Shown: positions 1 to 64,000 of the stretch, one piece after another
Layout of the letters: each line of letters opens with the position of its first letter
Position numbering within the stretch: position 1 is the first letter of the stretch
Source: Paludibacter sp.
Lineage (GTDB): Bacteria; Bacteroidota; Bacteroidia; Bacteroidales; Paludibacteraceae
Assembly: GCA_028690665.1 (NCBI GenBank)
Contig: JAQVAV010000007.1
Coordinates: 184,603 to 248,602 of the forward strand
Reading direction: 5' to 3'
DNA length: 64,000 nucleotides
The notes under the pieces: generated by a model
What the model saw: the letters and a program-made list of their open reading frames with translations, nothing else
Databases searched by the model: none
Told to the model about the DNA's origin: nothing
Position numbers and translations under genes: made by a program

Positions 1-415
1 TTGAAATCAAGGCTGAAAAATCAGTCATGGCACCAATACCCAGAAAAATGAGTGGTGGGTACCAACCGGAAATAACTCCGCTGTAAAGGATATTTAATAC
101 AGAGCCATCTTCGTAGATGCCGATTCGATATCCTTCTGTAAACGGAATGTTTCCAACCAAAATACCGAATCCGATAGGAATCAGCAAAAGAGGCTCCCAG
201 TGTTTGGCAATTCCAAGGTATATAAAAATAAGACCAACACCGATCATTATCAAATACTTAAATTCAAAATTACTAAATCCGGTATTTACCCAGAAGCCTT
301 GCAGACTCTCTAATACAGTGTGATTTTCTGTTGCTGCTTGTGCCAATAATCCTTCCGGCATTAAAAATGCAAGTATTATGGCTATAAAAATAAACTTTAT
401 GTTGACTTTATTCAT
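1..415 (-). CDS. Na+-translocating decarboxylase beta subunit (OadB/MmdB family), N-terminal part, second copy
   Basis: This CDS runs off the left edge, so it is missing from the ORF track. The minus-strand ATG is at 413-415 and the frame stays open to base 1 (about 138 residues). The translation begins MNKVNIKFIFIAIILAFLMP and later reads FKYLIMIGVGLIFIYLGIAK and a GIGAMTDFS stretch, matching the full OadB homologue at 2985-4313 (GVGAMTDFG). OadB-family proteins are polytopic inner-membrane subunits that couple decarboxylation of carboxybiotin to Na+ export. The start lies 13 bases past the stop of the biotin carrier gene at 429, so the gene is last in the second decarboxylase cluster. What is certain is family and position; the substrate (methylmalonyl-CoA or another acyl-CoA) is inferred from the neighbouring genes. 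Confidence 0.9.
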   Translation of the reverse strand, partial: MNKVNIKFIFIAIILAFLMPEGLLAQAATENHTVLESLQGFWVNTGFSNFEFKYLIMIGVGLIFIYLGIAKHWEPLLLIPIGFGILVGNIPFTEGYRIGIYEDGSVLNILYSGVISGWYPPLIFLGIGAMTDFSALIS

Positions 416-428
416 ATTACCTGAATTT

Positions 429-878
429 TTATTCTATTTCAAACAAAACTTCGTCCTGTAGGACAGCCTGTCCATTTTGCACGTTTACTTTGAGGATTGT
501 ACCACTTCGTTCAGCCAAAATGTTATTTTCCATTTTCATGGATTCCATCACCAAAAGTATGTCTCCTTCTTTAAAATGGTCGCTGGCGTTTACGTTTATT
601 CTGATTATGCTGCCCGGAAGCGGGGCCTTTATCGTTTTCGCACTTGGCTTGCTGGTATGCGAAACAGGAGTAAGGTTCTCAGCAACCCTTTTATCTCCCT
701 GTTTAGTCTGCACTTCTTTGCGAACAAGTATAGGAGTTTTACTTGTTTTTTTTATTTCTTCGTTGATTACAACTGAATAAGGGGTTCCATTGACTTCAAC
801 TTCAGCAACTTTATCTTCAATTGACTTGATGTGAACCAAATAATTGGTACCGTTTATATTAAGATTGTATTTTTTCAT
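429..878 (-). CDS. Biotin carboxyl carrier protein of acyl-CoA decarboxylase/carboxylase, single biotinyl domain
   Basis: A 149-residue protein. The first 50 residues form the small beta-rich segment usual in this family (MKKYNLNINGTNYLV). A proline/lysine-rich linker follows, then a C-terminal biotinyl domain (about 80-149) that starts at IKAPLPGSI and carries the biotinylation motif ESMKMENN, whose lysine receives biotin. The domain shuttles carboxyl groups between the carboxyltransferase (1227-2786) and the membrane decarboxylase (1-415). Its ATG overlaps the stop of the upstream OadG-like gene (875-878), which implies translational coupling. The paralogue at 4336-5070 has two such domains in one chain; this copy has the usual single one. 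Confidence 0.93.
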   Translation of the reverse strand: MKKYNLNINGTNYLVHIKSIEDKVAEVEVNGTPYSVVINEEIKKTSKTPILVRKEVQTKQGDKRVAENLTPVSHTSKPSAKTIKAPLPGSIIRINVNASDHFKEGDILLVMESMKMENNILAERSGTILKVNVQNGQAVLQDEVLFEIE

Positions 879-1216
879 CTTTGAAAATTATTTAATCCGT
901 AAATTTTTGAACTCCAGGGTGAATAACGTTTATCATTGTGTTTGATAGTCAATATGTTACTTTCTTCGTCGTGCACACTATTTAAGAATAGGTGCAAGGC
1001 CACAGATATTGCCACAACATCATCTCCTGAGGTATGTACAACCTCGTGATCTTTTTTTCCTGCTTTCAACATCCTTTTTTTTGAGGCATTTATACTCATT
1101 CTTTGTATAAACTCAAAAATAATGACAAGACAGGCAAGAGCTATGAAAACGACGGATATTCCAATGGCCGAACCAAGGAGCATGTCACCTAAAGTGCTAA
1201 TTACTAATATATTCAT
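875..1216 (-). CDS. OadG-like small membrane subunit of sodium-pumping decarboxylase, second copy
   Basis: A 113-residue protein with one N-terminal transmembrane helix (about residues 12-38, GSAIGISVVFIALACLVIIF) and a basic cytoplasmic region after it. OadG/gamma-type subunits assemble the carboxyltransferase with the membrane beta subunit. The C-terminal signature KRYSPWSSKIYGLNN is nearly identical in the paralogue at 5076-5450 (RRYSPWSSKIYGLNN), so the two are clearly duplicates. The gene sits 10 bases downstream of the carboxyltransferase stop and overlaps the biotin carrier start by four bases. Identification rests on size, topology and gene order; this subunit is poorly conserved in general. 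Confidence 0.82.
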   Translation of the reverse strand: MNILVISTLGDMLLGSAIGISVVFIALACLVIIFEFIQRMSINASKKRMLKAGKKDHEVVHTSGDDVVAISVALHLFLNSVHDEESNILTIKHNDKRYSPWSSKIYGLNNFQR

Positions 1217-1226
1217 AAGAAGATGT

Positions 1227-2786
1227 TTAAAGTGGAATATTGTTATGTTTTTTCAGTGGGTTTACAACTTTTTTGGTTTGTAATGCTTCGAAGGCTCTGA
1301 TAACTCTGAAACGGGTGTTCCGGGGTTCAATTACATCATCGATATATCCATAAGATGCTGCCTGATAAGGATTGGCAAATTTTTCGTTATATTCACTGAC
1401 TTTGTCTGCAATAAATTGCGTTTTTTCATCCAGATCGGCTATTTTGTTAATAGCTCTGCCTTCCAAAACTTCGATAGCTCCTGCTGCACCCATAACTGCA
1501 ATTTCGGCTGTTGGCCAGGCGTAATTAAAATCTCCGCGTAATTGTTTACAGCTCATGACATCGTGTGCTCCGCCATAAGATTTACGTATCGTGACCGTAA
1601 TTTTGGGTACAGTAGCTTCTCCGTAAGCAAACATTAGTTTTGCACCATGGACTATAATTCCAGCATATTCTTGTCCGGATCCGGGTAAGAAGCCTGGGAC
1701 ATCAACTAAAGTCAGAATTGGAATATTGAACGCATCGCAAAATCTTACGAAACGGGCAGCTTTGCGCGAAGCATCACAATCTAAGACACCTGCCAGAAAA
1801 TTGGGTTGATTGGCGATAATTCCAGTCGAATTCCCGTTGAAGCGGGCAAAACCCACAATGATATTTCGGGCATAGTGGCGATGAACTTCTAAAAATTCTT
1901 CATTGTCGACAATGGCATGAATGACATTTTTCATGTCGTATGGTAAGTTTGGATTATCCGGAATAATGGAATTTAAAGAGTCTTCAAGTCTGTCAATAGG
2001 ATCCGACAGATCTCCCATAGGGGCTTCTTCCAGATTATTTTGAGGAAGGAAGGATAATAATTTCCGGATTAAAAGCGTTCCTTCTTCTTCGTTGTCTACT
2101 TTGAAATGAGCTACTCCTGATTTTCCGGCATGGACATCGGCACCTCCTAAATCTTCTGTCGAAATGTCTTCGCCTGTAACCGATTTTACAACTTTCGGAC
2201 CGGTAACAAACATGTATGAATTGTCTTCGGTCATCATGATAAAATCGGTAAGCGCCGGAGAATAAACTGCTCCACCTGCGCATGGTCCGAAAATAGCCGA
2301 TATTTGAGGAATAACTCCGGAAGCCAGAATGTTCCGTTCGAAAATTTCGGCGTAGCCGGCCAACGATGTTACGCCTTCCTGAATACGGGCACCACCTGAA
2401 TCGTTTATACCAATAACCGGGCAGCCTAATTTCATGGCCATGTCCATTATTTTACAGATTTTAAGGGCCATTGTTTCCGATAATGAACCTCCAAAAACTG
2501 TAAAATCCTGTGCAAATACGTACACAATACGTCCATCTATGGTTCCATGTCCGGTAACAACTCCATCTCCGAGGTATTTTTCATTTTCGAGTCCGAAATT
2601 GTAACAGCGATGGGTTATGAACATATCAAGTTCTTCGAAACTGCCTTCATCGAGTAACATTTCAATTCTCTCGCGAGCTGTATATTTCCCTTTGGAGTGT
2701 TGAGATGAAATTCTTTTTTCTCCTCCGCCCATTTTTGCCTGAGCTCTGAGGTCAATAAGATTTTTTACTTTTTGCTGATTTTCCAT
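1227..2786 (-). CDS. mmdA: Acyl-CoA carboxylase/decarboxylase carboxyltransferase subunit (MmdA type), second copy
   Basis: This is the carboxyltransferase that moves CO2 between an acyl-CoA (methylmalonyl-CoA or propionyl-CoA in the usual family members) and carboxybiotin. The full-length two-crotonase-fold architecture is present: the N-terminal half carries [17 protein letters not shown] and [14 protein letters not shown], and the C-terminal half carries [18 protein letters not shown] and [11 protein letters not shown]. The ORF track opens at 2831, but the paralogue at 5457-7016 starts [14 protein letters not shown], and the same sequence here begins at the ATG 2784-2786, giving 519 residues, identical in length to the paralogue. 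I therefore use 2786. It is the first gene of the second cluster, downstream of the terminator at 2931-2958. Assignment to MmdA rather than propionyl-CoA carboxylase beta is inferred from the adjacent OadB and OadG genes. Confidence 0.93.
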
Positions 2787-2930
2787 GTGTGAGTATTTTT
2801 GATTTAAGTAATATTGGACCAGGCAAAACAAATTACAACATTTAATCTATACAAAAATGATGCGTTAAACGGATAACTTGTTTTTACAAAGATTAAAAAT
2901 ATATTTGAAAAAAACAACAACTACAAAAAA

Positions 2931-2961
2931 AGCCCGTCAGTTCTAATTCTGACGGGCTTTT
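2931..2961 (-). terminator. Rho-independent terminator between the two decarboxylase clusters
   Basis: A perfect 10-bp stem AGCCCGTCAG / CTGACGGGCT with an 8-nt loop, flanked by A/T runs on both sides. It lies 24 bases beyond the stop of oadB (2985). On the minus strand the stem is followed by a T run. It should end the first cluster's transcript and so isolate the second cluster, which would need its own promoter within about 2787-2930. Confidence 0.85.
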
Positions 2962-2984
2962 AGTAATATTATATTCGAAAAAAG

Positions 2985-4313
2985 CTAGGAAAGCATAGTA
3001 AGCATCAGACCGGCTGCAACAGCCGAACCGATAACACCTGCAACATTGGGGCCCATAGCATGCATCAAAAGGAAGTTGCCCGGGTCAGTTTCCTGACCTA
3101 CAACCTGAGAAACCCTCGCTGCCATTGGAACAGCCGATACTCCTGCCGAACCAATTAACGGATTTACTTTTTCCTTGGTAAACAGGTTCATAAATTTGGC
3201 GAGTAATACACCGCCCGAAGTACCGAATGAAAATGCAATAATACCTATGGTGAGAATTTCGAGCGTTTTAATATTTAAAAACGCATCTGCTGTAGCCGTA
3301 GCTCCCACGGTAATCCCCAGAAAAATAGTTGTTATATTCATTAACTCGTTTTGTACCGTTTTGCTCAGTCGTTCTACAACACCACTTTCTTTCATAAGGT
3401 TACCTACCATAAGGCAACCGATAAGAGGTGCTGCCGGTGGTAATAGAAGTGAAACGAAAGCCGTTGCAAAAATAGGAAATATAATTTTTTCCTTTTTAGA
3501 AACAATACGTAACTGTTTCATTTTGATGGCTCTTTCTTTCTTGGTGGTTAAAGCACGCATAATAGGTGGTTGAATAACCGGAACTAAAGCCATATATGAA
3601 TAAGCTGCCACGGCAATAGGACCAAGTAAATCCGGAGCAAGACGTGTTGTCAGATAAATAGCCGTTGGACCATCGGCACCTCCGATAATTCCGATAGATG
3701 CAGCTTCCTTGGGTAAAAAACCTAAAGCAATGGCACCGAGGTAAGTGGCAAATATACCAAACTGTGCAGCTGCTCCCAAGAGCAAACTTTTGGGATTGGC
3801 CAACATAGGCCCAAAGTCGGTCATAGCGCCTACACCAATGAAGATTAAACAAGGATAAATTCCTAATTTTACTCCAAGGTACAGATAATCGAGTAACCCG
3901 GCTCCGTTAGCAAACATATCCCAGTGGACATGACCATCGGCAAACAGTTCCGGATTATATAATCCTGCCAGTGGCAAATTTGTAAGCAACATACCAAATG
4001 CGATAGGGAGTAATAGCAATGGTTCGAATTGTTTAACGATTGCAAGATACAGCAGCACACATGAAATGAAAATCATTACGATTGTTTGCCAGTTGAGGTT
4101 TGCAAACCCCATACCTTCAACGAAATTAACAAGGCTTTCTTCAATAAATGCAGTTCCTGATTTTGCATTTTCTGCCTGAGTTATCGACGTAGTTTGAACC
4201 GTATCACCGCTTGTACTCAGTGGTGTTGTGGATGTTTGTGCTGACACAAACATCGAAACAGCCGAGAACAAAAAAGCAATAAGTATGAAAATATATTTTT
4301 TTGTTTTCATCAT
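2985..4313 (-). CDS. Na+-translocating decarboxylase beta subunit (OadB/MmdB family)
   Basis: A 442-residue polytopic membrane protein. The N-terminus resembles a signal peptide ([10 protein letters not shown]), followed by a periplasmic Thr/Ser segment and then about nine or more hydrophobic helices. Family signatures include [32 protein letters not shown], and the C-terminal [18 protein letters not shown]; the GGADGPT region is the conserved ion- and carboxybiotin-binding region in OadB. It decarboxylates carboxybiotin and pumps Na+ out. It lies 22 bases after the double-biotinyl carrier gene and is followed by a strong terminator. The partial gene at 1-415 is its paralogue. Confidence 0.95.
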
Positions 4314-4335
4314 TTATTCTTTGTTTTACAAGTGT

Positions 4336-5070
4336 TTATTCAATATCAAACAATGCATCGTCCTGCATTACTGTCTGACCTTGTTGAACATGAATAGCTT
4401 TTACGACTCCATCTTTTTCGGACAAGATATTGTTTTCCATTTTCATAGATTCTAATGTCATCAATAAATCTCCCCGTTTTACCTGTTGACCTACTTTGGT
4501 CACTATTTTAATTACACTCCCAGGCAGTGGAGCTTTGATTGTTTTTGCACCACTGGTTGGTTTTGGAGTTTCTACTTTAGGTGCCGGAGCTGGCTTAACT
4601 TCCGCTTTGGGAGCTTCAACAGGTTGCGGCACCGGTGCTTCTACAATTTCGGAACCTTCAAAGTCAATAAGTACATCGTCCTGCATTACAGCCTGTCCCG
4701 GTTGTACATGGATGTTTTTTATAATTCCATTTTGTTCGGCCAGAATGTTGTTTTCCATTTTCATGGATTCCATGGTCATTAAAATGTCTCCGCGTTTTAC
4801 GGTTTGGCCTTGTTTTACAAGTACTTTCATGATACTTCCCGGAAGCGGGGCTTTAATCGCACTTGCGGTTACAGTCCGGTTGGGGGTAATAATAGGAGTT
4901 ACCTTACCAGCCGGTTTACGATTTAAAGAAAGAGCCGGAGTTTTTTCCTGTTTTTCAATTTCAACAGTAAAAGGAGTTCCATTGACTTCAATTTCAGCAA
5001 CGTTTTGTTCAATCTCATTTACTGAAACTTCATATTCGCTTCCGTTTATTTTAAATTTGAATTTCTTCAT
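4336..5070 (-). CDS. Biotin carrier protein with two tandem biotinyl domains
   Basis: A 244-residue protein. After the N-terminal beta segment (MKKFKFKINGSEYEVSVNEI) come two biotinyl domains: about 72-141 (IKAPLPGSIMK to VLIDFEG) and about 175-244 (IKAPLPGSVIK to ALFDIE), joined by a Pro/Ala/Glu-rich hinge (VEAPVPQPVEAPKAEVKPAP). Both keep the attachment motif ESMKMENN, so both lysines look biotinylatable. Methylmalonyl-CoA or oxaloacetate decarboxylase carriers normally have one domain, as does the paralogue at 429-878. The duplication probably arose by internal tandem copying. The gene is 5 bases from the OadG-like gene and 22 from oadB. Two swinging arms would raise the number of carboxyl carriers per complex; this effect is inference. 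Confidence 0.94.
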   Translation of the reverse strand: MKKFKFKINGSEYEVSVNEIEQNVAEIEVNGTPFTVEIEKQEKTPALSLNRKPAGKVTPIITPNRTVTASAIKAPLPGSIMKVLVKQGQTVKRGDILMTMESMKMENNILAEQNGIIKNIHVQPGQAVMQDDVLIDFEGSEIVEAPVPQPVEAPKAEVKPAPAPKVETPKPTSGAKTIKAPLPGSVIKIVTKVGQQVKRGDLLMTLESMKMENNILSEKDGVVKAIHVQQGQTVMQDDALFDIE

Positions 5071-5075
5071 AATGA

Positions 5076-5450
5076 TTATTTTACTAAATTATTTAAGCCA
5101 TAAATTTTTGAACTCCACGGCGAATAACGTCTTTCTACGGTTTTGATTGTAATGATTGCGCTTTCTTCATCGTGAACTTCTGCATAGTATAAATGCAATG
5201 CCATTGCAATGGCGGCACTGTCATTTGCTGAAAGATGTCCCTCTTCATACTCAATATTATTGTCCGGAGCAGTTGTTGTAGCTTCCGCTGCTACCTGATT
5301 TTTTTTAGGAATTCGTACTTTGGGCGCTATTGCTTTGCTGAAAAGACTTAAAACAATAACGAGTAATATTAGCAGTATAAATACCATACTAATTCCGAAT
5401 CCTACTATATCTAAGGCATTTGCCCAATTAATTGCCAATATATTCATCAT
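5076..5450 (-). CDS. OadG-like small membrane subunit of sodium-pumping decarboxylase
   Basis: A 124-residue protein with one N-terminal membrane helix (about 16-40, GFGISMVFILLILLVIVLSL), a basic stretch (KVRIPKKNQ), an acidic linker and the shared C-terminal motif ERRYSPWSSKIYGLNN. Two adjacent ATG codons (5448-5450 and 5445-5447) give MMNIL; either may start. It lies 6 bases after the carboxyltransferase and 5 before the biotin carrier, in the gene order usual for Bacteroidales decarboxylase operons. The function (assembly and anchoring of the complex) is inherited from the OadG/MmdD family, because the sequence has no catalytic motif. Confidence 0.83.
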   Translation of the reverse strand: MMNILAINWANALDIVGFGISMVFILLILLVIVLSLFSKAIAPKVRIPKKNQVAAEATTTAPDNNIEYEEGHLSANDSAAIAMALHLYYAEVHDEESAIITIKTVERRYSPWSSKIYGLNNLVK

Positions 5451-5456
5451 CTGAAA

Positions 5457-7016
5457 TTATAAAGGAATGTTTGAATGTTTTTTCAATGGGTTGACTATTT
5501 TTTTAGTCTGAAGAGCCTGGAAAGCACGAATGACACGGAAACGAGTATTTCTTGGTTCAATCACATCGTCAATATAGCCGTAAGAAGCTGCCTGATATGG
5601 ATTTGCAAATTTTTCTTTATACTCGTTTACTTTTTCATCAACGAATTTCGCTTTTTCATCCGGGTCAGTAATTGCCTTGATAGCCCGGCCTTCCAATACT
5701 TCTATAGCCCCTGCAGCACCCATTACAGCTATTTCGGCAGTTGGCCATGCGTAGTTAAAATCGCCGCGCAATTGCTTACAACTCATCACATCGTGTGCTC
5801 CTCCATAAGATTTACGGATGGTAATGGTAACTTTTGGTACGGTTGCTTCACCATAAGCAAACATCAGTTTGGCTCCGTGTGCAATGATACCAGCATATTC
5901 TTGTCCCGAACCGGGCAGGAATCCCGGAACATCAACCAAAGTCAGAATAGGAATATTGAATGCATCGCAAAAACGTACGAAGCGAGCAGCTTTGCGGGAA
6001 GCATCGCAGTCAAGTACACCGGCAAGAAAATTCGGCTGATTGGCTATTATACCAGTAGAAATGCCATTGAAGCGGGCGAAACCGACAATTATATTGCGGG
6101 CATAATCTGCATGAACTTCGAGGAATTTACCGCAATCAACAATACCGGCAATAACAGATTTCATATCGTATGGCATATTCGGATTATCCGGAACGATCGC
6201 ATTTAATCCATCTTCAAGACGATTGATAGGGTCAGAACATTCTTCAATCGGAGCTTCTTCCAGATTATTTTGCGGCAAATATGAAATCAGTTCACGGATA
6301 GTAGTTATACCAGTTTCTTCATCTGATACACGAAAGTGAGATACTCCGGATTTTCGGGCGTGAACATCAGCGCCGCCGAGATCTTCTGTAGTAATAGTTT
6401 CGCCGGTAACTGATTTTACAACTTTAGGTCCTGTTACGAACATATAAGAATTTTGTTCGGTCATTAAAATAAAGTCGGTGAGGGCAGGAGAGTATACCGC
6501 ACCACCGGCACAAGGTCCGAAAATAGCCGATATTTGAGGAATTACTCCAGAGGCTAGAATATTTCGTTCGAAAATTTCGGCATATCCGGCCAAAGAAGTA
6601 ACACCTTCTTGGATACGGGCTCCTCCCGAGTCATTGATACCAATTACGGGACAGCCCATTTTCATGGCCATATCCATTACTTTACAAATTTTTAGAGCCA
6701 TAGTTTCAGATAACGATCCGCCGAATACGGTGAAATCCTGAGCAAAGACAAATACGGTGCGTCCATCTATAGTTCCATGTCCCGTTACAACACCATCACC
6801 CAAATATTTTTCGTTTTCCAATCCGAAGTTATTACAACGATGAGTTACAAACATGTCGAATTCTTCAAAACTCCCTTCGTCTAATAACATGTGAATTCTT
6901 TCCCTGGCTGTGAATTTCCCTTTTGAATGTTGAGATGTAATTCTTTTTTCGCCACCCCCTAATTTTGCCTGATCTCTCAGGTCAATCAGATTTTTTACTT
7001 TTTGTTGATTTTCCAT
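5457..7016 (-). CDS. mmdA: Methylmalonyl-CoA decarboxylase / acyl-CoA carboxyltransferase subunit (MmdA type)
   Basis: A 519-residue carboxyltransferase with the same length and motifs as the copy at 1227-2786: [49 protein letters not shown] and [18 protein letters not shown]. It should transfer the carboxyl group of (S)-methylmalonyl-CoA to the biotin carrier, producing propionyl-CoA. Methylmalonyl-CoA epimerase sits directly upstream (7133-7543), which supports the succinate-propionate pathway. Divergence from the second copy is concentrated around residues 230-310 and the C-terminus. Upstream lies a long inverted repeat (7051-7110) that might control read-through from the epimerase gene. 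Confidence 0.95.
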   Translation of the reverse strand: MENQQKVKNLIDLRDQAKLGGGEKRITSQHSKGKFTARERIHMLLDEGSFEEFDMFVTHRCNNFGLENEKYLGDGVVTGHGTIDGRTVFVFAQDFTVFGGSLSETMALKICKVMDMAMKMGCPVIGINDSGGARIQEGVTSLAGYAEIFERNILASGVIPQISAIFGPCAGGAVYSPALTDFILMTEQNSYMFVTGPKVVKSVTGETITTEDLGGADVHARKSGVSHFRVSDEETGITTIRELISYLPQNNLEEAPIEECSDPINRLEDGLNAIVPDNPNMPYDMKSVIAGIVDCGKFLEVHADYARNIIVGFARFNGISTGIIANQPNFLAGVLDCDASRKAARFVRFCDAFNIPILTLVDVPGFLPGSGQEYAGIIAHGAKLMFAYGEATVPKVTITIRKSYGGAHDVMSCKQLRGDFNYAWPTAEIAVMGAAGAIEVLEGRAIKAITDPDEKAKFVDEKVNEYKEKFANPYQAASYGYIDDVIEPRNTRFRVIRAFQALQTKKIVNPLKKHSNIPL

Positions 7017-7050
7017 TTATGCTGTAGTTTTTATAACGTCAAATAATGAA

Positions 7051-7110
7051 TAATTGGTTGAATAAACGCTTAATTATTTCTGGAATATGAGCGTTTATTA
7101 CAACCAATTA
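7051..7110. repeat. Long imperfect inverted repeat between epimerase and carboxyltransferase genes
   Basis: TAATTGGTTG-AATAAACGCT (7051-7070) pairs with AGCGTTTATT-A-CAACCAATTA (7090-7110): 20 bp with one bulged base and a 19-nt loop. It lies in the 116-base gap between mce and mmdA on the minus strand. There is no T run after the minus-strand stem, so a plain intrinsic terminator is less likely than an attenuator, an RNA-processing site or a protein-binding site. Confidence 0.7.
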
Positions 7111-7132
7111 AGACTGTATTTTTACGATAAAC

Positions 7133-7543
7133 TTATTTTTTCGGATCTTCGCAAAGTTCGGTAAGAACTCCGAATGTTGATTTAGGGTGTAGGAATGCGA
7201 TGTTTAATCCTTCAGCTCCTTTACGGGGTTGTTTATCTATAAGATTAACTCCTTTTTCTGCTACAAGATTAAGGGTTTCCTGCAGACCTTCAACAGCAAA
7301 AGCTACGTGATGGACACCTTCTCCTTTTTTTTCAATAAATTTTCCGACAGGCCCTTCCGGATCTGTTGATTCGAGCAATTCAATTTTCGTTTGTCCGATT
7401 TTGAAGAATGCAGTTTTTACTTTTTGTTCGGGAACTTCTTCAATAGCATAGCATTTTAATCCTAATACATTTTCATAATATGGAATTGCTGCTTCAATGC
7501 TTTTTACTGCAATTCCCAAATGTTCGATGTGAGTGAGATTCAT
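7133..7543 (-). CDS. mce: Methylmalonyl-CoA epimerase
   Basis: A 136-residue single-domain VOC-fold protein that interconverts (R)- and (S)-methylmalonyl-CoA. The sequence starts MNLTHIEHLGIAVKSIEAAIPYY and contains FIEKKGEGVHHVAFAV and NIAFLHPKSTFGVLTELCE; the conserved His (HLGIAV and GEGVHHVAF) and terminal Glu (LTELCE) are the metal ligands expected for the family. The epimerase links methylmalonyl-CoA mutase to the decarboxylase encoded immediately downstream (5457-7016), completing the route from succinyl-CoA to propionyl-CoA. The length is typical. Confidence is high because the motifs and the neighbouring genes agree. Confidence 0.95.
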   Translation of the reverse strand: MNLTHIEHLGIAVKSIEAAIPYYENVLGLKCYAIEEVPEQKVKTAFFKIGQTKIELLESTDPEGPVGKFIEKKGEGVHHVAFAVEGLQETLNLVAEKGVNLIDKQPRKGAEGLNIAFLHPKSTFGVLTELCEDPKK

Positions 7544-7944
7544 TTTATCTAAATATTTTAAATTGAAATTAATGATGTATTGTGTTAATAATGATTAAAG
7601 AAAAATTTCTCTAATTATTAAATTTTGCGGCAAATTTACTATAAATATTCTTCATTATCAACGAAATAGATGATAAAATATGAAAAAAATAATATACTCT
7701 GAAAATCAACGTGTTAGATAAAAATGTATTTTCTTGCGGAAAATATTTATTTGCTCAGTTGAGGTCCTTTTGTGCAGATATTTTGTTGGTCTTTTAAGTG
7801 AAAATAATCATTAGAATAAATCTGGTTTGATACGTGGAAAAATTAATATTATAGTTGGATAAAATGCATAAAAAATCTCCGAAAAACTTGCGCCTTTCGG
7901 AGATTCTTTTTAGATATATATTATAAACTTTTTATTAGTTTAAA
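7544..7944. other. Intergenic region between mce and nifJ
   Basis: This is 401 bases of A/T-rich DNA without a credible ORF on either strand. It holds the nifJ terminator (7874-7905) and presumably the promoter for the mce-mmd transcript. I could not identify a clear TAnnTTTG promoter. Confidence 0.6.
7874..7905 (-). terminator. Rho-independent terminator of nifJ
   Basis: An 11-bp perfect stem AATCTCCGAAA / TTTCGGAGATT with a 10-nt loop, followed on the minus strand by a T run (the complement of 7870-7875). It lies 39 bases past the nifJ stop. Confidence 0.85.
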
Positions 7945-10900
7945 TTAAAACTGCTGACTTTCCATACGTTTGTATCCGTTATAACGCCATTTAGCATTTT
8001 CTTCGGCAGCAAGGAATAATTCATTGGCTTCCTGAGGAAATTGTTTTGAAAGAGAAGTATAACGCACTTCACCTTTCAGGAAGTCCTGAAATTTTTCCCA
8101 TTGCGGTTCTTTCGAATCTACAACCATAGGATTTTTTCCTTCTTTTTCCAAATCAGGATTGTAGCGGTACAAATGCCAGTATCCGCATTCTACAGCCAAC
8201 TTTTGTTCATCCTGAGCTTTACCCATACCTTTACGTAAACCATGACTGATACATGGAGAGTAGGCAATTACGATTGATGGTCCGTCATAAGCTTCAGCTT
8301 CACGAATAGCTTTCAGAGTCTGAGCCTGATTAGCTCCCATAGCCACCTGAGCAACGTATACATAACCGTAAGTTGCGGCAATCATACCGAGGTCTTTTTT
8401 ACGGATACGTTTACCAGAAGCAGCAAATTTAGCAACAGCACCAACCGGAGTTGATTTTGAAGCCTGACCGCCGGTATTTGAATAAACTTCGGTATCAAGA
8501 ACAAGGATATTTACATTTTTACCAGATGCGATTACATGGTCAAGACCGCCGAAACCAATATCATAAGCCCAGCCGTCACCACCGATAATCCATTGTGATT
8601 GTTTAATCAGGTATTGACTTAATTCTGCAATTTCTTTACAGTAAGAACATTTTCCTTCTTTTACTAATGGAGTAATTTTAGCAGCGAGTTCTTTTGTTTT
8701 GGCTGCATCTTCACGGAATTCGATCCATTGTGCAAACAAATCTTTCAATTCGTCAGAGCAACAGTTTTCTTCAGAAGCCGAAGTCATCAATCGAACAAGG
8801 CGATCGCGCATTTGCTGTACGGCGAATACCATACCTAAACCGAATTCAGCATTATCTTCAAACAAAGAGTTTGCCCATGCCGGTCCGCGTCCATCTTCAT
8901 TGGTTGTATAAGGAGTTGAAGGTGCTGATGCAGAGTAGATTGAACTACAGCCTGTAGCATTAGAAACCATTTGATGATCCCCGAATAATTGAGTAATAAG
9001 TTTTACATAAGGAGTTTCACCACAACCAGCACAAGCTCCTGAGAATTCGAACAACGGAGTTGCAAACTGAGAATTCTTAACGTTAGCTTTGGTATCAACA
9101 AGATTTTGTTTTGTTTTTACATTTTCAACACAGAAGTCCCAATTATCCTGATTTTCGTATTGAGTTTCAATAGAAACCATTTTCAGTGCTTTACCGTTTT
9201 TATTACCCGGGCAAACATCAGCACAGTTATCGCAACCAAGACAGTCAAGTACGTCAACCTGAATGCGGAACTGCATATCTGCAAATTGTTTACCGTTAGC
9301 TTTCAGTGTGTCTGCTGCAAAAGGAGCTTTGCTGAGTTCGGCCTGATCAAGAACAAACGGACGAATAGCAGCGTGAGGACATACATAAGCACATTGGTTA
9401 CACTGAATACAGTTGTCTTTATCCCATACCGGAACTTTAGCGGCAACACCACGTTTTTCAAATTTAGCAGTTCCCTGATCCCAAGTTCCGTCTTCACGGT
9501 TTTTAAATGCTGATACAGGTATATCATCTCCGGCCTGAGCATTAATAGGATAAACAACATCTTTGATAAATGCGGGAACGTTGTTATTGTGAATCAGAGC
9601 ATCTTCGTCTGCAAGGTTTGCCCATTCGGGAAGAACGTCGACTTTTACGTATTCACCGCCACGGTCAACGGCTGCATAGTTTTTATTTACGACATCTTCA
9701 CCTTTTTTACCGTAAGATTTTACAATAAATTTCTTCATTTGTTCTACGGCTAATTCAACAGGAATAACTTTGGTAATCCGGAAGAATGCCGATTGAAGAA
9801 TTGTGTTGGTTCGGTTACCCAGACCAATTTCTAATGCAATGTTCGTTGCATCAATGATATACAAAGTAATATTATTGGCAGCTAAGTATTTTTTTACTTT
9901 TGCAGGAAGGTTCTTTTGAACTTCTTCTGGTGTCCAGATTGTATTCAAAAGGAATGTCCCGTTTTTCTTCAAACCTTTGGTTACATCATACAAGTGTAAA
10001 TAAGCCTGTACGTGACATGCAACAAAGTTTGGTGTTGTTACCAAATAGGTTGAACGGATAGGAGAATCACCGAAACGAAGGTGAGAACAGGTGAAGCCTC
10101 CTGATTTTTTTGAATCGTAAGCAAAATATGCCTGGCAATATTTATTCGTGTTGTCACCAATAATTTTAATAGAATTCTTGTTTGCCCCTACAGTACCATC
10201 AGCTCCCAATCCATAGAATTTTGCTTCAACGATACCTTCACCGCCAAGAGAAACTTCTTCACCAAGAGGTAGAGAAGTAAATGTAATATCATCTACAATA
10301 CCTACTGTAAAGCCGTTGCGTGGAGAAGGCAATGCAAGATTTTTGTATACAGCAAGAACCTGTGCTGGAGTAAAGTCTTTTGATGAAAGACCATAACGTC
10401 CACCAACAACTAACGGCTGATTTTCTGTTCCATATAATGCATCTTTTACATCAAGATACAAAGGTTCTCCACCAGCACCCGGTTCTTTTGTTCTGTCAAG
10501 AACACAGATACGTTTTGCTGTTTTAGGAAGAGCAGCCAGAAAATGTTTAGCAGAGAATGGACGATATAAGTGTACCGAAATCAAGCCTACTTTTTCGCCT
10601 TCAGCTGTTAAATGATCAATTCCTTCACGAATAGCTTCTGTTGCAGAACCCATAGCAATAACTACGCGATCAGCATCCGGTGCTCCGTAATAGTCGAATA
10701 ATCCGTATTTACGACCGGTAATTGCATTCAGTTTGTTCAAATAGTCTTCAACTACAGCAGGAATTACTTCGTAAAAAGGATTTGCAGCTTCGCGAGCCTG
10801 GAAATAAATATCCGGATTCTGTGCAGTACCACGTGCAACCGGGTGTTCCGGGTTCAGTGCGCGATCGCGGAAAGCTTTCAATGCATCCTGATCAACAAGA

Positions 10901-11484
10901 GCCTGCACTGCTTCTGCATCAATTTCTTCAATTTTTTGTATTTCGTGTGAAGTACGGAATCCATCAAAGAAATGTACAAAAGGAACGCGGGTTTTAATTG
11001 CAGCAAGGTGAGCTACAGCGGCAATATCCATAACTTCCTGTACTGAGCCGGTTGCAAACATTGCACAGCCGGTCTGACGAACTGCCATTACGTCCTGGTG
11101 GTCTCCAAATATAGACAAAGCCTGAGTAGCAATAGCACGTGCAGATACGTGATAAACGCCCGGAAGTAATTCTCCGGAAACTTTATACATATTCGGGATC
11201 ATCAATAACAATCCCTGAGACGCTGTAAATGTTGTAGTCAGGGCTCCGGCCTGAAGCGAGCCATGCATAGCTGCTGCTGCACCTGCTTCTGATTGCATTT
11301 CCTGCACCTGAACTTTTTCACCGAACATGTTTTTACGGCCTGTAGCAGCCCATTCATCAACATATTCAGCCATAGTTGACGACGGAGTAATAGGATAAAT
11401 CGCTGCAACTTCGCTAAACATATAAGCGATATGTGCTGCGGCCTGATTCCCATCACATGTTAAGAATTTTTTTGTTTTAGCCAT
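7945..11484 (-). CDS. nifJ: Pyruvate:ferredoxin (flavodoxin) oxidoreductase
   Basis: A 1179-residue single-chain PFOR, the usual length for the homodimeric enzyme. It oxidises pyruvate with CoA to acetyl-CoA and CO2, reducing ferredoxin. Domains in order: the N-terminal pyrimidine-binding domain (YPITPSSTMAEYVDEWAA), the transketolase C-like domain, the gamma domain, a ferredoxin insert with two 4Fe-4S motifs (CIQCNQCAYVCP about residue 688 and CLGCDNCADVCPG about 748), then the TPP-binding domain with CAGCGETPY about 820 and GDGWAYDIGFGG plus LDTEVYSNTGGQ about 970-1000. It appears monocistronic, with its own terminator. It is the central source of reductant and acetyl-CoA in this anaerobe. 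Confidence 0.98.
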   Translation of the reverse strand: MAKTKKFLTCDGNQAAAHIAYMFSEVAAIYPITPSSTMAEYVDEWAATGRKNMFGEKVQVQEMQSEAGAAAAMHGSLQAGALTTTFTASQGLLLMIPNMYKVSGELLPGVYHVSARAIATQALSIFGDHQDVMAVRQTGCAMFATGSVQEVMDIAAVAHLAAIKTRVPFVHFFDGFRTSHEIQKIEEIDAEAVQALVDQDALKAFRDRALNPEHPVARGTAQNPDIYFQAREAANPFYEVIPAVVEDYLNKLNAITGRKYGLFDYYGAPDADRVVIAMGSATEAIREGIDHLTAEGEKVGLISVHLYRPFSAKHFLAALPKTAKRICVLDRTKEPGAGGEPLYLDVKDALYGTENQPLVVGGRYGLSSKDFTPAQVLAVYKNLALPSPRNGFTVGIVDDITFTSLPLGEEVSLGGEGIVEAKFYGLGADGTVGANKNSIKIIGDNTNKYCQAYFAYDSKKSGGFTCSHLRFGDSPIRSTYLVTTPNFVACHVQAYLHLYDVTKGLKKNGTFLLNTIWTPEEVQKNLPAKVKKYLAANNITLYIIDATNIALEIGLGNRTNTILQSAFFRITKVIPVELAVEQMKKFIVKSYGKKGEDVVNKNYAAVDRGGEYVKVDVLPEWANLADEDALIHNNNVPAFIKDVVYPINAQAGDDIPVSAFKNREDGTWDQGTAKFEKRGVAAKVPVWDKDNCIQCNQCAYVCPHAAIRPFVLDQAELSKAPFAADTLKANGKQFADMQFRIQVDVLDCLGCDNCADVCPGNKNGKALKMVSIETQYENQDNWDFCVENVKTKQNLVDTKANVKNSQFATPLFEFSGACAGCGETPYVKLITQLFGDHQMVSNATGCSSIYSASAPSTPYTTNEDGRGPAWANSLFEDNAEFGLGMVFAVQQMRDRLVRLMTSASEENCCSDELKDLFAQWIEFREDAAKTKELAAKITPLVKEGKCSYCKEIAELSQYLIKQSQWIIGGDGWAYDIGFGGLDHVIASGKNVNILVLDTEVYSNTGGQASKSTPVGAVAKFAASGKRIRKKDLGMIAATYGYVYVAQVAMGANQAQTLKAIREAEAYDGPSIVIAYSPCISHGLRKGMGKAQDEQKLAVECGYWHLYRYNPDLEKEGKNPMVVDSKEPQWEKFQDFLKGEVRYTSLSKQFPQEANELFLAAEENAKWRYNGYKRMESQQF

Positions 11485-11545
11485 TTTGTTTGTAAATTAT
11501 AGTTGTTTATTATATTATTTGAATTAAATAATCATTTGTAGTTTG

Positions 11546-12721
11546 TTAATATAAAAAGCCGAATAACCAAAGCGGAATTTCATTTCTATTTCCTATTTGA
11601 ATATCGTCAACGGCGTAATATATTTTAGTTGTGTTTTTATGAACATGTTTATTATTACATTTAAAGTGATACTGCGAATCAATTGTAAAATCGTTTTGAT
11701 AACGGCTTAAATTCACCTTGTGTTTCGCATGTAAAGCGTTGTAAAAAAAAGTTTTACGTTCTGCTTCCTTATCTATGTTGTCTTTATTTATAACATGCAT
11801 TAGATTCGTGTTTTGCACATAAATCTGTTTTGGTTTTTTGGGAAATTCTTCTCCTTCTGCATATAATAAATTTAGCAATCGTGCATCTTTCAGGTATTTG
11901 ATATAATTCATAATTGTTGCACGTGACGTCTCAATTTCTACACTGAGCTGACTTACATTAGGTCCTGCAGGAGCGCTAATCATTAATATGTATAAAAGCT
12001 TCCTGATTTTAGAAAGATATTTCAAATCAATTTGCTTGATAAGTAAAATGTCTACTTCAAGCATCATATTCATTGTTTTCAGCAAATTTTCAGAATAATT
12101 TCTTTCTTCAAGATAAAAAGGATAGAATCCATGATGAAGATATGGCTGAAAAAAGTCAAACGGATTTATTTGGGTACAAATTTCTTGTGCAATTTGTACA
12201 TGATTATGAATAATATCGTTTAATGAATATGATTTAAAACCTGTACCAGCTTCATAATTCAAAAATTCTCTGAATGAAAATCCTCTAAGATTATATGAAG
12301 CTACAATATTCTGAATGTCGGGGTTATCCTCAATTAAACGCATCACCGACGAGCCGGAAAAGACAATGTGCAGTTCGGGGAAACGATCGTAACATTCACG
12401 TAACTCCTTTGACCAGTTTTCATATTTGAAGGTTTGGTCTATCAATAATGTTTTTCCTCCTTGTTTGCAAAATTCTTCGGCAAACTCGACTAATGTGTGC
12501 TGTGTAAAATAAAAATTATTAAAATTGATGTACAGACAGCTTTTGTCTGTTCCAAATTTTTCTTTAGCGTACTGGAGCAAGAATGTGGTTTTTCCTACCC
12601 CGCGACAACCTTTAATGCCAATCAGGCGGTGCGACCAATCAATCTCATCCATCAATAACCTTCTTACAGGTGATTTAACGTGTTTGACTAAGTAGGTGTG
12701 TGTGTTATAAAACGCCTCCAT
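11546..12721 (-). CDS. AAA-family ATPase (archaeal-type ATPase/DUF4143-like)
   Basis: A protein of about 391 residues with a Walker A motif GCRGVGKTTFLLQYA near the N-terminus, a Walker B-like strand (KTLLIDQTF), an SGSSVMRLIED sensor-like motif, and a C-terminal winged-helix region (VSQLSVEIETSRATIMNYIKYLKDARLL). This is the layout of the Bacteroidetes 'ATP-binding protein' family related to archaeal ATPases with a DUF4143 C-terminus. The ORF track begins at a TTG (12727); the ATG at 12721 (MEAFYNTHTYLVKH) is the better start. It stands alone between nifJ and an outer membrane protein gene. The cellular role of this family is unknown. Confidence 0.8.
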   Translation of the reverse strand: MEAFYNTHTYLVKHVKSPVRRLLMDEIDWSHRLIGIKGCRGVGKTTFLLQYAKEKFGTDKSCLYINFNNFYFTQHTLVEFAEEFCKQGGKTLLIDQTFKYENWSKELRECYDRFPELHIVFSGSSVMRLIEDNPDIQNIVASYNLRGFSFREFLNYEAGTGFKSYSLNDIIHNHVQIAQEICTQINPFDFFQPYLHHGFYPFYLEERNYSENLLKTMNMMLEVDILLIKQIDLKYLSKIRKLLYILMISAPAGPNVSQLSVEIETSRATIMNYIKYLKDARLLNLLYAEGEEFPKKPKQIYVQNTNLMHVINKDNIDKEAERKTFFYNALHAKHKVNLSRYQNDFTIDSQYHFKCNNKHVHKNTTKIYYAVDDIQIGNRNEIPLWLFGFLY

Positions 12722-12925
12722 GTACAATTAATTTCCTGCAAAAATACGATAAAAAATCTGTTTTGCAATGTAGAGATGGCAAAAATTAGATTAATATAGA
12801 TTAAGTTGTTGATATATAATGATATAAAATATTAAAATATGAATAATTATTCAAATAATCTATAGAAATCAGATTTTTTTATAAAAGAGAAAGTAATGAA
12901 GATTTTAGATTTATATATGATATAA

Positions 12926-12965
12926 AAAACCGGATCTCTGTTTTTTTTCAGAAGTCCGGTTTTTA
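12926..12965 (-). terminator. Rho-independent terminator after the FadL-like gene
   Basis: A stem AAACCGGATCTCTG / CAGAAGTCCGGTTT with one mismatch and a T8 loop, flanked by A/T runs. It lies 21 bases past the stop at 12986 on the minus strand. Confidence 0.75.
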
Positions 12966-12985
12966 ATGCTTTAATATATGTTATT

Positions 12986-14557
12986 CTAAAATCTCAATCC
13001 GAAAGTGGCAACTATATTGTTATTGGTAGTTATAATATTGGCAGGTTTAAGTCCTGATTGAAGATCGGAGTCATTAAATGTATAATAATCCTCATCTAAG
13101 ATTTTGTGCATATAGGCAAAGTCAATATACCAGGATGATTCTCTGTATCCAAACCCTGTTGTTAAATAGTTGGTCTTGTTGTGTAGAAAATATTCTGGAT
13201 CTGTGCGTACTGTACTTGGAATCATATATTTTACAGCGGAGCTTTTGGTTATTGCACTTACATTTGCATATCCTGCTCTTAATGAAACATTATCATTGAC
13301 TTTATATTCTCCACCAATTTTGATTGTTCTGGAATTGTTAGTCATATCCTGTATATCTTGATTGTCATAAGTATAATCCTGTTGGTTTCCATACTTATCC
13401 ATTAATTTAGTACCCTTGTAATTATTATATACATATTCTGCACTTATCAGTCCTTTGTCTTGTATGATAAAGGCTGCACTGAGGTTCAGCCTGAGAGGAG
13501 TTTGTACCTGATAATCTACATATCCGGTAGGAGTAGAGATTGTATATTTATTTAAGTAATCCATATTTGATGATCTATTATTCAAATTTACTGAAGATAA
13601 TGTTGAATAATTTTCAGTTGTTACCGCATAAAAAGTCGGGGAATGTATTGATGCTCCGAATCTCATAAAGTCAACCGGAGCATAAATAGCACCAAGATCG
13701 AAGTTGACTCCACTTCCTTTGGTCGTAACTGTATTTTCGATGCTCATGGAACCTCCAGCTCCAAAAGCTTCGCTGTAAGTACTTACTGCTTTGTAATCAA
13801 TATATTGAAAATTTAAAGAAACTCCGAAATAAAACGAATTGCTAAAATTACCTGCCCACGAAAGGGAATACTGATTTATTCCTCCTGTTTCTGTTAATAA
13901 GTAAGATGGACTAACAGTTTCACCTGTATTCAGGAGTGAATTCCATTTTCCACTGTTTGCAGCAGTTTCATTTATTAAATATCCTTCGTAAGATAGGATG
14001 GACATCCAAGGAACATAATCCTCATTAAATGGCTCATAAGAACCAGCGACATAAGTAAGATCTGTGCTAGTTAAGTCTTCAGAAAAGTATGAATAATAAT
14101 CTGTGATTGATGCAGCCATTGCACCAGCTTTAGCATAAATATATCTGTTGAAATCTTTGAGTTTATTGTATGAAAATGAAAAGTTAGAGCTTAATAATCC
14201 GGTATATCCGCTTTCGCTTCTCCATGTTGGAAAAGCTAATACCAAAGATAAGTTATCTAATCCTGTTTTATATTTACTGTCATTAGTATTTATTCCGTTC
14301 CATGTTCCAGAAGTGTTTTGAAGCAAAGCATCTCCTGTTATGGAAATATCAGATTTTCGGTATATTCCAAGTCCGGCGGGATTATCTTTTATGGCTGAAG
14401 CATCTCCACCCAATGCACCAAAAGCTCCTGCCATTGAACTGTATCTGGCTGTACCTATTATATCGTTATCAGATATTTTTAGTGCATCAAACATTGTTTG
14501 AGAGAAGCCTGCAGTACATCCTAATATTGCTGAAATTGCTACAATAATACGTTTCAT
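12986..14557 (-). CDS. Outer membrane protein of the OmpP1/FadL/TodX family
   Basis: A 523-residue exported beta-barrel. The signal peptide is MKRIIVAISAILGCTAGFSQ. Next is the family hallmark near the mature N-terminus: IIGTARYSSMAGAFGALGGDASAIKDNPAGLGIYRKSD, the hatch/NPAG motif of FadL-like transporters. The rest alternates aromatic beta strands and ends with ...NIVATFGLRF, a terminal Phe as expected for BamA-dependent insertion. Bacteroidetes members are often annotated as 'hemin receptor' or 'outer membrane protein transport protein', but the substrate (hydrophobic compounds) is not established. The next gene upstream, the Tyr/Gly-rich protein at 14600-16027, is 42 bases away and may be cotranscribed. 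Confidence 0.85.
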   Translation of the reverse strand: MKRIIVAISAILGCTAGFSQTMFDALKISDNDIIGTARYSSMAGAFGALGGDASAIKDNPAGLGIYRKSDISITGDALLQNTSGTWNGINTNDSKYKTGLDNLSLVLAFPTWRSESGYTGLLSSNFSFSYNKLKDFNRYIYAKAGAMAASITDYYSYFSEDLTSTDLTYVAGSYEPFNEDYVPWMSILSYEGYLINETAANSGKWNSLLNTGETVSPSYLLTETGGINQYSLSWAGNFSNSFYFGVSLNFQYIDYKAVSTYSEAFGAGGSMSIENTVTTKGSGVNFDLGAIYAPVDFMRFGASIHSPTFYAVTTENYSTLSSVNLNNRSSNMDYLNKYTISTPTGYVDYQVQTPLRLNLSAAFIIQDKGLISAEYVYNNYKGTKLMDKYGNQQDYTYDNQDIQDMTNNSRTIKIGGEYKVNDNVSLRAGYANVSAITKSSAVKYMIPSTVRTDPEYFLHNKTNYLTTGFGYRESSWYIDFAYMHKILDEDYYTFNDSDLQSGLKPANIITTNNNIVATFGLRF

Positions 14558-14599
14558 GGGTTATAATTTTTTATTCTTAGATCTGATGATATAATTGAT

Positions 14600-16027
14600 T
14601 TATCTGCGTCCTCCCGAACTCCTGGAGGAACCTCTGCTACTACTGCTACTTCCACCTGAGTACGAGCCTGAAGATGAGCTTCTTGAGCTGCTTCCGCTTG
14701 AGTAGGAACTGCTTCCGGAAGAGCTTGATCTGTAAGATGATGAACTACCGGAAGAAGACGATCCACTGTAGGTTGATCTGGAAGGAGTTGAATATGTGCT
14801 TCCGGAACTCCGGGATGTTGTTGGAGTACCTGTGGAATATGTTGTTCTGCTAGAAGAATTTGTACGTGAATTAGTTGGAGTTGAACTTGTATATGAAGAT
14901 CTTGTTCTTGTGATATTTGAAGAAGATTTTGTCCCTGTGTTGTATGTTGTTCTTTCTGAAGAACTTGTTGTATGTCCACTTCTGCTTTGAGGTGATATTG
15001 TTCCGGTGCTATTTCTTTCTGCTGTCCTGCTGTAATTATATAAAGCAGCTGATCTGGAATTCGTTGAATTGCTATTTATTGCTTTGATTGTTCTTGTTCC
15101 TGTTGAGTTTGTTATAGTTCTGGAAGTTCCGGAATTACTTAATCTGGTATAATTGTTTCTGGATGCAATATTGTTAGAAGTTCTGCTTCCACCTATAGTC
15201 GTTGATGATTGAACTCTTCTTGCACCGTTACTAGATGAACCTCTGCTAATTGCAGTATTGAGTGCTCTTCGGTTTCCCTCATCGTGATGAGAATTTCTAT
15301 TATTGAGAGTGTAACCCCCATAAGCAGGCCAACCACCCCCGTAGTTGCCGTAGTATGGATAGTTCCAACCATAATATCCGTTGTAGTATGGGTAGTCCCA
15401 ACCATAATATCCTCCATAATATCCTCCGTACGGATAACCCCAACTACTATATCCATAGTATGGATAACCCCAACTGTAGTATGGATATCCCCAGGCGCCT
15501 CTTCTCCAATACCAGCTTGAATAACTGTAAGGGCTATACATGTAATCAAACCAGTATGGATTGGTCCACGTCGGAGTTATGACTGCATAGGTGTTGTCGA
15601 TATAAATATTCCAGTCAAAATCATTCAGAAAATAAATATCATTATATCCCGGATCTCCAAGATATATAGTGAATTTAGGATTATGGAATTTTCTGATTCT
15701 TTCAGCATATTCAAGATCAGTCTGAGACCCGTTAAACCCATTCAGATAATATCCGTTTTCATTGTCAGTATATTGCGTACTGTCAGGAATTTCGGATAAA
15801 ATGAGTGTCGTATCTTTTGTTGTAACGGCAACAGGAGTGTTACGGTCAACAAAAATAATTTCTTTGGCCCCGTTTTTGATTGTTGTTTTTTTTGCAGTAG
15901 GCGTTTTTGCTGCTTTTTTTGCATCGCTGGCGGTGAAATATACATCGTCGACAATGCCACTATTCTGTGCAAAAAGCTGTATAGTGAACATCAAAAGCAA
16001 AATGGTTGATAAATAGGTTGTTTTCAT
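14600..16027 (-). CDS. Exported Tyr/Gly-rich and Ser/Thr-rich low-complexity protein of unknown function
   Basis: A 475-residue protein with signal peptide MKTTYLSTILLLMFTIQLFAQ. Three regions can be seen. Residues about 20-140 are ordinary, with IYLGDPGYNDIYFLNDFDW. Residues about 150-235 form a Tyr/Gly/Trp/Pro repeat built on units such as YYGWDYPYYNGYYGWNYPYY. Residues about 240-475 are almost entirely Ser, Thr, Arg and Gly (SSRSSSSGSYSGGSSSSSRGSSRSSGGRR at the end). Similar low-complexity exported proteins occur in Bacteroidetes with no known function. The ORF lines 14554-14979 and 15193-15549 are shadows of its repetitive codons. Possible roles (cell-surface or matrix protein, or O-glycosylated Ser/Thr region) are speculation. 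It is probably cotranscribed with the FadL-like gene 42 bases downstream. Confidence 0.75.
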   Translation of the reverse strand: MKTTYLSTILLLMFTIQLFAQNSGIVDDVYFTASDAKKAAKTPTAKKTTIKNGAKEIIFVDRNTPVAVTTKDTTLILSEIPDSTQYTDNENGYYLNGFNGSQTDLEYAERIRKFHNPKFTIYLGDPGYNDIYFLNDFDWNIYIDNTYAVITPTWTNPYWFDYMYSPYSYSSWYWRRGAWGYPYYSWGYPYYGYSSWGYPYGGYYGGYYGWDYPYYNGYYGWNYPYYGNYGGGWPAYGGYTLNNRNSHHDEGNRRALNTAISRGSSSNGARRVQSSTTIGGSRTSNNIASRNNYTRLSNSGTSRTITNSTGTRTIKAINSNSTNSRSAALYNYSRTAERNSTGTISPQSRSGHTTSSSERTTYNTGTKSSSNITRTRSSYTSSTPTNSRTNSSSRTTYSTGTPTTSRSSGSTYSTPSRSTYSGSSSSGSSSSYRSSSSGSSSYSSGSSSRSSSSGSYSGGSSSSSRGSSRSSGGRR

Positions 16028-16242
16028 GATTTTTCCTCCTGAAAAAATGAATTATTTTATTATAAACTAAAACAATAATCATGCCATGTAGTAAACGATG
16101 AACGACGATTAAAAAAGAAAAATAGCACTTTATATCAAATTGTTTAATTATTTTTGTTTTGTATTTTAAACGTATAAGACCTTTATATCGTTTTTAAAAA
16201 TAGTTTATAATTTATTTAATTATTATAATTAACTTATTAGTT

Positions 16243-17082
16243 ATGGATTATACACAGGTTACGTTTTCCATAGAACCCTATGAAGAATATATTGCAGATG
16301 TTTTAGCGGCAGAGTTGGGTGAAATAGGTTTTGATAGTTTTGTTCCGACTAACAATGGAATAGATGCTTATATTTTGACAAGTGCTTTTTCTGAGAAAGA
16401 ACTGAAAAATCTTTTGTCGGATTTCGTTTTTGATACTTCAATAGAATATATAATTAATGAAATTGAATCGAAAAACTGGAATGAAGAATGGGAGAAGCAT
16501 TATTTTGAACCTATTGTAATCGGCGAGGAGTGTGTAATTCATTCATCTTTTCACAAAAATGTTCCAAGGGTAAAATATGATATTATTATCGATCCTAAGA
16601 TGGCTTTTGGAACTGGCCATCATGAAACAACAAGCTTGATGATAGCAGAGATTCTGAAAATGAATTTAGCAGGAAAAGAAGTTTTGGATATGGGGTGTGG
16701 AACAGCTGTTTTAGCGATATTGGCGGCTATGAAGGGAGCTACAAAACTAACTGCGATAGATATTGATACATGGTGCACTGAAAATTCCATGGAGAATATT
16801 GAACAAAATCATGTGAGTGGAATAGATGTGAAACTTGGCGGAGCCGAACTTTTGGATGGATTACATTTTGATATTATTCTGGCAAATATCAACAGAAATA
16901 TTTTGTTGGCCGATATGGAAAAATATGCTACATGTTTAAAAGAAGGCGGTTTCTTATACATGAGCGGTTTTTATAAGGCAGATATACCTTTGATTGAAGT
17001 GGAAGCCAATAGAAATGGTCTGGCTGTTGAGAGTTTTCAGGAGAAAAATAACTGGGTAGTTGTAAAAACGAAAAAAGAATAG
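16243..17082 (+). CDS. prmA: Ribosomal protein L11 methyltransferase
   Basis: A 279-residue protein that methylates ribosomal protein L11 using S-adenosylmethionine. The N-terminal substrate-recognition domain (about 1-95) precedes a class I methyltransferase domain with motif I VLDMGCGTAVLAILAAMKGA, the PrmA motif DPKMAFGTGHHETT just before it, and the post-motif FDIILANINRNILL (NxN type). The length and motif order match PrmA. It is transcribed divergently from the low-complexity protein gene (16027) across 215 bases and converges with the VOC gene at 17155. Confidence 0.96.
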   Translation: MDYTQVTFSIEPYEEYIADVLAAELGEIGFDSFVPTNNGIDAYILTSAFSEKELKNLLSDFVFDTSIEYIINEIESKNWNEEWEKHYFEPIVIGEECVIHSSFHKNVPRVKYDIIIDPKMAFGTGHHETTSLMIAEILKMNLAGKEVLDMGCGTAVLAILAAMKGATKLTAIDIDTWCTENSMENIEQNHVSGIDVKLGGAELLDGLHFDIILANINRNILLADMEKYATCLKEGGFLYMSGFYKADIPLIEVEANRNGLAVESFQEKNNWVVVKTKKE

Positions 17083-17100
17083 ACCCGATGTTAAAGGCTC

Positions 17101-17130
17101 GATTGGAAAGTAATTTTCAACTTTCCAATC
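17101..17130. terminator. Hairpin between convergent prmA and VOC genes
   Basis: GATTGGAAAG / CTTTCCAATC forms a 10-bp perfect stem (11 with the closing T-A) and an 8-nt loop, 18 bases after prmA and 24 after the opposing gene. No T run follows, so it is a weak candidate for a shared terminator. Confidence 0.5.
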
Positions 17131-17154
17131 TGACAGTACCATTGATTCTGTGAA

Positions 17155-17544
17155 TTATTCTGTGATTTCAATTCGGTTGCCCTCGCAATCTTCAATAACA
17201 CTTTCATAGTAGCCATCCCCTGTTGTTCTTGGCTCGCTAACAATCACATAACCATTTGAACGTAATAATTCGGTTAAAGAATTAATAGCTGCTTTATTTC
17301 CGACAGAAATAGAAAAATGTGTTACCCCTTTATAAAAAGACTGCTTGTCTAAAAGCGTCTTTATTGTAGGATCATGCATCAATTCTATTCTTGTTGATTC
17401 ATTTCGAAAAGATAAAAAGTAGGATGAAAAGTTTTTTACTGGATTTGTATATTTTTCCCCGCACTGCATATTGAAATACCTGACATAGAAATTTTTCATT
17501 TTGTCTAAGTCTTTTGTCCAAATTGCAAGATGTTCTATTCGCAT
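17155..17544 (-). CDS. VOC-family (glyoxalase/bleomycin resistance-like) protein
   Basis: A 129-residue single VOC domain: MRIEHLAIWTKDLDKMKNFYVRYF at the N-terminus, GVTHFSISVG mid-chain, and CEGNRIEIT at the C-terminus. The His near the N-terminus (EHLAIW), the central His (THFSIS) and the terminal Glu (RIEIT) are the usual metal-ligand positions. Members of this superfamily include lactoylglutathione lyase and fosfomycin or bleomycin resistance proteins; sequence alone does not choose among them. It is distinct from the epimerase at 7133-7543. It is followed on the same strand, 116 bases upstream, by the DUF1801 gene. Confidence 0.82.
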   Translation of the reverse strand: MRIEHLAIWTKDLDKMKNFYVRYFNMQCGEKYTNPVKNFSSYFLSFRNESTRIELMHDPTIKTLLDKQSFYKGVTHFSISVGNKAAINSLTELLRSNGYVIVSEPRTTGDGYYESVIEDCEGNRIEITE

Positions 17545-17660
17545 TATTTTATGGGCAGATTATGTTTATAATTAGAATTGTGATTGTATGATCTGTTTTA
17601 GATAAATAAATTTTTTCGTGAAATCCTCATTGAAAAGTATATTTTAAAAATCGTTTTAAG

Positions 17661-18023
17661 TTATTTTTTTGCGATAATTTCCTGTAATCTGTATTTTACA
17701 ATTTTCTCAATAAGTTCTCCTGGTAATTCTGTATTTACTGGAATTTGAATAGTTCCTTTCGAGGTCTTGAAGTTTTTTAATTCTTCTGCAAAATATACAA
17801 TAGGTGAAGCTGTCGGGTAGAATCCAATGTGATTTTTGTGGGCCGCAAAATAAACAAGTACAGACTGTTGTCTGAATGCCGGCATTCCATAGCTGATTGT
17901 TTCCGTGGCTTCCGGAGCCGATTCATGAATGATTTTCTGGAGCTTTTTTAATATTGGTTTTACATTTTCAGCCTGATTCTCAATATAATCATCGATGGTC
18001 TGGTACGTTTTCTTTGATTCCAT
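17661..18023 (-). CDS. DUF1801 (YdhG-like) domain protein
   Basis: A 120-residue protein with the DUF1801 pattern: YQTIDDYIENQAENVKPILKKLQKIIHESAPEATETISYGMPAF, then GFYPTASPIVYF and a lysine-rich end. The SYGMPAF and HIGFYP motifs are diagnostic of this family, which includes Bacillus YdhG/frataxin-like proteins proposed to chaperone iron. The actual function here is not known. It lies 41 bases downstream of the YigZ-family gene and probably shares its transcript. Confidence 0.82.
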   Translation of the reverse strand: MESKKTYQTIDDYIENQAENVKPILKKLQKIIHESAPEATETISYGMPAFRQQSVLVYFAAHKNHIGFYPTASPIVYFAEELKNFKTSKGTIQIPVNTELPGELIEKIVKYRLQEIIAKK

Positions 18024-18064
18024 TAATTTTGAATTAGATAATAGTAGATTATATTTTTGATAAA

Positions 18065-18667
18065 TTATATTCCGGATTTGACCTCCACTTCGATAATTTT
18101 ATTCAGTTTTGATTCCAGTATTTTTGCTTCCGACTGGCGGATAGATAAGCTTATCTCGCAATTATTGTCAAAGTGTTGGCTGATTACTTCCGGATTCAAT
18201 TCTTTAATTATACGCATGACGTCATTCATTAACTCGTACCCGAAAACCACCTGAAATTTTATATCGATTGTTTTTTCGGTTATCTCTGTATTATTCAGAG
18301 CATCAATGGTGGCTTCTTTATAGGCTATTATGAGTCCGCCGGTTCCGAGGAGTATTCCACCAAAATATCTGACTACGATAACAAGAATATCGGTAAGCTC
18401 GCGGGAATTAATTTGTCCGAGTATTGGACGCCCTGCTGTACCGGAAGGTTCTCCATCGTCGTTGGCACGAAATTCCTTACGTTCATGTCCAAGCATGTAG
18501 GCATAACAAATATGCCGTGCATCAAAATACCTTTTTCTGAAATCTTTGATAATATCTTTAATCTCATCAATGTTTGAAACCGGGATTGCAAACGAAAGAA
18601 ATTTGCTTCCTTTTTCTTTATAAATTCCTTCTGAAGATTGTCGTATGGTGAGAAATGTATCGGACAT
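18065..18667 (-). CDS. YigZ/IMPACT-family protein
   Basis: A 200-residue protein of the YigZ/IMPACT family. The N-terminal UPF0029 domain contains GSKFLSFAIPV, HICYAYMLG, DDGEPSGTAGRPIL and VVRYFGGILLGTGGLIIAY, which are the family's hallmark motifs. A C-terminal DUF1949 domain (about 135-195) follows. Eukaryotic IMPACT regulates GCN2; the bacterial role is not settled. The start at 18667 (MSDTFLTIRQSSEG) fits the family. It is transcribed divergently from the hypothetical gene at 18922 across a 254-base gap. Confidence 0.92.
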   Translation of the reverse strand: MSDTFLTIRQSSEGIYKEKGSKFLSFAIPVSNIDEIKDIIKDFRKRYFDARHICYAYMLGHERKEFRANDDGEPSGTAGRPILGQINSRELTDILVIVVRYFGGILLGTGGLIIAYKEATIDALNNTEITEKTIDIKFQVVFGYELMNDVMRIIKELNPEVISQHFDNNCEISLSIRQSEAKILESKLNKIIEVEVKSGI

Positions 18668-18921
18668 TAGTCTGTATAAAAATTTAAAATAAGTCTCACA
18701 AAATTAATTAAAACGGGTTGAAATTGAAAATATTCTTATATGGACATATTTTTATGTTTATATCCCGTAAATATATAAAATTATGTGAAAATATTTTGTA
18801 ATGATTAACACATTAAAGATGATATTTCAATAAACATTAACTCTTTTGAATTGTTCCTTTAATAAAGATTGTGTTGCTTTACGATAATGGAAAAGATGTT
18901 TAACTTCACAAATATACTACC

Positions 18922-19314
18922 ATGTCAAAATTTGAATTAGAGCAGATTTATCTGCAATTGGAACACGAGATTAAGAGACTGAGTCAGTCTACGGACATCG
19001 TCTATCGTGACGCTACACGTGAAGATGCGCAACAAGCAGTAATTGATTTGAAAAGTGATATAGATAACTGGGTAGTTCGACTCAGAGACAGAAGCATTTC
19101 ATGTTATGAACTTGAAAACTTACTTGAAAATAAGAGGAGCAAAATAAAATTAATGAGGTTGAAGAATAAAGGATTGGATGAAATGGAAATGGAAATTTTC
19201 AAAGGAGATGTTCTTAGATTGATTGCACGTGCATTGATAAATACCTATCTCGAATCATTATTCCGAAACCAAAAGACTCTCAATCAGTTTCCGCAGGAAC
19301 TTTATGAACAATGA
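18922..19314 (+). CDS. Hypothetical protein, alpha-helical
   Basis: A 130-residue, highly charged and probably all-helical protein (MSKFELEQIYLQLEHEIKRL; later ELENLLENKRSKIKLMRLKN). It has no signal peptide, membrane segment or catalytic motif that I recognise. Codon use resembles the neighbours, and the start follows a non-coding gap; a good terminator follows the stop, so it is a real single-gene unit. The function is unknown. Confidence 0.75.
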   Translation: MSKFELEQIYLQLEHEIKRLSQSTDIVYRDATREDAQQAVIDLKSDIDNWVVRLRDRSISCYELENLLENKRSKIKLMRLKNKGLDEMEMEIFKGDVLRLIARALINTYLESLFRNQKTLNQFPQELYEQ

Positions 19315-19340
19315 TTGTTCAAATATTGACAAACCCTGAA

Positions 19341-19369
19341 AACATCCATTGTAAAATGGATGTTTTTTT
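19341..19369 (+). terminator. Rho-independent terminator
   Basis: A stem AACATCCATT / AATGGATGTT (10 bp, 4-nt loop) followed by a T run. It lies 26 bases after the stop of the hypothetical gene at 18922-19314 and just before the tRNA promoter. Confidence 0.88.
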
Positions 19370-19401
19370 GTTTCTATGGCAATACCAACGGAAAAAAACT
19401 T

Positions 19402-19409
19402 TATATTTG
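19402..19409 (+). promoter_or_regulatory. Bacteroidetes -7 box for tRNA-Thr
   Basis: TATATTTG matches the Bacteroidetes primary-sigma -7 consensus TAnnTTTG and ends 18 bases before the tRNA. I saw no good -33 TTTG at the usual distance. Confidence 0.55.
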
Positions 19410-19427
19410 CACGCTCAAAATTTAAAA

Positions 19428-19500
19428 GCCTTTTTAGCTCAGTTGGTAGAGCAATTCATTCGTAATGAATAGGTCTGGGGTTCGAGTCCCCAAAAAGGCT
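19428..19500 (+). tRNA. tRNA-Thr (anticodon CGT)
   Basis: A 73-nt cloverleaf. The acceptor stem is GCCTTTT / AAAAGGC with discriminator T. The D arm is GCTC-AGTTGGTA-GAGC. The anticodon stem ATTCA/TGAAT encloses the loop TTCGTAA, giving anticodon CGT. The T arm is GGGG-TTCGAGT-CCCC. CCA is not encoded. The anticodon reads ACG threonine codons. Confidence 0.95.
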
Positions 19501-19631
19501 CTGATTTTATTCCGCTTTTTTGCGATTTCTTATCTGAACAATTTCGCAACTCTCTCGTTTACTTAACTGTATTACTTGTGTCATTAATGTCTCCCTCCTA
19601 AAGCAGAAACAAAACACGATATTTAATTTAT

Positions 19632-20222
19632 ATGAAGAAAAAAATTTATTTATCTTTTATTCTTTTCAATTTACTGACAGGGGCATCCGCCCAGAAAGAC
19701 ATAATATATAAAGTTCCTCATCAAATTAGTTTAGAAACGGGCTACAGGTATGTTTTACCTGTAATTGACCATTCGAATGTGCTAGGAGGAAATTCTGCTA
19801 CCAACGGTTATGGAATAATGCTTGATTATGGCTGGAAAGTAAGTGGTCTCAGTGATAAAAAAGCAAATGTATATCTCACGGTTCCTCTTGGTTATACGGT
19901 TATGCTTCCGGATAATGCGGTTTCCAAACGCTTATCAATGTTTAATTATGGCTGGACAGTAAGGCACGAAATCGGGAAAGGACGGAAATTTACTCCTTTT
20001 GCCGGTTATGGATTGTTGTTGAATACCTTAAAAGTTGATGGAACAGAGGGTGGCGTTATGGGACATCAAACGCGTTTTGAATTCGGAACTAATATGAATA
20101 CAACGGGTAAATTAAAATACTTTGCAAAAGTTCAGTATAGCTACACTTCTTATCCTAAACTCGGAGATTCGAAACGGGTTCATTTTCAGTATATAGATAT
20201 ACGGATGGGTTTAAGATTTTGA
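19632..20222 (+). CDS. Exported beta-barrel-like protein of unknown function
   Basis: A 196-residue protein with signal peptide MKKKIYLSFILFNLLTGASAQ (cleavage after ASA expected). The mature part is made of short alternating strands rich in Tyr, Gly and Thr (FTPFAGYGLLLNTLKV; KYFAKVQYSYTSYPKL) and ends in IDIRMGLRF with a terminal Phe. This suggests a small outer-membrane beta-barrel, but I do not recognise the family. It is a single gene that converges with an aldo/keto reductase across a strong bidirectional terminator. Confidence 0.75.
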   Translation: MKKKIYLSFILFNLLTGASAQKDIIYKVPHQISLETGYRYVLPVIDHSNVLGGNSATNGYGIMLDYGWKVSGLSDKKANVYLTVPLGYTVMLPDNAVSKRLSMFNYGWTVRHEIGKGRKFTPFAGYGLLLNTLKVDGTEGGVMGHQTRFEFGTNMNTTGKLKYFAKVQYSYTSYPKLGDSKRVHFQYIDIRMGLRF

Positions 20223-20256
20223 CGGATAAAAGAATTTTTATCATAAAAAGTTCAAT

Positions 20257-20297
20257 ACAATAAATCCCGTATGTCATATTCATACGGGATTTATTGT
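20257..20297. terminator. Bidirectional terminator between convergent genes
   Basis: ACAATAAATCCCGTATG / CATACGGGATTTATTGT is a perfect 17-bp stem with a 7-nt loop. The A/T-rich outer stem supplies a T run in either direction. It serves the gene at 19632-20222 and the aldo/keto reductase ending at 20317. Confidence 0.88.
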
Positions 20298-20316
20298 ATG
20301 AGGCATTTTTAGAATA

Positions 20317-21261
20317 TTACTCACTTGCCTGATTTAAAAGTTCTATATTTTCCTGTGACAGATTTAATGCAGGCGCATCGAACAGAGTTGTCAACTGTTT
20401 ACTGTTGGTTGCACTTACTATGGGAGCTGTGACTAACGGATTAGCGAGTAACCATGCCAATGCAACAGTAGCCGGTTGAGTTTGATGCTCTTTCGAAATT
20501 TCGTCCAAGGCATTTAAAACGCTAGTACCTTTTTTATCCAAGTATTTTCTGGCACCTTCGCCACGTACACTTTTGGTCAGATCGCTTTCTGTACGGTATT
20601 TACCGGTTAGAAATCCGGCAGCTAGTGACCAATAAGGGAAAACGCTCCAACCGTATTTTTTGACCAGGGGAGCATAGTTTGTTTCAAAGCCGGCCCGTTC
20701 TACCAAATTATAATGCGGTTGCAAAGCCACGTATTGAGGAAATCCGTTCGTTTCAGCTACTTTCATTGATTTTTCAAGCCTTTCGGGTGAAACATTAGAA
20801 GCAGCAATATATCGTACTTTGCCGGCTTTCACAATTTCGTCATAAGCGGACAGCGTTTCCTCAACGGGAGTTGCTCCATCGTCAAAATGAGTATAATACA
20901 AGTCGATATAATCTGTTTTCAGGCGTTTCAGACTTTCATCAACTGATTTTAGAATATGTTTTTTACTAATGTCAATACCATGTTCTTTGGTTTGTGAACC
21001 CACTTTGGTAGCAATGACTAACTGTTCCCGGTTAGCTCTTGATTTAAGCCAGTTGCCGATAATGGTTTCCGACTGTCCGCCCACGCCGTTCACCCACCAT
21101 GAATAGGTGTTGGCCGTGTCAATAAAATTGAAACCTTTATTTGTGAATTCGTCAAGGATGTCAAAAGATTGTTTCTCGTCCAATGTCCATCCGAATACAT
21201 TTCCTCCAAAATTGATTGGAGCGACTTCAAGATCTGTGTTGTTTATTTTTACTTTCTTCAT
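20317..21261 (-). CDS. Aldo/keto reductase
   Basis: A protein of about 314 residues with the AKR (alpha/beta)8 pattern. After MKKVKINNTDLEVAPINFGG come FNFIDTANTYSWW (catalytic Asp/Tyr region), VIATKVGS (catalytic Lys), LKTDYIDLYYTHFDD (catalytic His) and YVALQPHYNLVER. The family reduces aldehydes or ketones with NADPH; the substrate cannot be inferred. The ORF extends to 21282 (MILKNTIMKK), but the ATG at 21261 gives the usual compact AKR N-terminus and is preferred. It is a single gene, upstream of the IS remnant. Confidence 0.9.
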   Translation of the reverse strand: MKKVKINNTDLEVAPINFGGNVFGWTLDEKQSFDILDEFTNKGFNFIDTANTYSWWVNGVGGQSETIIGNWLKSRANREQLVIATKVGSQTKEHGIDISKKHILKSVDESLKRLKTDYIDLYYTHFDDGATPVEETLSAYDEIVKAGKVRYIAASNVSPERLEKSMKVAETNGFPQYVALQPHYNLVERAGFETNYAPLVKKYGWSVFPYWSLAAGFLTGKYRTESDLTKSVRGEGARKYLDKKGTSVLNALDEISKEHQTQPATVALAWLLANPLVTAPIVSATNSKQLTTLFDAPALNLSQENIELLNQASE

Positions 21262-21402
21262 TATTGTATTTTTTAATATCATAAGTTTGATTTTCTAACA
21301 GTTTATCAAGCTATTTTGTTACTCTAAAAAAATTCAATTAGAGTTAAAATATACATAATTTGTATTTGATATTATTGTGTTATTTTAAATTATATTTTTA
21401 TA

Positions 21403-22117
21403 TAGTCGAGCCTTAAAAAGTCCTTATTATTAATTTATTGTTGATTTGGTAAAACCAGTGGTTTATCAAATCAACAATTTGTTTTTTTAATTCGAGCCAA
21501 AAAGATGATTTCCATTTGTTCATCATCCTTTTGAAGCTAAATGCAGCTGCAGCAAGCATCACATTAATATTACCGCCTGTAATTCCTTTGTAGAAATTAC
21601 GATTTAAGCGATGGTTTGTTTTTAAATGACCGTTTATTAGTTCAATCCCGGATTCGCCAATCCGGTGACGAAAATGAACTAACTCTGAGGCTTCGCACGG
21701 TTCAACTGGAACAAACTCAGTTTGACCGCAGAAGTATTGATAATAAACGTTTTCACTCTATTGCTCTACCACACTTTCGTCTGAGATATTACGCAAATGC
21801 TTTAATATCAACAAGCCAACCATTAATCGAATCGGTTTAGCTGGACGTCCATGTCTGGGCAATATAAGGGGGAGAACGATTCTTCAAACAACTGCCAATT
21901 CACCTTATTGGCTAAAATATACATCGAATGTTTTTGGTTAGGGGTATCCTCCAATCTAAAAAACATACTGCCCTGGGTTGTTTCTTTATTCTTGGGTAGC
22001 ATAATTTATTGGCAAGGATTACGCATCGAAGATACTAGAACTTGCAGTATGATATAACTATTTTACATTCTATTTTATTGATATTCTTTTGTTTATGTCT
22101 TTTTTAAGGCTCGACTA
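21403..22117 (-). mobile_element. Degenerate IS5-type insertion sequence with intact ends
   Basis: A 715-bp element bounded by perfect 17-bp inverted repeats, TAGTCGAGCCTTAAAAA (21403-21419) and TTTTTAAGGCTCGACTA (22101-22117). Inside is a broken transposase on the minus strand. No matching target-site duplication is obvious (TATA on the left, ATTA on the right). The transposase is far shorter than the typical 400-500 residues for such elements, so an internal deletion has occurred. The plus-strand ORFs at 21616 and 21851 are shadows. Confidence 0.85.
21413..22002 (-). pseudogene. IS5-type transposase, internally deleted, frameshifted and with a nonsense codon
   Basis: Reading the minus strand from the ATG at 22002 gives MLPKNKETTQGSMFFRLEDT and a helical N-terminal domain. 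Near 21855 the frame shifts: continuation in another frame gives HGRPAKPIRLMVGLLILKHL, a hallmark of IS5-group transposases. That frame is then interrupted by TAG in EQ*SENVYYQYFCGQ (a Trp-to-stop change). After a large gap in the catalytic core, the C-terminal piece GESGIELINGHLKTNHRLNR and GNINVMLAAAAFSFKRMMN runs to the stop at 21413. The first two catalytic Asp regions appear to be deleted, so no active protein is expected. Confidence 0.85.
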
Positions 22118-22153
22118 ATTAAAAAGTCAGATAATACCAAATTAAAAAAAATA

Positions 22154-22186
22154 TTTGTAAGTTTGCAAATTCAAATGATACTTTTG
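22154..22186 (+). promoter_or_regulatory. Putative primary-sigma promoter for the PUL1 ECF sigma gene
   Basis: A -33-like TTTG (22154-22157) and a -7 box TACTTTTG (22179-22186, matching TAnnTTTG) are separated by 21 bases, close to the 19-20 usual for Bacteroidetes. The -7 box ends 23 bases before the ATG. Confidence 0.55.
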
Positions 22187-22209
22187 GAATCATGCTGTCC
22201 TGAAGAAAT

Positions 22210-22794
22210 ATGCAAAAAAATCACATACATATAGATTACGAATTACTCATACAGTTGAAGGATGGGAACGAAAACGCATTCTCGGTCGTTTTCGAAACCT
22301 ATCATAGGTATCTATATGTGTTGGCTTGTCGTTATTTAATGTCTGATAGTTATGCTGAAGATGCAGTACAATATACTTTTATGCGACTGTGGGAGGGAAG
22401 GGAAACTTTTGACTATAAAACTGGTATCAAGAATTTGCTATTTACTATTCTGAAAAATTATATTCTGAATGAAATCAGACATAATAATCTGGTAATTCAG
22501 AAAAACTACGAGCTGGCACAGTTTACTGAAGAAATGGAAATTGATTTTATGCATGAACTCGAAGACGCCGATTTCAAGTCACACTTATATCGTTTGATTG
22601 ATCAGTTGGCACCTCAGAAGCGAGAGGTTTGTTTGTTGAAAATACAACAGGGTCTGTCCAATCAGGAAGTAGCAGATGCCATGCATATTTCCGTACCAAC
22701 AGTAAAATCACATTATACACAGGTAATCAAATTATTGCGTTCGCAGTTAGATAAAATTATTATTGTAGTTATGGCAATAAGATATTTTATGTAG
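22210..22794 (+). CDS. ECF-type RNA polymerase sigma factor (FecI-like, PUL1)
   Basis: A 194-residue sigma-70 family protein with region 2 (AFSVVFETYHRYLYVLACRYLMSDSYAEDAVQYTFMRLWE) and region 4 (QKREVCLLKIQQGLSNQEVADAMHISVPTVKSHYTQVIKLL) and no other domain, which is the ECF layout. It is followed by fecR and susC, so it should direct PUL1 transcription when released by the FecR anti-sigma after SusC signalling. Candidate target promoters are the repeated elements before fecR and susC. The final hydrophobic residues (IIIVVMAIRYFM) are common in Bacteroidetes ECF factors of this class. Confidence 0.93.
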   Translation: MQKNHIHIDYELLIQLKDGNENAFSVVFETYHRYLYVLACRYLMSDSYAEDAVQYTFMRLWEGRETFDYKTGIKNLLFTILKNYILNEIRHNNLVIQKNYELAQFTEEMEIDFMHELEDADFKSHLYRLIDQLAPQKREVCLLKIQQGLSNQEVADAMHISVPTVKSHYTQVIKLLRSQLDKIIIVVMAIRYFM

Positions 22795-22807
22795 ATATTA
22801 TATAAAA

Positions 22808-22844
22808 GACTCATACCTTTCATTCTAATAACTGTTTATTATGA
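22808..22844 (+). promoter_or_regulatory. Candidate ECF-sigma promoter upstream of fecR (repeat copy 1)
   Basis: GACTCATACCTTT, 12 bases, then TGTTTATTATGA. The same two blocks with the same 12-base spacing recur at 23956-23992 before susC. The copy ends 30 bases before the fecR ATG. Spacing between CATACC and TGTTTA (15 bases) would suit ECF -35/-10 elements. Confidence 0.6.
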
Positions 22845-22874
22845 TATTAATAGGTATAGAAATACATATCCAAT

Positions 22875-23861
22875 ATGATGGATCCGAAGATTATAGACAA
22901 GGTACTTTCAAAAAACGCATCACCTGACGAAGCCCGTCAGGTAGCTGCATGGTTTGCAACTGACGAAGGGCAAGAATATTTCTCACAGCGGTACGACCGG
23001 GAATCATACTTGCTAAACGAAAAGATTATTACCGAGTGGTCTGATCACGAAATTCCATCTGAAAAGATGAAAGTACGGTTTATTTCGCAATTAAAGATGC
23101 GAATACGGACTTTCCGCTTCCGGGTAGCAGCTGCGGTTATTATTCCTTTTATTTTTTTAGCGGGTGCATTTACATTTGTGGCTAATCGCACTGGTGTGTT
23201 CTCAAGTGAAGAAATGGCAGAAGTCACAGTTCCTTACGGAGAGCAGGTACAGGTAGTACTTCAGGATGGAACAATTGTTCAGCTTAACTCCGGCTCAAAG
23301 TTGGAATATCCAAAATCATTTGGACTTTTCAGTCGAAATGTAAAACTCAGTGGTGAGGGTTATTTTTCGGTAGCAAAAGAACATGGTAGACCATTTATTG
23401 TAAATCTGAATGAAATTAATGTGAAGGTGACCGGTACGAAGTTTAATGCAAAAGCATATCCAGATGATAATATGATCTCAGTCTCTCTTGAAGAGGGTCA
23501 TGTGAATATTATTGATAAAAAAAATAATATATATCCATTAAAGGTAGGCGAGAGTGCTGATTATAATAGAAATTCAGGAATTTGTACTGTAAATAAAGTT
23601 GAAGATATGACCTTGCATACAGCATGGCGTACAAAGAGCCTTAATTTTTACCGAACTCCACTTAAAGATATTTTAAAAACTCTTGAACGTCAATACGAGG
23701 TGCAATTTTCAGTGAAAGATTCATCCCTTTTGAATTATAAATTCAGCATTTCAACTAGCCGGGTAAATGCAGGCGAAATACTTTTAGACTTAGAGAAGGT
23801 ATCAAAAATCAGTTTTACACCCAAAGGCACTAATAATTATGAAGTGTCGACTCTAAATTAG
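22875..23861 (+). CDS. FecR-family anti-sigma factor (PUL1)
   Basis: A 328-residue inner-membrane anti-sigma. The N-terminal cytoplasmic domain (about 1-75) binds the sigma factor. One transmembrane helix lies about 80-100 (VAAAVIIPFIFLAGAFTFVA). The periplasmic FecR domain follows (VTVPYGEQVQVVLQDGTIVQLNSGSKLEYP; VKLSGEGYFSVAKEHGRPFIV; VKVTGTKFNAKAYPDDN), and the C-terminal DUF4974 segment is at LKDILKTLERQYEVQFS. It receives the signal from the N-terminal STN domain of the TonB-dependent transducer encoded next (24027). It is separated from the sigma gene by 80 bases containing a candidate promoter and from susC by a terminator. Confidence 0.93.
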   Translation: MMDPKIIDKVLSKNASPDEARQVAAWFATDEGQEYFSQRYDRESYLLNEKIITEWSDHEIPSEKMKVRFISQLKMRIRTFRFRVAAAVIIPFIFLAGAFTFVANRTGVFSSEEMAEVTVPYGEQVQVVLQDGTIVQLNSGSKLEYPKSFGLFSRNVKLSGEGYFSVAKEHGRPFIVNLNEINVKVTGTKFNAKAYPDDNMISVSLEEGHVNIIDKKNNIYPLKVGESADYNRNSGICTVNKVEDMTLHTAWRTKSLNFYRTPLKDILKTLERQYEVQFSVKDSSLLNYKFSISTSRVNAGEILLDLEKVSKISFTPKGTNNYEVSTLN

Positions 23862-23895
23862 AACATCCATACTTTATTATTAGGTAATTAAATTG

Positions 23896-23948
23896 ACCTG
23901 TTGATTATCTGTGTGTTTTCACACATTTAATCAGCAGGTGTTTTTTTT
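23896..23948 (+). terminator. Rho-independent terminator between fecR and susC
   Basis: The outer stem ACCTGTTGATTA / TAATCAGCAGGT (12 bp, one G-T) continues through an inner TGTGTG/CACACA stem, and a T8 run (23941-23948) follows. It decouples regulator transcription from susC, which then depends on the element at 23956-23992. Confidence 0.88.
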
Positions 23949-23955
23949 ATAAGAT

Positions 23956-23992
23956 GACTCATACCTTTTTAAACGTCGTGTGTTTACTATGA
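23956..23992 (+). promoter_or_regulatory. Candidate ECF-sigma promoter upstream of susC (repeat copy 2)
   Basis: GACTCATACCTTT, 12 bases, then TGTTTACTATGA: identical to the element upstream of fecR except for one base in the second block. It sits directly after the fecR terminator and 34 bases before the susC ATG, which is where the structural operon must start. Confidence 0.65.
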
Positions 23993-24026
23993 ACACAACA
24001 AAAAATAATCTTAAATTAATAAATGC

Positions 24027-27000
24027 ATGAAAAAAGCAAGACCCATAGCAAAAGCCATTTTGCTCTCCTTGTTTCTGACTGTATTCACATTGAATACATC
24101 TGCTCAGAAAGTAACACTTTCATTTCAAAACGAAACCTTCGAGAAAGTGTTAAACTCAATCAAACAACAAACCGGTCTATCGCTTGTATTCAGTGAACAG
24201 CTTGTTGATCTAAATCGGAAAATTAGTATCGATGTGAATTCTATACAATTGGAAGATGCTTTAAAACAATTGTTGTTGGGTACAAACCTTGGATATGAAA
24301 TCAAAAACAACAAATTGTATTTTGTCGAAAAAAAATCCGATAAATTAAAAAAGGCATCTGCTAAGTTAAAAAAAATTAGTGGCTTGGTAACCGATGAAAA
24401 AGGCGAACCCATAATAGGAGCATCAATTGTTCTTAAAGGGTCGAATACCGGAACAATTACAAATATAGATGGCACATTTTCTCTTGATGTCCAAGACCAA
24501 TCAGAAATTACAATATCATATATTGGATATAAGCAGTCATCTTTAAAAATAGGTAAATACAATAATTATACAATTATTCTTGAAGAAGATTCCAAAGCAC
24601 TTGATGAAGTAGTTGTAGTTGGTTATGGTGTTCAAAAGAAAAGAGACTTGACAGGTGCGGTAGGTTCAGTCAAAATGATAGATGTCCCTGTGAGTACTGT
24701 TTCTACAATTAGTCATGCATTAGCAGGTACAGTTGCAGGTCTTCAAGTAAACACTTTGAGCGCACAACCAGGCGGAGCAACAACATTTAATATTCGTGGA
24801 GCAACATCAACTACAGGTAACGATCCGTTAATAGTTATTGATGGTTTTCCAATATCACAGGATGGAGAACCTGGAAGTGGTAATCGTTACGATGGAGGTT
24901 CGAAAGATTTTATTTTAAGTTCAATAAATCCTAATGATATTGAATCAATAGAAGTTCTTAAAGATGCTAGTGCTACAGCCATTTACGGATCAAGAGCAGG
25001 ACATGGGGTGATTTTAATTACAACCAAACGAGGTAAAACCGGTGCTCCGACAGTTAAATACTCTGTAAACACTGCATTTCAAACTCTTTCCGATACCTAT
25101 AAGATGTTGAGTGCAAAAGATTTTATGATTGAGAACAATAAATATGCTTACGAAAGCTATTTAATTACTAATAAAATTGCACCTTATGGAGTTAGACAAT
25201 TGAGTGAATTTCCTTCAGATTGGTATACACCAGTATATAATCAGACTCAAATAGACAATCCTCTCGTAAATACTGACTGGGTAGGAGCTATTACTCAATC
25301 CGGAAGGCAACAACAACATAATTTATCTGTTAACGGCGGTACTGAAACAACCCAATATCAAGCTTCACTTGGTTATTTCGACCAAACAGGTGTTGTTAAG
25401 AACAATGGGATGAAACGCTATAGTAGTAGGGTTAATTTGGATCAGGTGCTCTCAAAATATTTTAAAACAGGGATAAGTTTGCTGATTAATCACAATAATT
25501 TTGATAATGTGCCTCTTGGCAGTGGTGCCAATGAATTTGCAGGTATAATCCGATCTGCTACTCAATTTACTCCACTTATGCCTATAAAAGATGCAAATGG
25601 AGATTATTCGTTGAGTCAAGTTAGACCATTTGTTCCTAATCCAGTTTCTTTATTAAATATTACAGACAAAAGTGTTGATGAACGGGCTTTGGGCGTTTAC
25701 TATCTGGATTTTACACCTATAAAAGATTTGAAATTAAAGTTAAATACAGGTTTTGACCGTAAATATAGAAAGCGTTCAACATATATTCCTGTAACTACAC
25801 TTTACGGAAAGAATGCTAATGGAGAAGCATCCATAAACCAATATGACAATATAGATTTTTTGTTAGAAACAACTGCGACTTATAACAAACAATTCCTTAC
25901 GAACAATAAGATTAATGCTATGCTTGGTTATTCTTACCAAACTTTTTCAAAAGAAGGATTAAATCTTGGAAATAGTAATTTCATAACAGACGCATTCTTA
26001 TATAACAATATCGGTGCAGGTCAATTTGCTAAACCAACAGTTGGATCATGGTCTGGATTGAATTCGATGGCTTCTTTTTTCGGAAGAATTAATTATTCAC
26101 TTTTAGAACGCTATTTAATAACTGCTACTATGCGTGCTGATGGTGCTTCAAATTTAGCTTCGGGTCATCAATGGGGATATTTCCCGTCTGTTGCAGCAGG
26201 TTGGAGATTTAGCGATGAACCATTTATGGCGAAATTTAAAAATGTGCTTACTAATGGTAAATTACGAGTAAGTTATGGAGAAACAGGAAATTCTAATATA
26301 GGCAATGGTGCTATGAGTTACTATGTTCCTTCTTCAAACGTAGTATTAGGAGAAACGGAATATGGTGGTGTTCAATTAGGTCAGGTTGGGAACTCATTGC
26401 TTAAATGGGAAACCATGAAAGAAACGAACCTCGGATTAGAGATTGGGTTATTTAATCGATTGAATGTCACGGCCGAAGTATATCACAGAGAAAATTCTAA
26501 TTTGTTGAATGCGTTACAATTAATGAGTTATTATCCAATTTCATCGGTTGCCGGTAATGTTGGTACTACTCAAAGTACAGGTTTCGAGTTGACCATTAAT
26601 TCACAAAATATATCAACAAAAAATTTTAAATGGAATACAATATTAACATTATCTACTTATAAAGACACATGGAAAACCAGACCTGATTCATGGAAACCAG
26701 CATCTTATGAAGGTGTTAATGACCCAATCAGGGCGATTTATAGTTATACCACGGGAGGGTTAATACAACCAGATGAATCTGTTCCATATATGCTTGGTGC
26801 ACAGCCCGGCATGATAAAAATGTTGGATATTAATGGCTTTCAACGTGATACAAATGGAGACATTGTATATGATACTAAAGGTATGCCTTTAAAAACGGGG
26901 ACACCTGATGGCAAATTAGATGATGCTGATATGAAACTCATTGGTTCTTATGATCCATCCTTTGTATTTGGCTTATCCAACAATTTCAAATACAAAAATT

Positions 27001-27419
27001 TTGATTTAAGTATTTATTTGTATGGAGTATTTGATAAATTAATGCCGGCAACCTATATTGATAATGGAATTTGGGGTGCAACAATGATAACTCAAGATCA
27101 GAATGCACCAGATGCTATCAAAACCATGTGGAGAAGTGATAACTTAACATCCAAGGTGCCTGGTTATACACAGATGTATAATCAATATGGTGCCGGCGAT
27201 TTCTTTCTGACAAAAATGTGGTTCGTGCGGGTTCGCAATGTTTCTTTAGGATACAATTTCATGTTTAAAAAAGTTATCTCTAATTTGAGAGTTTATGCCG
27301 ATGTGAATAACCCCTGTGTTTTCACAAACTATAAAGGATTAGATCCAGAAACAGACAATTCTGATGTTGCCTACCCGAATGTTCGAACATTTAGTTTAGG
27401 AATAGATGTTACCTTTTAA
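24027..27419 (+). CDS. SusC/RagA-family TonB-dependent transducer (PUL1)
   Basis: A 1130-residue outer membrane importer. In order: signal peptide (ending NTSAQ), STN signalling domain (VTLSFQNETFEKVLNSIKQQ to YFVEKK, about 28-108), carboxypeptidase-D regulatory-like domain (ISGLVTDEKGEPIIGASIV), TonB-box region (DEVVVVGYGVQKKRDLTG), plug with SuSC signature (IRGATSTTGNDPLIVIDGFP; SIEVLKDASATAIYGSRAG), then the 22-strand barrel ending SLGIDVTF. The STN domain allows signalling to FecR and the ECF sigma. It imports oligosaccharides released by the PUL enzymes, together with SusD encoded 36 bases downstream. Confidence 0.96.
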   Translation: MKKARPIAKAILLSLFLTVFTLNTSAQKVTLSFQNETFEKVLNSIKQQTGLSLVFSEQLVDLNRKISIDVNSIQLEDALKQLLLGTNLGYEIKNNKLYFVEKKSDKLKKASAKLKKISGLVTDEKGEPIIGASIVLKGSNTGTITNIDGTFSLDVQDQSEITISYIGYKQSSLKIGKYNNYTIILEEDSKALDEVVVVGYGVQKKRDLTGAVGSVKMIDVPVSTVSTISHALAGTVAGLQVNTLSAQPGGATTFNIRGATSTTGNDPLIVIDGFPISQDGEPGSGNRYDGGSKDFILSSINPNDIESIEVLKDASATAIYGSRAGHGVILITTKRGKTGAPTVKYSVNTAFQTLSDTYKMLSAKDFMIENNKYAYESYLITNKIAPYGVRQLSEFPSDWYTPVYNQTQIDNPLVNTDWVGAITQSGRQQQHNLSVNGGTETTQYQASLGYFDQTGVVKNNGMKRYSSRVNLDQVLSKYFKTGISLLINHNNFDNVPLGSGANEFAGIIRSATQFTPLMPIKDANGDYSLSQVRPFVPNPVSLLNITDKSVDERALGVYYLDFTPIKDLKLKLNTGFDRKYRKRSTYIPVTTLYGKNANGEASINQYDNIDFLLETTATYNKQFLTNNKINAMLGYSYQTFSKEGLNLGNSNFITDAFLYNNIGAGQFAKPTVGSWSGLNSMASFFGRINYSLLERYLITATMRADGASNLASGHQWGYFPSVAAGWRFSDEPFMAKFKNVLTNGKLRVSYGETGNSNIGNGAMSYYVPSSNVVLGETEYGGVQLGQVGNSLLKWETMKETNLGLEIGLFNRLNVTAEVYHRENSNLLNALQLMSYYPISSVAGNVGTTQSTGFELTINSQNISTKNFKWNTILTLSTYKDTWKTRPDSWKPASYEGVNDPIRAIYSYTTGGLIQPDESVPYMLGAQPGMIKMLDINGFQRDTNGDIVYDTKGMPLKTGTPDGKLDDADMKLIGSYDPSFVFGLSNNFKYKNFDLSIYLYGVFDKLMPATYIDNGIWGATMITQDQNAPDAIKTMWRSDNLTSKVPGYTQMYNQYGAGDFFLTKMWFVRVRNVSLGYNFMFKKVISNLRVYADVNNPCVFTNYKGLDPETDNSDVAYPNVRTFSLGIDVTF

Positions 27420-27455
27420 TGAAACCTTTATTAATTACTATATAATTGGATAAAA

Positions 27456-28949
27456 ATGAAAAATAATATTAAATATTTAATTTCTCTTTCTTGGATAATT
27501 TTATTGTTCAATACCTCTTGTACAGATCTTCCTTTACAGATGTCAGGTGTAATTAATCCTGCCGATTTTCCTAAAACAGAGGACGATGCAAAAGCTTTGG
27601 TTACGGCGTGCTATGTCCCATTCCAAAGTAATTTGTATAATGGTATTTTTACAGTTAACAATGACGGTTATCAAATTATAGGAGATATGACAACAGACCT
27701 GGGTGATTGTCAATGGGATAATGGTTTATGGTATGAAGCAATTAATCAAAGCTGGACACCGACAACTCATGCGATTATTCATCATTATGATTATGTGCGA
27801 AAATTAAGTGAATTTACAATGGCTCTTGATAAGATTGAAAAGATGGATAGTACAGTCATGACAAGTCAAAACCGGAAAAGATTTATTGCCGAAGTAAAAT
27901 GTGCAAGAGGATTTATGGGTTACTTGTTATACAACTGGTTTGGTCCGGTACCAGTAGCCACTTTAGCTCAATTAAGTGATCCATTATCAACAGAAGTCGT
28001 TCCTCGCCCAACAAATGAAGAAATGTCTGCCTTTATTGAACAAAACCTGAAAGAAGCAGCGTCAGATCTTGATTATACTTATCTCGGTGAAGATGGTACT
28101 TTCACCAAAGGGTTGGCTAATATGGTTTTACTCAAACTATATATGCATGATAAAAAATGGAATTTAGCTGAAATAATTGGTCGTGAATTGATGGATTCGA
28201 GGTATGGATATAATTTAGTGCCTGAATATTCTGATATTTTTACATATAATAATCAACATAATAATGAAATAATTTATGCCGCAGGCTGTGACGAAAAAGT
28301 ACAACAGCTCTGGTTAGCACATGTTTTACCCGGTCAATATCCAACAGTTAACACGAATATTGTAAAATGGAATGGATATAGAGTTCCCTGGAATTTTTAT
28401 ACTACTTTTCAAACAACTGATAAAAGACTAAAAGTACTTGTCGGTGATTTTGTAGGAACAGATGGAATTCGGTATTGGACGAGATATCGTGGAAATGTAA
28501 TGGTGAAGGGAGTAATTCCGGTAAAGTATGGTGAAGATCCGAAAGCCATTGGTGAAGGTAGTTCAATTGATTGGATTGTTTATCGTTATGCCGATGCATT
28601 AATGTTAACCGCTGAAGCCATTGTACGTAATGGAAATGTTGTTACTTCTGAGGCCGTTGAAATGCTCGATAAAGTGCGTGTTCGAGCCGGATTACCCAGA
28701 TATGAAATATCACGTTATACAACGACAGGAGTAGATGGATTTTTAGCAGATATTTTAATAGAACGTGGCCATGAATTATGGTTTGAAGGAACAAGAAGAG
28801 AAGATTTAATTCGATTTGGAAAATATACAGAATATGCAATTTCAAAAAAGAGTTCTGCAACAGCACAACCCTATATGACCCTTATGCCCATACCACAATC
28901 GGTAATCAACGAGGGAAAAGGAATAATAAAACAAAACCCGGGATACTAA
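27456..28949 (+). CDS. SusD/RagB-family surface glycan-binding lipoprotein (PUL1)
   Basis: A 497-residue lipoprotein: MKNNIKYLISLSWIILLFNTSC, with Cys at the lipobox, followed by the SusD fold (TPR-like helices; FIAEVKCARGFMGYLLYNWFGPVPVA; MLLKLYMHDKKWNLAE region; C-terminal ILIERGHELWFEGTRREDLIRFGKY and MPIPQSVIN). The last motifs are the SusD C-terminal signature. It caps the SusC barrel and captures glycans. It is cotranscribed with susC and followed by a hairpin at 28966-29004. Confidence 0.96.
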   Translation: MKNNIKYLISLSWIILLFNTSCTDLPLQMSGVINPADFPKTEDDAKALVTACYVPFQSNLYNGIFTVNNDGYQIIGDMTTDLGDCQWDNGLWYEAINQSWTPTTHAIIHHYDYVRKLSEFTMALDKIEKMDSTVMTSQNRKRFIAEVKCARGFMGYLLYNWFGPVPVATLAQLSDPLSTEVVPRPTNEEMSAFIEQNLKEAASDLDYTYLGEDGTFTKGLANMVLLKLYMHDKKWNLAEIIGRELMDSRYGYNLVPEYSDIFTYNNQHNNEIIYAAGCDEKVQQLWLAHVLPGQYPTVNTNIVKWNGYRVPWNFYTTFQTTDKRLKVLVGDFVGTDGIRYWTRYRGNVMVKGVIPVKYGEDPKAIGEGSSIDWIVYRYADALMLTAEAIVRNGNVVTSEAVEMLDKVRVRAGLPRYEISRYTTTGVDGFLADILIERGHELWFEGTRREDLIRFGKYTEYAISKKSSATAQPYMTLMPIPQSVINEGKGIIKQNPGY

Positions 28950-28965
28950 CTTTAGAATTTAAATA

Positions 28966-29004
28966 GTTCAAACAGTAGTTAATAACATTGACTTCTGTTT
29001 GAAC
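28966..29004 (+). repeat. Hairpin downstream of susD
   Basis: GTTCAAACAG (28966-28975) pairs perfectly with CTGTTTGAAC (28995-29004) around a 19-nt loop. No T run follows. It may protect the susC-susD mRNA 3' part or act as a partial terminator. Confidence 0.6.
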
Positions 29005-29040
29005 AATAAACTTTATTAATCACTTAAATTTAAATGTAAA

Positions 29041-29868
29041 ATGAAAACAAAGTTACTTTTCGTATCCGTTTCACTATTTCTTAGTGTAACTTTTGTAAAT
29101 GCCGGTTCTAACATTATTCTTTATGATAATGCTCCGGTACTTTTTCCGAATACAGGTAATTCATGGCCTGGAAGTGGGTCAGTTGATTTTTTAAGTACAG
29201 ATGCTCCTTATGCTGGAACAAACTGTATTAAATGGGTTGTTGGAGGTTCATATACTGATTGGACACTTCAAGCTTGGCCAACACAGGACTTATCAACTCA
29301 AACAAGTTATAATTTTGAGTATTATTACAGAACTACCTACAGTGGGGCTGTTTGGTTGAAATGGCAATTTATATCAAATATTGGCGTAGCACCTTGGACT
29401 CAAGGTACTTTTACTTTCACTACTCAAAATGATTGGATTAGTGATGGAGCATGGCATAAAACGTCAATTCCATTATCTTCTTTTGCCGGTGATGCAAATT
29501 TCTCATGGAGTCAGGTCGAAAGATTCAGAATTACTTCCGATTGGGATGCATCTCTTGCCGGTAAGATATTCTATTTTGACGATATCAGATTAGTACCACA
29601 AACAGCAACTGGAGTAAATGAAGTGACAAATAATCAACTCTCAGTTTATGCTTCAGAAAATGGAGTTCAAATTAATAATGGTAGTGTCGCCGGTAATGTT
29701 GTTATTTATAATATGCAGGGACAAAATGTGAAGAATTTAGGTTATTTGAATGCTAATAGTAAAACTACCTGGAATAGAAAAAATGATTCGGGTAATCAAT
29801 TACCGGCTGGGATTTACTTGTGTAGAATTCAAAACTCAAAACAAGCAAGTAAATTTATGATTAACTAA
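29041..29868 (+). CDS. Exported carbohydrate-binding-like protein with T9SS sorting domain (A)
   Basis: A 275-residue protein with signal peptide MKTKLLFVSVSLFLSVTFVNAG. Residues about 25-185 form an aromatic, beta-sandwich-like module (TNCIKWVVGGSYTDWTLQAW; GKIFYFDDIRL) resembling galactose-binding-like or CBM domains. Residues about 195-275 are a T9SS type A-like sorting domain (LSVYASENGVQINNG, NVVIYNMQGQNVKNLGYLN, LPAGIYLCRI). It occupies the slot where PULs encode a surface glycan-binding protein, but has no lipobox Cys. It is paralogous to the next gene. The binding role is inferred from position and fold. Confidence 0.78.
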   Translation: MKTKLLFVSVSLFLSVTFVNAGSNIILYDNAPVLFPNTGNSWPGSGSVDFLSTDAPYAGTNCIKWVVGGSYTDWTLQAWPTQDLSTQTSYNFEYYYRTTYSGAVWLKWQFISNIGVAPWTQGTFTFTTQNDWISDGAWHKTSIPLSSFAGDANFSWSQVERFRITSDWDASLAGKIFYFDDIRLVPQTATGVNEVTNNQLSVYASENGVQINNGSVAGNVVIYNMQGQNVKNLGYLNANSKTTWNRKNDSGNQLPAGIYLCRIQNSKQASKFMIN

Positions 29869-29903
29869 AATAAATAATAAAATCACATATTAAATTTATC
29901 AAT

Positions 29904-30773
29904 ATGAAAACAAAATTATTTTTTATTGTAACATTTATTTTCACTTTGTCATTACTAAAAGCACAAACTCCTTTTATAATGTATGATGATATTGCACAAG
30001 GATATAGTGCCTCATTTAATTCATGGCCAACAACAAATTTTTGGGCTAATTGTGATGCACCTGCTGGAGTTCAATATTCAGGAGCGAATTGTATCGAGTG
30101 GGATCCCGCAGTTTCCGGAACAAATATATGGGAAGAATTTTATATAATGTGGTGGGATGGTTCAAGAAATGGAGGAATTGATCTTTCTTCTTATGCTAAT
30201 GCAGGAGATGTACTTCAATTTTATTTTAAGTCATCAAGTACAGTTGGGTTAGATCCTTATTATGTAAAGTTTGTGGATTATACGCCAACAGCAGGTCAAT
30301 TTGTAGCTAAAGCTTTTCTTACAAATGCTCAATTAGTTTGTGATGGCACATGGCATCAAGTAAATATTCCACTTAGCACTTTTTTGCAGAATTCGGATGC
30401 AGGATTTACATGGGAATATATAAATACAATGAGGTTTACAAAAGAAGATGCTACTCCTGTATTTGGTCAGTCATTCTTTTTTGATCAAATTAGTTTGACT
30501 ACAGCGACAACTGGATTAGAAAATAATAAAGCAAATAATAAATTATCAGTTTATATATTGAGTAATGAAGCTCAGATAAATATGGGCGATATAGCAGGAA
30601 AAGTAGTTATTTATAACATGAATGGTCAAACCGTTAAAAATATCGGTTATCTAGAAGCTAATACTAAACTTTTGTGGAACAAAAAAGGTGACAATGGAAA
30701 TACCTTACCAGTAGGAATTTACATGTGTAAAATTCAAGGTACAAAAGAAGTATCAAAAATAATGCTTCGTTAA
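29904..30773 (+). CDS. Exported carbohydrate-binding-like protein with T9SS sorting domain (B)
   Basis: A 289-residue paralogue of the preceding protein, 35 bases downstream. The signal peptide is MKTKLFFIVTFIFTLSLLKAQ. The binding-like module includes ANCIEWDPAVSGTNIWEEFY, HQVNIPLSTFLQNSD and QSFFFDQISL. The C-terminal T9SS domain has LSVYILSNEAQINMG, KVVIYNMNGQTVKNIGYLE and LPVGIYMCKI. No catalytic motif is seen. The pair probably presents two related glycan-binding proteins at the surface. Confidence 0.78.
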   Translation: MKTKLFFIVTFIFTLSLLKAQTPFIMYDDIAQGYSASFNSWPTTNFWANCDAPAGVQYSGANCIEWDPAVSGTNIWEEFYIMWWDGSRNGGIDLSSYANAGDVLQFYFKSSSTVGLDPYYVKFVDYTPTAGQFVAKAFLTNAQLVCDGTWHQVNIPLSTFLQNSDAGFTWEYINTMRFTKEDATPVFGQSFFFDQISLTTATTGLENNKANNKLSVYILSNEAQINMGDIAGKVVIYNMNGQTVKNIGYLEANTKLLWNKKGDNGNTLPVGIYMCKIQGTKEVSKIMLR

Positions 30774-30787
30774 CCGTCATACAATCT

Positions 30788-30830
30788 ATTAATAGTTCAA
30801 TTTTGTTTCCAAAATTGAACTATTAATTTT
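30788..30830 (+). terminator. Strong hairpin/terminator within PUL1
   Basis: ATTAATAGTTCAATTTTG / CAAAATTGAACTATTAAT is a perfect 18-bp stem with a TTTC loop, followed by TTT. It separates the transport and binding genes from the hydrolase genes and may lower expression of the latter, or end one transcript. Confidence 0.75.
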
Positions 30831-30943
30831 CAACTTCCCTACCGAATACCGATAACCCATAACGTTACTCAATTGCCCAAAATATTCAATTATTTTTTCT
30901 ATTAATTTAATTGAATATTGTAAATCAGTATCATTAATTATAT

Positions 30944-32587
30944 ATGAAAAACCTGAAATTATTTTTTGTAGTTAGTTTGATTTTCAGTACGATTAATGCC
31001 TATTCAAAGGAATTAACCGATTATGCTCTTGTTAATTCCATAATTGTTTCACAAACCAACCTACAAACTATTAAAGGTTGGGGTGTCACAGTTAATGCAT
31101 TAACGAACTCAACGGCAAAGCAAGCAGAATTAATAGATTTAGGAATTACAATTGCCCGAATCTACATGGATCATACAGAAAGTAATGCAGATGGTACTGT
31201 TGTTACAAGCGCAATGGACGGTATTTGTAATCAGATTGATATAGTTAACAGGTATAACCTTTCGTATATTTTAAGTTCGTGGTGTCCAAATTATTCCATG
31301 AAGGATAATAATGTAATGAGTGGGGCGGGGAAACTTCGAACAGATAAAGAAGGTGTTTTTACAGATTATTGGGTAAATGTTTGTGCATATATCCAATCAA
31401 AAGGATTACCGTTGCCAACTGCAATAAGTATTCAAAATGAACCTACAAATGGTACATCAACATATGACGGTATGGGATTTCAAGGTCAGGACACATATAA
31501 TTATACACAGTATTACAGAGTAATTAAATCATTAAGAAGCAAATTAGACATAACTGGTTACACTTCTGTTTATCTCCTTGGCCCAGAAGAAGGCTCTTAT
31601 TGTACCGGTAAAACTTGGGGAAATGCGCTTGCTTTTCTTGGCGGTGTTGGATTTCCTGCGTTTAATGATGCAACTTTGAAAAATGCAATTTGGGGCTGTT
31701 CTGCTCATAGTTACAATTGGGGAGGTGAAATTACGGATATTGCATCATGGAGAGATGGTTGTGAAAAATGGGGAAAAGATAAATGGATGACAGAATTTAG
31801 CGATGTAGAAACAGTTAATAAAAGTGCACCAACTTATACTTTTGCAATTGAATCTACCCGAAGATTTTGTTCAGATATGGCTTTCGTAAGAAATAATTAC
31901 TGGCTTTGGTGGTCAGCATCACAAGGTACTTACCCGGAAGTGTTACTCGATGGAACTTATTATTGGAAATTACCCATTTATTATATTCTGCAAAAAATAT
32001 GGAAAAATGTTCCTGTAGGTTCATTTGCTCGAAAAGTTACAAGCACAAACAGTGGTTTAGTTACAACCGATGCCATAAACATGGATGCAGTTGCTTTTGT
32101 AACACCCGAAAATAAAACGGTAGTAGTTTTAGTGAACTTTACTGCTAAATCAATTTCACAAAGTGTTGATGGTTTAACAGGAAATAAGGCGGACATTTAT
32201 CAAAGCACTTCTACTCAAAATATGTTGTTAACGGACTCACCAACTATTTCATCAGGCGTTATTTCATCCGTCACTCTTCCTGCTTTAAGTGTTACAGTTA
32301 TTGTAACAAATAATGTTTCAGAAGTTGAGTCAATCTTCAATAAAGTAAAAAATCAACTCTCAGTTTCAGTTTATGAAAATGAATTAAAAATAATGACTGG
32401 CAGTATTGCTGGGAATGTTATAATTTACAATGCTAAGGGTCAAGATATAAAAGATTTAGGTTATTTGAATTCCAATAGTTATACTATTTGGGATAAAAAA
32501 AATAATGAAAACAATCAACTACCATCAGGAATTTATTTCTTCAAACTTAAAAATCAATCTGGTGGTTGTAAGATTTTTCTAAAATAA
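30944..32587 (+). CDS. GH30-like glycoside hydrolase with T9SS sorting domain
   Basis: A 547-residue clan GH-A enzyme. Signal peptide MKNLKLFFVVSLIFSTINAYS. The catalytic barrel starts at TIKGWGVTVNALTNST. The acid/base candidate is Glu in AISIQNEPTNG (about residue 167), and the nucleophile candidate is Glu in KWMTEFSDVET (about 283). A beta-sandwich follows (about 370-465), then a T9SS type A-like C-terminal domain (LSVSVYENELKIMTG; NVIIYNAKGQDIKDLGYLN; LPSGIYFFKLK). The family includes beta-1,6-glucanases, glucosylceramidases and xylanases; the sequence alone does not decide the linkage. A paralogue lies at 36822-38690. Confidence 0.83.
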   Translation: MKNLKLFFVVSLIFSTINAYSKELTDYALVNSIIVSQTNLQTIKGWGVTVNALTNSTAKQAELIDLGITIARIYMDHTESNADGTVVTSAMDGICNQIDIVNRYNLSYILSSWCPNYSMKDNNVMSGAGKLRTDKEGVFTDYWVNVCAYIQSKGLPLPTAISIQNEPTNGTSTYDGMGFQGQDTYNYTQYYRVIKSLRSKLDITGYTSVYLLGPEEGSYCTGKTWGNALAFLGGVGFPAFNDATLKNAIWGCSAHSYNWGGEITDIASWRDGCEKWGKDKWMTEFSDVETVNKSAPTYTFAIESTRRFCSDMAFVRNNYWLWWSASQGTYPEVLLDGTYYWKLPIYYILQKIWKNVPVGSFARKVTSTNSGLVTTDAINMDAVAFVTPENKTVVVLVNFTAKSISQSVDGLTGNKADIYQSTSTQNMLLTDSPTISSGVISSVTLPALSVTVIVTNNVSEVESIFNKVKNQLSVSVYENELKIMTGSIAGNVIIYNAKGQDIKDLGYLNSNSYTIWDKKNNENNQLPSGIYFFKLKNQSGGCKIFLK

Positions 32588-32600
32588 ACAAAAATAAAAA

Positions 32601-34769
32601 ATGAAAAAAAAGCTTTCAATTATTTTGGTTACATTGATATCAATTGTAACATATGCTCAAAACACGGCCCAATATTTAGATAATAAAATATCTCTCAATG
32701 AGAGAGTTGAAGATGCACTGAACCGGATGACACTTGAAGAAAAGGTGGCTTTGTGTCATGCTCAATCAAGATTCTCAGCACCCGGGGTTCCTCGTCTCGG
32801 AATTTCTGAACTTTGGATGCTCGATGGTCCTTTTGGTGTGCGTCAGGAATCAGTTTGGGATGATTGGATTTCGGCTCGACAAACGAACGATTCCTGCATA
32901 GCTTTCCCAGCATTGACTTGCTTAGCAGCAACATGGAATCCTCAATTAGCATCTAATTATGGCAAAGCTTTGGGTGAAGAATTCAATTACCGAAATAAAA
33001 ATATTGCTCTTGGTCCAGGCATTAATATATGTCGTACTCCATTGAATGGAAGAAATTTTGAGTATATGGGCGAAGATCCATATCTTACTTCAGTTATGTG
33101 TGTACCTTATATTCAGGGAGTTCAAAAATCTGGCGTTGCGGCATGTGTGAAACATTATGCTTTAAATAACCAGGAAACAAATCGGGATTTTGTGAATGTA
33201 AATGTCAGTCAAAGAGCATTGCATGAAATATATTTACCCGCTTTTAAGGCTGCTGTCTACGATGGAAAAGTATGGTCAATTATGGGGTCTTATAATAAAT
33301 ACGAAGGACAACATTGCTGTGAAAATGATTATTTATTAAACAAGATTTTGAAAGAACAGTGGGGTTTTGATGGAGTGGTCATTTCAGATTGGGGTGGAAC
33401 ATATAATACTTACGAAGCTGCTGAAAACGGACTTGATCTTGAAATGGGAACTTTTGCTAACGATGTTAAACCTTTTACAAAAGGGATTTATGGTAAATTT
33501 TACCTTTCAGATCCATATTTAAAAGCACTTCGGGATGGAAAAGTAACTATGGAAAAACTGAATGATAAAGTACGTCGCTTGTTACTTTTGACATTTAGAA
33601 CTGCCATGAATAGGAATAAACCTTTCGGTTCTTTTAATACACCTGAACATCTTGAAACAGCAAGACAGATTGGAGAAGAAGGCATTGTTCTGCTAAAAAA
33701 TGAAAATGCGCTATTACCATTGAATTTAGAACATTTAAAAAACATAGCTGTAATTGGTGACAATGCAACTCGGACAATGTCGGATGGTGGTGGTAGTTCA
33801 GGGCTTAAAGTACATCAGGAGATTACGCCATTAGAGGGTTTACAAAATAAATTGGGTGGCAAAGTAAACATATTCTATGCCAAAGGATATTCAGAAAAAG
33901 ATGATCAGGCAAATAAACTAATGATTGAAGCTTTAGAAGTTGCAAAAAAATCGGACATAATTCTTTTTTTTGGTGGGCTAAATAAGTTTTATCATCAAGA
34001 GTGTGAAGGTGCTGATCGAGATTCTTATGGTTTACCATTCGGGCAAGACAAACTGATTGCAGAATTATTGAAGGTAAATAAAAATATTGTTTTTTTAAAT
34101 ATCAGTGGCTCTGCCGTTGCCATGCCATGGGCAAATCAAGTACCTTCTATTTTGCAAGCATGGTATCTTGGTTCAGAAACTGGTAATGCTTTAGCTAACA
34201 TTCTTACAGGCGATGTAAATCCATCGGGTAAGTTACCAATATCTTTTCCGTATAAAATTGAAGATTGTGGTGCGCACTCATTTGATAAGATGTGCTATCC
34301 CGGAGATAGTTTAAATGTATTTTATAAAGAAGATATTTTGGTCGGATACAGATGGTATGATACTAAAAATATTCCGGTTCAATTTTGCTTTGGGCATGGA
34401 TTAAGTTATACCACTTTTACTTTTGGGAAACCAATAATAAATTCAAATGAAATCTCTTCAAATGATACATTAAATATTTCAGTTCCAATTAGAAACAATG
34501 GTGGAAGAGAGGGCTCTGAAGTAGTTCAGCTTTATATCAGAGATTTGAAATCCACGGTATTGAGACCAAACAAAGAATTAAAATCGTTTACAAAAGTATT
34601 ACTTAAGTCAGGTGAAGAAAAACTTGTTTCTTTCAAAATAGTAAAAGAAGATTTGCAATTTTTCGATGAAAAAAGTATGCAATTTAAAGTTGAGAAAGGA
34701 GCATTTGAAGCTTCAATAGGTTCATCTTCTATTGACATTCGACAAAAAATAAAATTCAACTATAAATAA
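32601..34769 (+). CDS. GH3 beta-glucosidase-like enzyme
   Basis: A 722-residue GH3 protein with signal peptide MKKKLSIILVTLISIVTYAQ. The N-terminal TIM-like barrel has ALGPGINICRTPLNGRNFEY and the nucleophile Asp in VVISDWGGTYNTYEAAENG (about residue 262). The (alpha/beta)6 sandwich domain follows (EEGIVLLKNENALLPL), then the C-terminal fibronectin-III-like domain (NNGGREGSEVVQLYIRD, about 640-715). GH3 enzymes of this form usually remove terminal beta-glucose from oligosaccharides in the periplasm. It lies 13 bases downstream of GH30 and 6 upstream of GH16, so the three are cotranscribed. Confidence 0.93.
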   Translation: MKKKLSIILVTLISIVTYAQNTAQYLDNKISLNERVEDALNRMTLEEKVALCHAQSRFSAPGVPRLGISELWMLDGPFGVRQESVWDDWISARQTNDSCIAFPALTCLAATWNPQLASNYGKALGEEFNYRNKNIALGPGINICRTPLNGRNFEYMGEDPYLTSVMCVPYIQGVQKSGVAACVKHYALNNQETNRDFVNVNVSQRALHEIYLPAFKAAVYDGKVWSIMGSYNKYEGQHCCENDYLLNKILKEQWGFDGVVISDWGGTYNTYEAAENGLDLEMGTFANDVKPFTKGIYGKFYLSDPYLKALRDGKVTMEKLNDKVRRLLLLTFRTAMNRNKPFGSFNTPEHLETARQIGEEGIVLLKNENALLPLNLEHLKNIAVIGDNATRTMSDGGGSSGLKVHQEITPLEGLQNKLGGKVNIFYAKGYSEKDDQANKLMIEALEVAKKSDIILFFGGLNKFYHQECEGADRDSYGLPFGQDKLIAELLKVNKNIVFLNISGSAVAMPWANQVPSILQAWYLGSETGNALANILTGDVNPSGKLPISFPYKIEDCGAHSFDKMCYPGDSLNVFYKEDILVGYRWYDTKNIPVQFCFGHGLSYTTFTFGKPIINSNEISSNDTLNISVPIRNNGGREGSEVVQLYIRDLKSTVLRPNKELKSFTKVLLKSGEEKLVSFKIVKEDLQFFDEKSMQFKVEKGAFEASIGSSSIDIRQKIKFNYK

Positions 34770-34775
34770 TATATC

Positions 34776-35651
34776 ATGTCAAAATTAAATCTGAATAAAG
34801 TGATTATTGTTAATTTTGTTTCACTTGTGTTGATTCTTTTTGCTTTGCCAAGCTGTGAAAAGCCAGCAGATGAACCGATTATAATCAAAAATAAGTATAA
34901 CGATTTTCCGGCAAATCCCTCAAACAAAAATGGATATACATTGGATTTTCAAGATGAGTTTAACAACAACGCTCTTGATCTTACAAAATGGCCATCGCCA
35001 ACAAGTGTTACAACGAAATACACATTTAGTGACTCTTGTTTGAATCTTTATATTGATGCAACAACTAAGCCAGCAAATGGGGATTTAGTTTATAATTTTA
35101 GGTATAGTCAAATTAATACTTATAAAAAGATTACAAAATTGGCAAATGGTTCATTCATAACTGCTATAACTCCAACGGAGGGTTATGCCACAAAATATGG
35201 TTATTTTGAAATGCGAGCCAAGTTACCCGATTGCGGAGGAGGTGGCCATTGTGCATGGTGGATGGTGGGAAATCCAGATGATGGAGTGAATCAAACTCAA
35301 AGTGCCGAAATTGATATTATTGAGCCATTGTATAGTAAAGTGAACGATTCTGCTCCAAAAGTTCATCCTTGGTATGATAATAATTGTTATGAATGGAGTA
35401 AGATGTTGAACAACAATGGTTACCCTGAAAAAGAATATCATATCTATGGAATGGATTGGTCTCCAGGAGGTATAAAATTCTATTATGATAATCAATTAAT
35501 TGCTAATACAACAAATTCTCCCGCATATAAAATGACTATAATTCTTTCATTATATGCTTGTAGTGATCATTCATATTGGTCAGGTTGGGATAATGGCGTT
35601 TATCCAAAAATATTCAGTATCGATTATATCAGAGTATGGAAAAAAAACTAA
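34776..35651 (+). CDS. GH16 endo-glycosidase, lipoprotein
   Basis: A 291-residue lipoprotein; the lipobox is FALPSCEK (Cys about 28). The GH16 jelly-roll starts FPANPSNKNGYTLDFQDEFN. The active-site strand is QSAEIDIIEPLY (ExDxxE, about 178-183), in which the first Glu is the nucleophile and the last the acid/base. Typical flanking motifs YGYFEMRAKLPDCGGGGHCAWWM and FHIYGMDWSPGGIKFYYD-type sequence are present. The ExDxxE form occurs in laminarinases, beta-agarases and related enzymes. No extra domain. Parts are nearly identical at nucleotide level to the GH16 gene at 38966. Confidence 0.9.
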   Translation: MSKLNLNKVIIVNFVSLVLILFALPSCEKPADEPIIIKNKYNDFPANPSNKNGYTLDFQDEFNNNALDLTKWPSPTSVTTKYTFSDSCLNLYIDATTKPANGDLVYNFRYSQINTYKKITKLANGSFITAITPTEGYATKYGYFEMRAKLPDCGGGGHCAWWMVGNPDDGVNQTQSAEIDIIEPLYSKVNDSAPKVHPWYDNNCYEWSKMLNNNGYPEKEYHIYGMDWSPGGIKFYYDNQLIANTTNSPAYKMTIILSLYACSDHSYWSGWDNGVYPKIFSIDYIRVWKKN

Positions 35652-35715
35652 TACTTACAAAAGTTTGATTTAATAAAAGTAAGTTTAGAATCATATCAAT
35701 AACCACAAAAGTGAA

Positions 35716-36729
35716 ATGAAAATTTATATATTTTTAGTAGTATTTTTCTTCATTGAAAATTTTTCCTACTCTCAGTTTAAAACAAAATATCCAGAGATTC
35801 CCAGGATAGATGTTCATATTCACATTTCAGATGTCGATAAAGTTCCTAATTATATAAGAGTTAGAGACACTTTATTAAGTAAGTATAATGTAAATTTTGC
35901 TTTCTGGATAACTTTGGAGGCAATTAACAAACCTATCAATTCACCAGACTCAATTTCTAATGCAGCCGACGGCAGAATGTTATGTGCTTTTGCAGATTAT
36001 AAGCCGCATTTAGGGTTGAACCATACAGCTGAGTATTTCGAAAAGAAAAAATCAGAAGGGTTTATTGGATATAAATTTTGGTTTGGTTCATATTACAGAG
36101 TTTTGAAAAATGGAGAAATTGGGATTAAAGATATTGATGATCCAAGACTTGACTCTGTCTTTTCAAACGCTGAAAAATCAGGAGTCACAATGCTTTCTCT
36201 ACATATTGCAGACCCCAATGGCCCTTATGGAAATAGATTGGATTGTATTCAGGATCCGGTTTTCTTTTGGAGGCAAATTAGAAGTTTTGAAAATGTGTTA
36301 ATCAAACATCCAAAACTTAAAGTTATTGCAGCTCATTGTCTTTGGCTTATTTGTCAGGATGCACAAATCGATTATTTACGATACATGTTAAATCAATATC
36401 CAAATTTATATATTGATTTGGCCGCTACTTTTCAATATTATTATTTAGATAATACGGCGAATCTTCGTGATTTTATGATTAAATACTCTGATAGAATACT
36501 TTATGGAACTGATTCAGGAGGCATTAAAAGCGATGAAGTTGAAAATATTGCACTTAGATATTCAAAAACGTTTAGAATTCTTGAAACTGATGAAATGGTA
36601 AATGGTGCATTTTGGGGGAAAGATCGAGCAATAAAGGGATTAAATTTACCAAAAGAAGTTTTGGAAAATATTTATTATAAAAACGCAATAAGACTTTATC
36701 CGAATTTAAAATCATCTTTTCGACCATAA
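35716..36729 (+). CDS. Exported amidohydrolase (amidohydrolase_2 family)
   Basis: A 337-residue TIM-barrel metal hydrolase with signal peptide MKIYIFLVVFFFIENFSYSQ. Metal-ligand motifs in order: RIDVHIHISD (HxH), GYKFW (possible Lys), LHIADPNG, VIAAHCLW and ILYGTDSGG (Asp). The C-terminus ENIYYKNAIRLYP is the usual end of amidohydrolase_2 proteins, which include lactonases and aromatic-acid decarboxylases. The role in a glycan locus is unclear; it might act on a lactone or ester decoration. It lies 64 bases downstream of GH16 and 92 upstream of the second GH30. Confidence 0.82.
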   Translation: MKIYIFLVVFFFIENFSYSQFKTKYPEIPRIDVHIHISDVDKVPNYIRVRDTLLSKYNVNFAFWITLEAINKPINSPDSISNAADGRMLCAFADYKPHLGLNHTAEYFEKKKSEGFIGYKFWFGSYYRVLKNGEIGIKDIDDPRLDSVFSNAEKSGVTMLSLHIADPNGPYGNRLDCIQDPVFFWRQIRSFENVLIKHPKLKVIAAHCLWLICQDAQIDYLRYMLNQYPNLYIDLAATFQYYYLDNTANLRDFMIKYSDRILYGTDSGGIKSDEVENIALRYSKTFRILETDEMVNGAFWGKDRAIKGLNLPKEVLENIYYKNAIRLYPNLKSSFRP

Positions 36730-36821
36730 TATCGTTCATACTCTCGATAACACATGTTAATACTTGTAATTTCACTTTTTATCCTTATTCAATACATTAT
36801 TCACAAATCAATTTATTTATC

Positions 36822-38690
36822 ATGAAAGAATCAAGTTTATTCTTTTTAGCTATTGGGCTAACTTGTTTAATTTTTGAATCTTGTTCAAATGAACTAAATC
36901 TGGCACCCAAAATCGAACAAACCAGTTTAAATCCCCGTCAAAAAGCACCTTTAGCAAATTCGATTTCAGTTTCTTCGTCGAATATGCAAACAATAAAGGG
37001 TTGGGGAGTAAAAGTAGATATGTTGTCAAATTCTACTGCCAGACAAGCTCAATTGGTAGATTTGGGAATTACAATTTCACGTATTTATATGGATCATAGT
37101 CAATGTAATGCGAATGGAACAGTAGCTGCCAGTGCAATGGATGGAATTTGTAGTCAGATAAGTACCGTAAATAGTTATGGATTACCTTACATTCTTTGTT
37201 CCTGGAGTCCAAATTATGCGATGAAAGACAATAATGCCCCAAGTGGTGCAGGCATGCTTCGTACAGATAAAGAAGGTGTTTTTACTGATTATTGGAAAAA
37301 TGTATGTAGTTATATCCAATCAAAAGGACTACCATTACCCCTTGCAATCAGTATTCAAAATGAACCAACTCTGGGCGCATCAACTTATGATGGTATGGGA
37401 TTTTTAGGACAAAACAATTGGGACTATTCTCAATACTATCGTGTAATTAAATCTGTAAGAAGTAAATTAGATGCTGCAGGATATTCAGGTGTTAAACTCA
37501 TAGGACCTGAAGAAGGTTCGTATTGTTCCGGGAATAATTGGGGGAATGCCCTTGCCTATCTTGGTGGACAGGGTTTTCTGGCATTTAATGATGTAACACT
37601 AAGAAATGCAATTTGGGGTTGTTCTGCCCACAGTTATTATTGGGGAGGAGGAACTTCTGGCATTGCTTCTTGGCGAGATGCCTGTGAGACTTGGGGAAAA
37701 GATAAATGGATGACCGAGTTTAGTGATGTTGAAACCTCAAATCCCAACGCACCAACATATACGTTTGCTATAGAATCAACCCGAAGATTCTGTTCTGATA
37801 TGGCGTTTGTGCGTAATAATTATTGGCTATGGTGGTCTGCATCGCAGGGACCATATACAGAAGTTTTAATGGATGGAACATATTTTACTAAATTGCCAAT
37901 TTATTATATTTTACAAAAAATATGGAAGAATGTTCCAGTTGGTTCTGTGGCACGGAGAGTTACGAGCACAAATAGTGGATTTGTATTGTCTGACGCTATT
38001 AACATGGATGGTGTCGCATTTGTTACGCCGGAAAACAAAACAGTTGTTGTAATTGTAAATTTCACAAATTCTGTAATCACTCAAAGTATTGATGGGCTGT
38101 CTGGTAATAAAGCAGATATTTATCAAAGCACTTCTACTCAAAATATGGTATTATCTGGTTCTCCAACAATTTCAGGAGGCGTAATTTCAATGGTTTCTTT
38201 TCCTGCTAAGAGCGTGTCAGTTATTGTTACTTCAACTACGGTTGGTGTAAACATTCTGAATAATTCTGGTTTTGAAACTGGTTCTCCTTCGCAAACCATT
38301 TCAAATTGGGATACTTGGGCAGGTACAAATGGAACAGATGCAGATGCAGATTACACTGAAGCGGGTGGCCATAGTGGTAGTTATAATCTTGTCCACTGGA
38401 AAGCAAATGCTTATGAGGTATCTACATCTCAGACACTAACAGGTGTAATAAATGGGACTTATAAATTGACTGCATGGATTCAGGGTGGTGGTATACAATC
38501 TTTACAAATGGCTGCTGAAATGATTGGAGGCTCAAATGCAACATTAACTATTCCGGTTTCAGGTACATGGACTCAATATACGATTGATAATATAAACATT
38601 ACTAGCGGTCAGTGTAAGATTGACTTTTGGGATAAAGCTTCAGCAAATGGCTGGGTTCATATTGACGATGTGGTACTTCAAAAGAAGTAA
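36822..38690 (+). CDS. GH30-like glycoside hydrolase, lipoprotein with C-terminal carbohydrate-binding-like domain
   Basis: A 622-residue paralogue of the GH30 at 30944. It has a lipobox (TCLIFESCSNE), and the barrel starts at TIKGWGVKVDMLSNST. Acid/base candidate Glu in AISIQNEPTLG (about 183); nucleophile candidate Glu in WMTEFSDVETS (about 298). The beta-sandwich ends near residue 475. Instead of a T9SS tail it carries a C-terminal beta-sandwich of about 145 residues (NILNNSGFETGSPSQTISNW; NGWVHIDDVVLQKK), which resembles CBM4/9-like galactose-binding modules. The lipoprotein anchor and appended module suggest a surface-attached endo-enzyme. Confidence 0.83.
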   Translation: MKESSLFFLAIGLTCLIFESCSNELNLAPKIEQTSLNPRQKAPLANSISVSSSNMQTIKGWGVKVDMLSNSTARQAQLVDLGITISRIYMDHSQCNANGTVAASAMDGICSQISTVNSYGLPYILCSWSPNYAMKDNNAPSGAGMLRTDKEGVFTDYWKNVCSYIQSKGLPLPLAISIQNEPTLGASTYDGMGFLGQNNWDYSQYYRVIKSVRSKLDAAGYSGVKLIGPEEGSYCSGNNWGNALAYLGGQGFLAFNDVTLRNAIWGCSAHSYYWGGGTSGIASWRDACETWGKDKWMTEFSDVETSNPNAPTYTFAIESTRRFCSDMAFVRNNYWLWWSASQGPYTEVLMDGTYFTKLPIYYILQKIWKNVPVGSVARRVTSTNSGFVLSDAINMDGVAFVTPENKTVVVIVNFTNSVITQSIDGLSGNKADIYQSTSTQNMVLSGSPTISGGVISMVSFPAKSVSVIVTSTTVGVNILNNSGFETGSPSQTISNWDTWAGTNGTDADADYTEAGGHSGSYNLVHWKANAYEVSTSQTLTGVINGTYKLTAWIQGGGIQSLQMAAEMIGGSNATLTIPVSGTWTQYTIDNINITSGQCKIDFWDKASANGWVHIDDVVLQKK

Positions 38691-38748
38691 TAGTTTTAAA
38701 ATATGATTTCCGTATTAATAAGATTATGTAATTCTAATCATGTTGAAG

Positions 38749-38775
38749 GAGTTTGTATAAATTACAAACTCTTTC
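38749..38775 (+). terminator. Weak terminator after the second GH30
   Basis: GAGTTTGTA / TACAAACTC is a perfect 9-bp stem with a 5-nt loop, followed by TTTCT. It sits 59 bases past the stop, in a 275-base gap that may also contain a promoter for the second GH16 gene. Confidence 0.6.
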
Positions 38776-38965
38776 TATAAAGAAAACAAAACTACTATGG
38801 GTAATTTAATGAAATAGATTTAAAAATTATACAGATTTAACCCTATATTAAGTTTTAAAAAGAAATTTATTTGAAATGTACTGCTGCAAATATTAGAACC
38901 AGTGTTAATAATTTAACAATAATGATTTAGTTTTCAATTATACCTAAATCTATAAAAAAAAAGTA

Positions 38966-40099
38966 ATGAAAATAAAAATGTTCTTTTCAATTATTATAAT
39001 GTTGTCAATAGCATTTATAATATCAAGTAGTAAGATTGAAGTTAATGAAAGCAATTCTAAAAATGCTACATTCAAAGATTTTCCGGCAAATCCAATCGAG
39101 AAAAATGGATATACATTAGATTTCCAAGAAGAATTCAATAATAAAGTTCTTGATCTTACAAAATGGCCATCGCCTACAAGTGTTACAACAAAATACACAT
39201 TTAGCGACTCTTGTTTGAATCTTTATATTGCTGCAACAACTAAGCCTGCAAATGGGGATTTAGTTTATAATTTTAGGTATAGTCAAATTAATACTTATAA
39301 GAAGATTACAAAACTTGCAAATGGGTCATTCATAACCGCTATAACTCCCACTGAAGGCTACGCTACTAAATATGGATATTTCGAAATGAGAGCAAAATTA
39401 CCAGATTGCGGAGGAGGTGGTCATTGTGCGTGGTGGATGGTAGGAAATCCGGATGATGGAGTGACTCAAACTCAAAGTGCCGAAATCGACATCATTGAGC
39501 CATTATATAGTAAAGTCAACAATTCCGCTCCAAAGGTTCATCCCTGGTACGATACAAAATGTACTGAATGGAGTCGTAATGTTACTAACTCAGGTTATCC
39601 TGAGAAAGAATTTCATATTTATGGAATGGATTGGTCTCCAACAGGCATAAAATTTTATTATGATAATCAACTAATTGCCTCTACTACAAATACTCCTAAC
39701 TATAAAATGACTATGATGCTTTCAATATATGCATGTAGTGATCACTCTTATTGGTCAGGTTGGGATAATGGTGTTTACCCAAAAACATTTAGTATCGATT
39801 ATATTAGAGTTTGGAAATTAAACGCCACAAGCGTTGAAAATATAAATAATTCTGAAGATAAAATGGAAATATATCCAAATCCAGCTCGTGATAAAATAAT
39901 GATGAAGAATTTTCATCCAAGACCTGAACCGTCAAACATTGATTTAATTGATATGGTTGGGCGTAAAGTCGATGGATTTGTTTTACCTGCCAATGTGACT
40001 AACTACAGTTACAATAGTTCAGGCTTGAAATCAGGAATTTACTTTCTTTATTACCAGTCGCAGTCCAAAACATTAACTAAAAAAATAATGATAGAATAG
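38966..40099 (+). CDS. GH16 endo-glycosidase with T9SS sorting domain
   Basis: A 377-residue paralogue of the GH16 at 34776. The N-terminal hydrophobic segment (MFFSIIIMLSIAFIISSS) lacks a lipobox Cys. The GH16 domain spans about 35-288 with active-site QSAEIDIIEPLY (ExDxxE, about 172). After a short linker comes a classic T9SS type A domain (MEIYPNPARDKIMMKNF; NIDLIDMVGRKVDGF; LKSGIYFLYYQSQ; KKIMIE). The product should therefore reach the surface by T9SS, whereas its paralogue is a lipoprotein. The catalytic residues are intact. Confidence 0.9.
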   Translation: MKIKMFFSIIIMLSIAFIISSSKIEVNESNSKNATFKDFPANPIEKNGYTLDFQEEFNNKVLDLTKWPSPTSVTTKYTFSDSCLNLYIAATTKPANGDLVYNFRYSQINTYKKITKLANGSFITAITPTEGYATKYGYFEMRAKLPDCGGGGHCAWWMVGNPDDGVTQTQSAEIDIIEPLYSKVNNSAPKVHPWYDTKCTEWSRNVTNSGYPEKEFHIYGMDWSPTGIKFYYDNQLIASTTNTPNYKMTMMLSIYACSDHSYWSGWDNGVYPKTFSIDYIRVWKLNATSVENINNSEDKMEIYPNPARDKIMMKNFHPRPEPSNIDLIDMVGRKVDGFVLPANVTNYSYNSSGLKSGIYFLYYQSQSKTLTKKIMIE

Positions 40100-40171
40100 A
40101 ATTCTTCTATATGTTAATCATTATCAATACAATAAGTTCAAAACCAATTACAGCAAATTCAAATTTATACA

Positions 40172-41758
40172 ATGAAAAAAACACTTATCCCTGCATTACT
40201 TTGTTTAATGTTAATAGTAAATGCACAAATCAGTGAAAGAGGCGCATATTTTGCCAAGAAGAAATATGTACCGGAACGGTTGCCCGAGTACAAAGAAATA
40301 AAAAATCAGTTACCAACACCAATACTTGATGGCAATAAAGATTGGATAGAACTTTATTGGAAAGCATGGCAAATAGGGTTCTCTAATTTAAAAACGCCGC
40401 CAACTGGTTCACCTTTAGTTTCTAATTGGATAGACGAGGGATTTTGGCCCCAGATTTTTCAGTGGGATACCAACTTTATGACCATGTTTGGCCGATATGC
40501 CAATAATATATTTCCTTTTATCAATTCTCAGGATAACTTCTATGCTGCACAGCATTTGAATGGAATGATATGTCGTGTTATTAATGAAGCAGACGGAGCT
40601 GATCATGAATGGGGTCTGGGACCGAACTTTACGCGTACAATAAATCCACCACTTTTTGCTTGGGCAGAAGTGGAAAACTATAAATTTACGGCTGACAAAG
40701 CGCGCTTATCACTTGTTCTACCAGTTCTTGAAAAATATGCTGAATGGATTGATAAAAACAGAACTGATAACACCACTCCACATCGTCTTTATTGGACAAA
40801 TGGACAGGCTAGTGGTATGGATAATACTGCCAGAGACACCGGTCGCCCTAATAATGGGGATGTTCATTCAGCAAATGATCCAATGGGTTGGGTAGATATG
40901 TCATCTCAAATGGTAATTTTTTATAACAATCTTTCATTTATTGCCAAAGAATTAAACGATACTATGAAAGCTGCAAGATATAATAAACAAGCTGCCGATA
41001 TTGCAATCAGAATAAATAAATTTATGTGGAATGAAAAAACAGGGCTTTATCACGATGTTACTCCGGAAGGAAAACAAACAACATGGAAAACTGTAGCAGC
41101 ATTTTGGCCTTTATTAGCTGGCATCACATCTACTCAACAAACAGACAGATTAGTTAAAAACATTAAGGATACCACACTTTTTTGGCGCACTTTACCATTA
41201 CCATCACTTGCAGCTAATCAACCAACTTATGATGTTAATGGTCATTATTGGTTGGGGGGCGTTTGGGCTCCTACCTCATATATGGTAGTCAAAGGTCTTG
41301 AGCAGCATGGTTATTATGACTTAGCAACAACTATCGCCGAGAAATTCCTTTATTCGATGTCTGAAATCTACAAATCTACTGGAACAATATGGGAAGTTTA
41401 TTCACCGGAAATGTATCTTCCGGCAACTGATGCCAGTGGTAAATACATTTGTAAACCTAATTTTGTGGGTTGGAATGGTTTAGTGCCAATATCTATGCTT
41501 ATTGAAAATATTATTGGAATTGAAGCTAATGCCATTGATAATAGCTTAACATGGCATTTACAACGTCAAGACAGAAATGGTATTGAAAATTTACGCTTTG
41601 GGAAAATCATTACTTCTGTTGTCTGCGAAACTGCAAAAACCGAAGAAGAACGGAAAATTACTGTTAATTCAAATTTACCATATAAACTTATAGTCAATGA
41701 AAAAGTATTTTCTGTAAAAACCGGTGATAATTTATTTTTGATACATAATAAAAACTAA
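40172..41758 (+). CDS. Trehalase-like (alpha/alpha)6-barrel glycoside hydrolase (GH37/GH63 type)
   Basis: A 528-residue protein with signal peptide MKKTLIPALLCLMLIVNAQ. The (alpha/alpha)6 barrel includes GFWPQIFQWDTNFMTMFGRY, the family motif ASGMDNTARDTGRP (Asp about 216 is the acid candidate), DPMGWVDMSSQM, and NGHYWLGGVWAPTSYMV, with the C-terminal base region TIWEVYSPE. This pattern is shared by GH37 trehalases and GH63 glucosidases. Whether it acts on trehalose, another alpha-glucoside or a different sugar is not visible. It lies 72 bases downstream of GH16 and 15 upstream of GH2. Confidence 0.8.
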   Translation: MKKTLIPALLCLMLIVNAQISERGAYFAKKKYVPERLPEYKEIKNQLPTPILDGNKDWIELYWKAWQIGFSNLKTPPTGSPLVSNWIDEGFWPQIFQWDTNFMTMFGRYANNIFPFINSQDNFYAAQHLNGMICRVINEADGADHEWGLGPNFTRTINPPLFAWAEVENYKFTADKARLSLVLPVLEKYAEWIDKNRTDNTTPHRLYWTNGQASGMDNTARDTGRPNNGDVHSANDPMGWVDMSSQMVIFYNNLSFIAKELNDTMKAARYNKQAADIAIRINKFMWNEKTGLYHDVTPEGKQTTWKTVAAFWPLLAGITSTQQTDRLVKNIKDTTLFWRTLPLPSLAANQPTYDVNGHYWLGGVWAPTSYMVVKGLEQHGYYDLATTIAEKFLYSMSEIYKSTGTIWEVYSPEMYLPATDASGKYICKPNFVGWNGLVPISMLIENIIGIEANAIDNSLTWHLQRQDRNGIENLRFGKIITSVVCETAKTEEERKITVNSNLPYKLIVNEKVFSVKTGDNLFLIHNKN

Positions 41759-44896
<3,138 letters not shown>

Positions 44897-44969
44897 ATCA
44901 GGATAGAATATTTTTTCTATAAGATAAGAAATTCAAAGTTCACTATCAAACTATTAGTTTTTTAAGGAC

Positions 44970-45009
44970 AGAAAGAATGTTTGTTAATTCTCAAACATTC
45001 TTTCTTTTG
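44970..45009 (+). terminator. Rho-independent terminator ending PUL1
   Basis: AGAAAGAATGTTTG / CAAACATTCTTTCT is a perfect 14-bp stem with an 8-nt loop and a TTTT tail, 73 bases past the GH2 stop. Confidence 0.85.
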
Positions 45010-45098
45010 AAAGGTATTTAAAGCAATATCTCAAAAACACACTCTACTTAGTATTAAATTTAAAATTATAATCAAAGTCACTTATTTGACTTAGTTTT

Positions 45099-45920
45099 AT
45101 GGAAAACTTTACAAGAACTTTGCTTACAGAAATTGAAAACCAAATAAAGAAAATAGAAAATGATGAGAAAAATAGGTTGACAATTCTAAAGATGATTTTA
45201 AAGTTTCTTGATGGCAGGTTGCAGGTACTGAAAGAGTTTGTGATTAATTATGAATTTCAATCAGAAGAGGAAGAAATAAAGTTTTTCAAAGAGCAGAAAC
45301 CTAAAATATGGAGTAATCTGATTTATTACTTGTCTGTGTATAAAATTGAGATAAACCGTCCAAGAGGAAGCGTGCTGACTGTTGAAGCATATTTGATGGC
45401 TGAACTGGACAGAATAAAGCATTTTTTTGATCGGAATGTTGAGATTTATCACTACTACCGTACTGACTCTATCCACTTTGATAAATACTATTTTCTTCGA
45501 AACAGGGACATTGATATTCCGGTTAATCTGGCTTGTTTCTATTACGAAAGAGATGTCCGTTTCTCCACCGGTTATGATTATAAAATTTCAAAGATTATAG
45601 CTAACGATCTTATTGAATTGCATATTAACTCCGAACTTTTTAAGTTGAAGATGGAGCCTGAACATACTCAAACAGATTTTCCCGTACTTCAGACACGCGA
45701 AACATGGACGGCGACTAAAACGGATTTAGTCGAGTTGATTTATGCGCTGTACACTGCGAAATGCATTGACTATGGCAATATAAAATTAAATGCTCTTACT
45801 GCATATATGGAAAATATCTTCAATATAAGTATTGGGGATATTTACCGTATTTTCTTGGAGATAAGGGGCAGAAAAGGCAATCGGACTCAATTCTTCGATC
45901 GTTTAGGACGACTTGATTAA
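45099..45920 (+). CDS. rteC: RteC-family protein (conjugative-transposon excision regulator)
   Basis: A 273-residue RteC-domain protein. Recognisable features are the charged helical N-terminus, YYLSVYKIEINRPRGS, DIDIPVNLACFYYERDVRFSTGYDYKISKIIAND and the C-terminal KTDLVELIYALYTAKCIDYGNIKLNALT plus FNISIGDIYRIFLEIRGRKGNRTQFFDRL. In CTnDOT-type elements RteC activates transcription of excision genes, under control of RteA/RteB. No rteA, rteB, exc or tra genes are nearby, so this is an orphan copy, probably a remnant of an integrated element. The frame is intact. Confidence 0.88.
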   Translation: MENFTRTLLTEIENQIKKIENDEKNRLTILKMILKFLDGRLQVLKEFVINYEFQSEEEEIKFFKEQKPKIWSNLIYYLSVYKIEINRPRGSVLTVEAYLMAELDRIKHFFDRNVEIYHYYRTDSIHFDKYYFLRNRDIDIPVNLACFYYERDVRFSTGYDYKISKIIANDLIELHINSELFKLKMEPEHTQTDFPVLQTRETWTATKTDLVELIYALYTAKCIDYGNIKLNALTAYMENIFNISIGDIYRIFLEIRGRKGNRTQFFDRLGRLD

Positions 45921-46237
45921 GCGGATGGATGATACGGATATAAGTGGCAAATAAAACAGGTATGGTCTGACTAATAAATTCAAATCTCATATTTAAATCT
46001 TATTATATAATTTAGAAAAGAACAACTCAATATAGGAATTCAACATAGCGTTCGCTAAAAGTCTCTCACGAAAATCGGCAATTTTCAACAACAAACGGGA
46101 TATAGGCAGAATGTTCATACTATGCGTAAAGTGTGGCGTGGGCTTCGTCTGTTTCGTTTGTAGGTATGCCGATGCCTCGTGGGAAATAGTTGAAAGTCCA
46201 CGTTCTTTTATTTAGGCACTCTACAATTTTAGCTGAT
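45921..46237 (+). other. Noncoding tract between rteC and the RibD/DHFR-like gene
   Basis: This is 317 bases with no convincing ORF. Its 3' half (about 46070-46200) is noticeably richer in G+C than the surroundings (for example GTGTGGCGTGGGCTTCGTCT), unlike the local A/T-rich intergenic DNA. That composition suggests it arrived with rteC. I see no clear structure. Confidence 0.5.
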
Positions 46238-46765
46238 ATGAAAAAGATAATACTATACACAACAGTTTCTTTAGATGGTTATTTAGCTCCCATTTACGGA
46301 GGATTTGATTTGTTGATAACAATCTCAAGGCCTGAACGTGAAGATTACGGAAAAGATCAGTTTTTTGATTCAATCGACACGATTGTAATGGGTGGAAATA
46401 CCTATTATGAATTATCTTGTATAGATGTTGAAATGCCATTCAAGGCGAAAGAGATATACGTTATTTCTCAAAGAGCAATTGAATTTCACAAAGAGGTGCA
46501 CTTTATTAGAGAAAATGCGATCAATGAAATAAAAAAGCTCAAAGAAGTTGACGGTAAAGATATATGGCTATTGGGTGGAGGTATTTTAACGGCATCACTA
46601 TTAGAATGCAAACTGATTGATAAAATGGTCTTAATTTATTTGCCGGTCTTGCAGGGAAACGGAATTCGGTTGTTTCCCAAGTATAAGCTGGAATCTAACT
46701 GGAAATTGATCAATAGTCAATCATTTAAGAATGGTTTGTTGAAAGCTGAATATCAACTTTTTTAA
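46238..46765 (+). CDS. RibD C-terminal/dihydrofolate reductase-like protein
   Basis: A protein of about 175 residues with the DHFR/RibD-C fold: MKKIILYTTVSLDGYLA, TIVMGGNTYYELSC, KDIWLLGGGILTASLLE, IDKMVLIYLPVLQGNGIRLFP. These are the conserved patterns of the 'dihydrofolate reductase family protein' group, often carried on mobile DNA next to resistance or regulatory genes. The ORF track opens with a TTG at 46190; the ATG at 46238 gives the family's usual N-terminus. The true substrate is unknown. It converges with the IS4 element, whose inverted repeat begins 32 bases after its stop. Confidence 0.85.
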   Translation: MKKIILYTTVSLDGYLAPIYGGFDLLITISRPEREDYGKDQFFDSIDTIVMGGNTYYELSCIDVEMPFKAKEIYVISQRAIEFHKEVHFIRENAINEIKKLKEVDGKDIWLLGGGILTASLLECKLIDKMVLIYLPVLQGNGIRLFPKYKLESNWKLINSQSFKNGLLKAEYQLF

Positions 46766-46793
46766 TCTAAGAATTCATTTTTATATCCGATTT

Positions 46794-47888
46794 CTAAGTA
46801 CATGACAAAAAAATAAAAATATCTATATCTGATTGAAAATGACCATTTAAAAGAATAGACGCAATGAAAGTTAGTCCATTTTTAAAAAAGCTTTTAGCCC
46901 TTCTGCCATTGTTTAGAATTCTAATAGATTTTACTTGTTCGTGTAAATATATTCCAACTAAATATGACCAAGTAAAAGCAATTAAAACTAATGATAGAAG
47001 TTTATCAATTCTTTCTATATCAGTCAAATGAGTGTCTTCAATATTAAATCCACTTGTTTTTAAAGCTCTAAATGCAGTTTCAATCTGCCAGCGTTTTTTA
47101 TATATTTTTTGCGCAATTTCAGGTTTGCAAAATGAGATAACTATCTGAAATTCTGTTTTTCCTTCTTTGTTTTTGATTTTTGAAGCAGACAAATAACACA
47201 ACTGATTATTGACATAATATATCGAGTGTAAAAATTTTGTTTGATTCAACTTTAAATCAGCAAAGAGCCAAGTAGCCTTAAACTGTTTGCCAGTTTTTGG
47301 ATTTGTAACCCAGAAGTTATCCCGAATACGAATGTGATATTCAATTCGATTAAAGTTCAGATAGTCAATCCAATGTTCACCAACAAATTCTCGATCTGCT
47401 ATCAAGTAAAGAAGCGATTCTTTGCCAAATAATCGAATGTAATGATTGACGATTTGAATTCTCTCTGTTGTATGAGAATTACCTCGTTTAGGCATTAATT
47501 TGAATAAAATTGGAAAGGCAACTCCTTTATAAACAATGGCTAATACAAGTATATTGATATTTGTTTGACCAAATTTCCAATTCGTTCTGTCGATTGCAAT
47601 CGAGTACGGTGGTTTATGTGGCAAAAGTGCAAATATCAATTTTGCAATCAAGTCTTTGTCAAGCTTGTATTCAGCCATAAAACGCTGTATTCGTCGCAGT
47701 GAAGAGTTGCTGTCACAGCTATTTTCAAAGCCACTGGCAAGTTTTTCAAAACAAACTACCTGAACCTTGCATAGAGCACAAATAAACAAGCTAATGAACT
47801 TTATTCGGGCTAAGTTTAAACTTTTTCCAAAGTGTTCAACCAAAATTGAGGTTAAATCACTATTTTTGTGTGAGGCCTTAGTTTTCAT
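46794..47888 (-). CDS. IS4-family transposase
   Basis: A 364-residue DDE transposase with an intact frame. The first Asp is in YSIAIDRTNWKFGQTNINIL, the second in LLYLIADREFVGEHWIDYL, and the Glu is in YKKRWQIETAFRALKTSGFNIEDTHL, the Y-(2)-R-(3)-E-(6)-K pattern of IS4 elements. The stop codon (46794-46796) lies just outside the left inverted repeat and so uses flanking DNA. The gene nearly fills the element, with 114 bases upstream to the right inverted repeat. All catalytic residues are present, so the IS may still be active. Confidence 0.92.
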   Translation of the reverse strand: MKTKASHKNSDLTSILVEHFGKSLNLARIKFISLFICALCKVQVVCFEKLASGFENSCDSNSSLRRIQRFMAEYKLDKDLIAKLIFALLPHKPPYSIAIDRTNWKFGQTNINILVLAIVYKGVAFPILFKLMPKRGNSHTTERIQIVNHYIRLFGKESLLYLIADREFVGEHWIDYLNFNRIEYHIRIRDNFWVTNPKTGKQFKATWLFADLKLNQTKFLHSIYYVNNQLCYLSASKIKNKEGKTEFQIVISFCKPEIAQKIYKKRWQIETAFRALKTSGFNIEDTHLTDIERIDKLLSLVLIAFTWSYLVGIYLHEQVKSIRILNNGRRAKSFFKNGLTFIASILLNGHFQSDIDIFIFLSCT

Positions 47889-48016
47889 ATTTGAGTAAAA
47901 TCCGCCAAGATTTTTTTCTCTAAGATACTGAAAATTAAGGTCTTATCCAAATGAAGTGACAACTATTTTGCTGAATATCAAATAATTATATCGCTATATA
48001 ATTTTTGTCATGTACT
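46797..48016 (-). mobile_element. IS4-family insertion sequence, apparently intact
   Basis: A 1220-bp element bounded by perfect 15-bp inverted repeats AGTACATGACAAAAA (46797-46811) and TTTTTGTCATGTACT (48002-48016). It carries one intact transposase. No target-site duplication is evident. The insertion lies exactly at the end of the GH78 reading frame. Joining the flanks without the element restores ATT TTT TAG in the GH78 frame. Confidence 0.87.
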
Positions 48017-49477
48017 AAAAATAAAAGTATATTTTCCTCCTGAAATTCGATGTTCAATATCAGTATAAACAATTGCTGTTGTATTTTCGGGAATAGTTAC
48101 TTTTAATTCAATGGCATTCCCTTTACGCTTCCATTCAGATTTTATTAATCCTTTTATCGAATGATATTCTGCTTTTGCCCAGCTTAAATCTTTCACAAAA
48201 TGTGGTTTGATGATTATATGATTGTATCCCCTATTGTCGTTATCAAAATTGATTCCTGCAAACGTCTTAGTCATCCAAGAACTTACATCTCCTAAAAAAA
48301 TATGATTGAGTGAAGCATCATTACTTGCATTATTGACAGTCCAAGATTCAGGTAAAGTTTTGTATCCTTGTTTGATAAAGGCACCCCATGAAGGAACTGT
48401 CTCTTTTGTAATCATTTTGTATGCAGCTTGAACGTAGCCATATTTTACAAGTACGGGTAACATGAATTTACTCCCTATCATACCAAAATCAAGTTGAAAA
48501 TCGTTCTTCTGAACGATTTCGTATAATTTGGCTGCTACTTTGTTTTCGTATGATTTAGGCACAATCCCCATATAAAGAGCCGTTGCCATTGCAGCCTGTG
48601 AACCATTAGCATAAATGAGTGAATCGTGATTAAAGAATTTGACATTCAGCGTTGAAAGCAATTCTGCCGCTTTGTTATCGTATGGTGTAGCATCTTTGCC
48701 TAATTTTCGGGCAAATTGCGCCATCAATTTATTTTCTTCAAAGTAAAAAGCAGTAGAAGTAAAAGTGGTGGGTGTTGAGGTTTTATAAAAAACCCAATCG
48801 CCTAAACCTTGGCTCAATATTCCGTTCTCCTCCTGTGTTTTCAGAAATTGCAGATATCGTTCACATACACCGTATAGTCTCTTTATAGCAGTTATATCGC
48901 CATAATACTGATCAATTTTATCGGGCACAAAGAACATAGCACCCGCCCATACTGGTCCACAGCCATTTCCCAAATCCCAACCTGCACTGGGAATAATGCA
49001 GCTGATGTAACCTTTTTCTGCCTCATTGTCCACCATATCATTTGCCCATTTTTCATAAACGGTAATGGCATCAAAATTTTGTAATCCAAAATCCATTGAT
49101 ATCCATGCATCTGCTGTCCAACCGTTCTTTTCGCGTTGTGGACAGTCGGTGGGTATGCTTTGTAAATTAGAAAGATAGGATTGACGGGTAGCTTTCCATA
49201 TTTTGTTAAGCAACTCGTTGGAACAACTGAATGAACCTGTTTGATCCACACTGGTATGTATAAACTGTGCGGTAAGACTTTCTTTGAAAAGCTTAATAGG
49301 TTCGCTGCTTTCTACCTCCACATACTGAAATCCATGATAGGTGAAACTCGGCGTAAATGTTTCTATTCCTTTACCATTCAGAATATAGGTATCAGTTTGA
49401 AATTTATCCGTTGGATTTACTTTGGGAACAGGGAGGAGTACTGATTTTTTAACAGGGAATATATATTTAACTTTTAA
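48008..49477 (-). pseudogene. GH78 alpha-L-rhamnosidase-like gene, N-terminus deleted
   Basis: An open frame of about 490 codons that matches the C-terminal two thirds of GH78 alpha-L-rhamnosidases. From the 5' end: LNGKGIETFTPSFTYHGFQYVEVE (sandwich domain), then the (alpha/alpha)6 catalytic module with DCPQREKNGWTADAWISMDF (acid Glu region), IPSAGWDLGNGCGPVWAGA, KTLPESWTVNNASNDASLNH (base Glu region), and the C-terminal sandwich HRISGGKYTF. The ORF track starts at a GTG (49321), but homologous sequence continues upstream to a TAA at 49478-49480 without any ATG. About 350 N-terminal residues of a normal family member, including the signal peptide, are missing. The last residues come from the IS end. 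Confidence 0.83.
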
Positions 49478-49531
49478 TTATTCCTTATTTTCACATCTAT
49501 ACAACACCCCAATTATCACTTATTCTATTAT

Positions 49532-51706
49532 TTAATCTCTTACTTCAAACTTATAAATACAGGTATGATGATACTCCTGACCTGGATTCAATGCCGTTGA
49601 TGGAAAATCAGGGTGGTTCGGACTATCGGGATAATGCTGCGTTTCCAAAGCAAACGAAGTGCGGTAAGTGTATATTTCTCCGTATTTACCTTTTTCTTTA
49701 CCATCAAAAAAGTTCCCTCCATAGAATTGCAAAGCCGGTTGGTTCGTTATCACCCGAATCTGGCGACCGTTTGAGGGTTCGTAAATTACAACTGCTTCAG
49801 TCATCACATCTCCGTGTTTGTCCAATATCCAGTTGTGGTCGTAACCTTTTCCATTCTTTAGGGCGGTAAAGTCCGTATTTACCCTCTCGCCAATTGCCGT
49901 CGGGCTTGTAAAATCCATTGGGGTATCTTTTACTTTCGCAATTTCTCCTGTTGGGATCAGACCGTCATCGGTCGGGGTATAGGTCGAAGCATTGATTTTC
50001 AGGATATGGCTGTTTATCGACTTGGCTACTCCACCAGAGAATCCAAACAAGTTGAAAAACGAATGATGTGTCAGGTTTACCACGGTCGGTTTATCTGTAG
50101 TCGCCGTATAATCAATCCTCAGTTCATTGTCATTGGTCAGGGTGTAAATCACCGTCACCATCAGATTGCCCGGAAAACCTTCTTCGCCATCTTTCGATAA
50201 ATATTTCAGTTCCAAAGCATCTTCGTTTTGGTCGTTCTTGAATGGACGGGCATCCCAAACCACATTGTGGAATCCTTTAGGACCTCCGTGTAAGGTGTTT
50301 TTGCCATTATTAATCGGTAGGGAGTATTCTGTTCCGTTCAGCATAAATCTTCCTTTGGCTATACGGTTACCATAGCGCCCTATTAATGCACCAAAAAAAA
50401 CTTCGTTAGTTTTCTGATAATCATATATACTTTTAAGACCAGTTACAATGTCTGCAAAATTATTATCCCTGTCAGGTGTCCACAGCGATACAACTTTTCC
50501 TCCGAAGTTGGTAATTTGTGCCACCATACCCTGACGGTTTCTCAGTGTGTAGAGCGAAACCTGTTTTCCATCGATTTTCGCATCGAAGTTTTTCGGATCC
50601 ATCAATTGTATCTGATTAGTTTTCCCGGTCATCTTTTTAATAAAATCGGTTTCGGCAGGATCAAATGGTGTTTTGTCCTTTCGTAGGATATCGTGAAACC
50701 AAAGAGTGGGTTCTTTTGCTTCGGGCATGGGTTCGTCCCAGGCAAAAATAGTATTTGTCTTTCCGGATACAAAGCCCCAGTTGATAGCGCCTACATTATT
50801 TCGTTTCAGCAATGGCATTATTGTCCTGAAAAGACTGTTATTACGACGAGCCATGTATTCGGTACAAATCAACGGACGACCAAACATTTTCAGGTAATTA
50901 ATTTCTGTGCGGTGATTGTCGATCGGTTCATAGTTATGATAAGTGATTATGTCAGAGTTTGCCAACTGAAAAACGTTGAGCTCATTGCAGCCAAAATACC
51001 AGATACCGGAAGTAATGGGTTGAGACGGATTTACTTCTCGTGCCCACTTAAACACATTGAGAAGCAGAGGCAGGGAATTAATTCCGTGTTGACTATTGCC
51101 CGGTTCGTTGTACAAATCCCACATCAGAACACGCTTATCGTTTTTGAAAGTTCCCAAAATGTCTTTTACATACTTTTCGAGGACGGGAAACAATTTGGTT
51201 GTATCCTCACGCAGAGAACACGAAGGATCCTGCACCCAGCCTGAGTTATGAACTCCGGGTTTGGGGTCGGGTTGTTTTCCATAATAGGATTCTGCATTCC
51301 AGCAGTCATCGAAAAACACAAACATGGGTTTTATCTTATGCTTATCGCATATAGTCAGAAACTGATCCATGCGTTTCTTCAACCCTGAAGCGTCGTTTTT
51401 CCACACCACACTACTCAGAAATACGCGCATGGTATTGAATCCGAGTTCTTCGGCCCAACCTAATTCCTTATCAATTGTAGCGGCATCAAAGGTATCGCCT
51501 GACCACATTTCTATCTGATTAATGGCTGTGCTGGGTTGAAAATTGCAGCCACTGAGCCATGGTTGGGTGGAATACCAAGTTAGAGCTTTTTCTTTTGACC
51601 AATATTGAGATGTTTTTAATTTTGTTGATAAGCCTGCCGCAGTCATACAACAGATACTCACAATCGGCATTAAAATCAAAATAATTATCAATTTAGATTT
51701 ATCCAT
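49532..51706 (-). CDS. Fusion of GH5-like (clan GH-A) hydrolase and aldose 1-epimerase
   Basis: A 724-residue two-domain exported protein. The N-terminal signal/anchor is MDKSKLIIILILMPIVSICC. Residues about 35-355 form a TIM barrel: WLSGCNFQPSTAINQIEMW, GFNTMRVFLSSVVW, MWDLYNEPGNSQHG (acid/base Glu about 199), DIITYHNYEP, PLICTEYMARR (nucleophile Glu about 282) and GAINWGFVSGKTNT. Residues about 375-720 are a complete GalM domain: NFGGKVVSLWTPDRDNNFADIV, GRYGNRIAKGRF, NNGKNTLHGGPKGF, VNLTHHSFFNL, LQFYGGNFFDG and SFALETQHYPDSPNHPDFP. The enzyme may release a sugar and mutarotate it in one step; the substrate is unknown. It is 95 bases downstream of the heparinase-like gene. Confidence 0.9.
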   Translation of the reverse strand: MDKSKLIIILILMPIVSICCMTAAGLSTKLKTSQYWSKEKALTWYSTQPWLSGCNFQPSTAINQIEMWSGDTFDAATIDKELGWAEELGFNTMRVFLSSVVWKNDASGLKKRMDQFLTICDKHKIKPMFVFFDDCWNAESYYGKQPDPKPGVHNSGWVQDPSCSLREDTTKLFPVLEKYVKDILGTFKNDKRVLMWDLYNEPGNSQHGINSLPLLLNVFKWAREVNPSQPITSGIWYFGCNELNVFQLANSDIITYHNYEPIDNHRTEINYLKMFGRPLICTEYMARRNNSLFRTIMPLLKRNNVGAINWGFVSGKTNTIFAWDEPMPEAKEPTLWFHDILRKDKTPFDPAETDFIKKMTGKTNQIQLMDPKNFDAKIDGKQVSLYTLRNRQGMVAQITNFGGKVVSLWTPDRDNNFADIVTGLKSIYDYQKTNEVFFGALIGRYGNRIAKGRFMLNGTEYSLPINNGKNTLHGGPKGFHNVVWDARPFKNDQNEDALELKYLSKDGEEGFPGNLMVTVIYTLTNDNELRIDYTATTDKPTVVNLTHHSFFNLFGFSGGVAKSINSHILKINASTYTPTDDGLIPTGEIAKVKDTPMDFTSPTAIGERVNTDFTALKNGKGYDHNWILDKHGDVMTEAVVIYEPSNGRQIRVITNQPALQFYGGNFFDGKEKGKYGEIYTYRTSFALETQHYPDSPNHPDFPSTALNPGQEYHHTCIYKFEVRD

Positions 51707-51801
51707 TTCTCTCTTTCTATTTTTTATATTAAGACTTATTCGTATCGCTGTAAAACTAATTAAATATTTTATTTCAACATAAATATATAAAACGACTAAA
51801 G

Positions 51802-54681
51802 CTAATTATTTGACTTGTTTAAAATTTTTTTTATTTCCATAAAGCCATCAGCATAGACTGTTTTTTTAATTAATATTGAATTATATATTGGAAAATATAT
51901 TCTAATTCCTGTTAGGGAGAAATATTCTTCGGAAACAATTTCTTTATTATGAATTAATTGATTATAATTTGTTATTGTAACTTCTGAAGAATTGATTCCC
52001 ATAGGAAGAGATGAATGACTCTTAAATAATCTCACTTTATAAGAATTAGATTGATTTGGTATTAAAATACTTTCAAAACCGACTATTATTGTACCTGGAT
52101 TTGGCGCATCATAATCTGTCGTTGGTTGAGTCGACCATGTCTTAATTGTAAAGGGAGTTTTTGACTCGATATTAAGTAACATTATTTTCCCATCTTTCAT
52201 CAATTTAAAACTATTAGTCCCCAATTGTTCGACTGAATCTATCGTGACCATTCTCCACTCTACTTTTTTGTTAGAGTATGTTGTTCGAAGACTGTCTTTT
52301 ATTAGTAAATAATCTCCACAAAAGATATTACTCCATGATTTTACGAAACGTAAACTTCCTATTTTAGCAGAATAATTAGTCCTTTGACGAACAGTAATCC
52401 CTCTTATTCCTTTATCATTCAAATCTGAATTTGTTATACTTGCTAAAGGTGATGGCTCCGATTGTAAAGTCGGATTTACATATAAGTTAGCCTTGCCATT
52501 TGTAAAATCATATTTCATAACCACCAAATAAGTTGTACCATAATTATAAATAGAAGGTGCATATATGGCTGGATATTGAGTAGATCCATCTTTAGCGGCT
52601 AATCCAAACTTAAATGTATTATTGGTCGTTTCATTTTTCACACAAAGACATATACGCTGAAAATCTCCTGTATAAGTTCCATCAAACATTATAACCGCAA
52701 CATTGTCACCTGCAATTGTATTAGATCCTACGTTTATTAGAAAAGATAAATAATATGACCCTTGACGATAAACTGCACTATTGGTCAGAGAATAGGTCGT
52801 CAATCGGGATTCACTATTGGATAACTTTGATAATTCAAAAGAATTTCCTACATTAGAATCTATATATCCGTCATAACTTAATGGAGATGTTATTTTGGGA
52901 CTGACACCACCCGTATTTCCTGTTCTGGCAGCTCGATTCCATTGATTTACCTGTATAGGACTTAATGCCTGATCTGTATATTGGTAATAACCTTCTTCCA
53001 AGTCGTTTCCAATTGTGAGCTCTTCTACAAAATTATTTTTAATTAAATCCGAATAGTTTTTTAAAGAATCTGGAAAAGGTTTTTTATTATCAATAAGTGC
53101 TACTGTTCTTTTAGCTTCACTTAAATCATCTTGAAATACTTCAGTCATATCTATTTCCACACCTCTCATTGCATCTGAATCATATGTCTTTGTTATTCGT
53201 GCCATTCCATTAACAAGATGTCGTTTGTCGTTTATTGTTAACGTATTGTGTGCTTTATTATTTAATCTAAATACTTCCCAACGTTGTGAATCTTGCCCCA
53301 TATTCCATAAATCGATGCCCTTGGTCTCTAATGGTAAATAATCTTGCATTCCTAAATCCATAGCCCATCTGACCCCATCCGAAACATATACAAACGATCC
53401 TGCATCCATATGACCATGTGAATTACCTGCCTTTCCCCCTTTTACGCCAAGATATGTGTCATTCACGTCCCAACCTGTTCTGACAAGAGCTACCGGTGTT
53501 TCACCTTGCCCGACCCATATTTTCTTTGTCGGCTCTTCAGTATTAGATAAATCACAATTATTTGCAAATATTATCGCAGCAGGGAGTAATCGGTCTTCAT
53601 CAAAAGCTTGTATGTAAGCACCTCCTCCGGCAATCATTTTTTTCTCTGTATATATAAGCGATGAGTTATTACTCTTTTTAGAAAACCAGAACATCGGGAA
53701 ACAAGGTGTTTGTTGTTTATAACTGTCAGAATAATTATAACATTGTTGATCTGATCCAACCATATACAAGATATATTCAGCTGTTTTTAAAAATCCTGGA
53801 GTTTTATATAAATCTTTATCAGATCCCAAAGCACTATCCAGAGCAGCTAAAAGCATTACCTGAAAACTGGTCCCATAAGCCCAATACATATATCCTTCCT
53901 GATAGTTCCCATCTGGACCATAAGCATCTAATGGCAATTTAATTGAATTCAAACATCGTTCAATAATTTCAACTGATAAGTCTTTTGCTCCCTCGTAGAT
54001 TGCTAATGCACCATACGTTAATCCCGTATTGCATACTTGATTCCAATTGGCATCATTAGTTAAGAACCAATTATAGCTACTGTTTTTTGAAGGAGTAAAT
54101 GCCTTGTTTTTAAGGGCTTCTCTTATTTTATATCTTGTAGTTACATTTAGACTATCATACAACCAATCATACCCGATAGCAACACCCATTGACATTTCAC
54201 CAACATCCAAGAAATGTGATGGATTCCAGTCGGTAAAATCACATACCGCATTAAGTTCCCTTTCAGCGCGGTTTAGATATCGTTTATCATTGGTCATCCT
54301 ATAGGAATAAGACAAATAAAATATACGCTTTAGAGCAGTTCTTGATACAGCAAGAAGTCTTTTTCCCGAAAGCACCCTAGTTACAGGAGTTGTATTTAAT
54401 ATTGCATTTGAACTTGAAATAATCACATCATTTATTGCCGAAAGATCTGAATTTGTAGATAATTTTTGTTTCAATCTCACCTCATCTTCTTTTGAAAATA
54501 ATAATCTCGGATGATCTGATATCGTTGAATAATCGTAACTTCCTGTGGGATCTGGAAGGCCATCATTATCAGGGGATAAATTTTGTTTATCATCTATTGG
54601 TGATATCACATTTCCACAGGAAAATAACATTATCATAAAGAGTATGATTGTGTTTTCTATAAATACTGAAATTATTCTCAT
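51802..54681 (-). CDS. Heparinase II/III-like lipoprotein with inserted lectin-like domain
   Basis: A 959-residue protein with lipobox FMIMLFSCGN. The N-terminal (alpha/alpha) toroid starts DHPRLLFSKEDEVRLKQKL and includes SHFLDVGEMSMGVAIGYDWLYD, NDANWNQVCNTGLTYGALA and PDGNYQEGYMYWAYGTSF. The beta-sandwich carries GNSHGHMDAGSFVY, with the metal/active-site His typical of PL12/PL21-like proteins. The sandwich strand KRTVALIDNKK should lead directly to GDYLLIKDSLRT...KKVEWRMVT, but about 210 residues are inserted (about 555-765), with a jelly-roll/LamG-like look (LSFLINVGSNTIAGDNVAVIMFDG; KIGSLRFVKSW). The family cleaves acidic polysaccharides; the substrate here is unknown. Confidence 0.83.
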   Translation of the reverse strand: MRIISVFIENTIILFMIMLFSCGNVISPIDDKQNLSPDNDGLPDPTGSYDYSTISDHPRLLFSKEDEVRLKQKLSTNSDLSAINDVIISSSNAILNTTPVTRVLSGKRLLAVSRTALKRIFYLSYSYRMTNDKRYLNRAERELNAVCDFTDWNPSHFLDVGEMSMGVAIGYDWLYDSLNVTTRYKIREALKNKAFTPSKNSSYNWFLTNDANWNQVCNTGLTYGALAIYEGAKDLSVEIIERCLNSIKLPLDAYGPDGNYQEGYMYWAYGTSFQVMLLAALDSALGSDKDLYKTPGFLKTAEYILYMVGSDQQCYNYSDSYKQQTPCFPMFWFSKKSNNSSLIYTEKKMIAGGGAYIQAFDEDRLLPAAIIFANNCDLSNTEEPTKKIWVGQGETPVALVRTGWDVNDTYLGVKGGKAGNSHGHMDAGSFVYVSDGVRWAMDLGMQDYLPLETKGIDLWNMGQDSQRWEVFRLNNKAHNTLTINDKRHLVNGMARITKTYDSDAMRGVEIDMTEVFQDDLSEAKRTVALIDNKKPFPDSLKNYSDLIKNNFVEELTIGNDLEEGYYQYTDQALSPIQVNQWNRAARTGNTGGVSPKITSPLSYDGYIDSNVGNSFELSKLSNSESRLTTYSLTNSAVYRQGSYYLSFLINVGSNTIAGDNVAVIMFDGTYTGDFQRICLCVKNETTNNTFKFGLAAKDGSTQYPAIYAPSIYNYGTTYLVVMKYDFTNGKANLYVNPTLQSEPSPLASITNSDLNDKGIRGITVRQRTNYSAKIGSLRFVKSWSNIFCGDYLLIKDSLRTTYSNKKVEWRMVTIDSVEQLGTNSFKLMKDGKIMLLNIESKTPFTIKTWSTQPTTDYDAPNPGTIIVGFESILIPNQSNSYKVRLFKSHSSLPMGINSSEVTITNYNQLIHNKEIVSEEYFSLTGIRIYFPIYNSILIKKTVYADGFMEIKKILNKSNN

Positions 54682-54716
54682 GATTTACAATACTTTATTT
54701 TGATAAATAGATAATA

Positions 54717-56525
54717 TTAGTATGACCAACCAGCAGTGGGTTTCAAGTTTGGATTCATTTGCACCTCTTTTGTTGGCACTGGCCAAGTTGTAATATAGTC
54801 TCCTTTCCAATAATATGAAGTTTCAATATAACCCCACCATGATTTTCGACCAGCATTAGATTGACCTCCGTTAAATTTTGAAAGTTTCCATGTTCCCCAC
54901 CTTAATTCATCAAAGTAATTAATCCCTTCTAAAGCAAGTTCAACTCTTCTTTCATAACGAATACGTTCTCTCATATCCTCTTTCCCTTGAACCACATTTG
55001 GTCCAAATCCTGTAATTGTTAATGACGGCATTTCTACCCCTTTTCTTGTTCTGATTCTATTAAATTGTTCAATTGATTTATCAATTTGTTCATCTTCATT
55101 ATAAGCCTCTGATAATAATAATACAACATCCGTATAACGAATTAGAGGAAAATCAACAGAACATCTATCTCTATCAATATATCTTCCTTTTCTTGTTTCA
55201 TTATACTTTTTATACATATAAAAGGCTGTTGATCTTTTATCATTCCACATATCCCAATAAGGAGCTGTATTAGAGATTAATGGCCACCTCAATGTGGTTA
55301 GATGTTCTTCACCACTATTCCAGTAAGGGCTGTAACATATTGCCTCAGAATAAGGCGTAAAAACCGTTTTTTGAAGACGTGGGTCTCTGTTTGCATATGC
55401 ATTTTTTATACGTGCTTCATTTCCTGATACAAGATATTTTGTCATTGCAGCAGTGCCTATTCTATTGAGGGCATCATTATAGGCCGTTTTAATTTTAGAG
55501 TCTGTTGAGCTTAAGCTTAATCCATCTCTTAAGAAAAAGACTTCTCTTTGTGCCACAGTCATATTATTCCAACCTGGTAAATAATCTTCCCAATTAAAAG
55601 TCGAACCATCTGCATTTAAAAATGAATCTACAAAATCTGATGAAGGCTGAGCTTCTGTCCAACCGTCATAATGAGATCTCCCTCCAACAAACTTTTGTAT
55701 TTGTGATGAAAAACCTAAAGCTTCATCCCACTGCAAAGGGAATATCATTTCTTTATCCTTTTCGTTTTCAAATTTAAAGAAGTCGCCCCAGTTGCCTTGC
55801 CATAACCCATAACCGCATTTTTCCACTTCTAAAAAATCATCGATTGCTTTTTTATATTCTTTTTTCCACATATAAACCATGCCTCGCAAAGCATAAGTAG
55901 CCCCTTTGGATGCTCTTCCATAGTTTTCTGTTAAGGTGTTTCTTGGAAAATACGAATTATCAATACAGTCACCCAGATCTTGAATACATTGGTCATAAAC
56001 TTCTTCAACGCTTGATTGAGTCCGTGTAACTTCATCTGCATTTACTGGTTCAGTATAAATAGGAACACCTTTAAATAACGCATTTAATCTATAATAAAAA
56101 AAGGCTCTAAGAAATTTTGATTCACAAATTAATCTATTATATTTTTCATCTGTCAAACCAGCTTTTTTCAAATTAGCTATTGCATTATTAGCTCTATGAA
56201 TACCTTCATAATGTTGCTTCCAAGTCTCTGAAAAAATACTAGAGCTTGGGGTAATACTACCTTTTAGAAACTCCAAAACAAAAGGATCGCTCGTCCCATA
56301 ATAAGTGTTTACAAAGCCGAGCCCATCAAAAATTTTATAATTTGTTCCGCCTGTTGTACTACTTCTAAGAATATTGTAAATTCCAGCAACTCCTTGATCT
56401 GCCTTAGACTCACTATTCCACATATTATTTGTTCCAATGCTGTCATATGGTTTGGTTTCTAAAAAATCATTTGAACAGGATAAAAACATAGATAATATTG
56501 ATACCAAATAAAAATATTTCTTCAT
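54717..56525 (-). CDS. SusD/RagB-family glycan-binding lipoprotein (PUL2)
   Basis: A 602-residue lipoprotein: MKKYFYLVSILSMFLSCSND with lipobox Cys, then NDFLETKPYDSIGTNNMW, the family's N-terminal signature. Next come the helical SusD fold (CESKFLRAFFYYRLNALFKGVPIYTEP; YALRGMVYMWKKEYKKAIDDF) and the C-terminal RIRYERRVELALEGINYFDELRWGTWK plus WPVPTKEVQMNPNLKP. It pairs with the SusC encoded immediately upstream (gap of 9 bases). It should hold the PUL2 glycan at the cell surface. Confidence 0.95.
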   Translation of the reverse strand: MKKYFYLVSILSMFLSCSNDFLETKPYDSIGTNNMWNSESKADQGVAGIYNILRSSTTGGTNYKIFDGLGFVNTYYGTSDPFVLEFLKGSITPSSSIFSETWKQHYEGIHRANNAIANLKKAGLTDEKYNRLICESKFLRAFFYYRLNALFKGVPIYTEPVNADEVTRTQSSVEEVYDQCIQDLGDCIDNSYFPRNTLTENYGRASKGATYALRGMVYMWKKEYKKAIDDFLEVEKCGYGLWQGNWGDFFKFENEKDKEMIFPLQWDEALGFSSQIQKFVGGRSHYDGWTEAQPSSDFVDSFLNADGSTFNWEDYLPGWNNMTVAQREVFFLRDGLSLSSTDSKIKTAYNDALNRIGTAAMTKYLVSGNEARIKNAYANRDPRLQKTVFTPYSEAICYSPYWNSGEEHLTTLRWPLISNTAPYWDMWNDKRSTAFYMYKKYNETRKGRYIDRDRCSVDFPLIRYTDVVLLLSEAYNEDEQIDKSIEQFNRIRTRKGVEMPSLTITGFGPNVVQGKEDMRERIRYERRVELALEGINYFDELRWGTWKLSKFNGGQSNAGRKSWWGYIETSYYWKGDYITTWPVPTKEVQMNPNLKPTAGWSY

Positions 56526-56534
56526 AATTTTATA

Positions 56535-59500
56535 TTAAAACGTTATGTTAACTCCTAAAGTGAATTGTTTTATCGTAGGATATCCGACACTTGCTCCAAT
56601 TTCAGGATCTAAACCTGGAAAGCTAGTTATTGTATAAAGATTTTCTGCAGATAGATATAAACGAGCTGTTTCCATTAATATCCTCTTAGATATATTACTC
56701 GGAACTGTGTAACCGATTTGTATATTTTTAACTTTAATGAATGAGGCGTCATATTCCCAAAACTCACTTGATACTCCATTTGAACCTTCGGTTTCATCTA
56801 GTAATCTAGGAAATAAAGCATTTTGATTATTAGTCGAGTTTTCAATATCATTAAAGTCAAATCGATAAGCATTTTCAGCATAATATTTTGATATGCTCCA
56901 ACCATTTTGGGTTCTTGGGCTGTTATAACCTTGTGATTTCCAATAATATGAAAAACCAGCACTACCTGATAATACCATTGAAAAATCAAATTGTTTATAT
57001 GCAGCAGTAAAATTGAATCCGAAATTGTATTTTGGCAATTGAGAATTACCTGTAAAATCCATATCATTTGAATCTCCATATATACCATCATTATTTTTAT
57101 CAGCATATATTAAATCACCATACCAAAGAGAATTTTGGGATACAGTATTTAATGGAGAAAACTTATACCCAGCAGCTTGCATTGCTAATACCCATTTCAT
57201 ATCATTTTCTGTCCTGATCATACCATCTTTGGGCCCAGCATTCACATCTACAACAGTTGATGTTGGATTATAATTACCGCTACCTCTATACAAAGAACGT
57301 AAATAGGATTCTCCTAAGGTATGTCCCTCAACAATCAGCCCACCAAAACCAGATCTTGAAACTTCTCCTACATTATTCTCATAATAAGAAGTTCCATTTT
57401 CATCAGTTGTCCAACCCTTTTTAAGTTCACCTCGATATTTAGTTACTAAATTTTTATTGAGTGAGAAATTTCCTCCTAACTCAAAAGTTAAATTTCCGAT
57501 TTTATCTCGCCAATTTAATGTTATTTCGATACCCTGATTAGTTAATTCTGCAGTGTTTTGGGTTGCTGGGGTTACTGTTCCCATTGTCAAATATGTATCT
57601 GGGGTCAGTATCATTCCAGTTGTCAACTTATGATAATAATCAATTTCCCCGGCTAACTTGCCATTTAAAATTGAAAAATCAATTCCTAAATCTGATGTTG
57701 CTACCGATTCCCAACGTAACAAGCTATTGCTCTGCTTTGATACCACGAGCGAATTCTGAGGTATTCCATCTAAGACGACATTTGCAACTGAATATCCGGC
57801 TTGCCAGTCATAATTACCTAATTGATTATTTCCTAATAACCCCCAAGAACCTCTCAATTTTAGGTTTTGAATTAAATTACTTGTACCTTGCATGAACTTT
57901 TCTTCTGTGATTCTCCATCCCGCAGAAAAAGATGGAAAAAAACCTCCTCTTACATCAGTGCCAAAACGAGAAGATTCATCATATCTCAAATTTGCTTCAG
58001 CTAAATATTTCGATTTATAGGAATAATTTATTCTTCCAAAACAAGACCTTAATGACCAGTCTGATTCAGAACCCGTCATTGATTTTAAATTAAGTCCAGT
58101 ATTAAGGACATGTAAATCCCAATCAGTCATGCCTTTAGTAGATGCACTAAATACATTTTCATTATAATAGGTTTGATTATATCCTAATAATGTATTTAGC
58201 TCGTGATTGTTATTCAATTTTATATTATATCTTAGCAATATATCTGCAGAGTAACGAGCTCTCTTAAAAGATGAATTAGTAATAATTCCATTTTCTAGAT
58301 TTGAATCTGACAATCTTTTATTTTCTACATAATTCCATGTTCCAGCTTGTACTGACCATGATGCATAATCTCCCCAATCAGGAGCATAATTATATGATGT
58401 TTCGAGATTAATATTTTTAAATAAATTAATTTTTGAAAACAAAGTAATGTTTGCACGAAACATTTTATCATAGCCTCCTAAAGCCATTTTTTCAAATATA
58501 TTATTTGCAGTTGAAGATTCTTGGTTTGTTAAAGCTGGAGAACCCCATTTATTATCTACTCCGGGATAAATACCTGGTGATGTTTGAGGTAAATACTCAA
58601 ATCCTCTCGAAATATTTGCCATACCTTTTTCTTGCTTTAATCCAAAAAACTTAGCTCCCAATGTCCACCATGTATATGCTTTTGTTTCAAAATTTGCTCT
58701 AAGCTGATATTTTTCTAAAGCTGAATTTTTCATTATTCCTTGATTCTCAACATATCCACCAGAGATTAAATATTTTAATGATTTTTCACCTCCTTGAACA
58801 GATATGTTATGTTCTTGTGCTATTCCTGTCATGAAAATCTCATTAAACCAATTTGTATTTGGGTAAGCTATATAATTAGGTACATTATATTCATTCAATT
58901 CATTAGGGTTTGCTTTAGCAGTTCTCCAATTTTCTATATTCGACAAAGAGAATATTTCTGATTTTCCCATATTTTTTCTTCCTTCATTGATATATTCCAT
59001 ATGTTCAGCATAGTCAGTTACAAATTCAATTTTATTCACTGGACTTTGACTGGACATAAAACTATTTAACGTTACTTTAGGTTCGCCAATTCCCATCTTT
59101 GTTGAAACCAAAATTACTCCATTGGCTGCTCTGGAACCATATACTGCAGTTGCAGATGCATCTTTAAGGATTGTAATTGATTCAATATCATTCATGTTTA
59201 CGTTATTCATATCAGCTTCAAAACCGTCAACAAGCACCAATGGTGAACTGTTATTTATTGTTGTAGTTCCTCTTACACGTAAAGTTGCATTATCATCTCC
59301 AGGTTTACCAGAACTTTGAAATACAGATAAACCTGCAACTTTTCCAGACAATGCGGTTGAGGCATTCATTACAGGTCTTGATGTTAACTTACCATCAAAC
59401 TTTAATGTTGCAATAGAACCTGTCAGATTTATTTTTTTTTGAGTTCCATATCCAACTACGATAACTTCATCAAGTGTTTTAGAATCCTCTTCGAGAATAA

Positions 59501-60053
59501 TTTTATAATTATTGGCTTTACCTAATTTTAAAACTGTCTGCTTAAATCCTATATATGATATTGTAATTTCTGATTGATTTGGAACTTCAAGAGAAAAGGT
59601 TCCATCGACACTTGTAATTGTTCCGGTATTCGACCCTTTAAGAACAATTGATGCACCAATAATTGGGTCGCCTTTTTCATCGGTTACCAAGCCGGAGATT
59701 TTTTTTGAGACATCTTTATTGCCCGAATCATTTTCTTTGGGTTCTTCTAAAAAATGACTAATTATAATATGTGATTTATCTATTATGTAGTTGCACTTAG
59801 TATCTTTTAATAGTAACGACATGAGATCTTTCAACACAAATGTTTGATAAGGAATCGAAATGACTTTTCTTATATCAATAACTTTTGAATCGTAATCTAC
59901 TGAGAATCCTGTTTGTTTTTCAATCTGATCAAAAGCCATTTTTAGGGAGATATTTTTCCCTGTAAGATTTATTATTTGATTTTGGGCACTTGATCCGATT
60001 GAAAATGTAAATAGTGCTGATATTATCAAAATAAAGATTTGTTTTTTATTCAT
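56535..60053 (-). CDS. SusC/RagA-family TonB-dependent transducer (PUL2)
   Basis: A protein of 1172 residues from the ATG at 60053 (MNKKQIFILIISALFTFSIGSSAQ). The ORF track extends to a TTG at 60098 but lacks a sensible signal peptide from there. Domains: STN (NQIINLTGKNISLKMAFDQIEKQTGFSVDYD), carboxypeptidase-D regulatory-like domain (ISGLVTDEKGDPIIGASIV), TonB-box region (DEVIVVGYGTQKKINLTGSI), plug (DDNATLRVRGTTTINNSSPLVLVDGFEA; ESITILKDASATAVYGSRAA) and the barrel ending TLGVNITF. The STN domain links it to the FecR/ECF pair upstream. Confidence 0.95.
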   Translation of the reverse strand: MNKKQIFILIISALFTFSIGSSAQNQIINLTGKNISLKMAFDQIEKQTGFSVDYDSKVIDIRKVISIPYQTFVLKDLMSLLLKDTKCNYIIDKSHIIISHFLEEPKENDSGNKDVSKKISGLVTDEKGDPIIGASIVLKGSNTGTITSVDGTFSLEVPNQSEITISYIGFKQTVLKLGKANNYKIILEEDSKTLDEVIVVGYGTQKKINLTGSIATLKFDGKLTSRPVMNASTALSGKVAGLSVFQSSGKPGDDNATLRVRGTTTINNSSPLVLVDGFEADMNNVNMNDIESITILKDASATAVYGSRAANGVILVSTKMGIGEPKVTLNSFMSSQSPVNKIEFVTDYAEHMEYINEGRKNMGKSEIFSLSNIENWRTAKANPNELNEYNVPNYIAYPNTNWFNEIFMTGIAQEHNISVQGGEKSLKYLISGGYVENQGIMKNSALEKYQLRANFETKAYTWWTLGAKFFGLKQEKGMANISRGFEYLPQTSPGIYPGVDNKWGSPALTNQESSTANNIFEKMALGGYDKMFRANITLFSKINLFKNINLETSYNYAPDWGDYASWSVQAGTWNYVENKRLSDSNLENGIITNSSFKRARYSADILLRYNIKLNNNHELNTLLGYNQTYYNENVFSASTKGMTDWDLHVLNTGLNLKSMTGSESDWSLRSCFGRINYSYKSKYLAEANLRYDESSRFGTDVRGGFFPSFSAGWRITEEKFMQGTSNLIQNLKLRGSWGLLGNNQLGNYDWQAGYSVANVVLDGIPQNSLVVSKQSNSLLRWESVATSDLGIDFSILNGKLAGEIDYYHKLTTGMILTPDTYLTMGTVTPATQNTAELTNQGIEITLNWRDKIGNLTFELGGNFSLNKNLVTKYRGELKKGWTTDENGTSYYENNVGEVSRSGFGGLIVEGHTLGESYLRSLYRGSGNYNPTSTVVDVNAGPKDGMIRTENDMKWVLAMQAAGYKFSPLNTVSQNSLWYGDLIYADKNNDGIYGDSNDMDFTGNSQLPKYNFGFNFTAAYKQFDFSMVLSGSAGFSYYWKSQGYNSPRTQNGWSISKYYAENAYRFDFNDIENSTNNQNALFPRLLDETEGSNGVSSEFWEYDASFIKVKNIQIGYTVPSNISKRILMETARLYLSAENLYTITSFPGLDPEIGASVGYPTIKQFTLGVNITF

Positions 60054-60413
60054 AAGTAAAAGAATTGAATGTGTGATTTGAGAACTGATTTGTTTCAAAA
60101 GATAATTATCCTTGAATCAACGAGATATATTATCCGTATCTGATATGCTTCATTTAATCTAAATTTAATGTTTGATAATGAGTCAACTAAACAACAATCT
60201 TTTTTATTCTTATTGATTTTAATTTTTTCTTAGCCTGATACAATACTGTTTTTTGGCCTACTGTAAATAAGTAAGCTAAATAATGAACAACACACAGTCA
60301 GAAAGAAAATTTTTTCCGTGAAAAATAAATATATTTATATGTGTATGAAAAATAATAAAATAACAAAGCCCTGCTTGCAAACAAACAGGGCTTTGTTATT
60401 TTCGTTTTTGGGA
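60054..60413. other. Intergenic region between fecR and susC of PUL2
   Basis: This is 360 bases with no credible ORF. It holds the fecR terminator (60357-60402) and must contain the susC promoter. A minus-strand GACTCAT (near 60180) recalls the first block of the PUL1 element, but the rest does not match, so I do not call it the same element. Confidence 0.6.
60357..60402 (-). terminator. Rho-independent terminator after fecR of PUL2
   Basis: AAAATAACAAAGCCCTG / CAGGGCTTTGTTATTTT is a perfect 17-bp stem with a 12-nt loop. A/T-rich flanks provide the T run on the minus strand. As in PUL1, a terminator separates fecR from susC. Confidence 0.87.
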
Positions 60414-61397
60414 TTATTTGGTATAGAAATATATAGTTGAGTTTTCCTTTTTGTAGCTTGATTTACTAATAAGTATCGTTAAAACATTCATTGCATCTTC
60501 GATTGTTTCATCCGGATTGAATTTGACGAAATAGGACTGCTGATTCAATTTCTTCCCATCATAGTTAATCGCTACGTTGTATTTTCTTTCCAAGGTTTGA
60601 GTAATTTCGTCGAAAGTAGCTCCCTGGAAAATTAAGTAGCCACTTTCCCAAGAGGCAACTTTAGCAGCATCGACGTCAATTACCGAGATTTTGTTATCCG
60701 AATTAGAGTAGACCAATTGATTATTTGGTTTAAGAATATATGATTTATCTTTATTTTCCTCCATGTCGACTTTTATGCTTCCTTCAATTAAAGTTGCTTT
60801 TGTATATTGAGCGTAGGGATAAGATTGAACACAAAACTTAGTACCTAATGCTTTTATATCAATGTATTTTGTTCTTACAATGAACGGTTTATGGGGATTC
60901 TTTGCTACGCTGAAATTAGCTTCCCCTGTTAGAAATACTGTTCGGGTATCTCCTGTAAAGTCTTTTGGATAAATAAGTGTTGAACCGGCATTAACCGCAA
61001 CAATTGAACCATCAGAAAGTGTAATCTTTTTACTCTCTCCATATGAAACTGAGAGTTGGGTATATTCCAAAGGAACAGGAACCGCAATCTTATATGTTAT
61101 ATAGACAGTGCTTACAATAATTAATGCAATAGCGGCTGCATATGAGACAGCTATTCTTGTTAATGAGAATTTCTTTTTCTGCTTGAGATTTATTTTTGCG
61201 TTTATTCTGGAAAAGTCTTCCCAAGTCTCTTCGCTAATATTTGCAGGAGCATTTTCCCATAGCTCTTTCATAGCCAACTCTTTCTCAGCAGTGTCCTCAT
61301 CTAATCTGAACCACTTCCCGAAAAGATATAAAGTTTTTTTCGATACATCCTTATCGAAAAAAGCCTGAATAATATTTTTGATCTTAACACCTTCCAT
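60414..61397 (-). CDS. FecR-family anti-sigma factor (PUL2)
   Basis: A 327-residue anti-sigma. The N-terminal cytoplasmic part is MEGVKIKNIIQAFFDKDVSKKTLYLFGKWF. A transmembrane helix lies about 82-105 (IAVSYAAAIALIIVSTVYITY). The periplasmic FecR domain has LSVSYGESKKITLSDGSIVAVNAGSTLIYPKDF, FLTGEANFSVAKNPHKPFIV and IKALGTKFCVQSYP. A C-terminal DUF4974-like segment (ATFDEITQTLERKYNVAINY) follows. It should hold the ECF sigma at 61459-62013 until the STN domain of the PUL2 SusC signals. The gap to the sigma gene is 61 bases and contains a small GTGTG-CGTTA-CACAC repeat. Confidence 0.93.
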   Translation of the reverse strand: MEGVKIKNIIQAFFDKDVSKKTLYLFGKWFRLDEDTAEKELAMKELWENAPANISEETWEDFSRINAKINLKQKKKFSLTRIAVSYAAAIALIIVSTVYITYKIAVPVPLEYTQLSVSYGESKKITLSDGSIVAVNAGSTLIYPKDFTGDTRTVFLTGEANFSVAKNPHKPFIVRTKYIDIKALGTKFCVQSYPYAQYTKATLIEGSIKVDMEENKDKSYILKPNNQLVYSNSDNKISVIDVDAAKVASWESGYLIFQGATFDEITQTLERKYNVAINYDGKKLNQQSYFVKFNPDETIEDAMNVLTILISKSSYKKENSTIYFYTK

Positions 61398-61458
61398 AAT
61401 ACCTATTTGTATATATGTAAGTAAAGGTGTGCGTTACACACACATTTATCCCGATAAA

Positions 61459-62013
61459 TTAAAAGAAAAGTATAATCCATGTTTTGATTGTTTTTCTTAT
61501 ATCAGCAAGAGCTGCGGTTAAATGATTCTCGACCGTCCGTTTATTTATATTTAATCTCTCTGCAATTTCCGTATTTGACATTCCTTCGACGCGGCTCATA
61601 ATATATATTTGTTTCCTTTGGGGCGGCATTTGGCTTACAGTGACATCAATCATGTCCTGAAGCTGGTTGGCAAATATTGTTTCTTCGGTATCTTCAATTT
61701 CGGATGAATGGGTGAGTTGGTCGGTTACAAACTTCTCGTTTACTATTATGTGATCGTAATAATTGCAAACCGTGTTTTTAGCCATCTTGTAGATATAGGC
61801 TTTGAATGATTTGACTTCAGAAAGTTTTTCTTTGTTATTCCAAATACTCAGAAAAATATCCTGGGCCATATCCCGGGCTTGTTCGTTGTCTTTTATGAAA
61901 CCGTGAAGGAAGAAAACAAGTTTCGGCTGATATTGTAAAAAAAGTATCTCAAAAGCTTTTTGATCGCCTTTGCAAAGAGCTTTGATGTAACTTTCTTCTA
62001 TAGTATTATTCAT
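61459..62013 (-). CDS. ECF-type RNA polymerase sigma factor (FecI-like, PUL2)
   Basis: A 184-residue ECF sigma: region 2 (AFEILFLQYQPKLVFFLHGFIKDNEQARDMAQDIFLSIWNN) and region 4 (PPQRKQIYIMSRVEGMSNTEIAERLNINKRTVENHLTAALADIRK). It shares the Bacteroidetes ECF C-terminal hydrophobic tail (TWIILFF). It heads the PUL2 regulatory pair; the likely promoter is the TATCTTTG box at 62149-62156, which leaves a leader of roughly 130 bases. It is not closely similar to the PUL1 sigma outside the conserved motifs. Confidence 0.93.
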   Translation of the reverse strand: MNNTIEESYIKALCKGDQKAFEILFLQYQPKLVFFLHGFIKDNEQARDMAQDIFLSIWNNKEKLSEVKSFKAYIYKMAKNTVCNYYDHIIVNEKFVTDQLTHSSEIEDTEETIFANQLQDMIDVTVSQMPPQRKQIYIMSRVEGMSNTEIAERLNINKRTVENHLTAALADIRKTIKTWIILFF

Positions 62014-62450
62014 ATTTTTACTGACTTAAGGTTGTACAAGAATATCCTTGACCGCCAGAAAAATAAAATCAATTTGTGTTGTGATTTTATCGTAGTTGGA
62101 AATTATGTAAATGTGCAAAATAGTACAAATACATATAATTTTGACGAGCAAAGATAGTGGATATATGATTAATTCCAAGCAAATTTAATGGACTTTTGAC
62201 ATGAAAGTACTTAAATAATTATCACTTAGAATGTTTAATGATTTTAAAATTAGTTGATTATACAATTTCAAAACACTACATTTCAATTGCTATTTGATTT
62301 TGAAGATTCTCAGAAGGACTTATATAGATATATCTATAGTGATTAAATCCAGTTTAACTTCATTGAAATTTTGCTATCGATAGTTTAATTTATAGCTTCA
62401 TAATATACTATTAATATAGAATCAAGGGTTAAATCAAACCACTGAAAATA
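62014..62450. other. Intergenic region between the PUL2 sigma gene and the recombinase gene
   Basis: This is 437 bases of A/T-rich DNA with no credible ORF. It contains the -7 box of the sigma promoter (62149-62156) and a short inverted repeat ATAAAATCA/TGATTTTAT in the leader. The part next to the recombinase stop (62200-62450) shows nothing I recognise, including no clear terminator. Confidence 0.6.
62149..62156 (-). promoter_or_regulatory. Putative primary-sigma -7 box for the PUL2 sigma gene
   Basis: On the minus strand the sequence is TATCTTTG, an exact TAnnTTTG match. An upstream TTTG is 23 bases away, slightly too far. The box is about 135 bases before the ATG. Confidence 0.5.
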
Positions 62451-63698
62451 TTATCCAACAGATTTGTTGATTTTCAACAGATTATTTCCACTTAATTTTT
62501 CTTTCAAAATCTGCATGTCATTGCTGACTTTCAGGTCAAGAATTTTGGCGTAATGCTGAGTCGTTTTGAGGTTCTTATGGCCAAGCATTTTGGAAACACT
62601 TTCGATCGGAACACCGTTTGAAAGTGTGACAGTAGTGGCAAAGGTATGTCGGGCGATATGGAAGGTCAACTCTTTGGTGATACCACAGGCATCGGCAATT
62701 TCCTTCAAATAGGAATTCATTTTTTGATTGCTCAATATCGGTAATAGTTTCTCCTGGTTGACAACCTGCGGATGATCTTCGTATTTTTCCAAAATGGCCA
62801 TGGCTATTGGTAGCAAAGGGATATTGGACCTTGTATCTGTTTTTGTACGATTGATGAAAATCCAACGATCTCCATCAACTTCAATACCAATATTTTTTCG
62901 GGAAAGTTTCTTTACATCGGAGTAGGCGAGACCCGTAAAACAACTAAACAGGAAAATGTCTTTTACCTGATTAAGCCGGTCGGAAACAAATACCTTGTTG
63001 AACATGGTTTCAATTTCTTCCTGGGATAAGAAAGGACGTTCAACTTCAACCATTTTACTTTTGTAATTGATAAATGGGTTCTTGACTATCCAACCATTGG
63101 CCAGACAAATCCGGATGATCTTACCAAAGTTTTTGATATATTTTGAGGTCGTGTTCTGACAGCATTTGCAAACACTTTTCAGATAAAACTCATAGCTTGT
63201 AATAAACTCATGGTCGATTTTTCGGATGTCGATATCAGAAATTTTGTATTTCCATTTCATGAAATCGACAGTGTGCTTGAGTGAAGTTTCATAACGTACC
63301 AGCGTAGCTGCTGCATAATCTTTGCCAATAAGCGCTTTGATTTCGTCGTTGTGTTGTTGGAAAATGGGAACGAGCATGTGTTTGCGTTTTTCAATGCCCA
63401 AGATTTTATTCCGCATGTTTTCGGCATTGACCGGTTCATCTTCCCGGATTAATTGTTGCTGGTACTCGTAGACTTTGGCTTTTAAAGCATCAAGATGTGA
63501 ATTGATTGATCTTGCTTCAATTGTTGTACCTTTCATACAACTGCCCTCGATTGACCATTTGTCGGGGTGGGTGTATCGCTTTGTGCTCAACTCGATACGT
63601 TCGCCATCAACTGTAACTCTGATGTAAATAGGGACTAAACCATCGCTTGTGGTTTTTGCTCTCTTTGCGTAAAAGAGAATAGAAAGTTTTGCATTCAT
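62451..63698 (-). CDS. Tyrosine recombinase/integrase (Bacteroidetes mobile-element type)
   Basis: A 415-residue site-specific recombinase. The N-terminal Arm-type DNA-binding domain (MNAKLSILFYAKRAKTTSDGLVPIYIRVTVDGERIELSTKR) and SAM-like core-binding domain (about 110-215) are followed by the catalytic domain. That domain has FLFSCFTGLAYSDVKKL (about 250; in this Bacteroidetes subfamily the usual first Arg region is changed), LTFHIARHTFATTVTLSNGVPIESVSKMLGHKNLKTTQHYAKI, with HxxRH about 348 and the nucleophilic Tyr about 384. Such enzymes integrate and excise conjugative or mobilisable elements. No excisionase or transfer gene is adjacent, and no att repeat was recognised. Confidence 0.9.
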   Translation of the reverse strand: MNAKLSILFYAKRAKTTSDGLVPIYIRVTVDGERIELSTKRYTHPDKWSIEGSCMKGTTIEARSINSHLDALKAKVYEYQQQLIREDEPVNAENMRNKILGIEKRKHMLVPIFQQHNDEIKALIGKDYAAATLVRYETSLKHTVDFMKWKYKISDIDIRKIDHEFITSYEFYLKSVCKCCQNTTSKYIKNFGKIIRICLANGWIVKNPFINYKSKMVEVERPFLSQEEIETMFNKVFVSDRLNQVKDIFLFSCFTGLAYSDVKKLSRKNIGIEVDGDRWIFINRTKTDTRSNIPLLPIAMAILEKYEDHPQVVNQEKLLPILSNQKMNSYLKEIADACGITKELTFHIARHTFATTVTLSNGVPIESVSKMLGHKNLKTTQHYAKILDLKVSNDMQILKEKLSGNNLLKINKSVG

Positions 63699-63797
63699 TT
63701 GTGGTAACCTTTTGATTGTTCAAAAATACTTGTTCTGTAATTAGCCTGCAAGATGTTCAATCTTTGAACTGCTTGACATATAGTATTTTATGAGCAA

Positions 63798-63839
63798 ATT
63801 CGGGTACCCGAGCCTTTCAAAATCTCAGGGTACCCGAAT
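63798..63839. repeat. Paired palindromic GGGTACCC motifs at the likely end of an ISL3-type element
   Basis: ATTCGGGTACCC (63798-63809) and GGGTACCCGAAT (63828-63839) are a perfect 12-bp inverted pair; each copy contains the palindrome GGGTACCC. They lie about 50-90 bases beyond the transposase stop at 63888, where the terminal inverted repeat of the element is expected. Which copy is the real end cannot be decided without the other end. Confidence 0.6.
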
Positions 63840-63887
63840 AGGTCTCCAAAAGATGGATCAAGTCAAAAAGTTTGGGGGAATAAAAAT

Positions 63888-64000
63888 TTAAGCATATATT
63901 TTTGATAGTCTAAAAAGGAAAAAAGGAATATCTCTCACTCCTCTGAATTGAGCTCTAAAAGCTTTAATTTTAGCATTAAAAGATTCTGCCGAGGCATTTG
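63888..64000 (-). CDS. ISL3/IS204-type transposase, C-terminal end only (runs off the right edge)
   Basis: The minus-strand frame open from base 64000 reads NASAESFNAKIKAFRAQFRG then VRDIPFFLFRLSKIYA and stops at 63888-63890. This is the characteristic C-terminus of ISL3-family transposases, in which the motif SNASAESFN contains the catalytic Glu. Only about 37 residues are in the window. It was too short for the ORF track. Confidence 0.8.
   Translation of the reverse strand, partial: NASAESFNAKIKAFRAQFRGVRDIPFFLFRLSKIYA

Follow-up and report, generated by a model that had tools for sequence, protein, structure and literature searches.

Two enzyme classes of a Paludibacter sp. SusCD operon, GH30-like and GH16, each occur as two paralogues, one with a lipoprotein signal and the other with a predicted C-terminal T9SS tail. 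This raises the question whether the two routes divide the enzymes between different places of action on one polymer, or whether the pattern needs no such explanation. A sequence-only reading of the locus had argued for the former, i.e. a deliberate partition between cell-attached and T9SS-delivered enzymes for the same polymer; its coordinates and gene calls (30944-40099) proved exact. The window, i.e. the whole stretch of 64,000 nucleotides that was analyzed, is part of contig C28; the genome measures 4.05 Mb and is 99.9% complete. Positions 22210-44896 form one operon in standard PUL layout, with all genes on the + strand: SusC and SusD are adjacent, the CAZymes are co-oriented and an ECF sigma/FecR pair is located upstream, as is usual for PULs. 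The genes follow each other in the order listed in Table 1, from the ECF sigma gene to the LacZ-type GH2, and the intergenic gaps from SusC to GH2 (24027-44896) measure 6-275 bp. A sequence resembling the Bacteroidota -33/-7 promoter is present at 22154 just upstream of the sigma gene, and is the only one within 20000-46000. Of note, a secreted amidohydrolase-2 protein is encoded between the enzyme pairs of this polysaccharide operon.

Table 1. Features of the operon in the window, and sets of neighboring paralogues with mixed export routes elsewhere in the same genome (contig:positions).
Feature	Position	Strand	Basis
ECF-type sigma factor, operon head	22210..22794	+	ORF translation
FecR-like anti-sigma	22875-23861		after ECF sigma gene
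SusC-like TonB-dependent transporter	24027..27419	+	sequence; 49.5% identical to SusC beside G193 GH16
SusD-like surface lipoprotein	27456..28949	+	lipobox NTSC; 47.6% identical to SusD beside G193 GH16
X1, carbohydrate-binding-like T9SS cargo	29041..29868	+	TIGR04183 31.3 bits; tail common to GH30-A
X2, carbohydrate-binding-like T9SS cargo	29904..30773	+	TIGR04183 24.4 bits; X1/GH30-A tail subtype
GH30-A, divergent GH30-like, Sec signal peptide and C-terminal T9SS tail	30944..32587	+	XynC-like 46.7 bits; tail at cut-off
GH30-A T9SS tail	32345..32584	+	own-genome tail search, DNA identity to X1 tail
GH3 exo-glycosidase, plain signal peptide, predicted periplasmic	32601..34769	+	Pfam GH3 domains; closest solved chain 8va7
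GH16-A, lipoprotein, without tail	34776..35651	+	PF00722 45.5 bits; EIDIIE; lipobox ALPSC; nearest solved chain 1ups
Amidohydrolase-2 family protein with signal peptide	35716..36729	+	PF04909 49.2 bits
GH30-B, lipoprotein with C-terminal CBM61-like module, without tail	36822..38690	+	lipobox FESC; QNEP and TEF Glu
CBM61-like module of GH30-B, C-terminal	38250..38687	+	phmmer vs PDB chains 5x7o, 2xom, 9fli
GH16-B, signal peptide, GH16 domain, general type A T9SS tail	38966..40099	+	TIGR04183 46.5 bits; alignments
GH37/GH63-like glycosidase, plain signal peptide	40172..41758	+	MGH1-like and Trehalase Pfam matches
GH2 LacZ-type beta-galactosidase, plain signal peptide	41774..44896	+	NF052611 1061 bits, cut-off 999
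GH30 trio, two lipoproteins and one T9SS copy	C16:311930-320317		own genome
GH16 pair, lipoprotein and T9SS	C18:5111-8757		own genome
81%-identical mixed pair, type unknown	C2:316841-320309		own genome
Mixed lipoprotein/T9SS pair	C13:97308-107971		own genome

Both GH16 copies match PF00722 (45.5 and 46 bits, cut-off 22) and carry the motif EIDIIE (ExDxxE). Among solved chains, GH16-A is closest to the endo-beta-galactosidase 1ups (E 2.4e-47), which releases GlcNAc-alpha-1,4-Gal and also has the start DFPANP..K.GY.LDF.DEFN. The next best match, of the laminarinase type, reaches 8e-12. With 35 orders of magnitude in E-value between the two, laminarinase was rejected as the default GH16 activity. 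However, the solved chain is longer (420 residues), and an endo-beta-galactosidase activity of the window enzymes is a prediction from sequence. 1ups is the Clostridium perfringens enzyme, from a Gram-positive organism and hence without a SusCD or T9SS context.

The GH30 label could be kept only loosely. Both catalytic glutamates are present in GH30-A (QNEP Glu166, TEF Glu284) as well as in GH30-B (QNEP, TEF), and the C-terminal GH30 domain PF17189 passes its cut-off of 22 in GH30-B (22.8 bits); however, it stays below in GH30-A (20.1 bits), and the GH30 TIM-barrel PF02055 gave no match in either protein at E <= 1. In this respect the two copies differ from the GH30s encoded at C16, which match PF02055 strongly. 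The nearest named family is XynC, and GH30 xylanases in the PDB are matched at E 9e-11 in a profile search. The QNEP acid-base motif and a barrel segment are common to the window enzymes and glucuronoxylanase XynC/GH30 (9ywn, 1nof), but the score is 46.7 bits against the family cut-off of 650 bits; the window enzymes form a divergent and very rare group, best called GH30-like.

GH30-B was correctly described as a lipoprotein with an added binding module. The module matches that of an arabinogalactan endo-1,4-beta-galactosidase, which is galactan-binding (2xom, E 2.6e-7), and also a GH31 C-terminal domain and a related galactanase domain; we take it to be CBM61, a binder of beta-1,4-galactan. 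An AlphaFold model of GH30-B, based on three sequences, had a mean pLDDT of 41 and was too poor for use. X2 shows a weak match to CBM30 (E 5e-4, below cut-off). The kinship of the GH16s with 1ups, the CBM61-like module, the LacZ-type GH2 and the relatedness of SusC and SusD to proteins encoded beside a GH16 in the genome G193 all point to a beta-galactan-type substrate. A beta-galactose-containing polymer is thus our best guess, at about even confidence, the relatives on which it is based being distant. A literature search for galactan PULs combining GH30 and GH16 found nothing specific. That the two pairs act on a common polymer, as the earlier reading assumed, is plausible because all genes belong to one SusCD operon.

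Next, the export tags were considered. GH16-B has a hydrophobic N-terminus without lipobox, and its predicted T9SS tail was borne out as a type A sorting domain exceeding both cut-offs (TIGR04183 46.5 bits, cut-off 23; PF18962 45.7 bits, cut-off 27). The lipoprotein assignments of the two T9SS-tail-free enzymes could likewise be retained: the signal of GH16-A ends in FALPSC, followed by EKPAD, and that of GH30-B in LIFESC, followed by SNELN. These boxes match the permissive pattern common in this genome, with a hydrophobic residue at -3 and Ser at -1, whereas Pro (GH16-A) or Glu (GH30-B) at -2 is atypical and a strict textbook lipobox would fail both. A lipobox alone is no proof of surface display. 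Published surface-export signals consist of a polar residue followed by acidic residues after the Cys (SDDDD, SDDFE, K-(D/E)2; PMC5080379), and the SusD proteins of this genome show the pattern SD[FYW]LD at this place. The sequence CEKPAD of GH16-A fits neither set, so its surface exposure is not assured, while CSNELN of GH30-B comes near to both and resembles some SusD proteins of the same genome (CSNDFL, CSSEMD).

GH30-A has a plain Sec signal peptide at its N-terminus, and judged by models alone its T9SS tail would be doubtful: it scores 18.3 bits (hmmscan) or 23.0 bits (E 2.5e-4, own-genome search) with TIGR04183, whose cut-off is 23, and reaches only E 0.29 with PF18962. Nevertheless, this part of the earlier reading is rescued by homology of the tail to that of X1, which passes the cut-off. 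The two tails are identical in 52% of residues and in 72.8% of nucleotides over 213 bp; identity to the X2 tail is 45%, and the conserved core LPSGIY and a basic C-terminus (CKIFLK) are kept. One tail subtype is thus found in three adjacent genes, at 29626-29865 (X1), 30537-30770 (X2) and 32345-32584 (GH30-A), and a whole-genome search with the three tails detected no further members (next best E 1e-4). This tail is thus a locally shared module, which points to a sorting tail exchanged or duplicated within the locus, and a neighboring gene is the probable source of the GH30-A copy. In contrast, the GH16-B tail is of a general type unrelated to this subtype; its best matches, at ~30% identity, are scattered in the sampled genome. 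Therefore, the two classes probably obtained their T9SS tags independently.

The secretion machinery is encoded in the genome, as SprA (translocon SprA/Sov; TIGR04189, 2796 bits) and the PorU sortase (NF033707, 1174 bits) are both present, together with ~140 TIGR04183 tails genome-wide. Once PorU has cleaved it, T9SS cargo is set free or becomes linked covalently to anionic LPS (PMC5445135, PMC10202324). Carrying a T9SS tag is therefore no sign that a protein is detached from the cell, since processed cargo is commonly anchored at the surface, and the proposed opposition of cell-attached and T9SS-delivered enzymes is not a clean one.

Comparison of the copies revealed distinct histories of the two pairs. 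The catalytic regions of GH30-A and GH30-B are 76.5% identical with a dS of about 2.4, i.e. synonymous sites are saturated, whereas the GH16 domains share 90% identity at a dS of about 0.6-1.1. Judged by dS, the pairs arose at different times. A single block duplication giving rise to both pairs was rejected because dS differs and the tails are unrelated; it would hold only if the GH16 genes had later been homogenized. The low dN/dS values (about 0.07 for the GH30 pair and about 0.11 for the GH16 pair) indicate that both copies of each pair are maintained by selection and, together with intact catalytic residues in 4/4 copies, suggest that all four are probably working enzymes. The two GH30 copies may, at ~76% identity, differ in activity instead of location.

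How much weight the reciprocal arrangement itself can bear was assessed by counting. When four enzymes comprise two lipoproteins and two T9SS proteins, 4 of the 6 possible assignments yield one of each per pair. The observation that both classes exist in both forms stood, but as a pattern it is no more than expected by chance. We also surveyed neighboring paralogues in about 2.37 Mb of the 4.05 Mb genome (about 58%), using our own ORF calls and a home-made signal classifier, with a second batch of regions chosen around T9SS tails. In this sample, route-discordant pairs numbered 7/18 at 50% coverage/30% identity (7.5 by label shuffling, P 0.73), 5/11 at 60% coverage/35% identity (4.7, P 0.51) and 3/4 at 60% coverage/50% identity (2.15, P 0.57). 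A genome-wide enrichment of lipoprotein/T9SS discordance was accordingly rejected on this sample, the counts matching label shuffling.

Mixed-route paralogue sets are not rare in this genome, and several further examples were found (Table 1). The GH30 trio on C16 and the GH16 pair on C18 resemble the window in that one enzyme class has lipoprotein and T9SS forms in one locus; however, identities are low (33-39%), and these sets are older or were separately recruited. At C2:316841-318646 and C2:318735-320309, adjacent proteins are 81% identical over 400 aa, one being a lipoprotein with carboxypeptidase-regulatory-like domains and the other a T9SS cargo; their common domain has no Pfam match. 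The tandem paralogues at C2:157436-161374 are 73% identical with near-identical signal peptides. In the second copy the TIGR04183 match has an in-frame TAA and the ORF of the first lacks a tail match, hinting that the tail was lost or broken. At C16:246083-248742, three lipoproteins are encoded in tandem; two of them (168 aa) are identical, and the third has diverged.

Would related genomes show the same pairing? Outside the own genome, the GH30-like group was found in none of 149 relatives, nor in 393 genomes from the order or 396 from the phylum. A scan of GTDB contigs, which was pattern-limited and may miss distant members, yielded one close GH30 relative in a Bacteroidales MAG (L008 9905-11347), and the group is thus very rare and nearly orphan. 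The L008 protein is a single lipoprotein copy without tail or added module and with no adjoining GH16. It is less similar to GH30-A or GH30-B than these are to each other; if it represents an outgroup, GH30 was probably a lipoprotein first. For GH16, the closest relative from a SusCD operon of similar make-up, in G193, is about 35% identical and has a plain signal peptide without lipobox or T9SS tail. The paired opposite-route arrangement was absent in every relative found. In IMG/VR only distant phage GH16s were found, on the phage-like contigs L023 and L024 (about 9900-10770), with about 30% identity to GH16-A.

The explanation that we modestly favor is a SusCD PUL operon, probably for a beta-galactose glycan, in which two polymer-cutting enzymes were duplicated and the copies then differently tagged for export. 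From the tags we infer that GH16-A and GH30-B would reside as outer-membrane lipoproteins beside SusCD, trimming polymer for import. GH30-A, GH16-B, X1 and X2 would cross the outer membrane via SprA and lose their tails to PorU, and would then attack polymer further out, either released or surface-anchored. The exo-enzymes GH3, GH2 and the GH37/63-like protein would be kept in the periplasm. Such a functional partition may exist and would make mechanistic sense, but statistically it is not needed. The claim that it is deliberate found no support: label counts alone give 4/6, the genome shows no enrichment, duplication ages and tail origins differ, and no relative has the pairing. Indeed, these data also suit a scenario without any functional partition, in which tandem duplicates drift or recombine into different termini, the tags are near-equivalent as either one directs a protein to the outside of the cell, and copies are kept for dosage or small differences in specificity. 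Discordant neighbors are not in excess, the sharing of the GH30-A tail with two adjacent unrelated genes is as expected for local tail shuffling, and the pairs differ in age. On the other hand, 3/4 of the high-identity surface-route pairs are discordant, as are AgaA/AgaB (see below), and so small a sample leaves room for selection. We consider this scenario a serious but clearly less probable contender than differential tagging for export.

Two further rivals concern the tags themselves. If the lipoproteins were attached to the periplasmic face of the outer membrane, only the T9SS copies would act outside. The lack of a recognizable surface-export signal in GH16-A fits this idea, but the likeness of the GH30-B signal to SusD proteins does not, and in PULs, GH16 lipoproteins with endo activity are as a rule displayed at the cell surface; we regard such an inside/outside split as quite unlikely. 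Even less credible is the view that GH30-A is no T9SS client and its C-terminal domain a degenerate relic, leaving a lipoprotein and a periplasmic enzyme as the GH30 pair. The weak model scores of the tail would agree with this, whereas its identity to the X1 tail and the kept core and basic C-terminus argue against it. At the other extreme, the lineage might repeatedly re-target polymer-cutting enzymes after duplication, one copy receiving a grafted T9SS tail, with the GH30-A tail being copied from the adjacent binding-protein genes, and a lipoprotein plus a T9SS version of each key endo-enzyme might be a selected rule of PULs. We regard this as unlikely.

A division of paralogous GH16s into secreted and cell-bound forms is already established by AgaA and AgaB of Zobellia galactanivorans. 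AgaA is secreted, AgaB is outer-membrane bound and co-transcribed with SusCD-like genes, and the two are described as acting successively on agar (PMC5613140). The likeness to the window lies in GH16 paralogues split between secreted and outer-membrane bound forms for one polymer. However, for Zobellia one enzyme class is described, and the pair is not presented as belonging to a single operon, whereas in the window two classes are duplicated in one operon, and the substrate differs. What is new here is that two enzyme classes are split by route in one operon, with traceable sharing of a tail. As it stands, the locus extends a known strategy and reveals no new one; the arrangement is neat but hardly a surprise. 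Should the split prove functional, a GH16 domain that is 90% identical between copies could be compared directly in both of its export forms from the same operon, and the system would be a testbed for "private" surface digestion versus more distant attack. Finally, the local sharing of the tail shows a route by which a protein may become a T9SS client, namely recombination with a neighboring gene.
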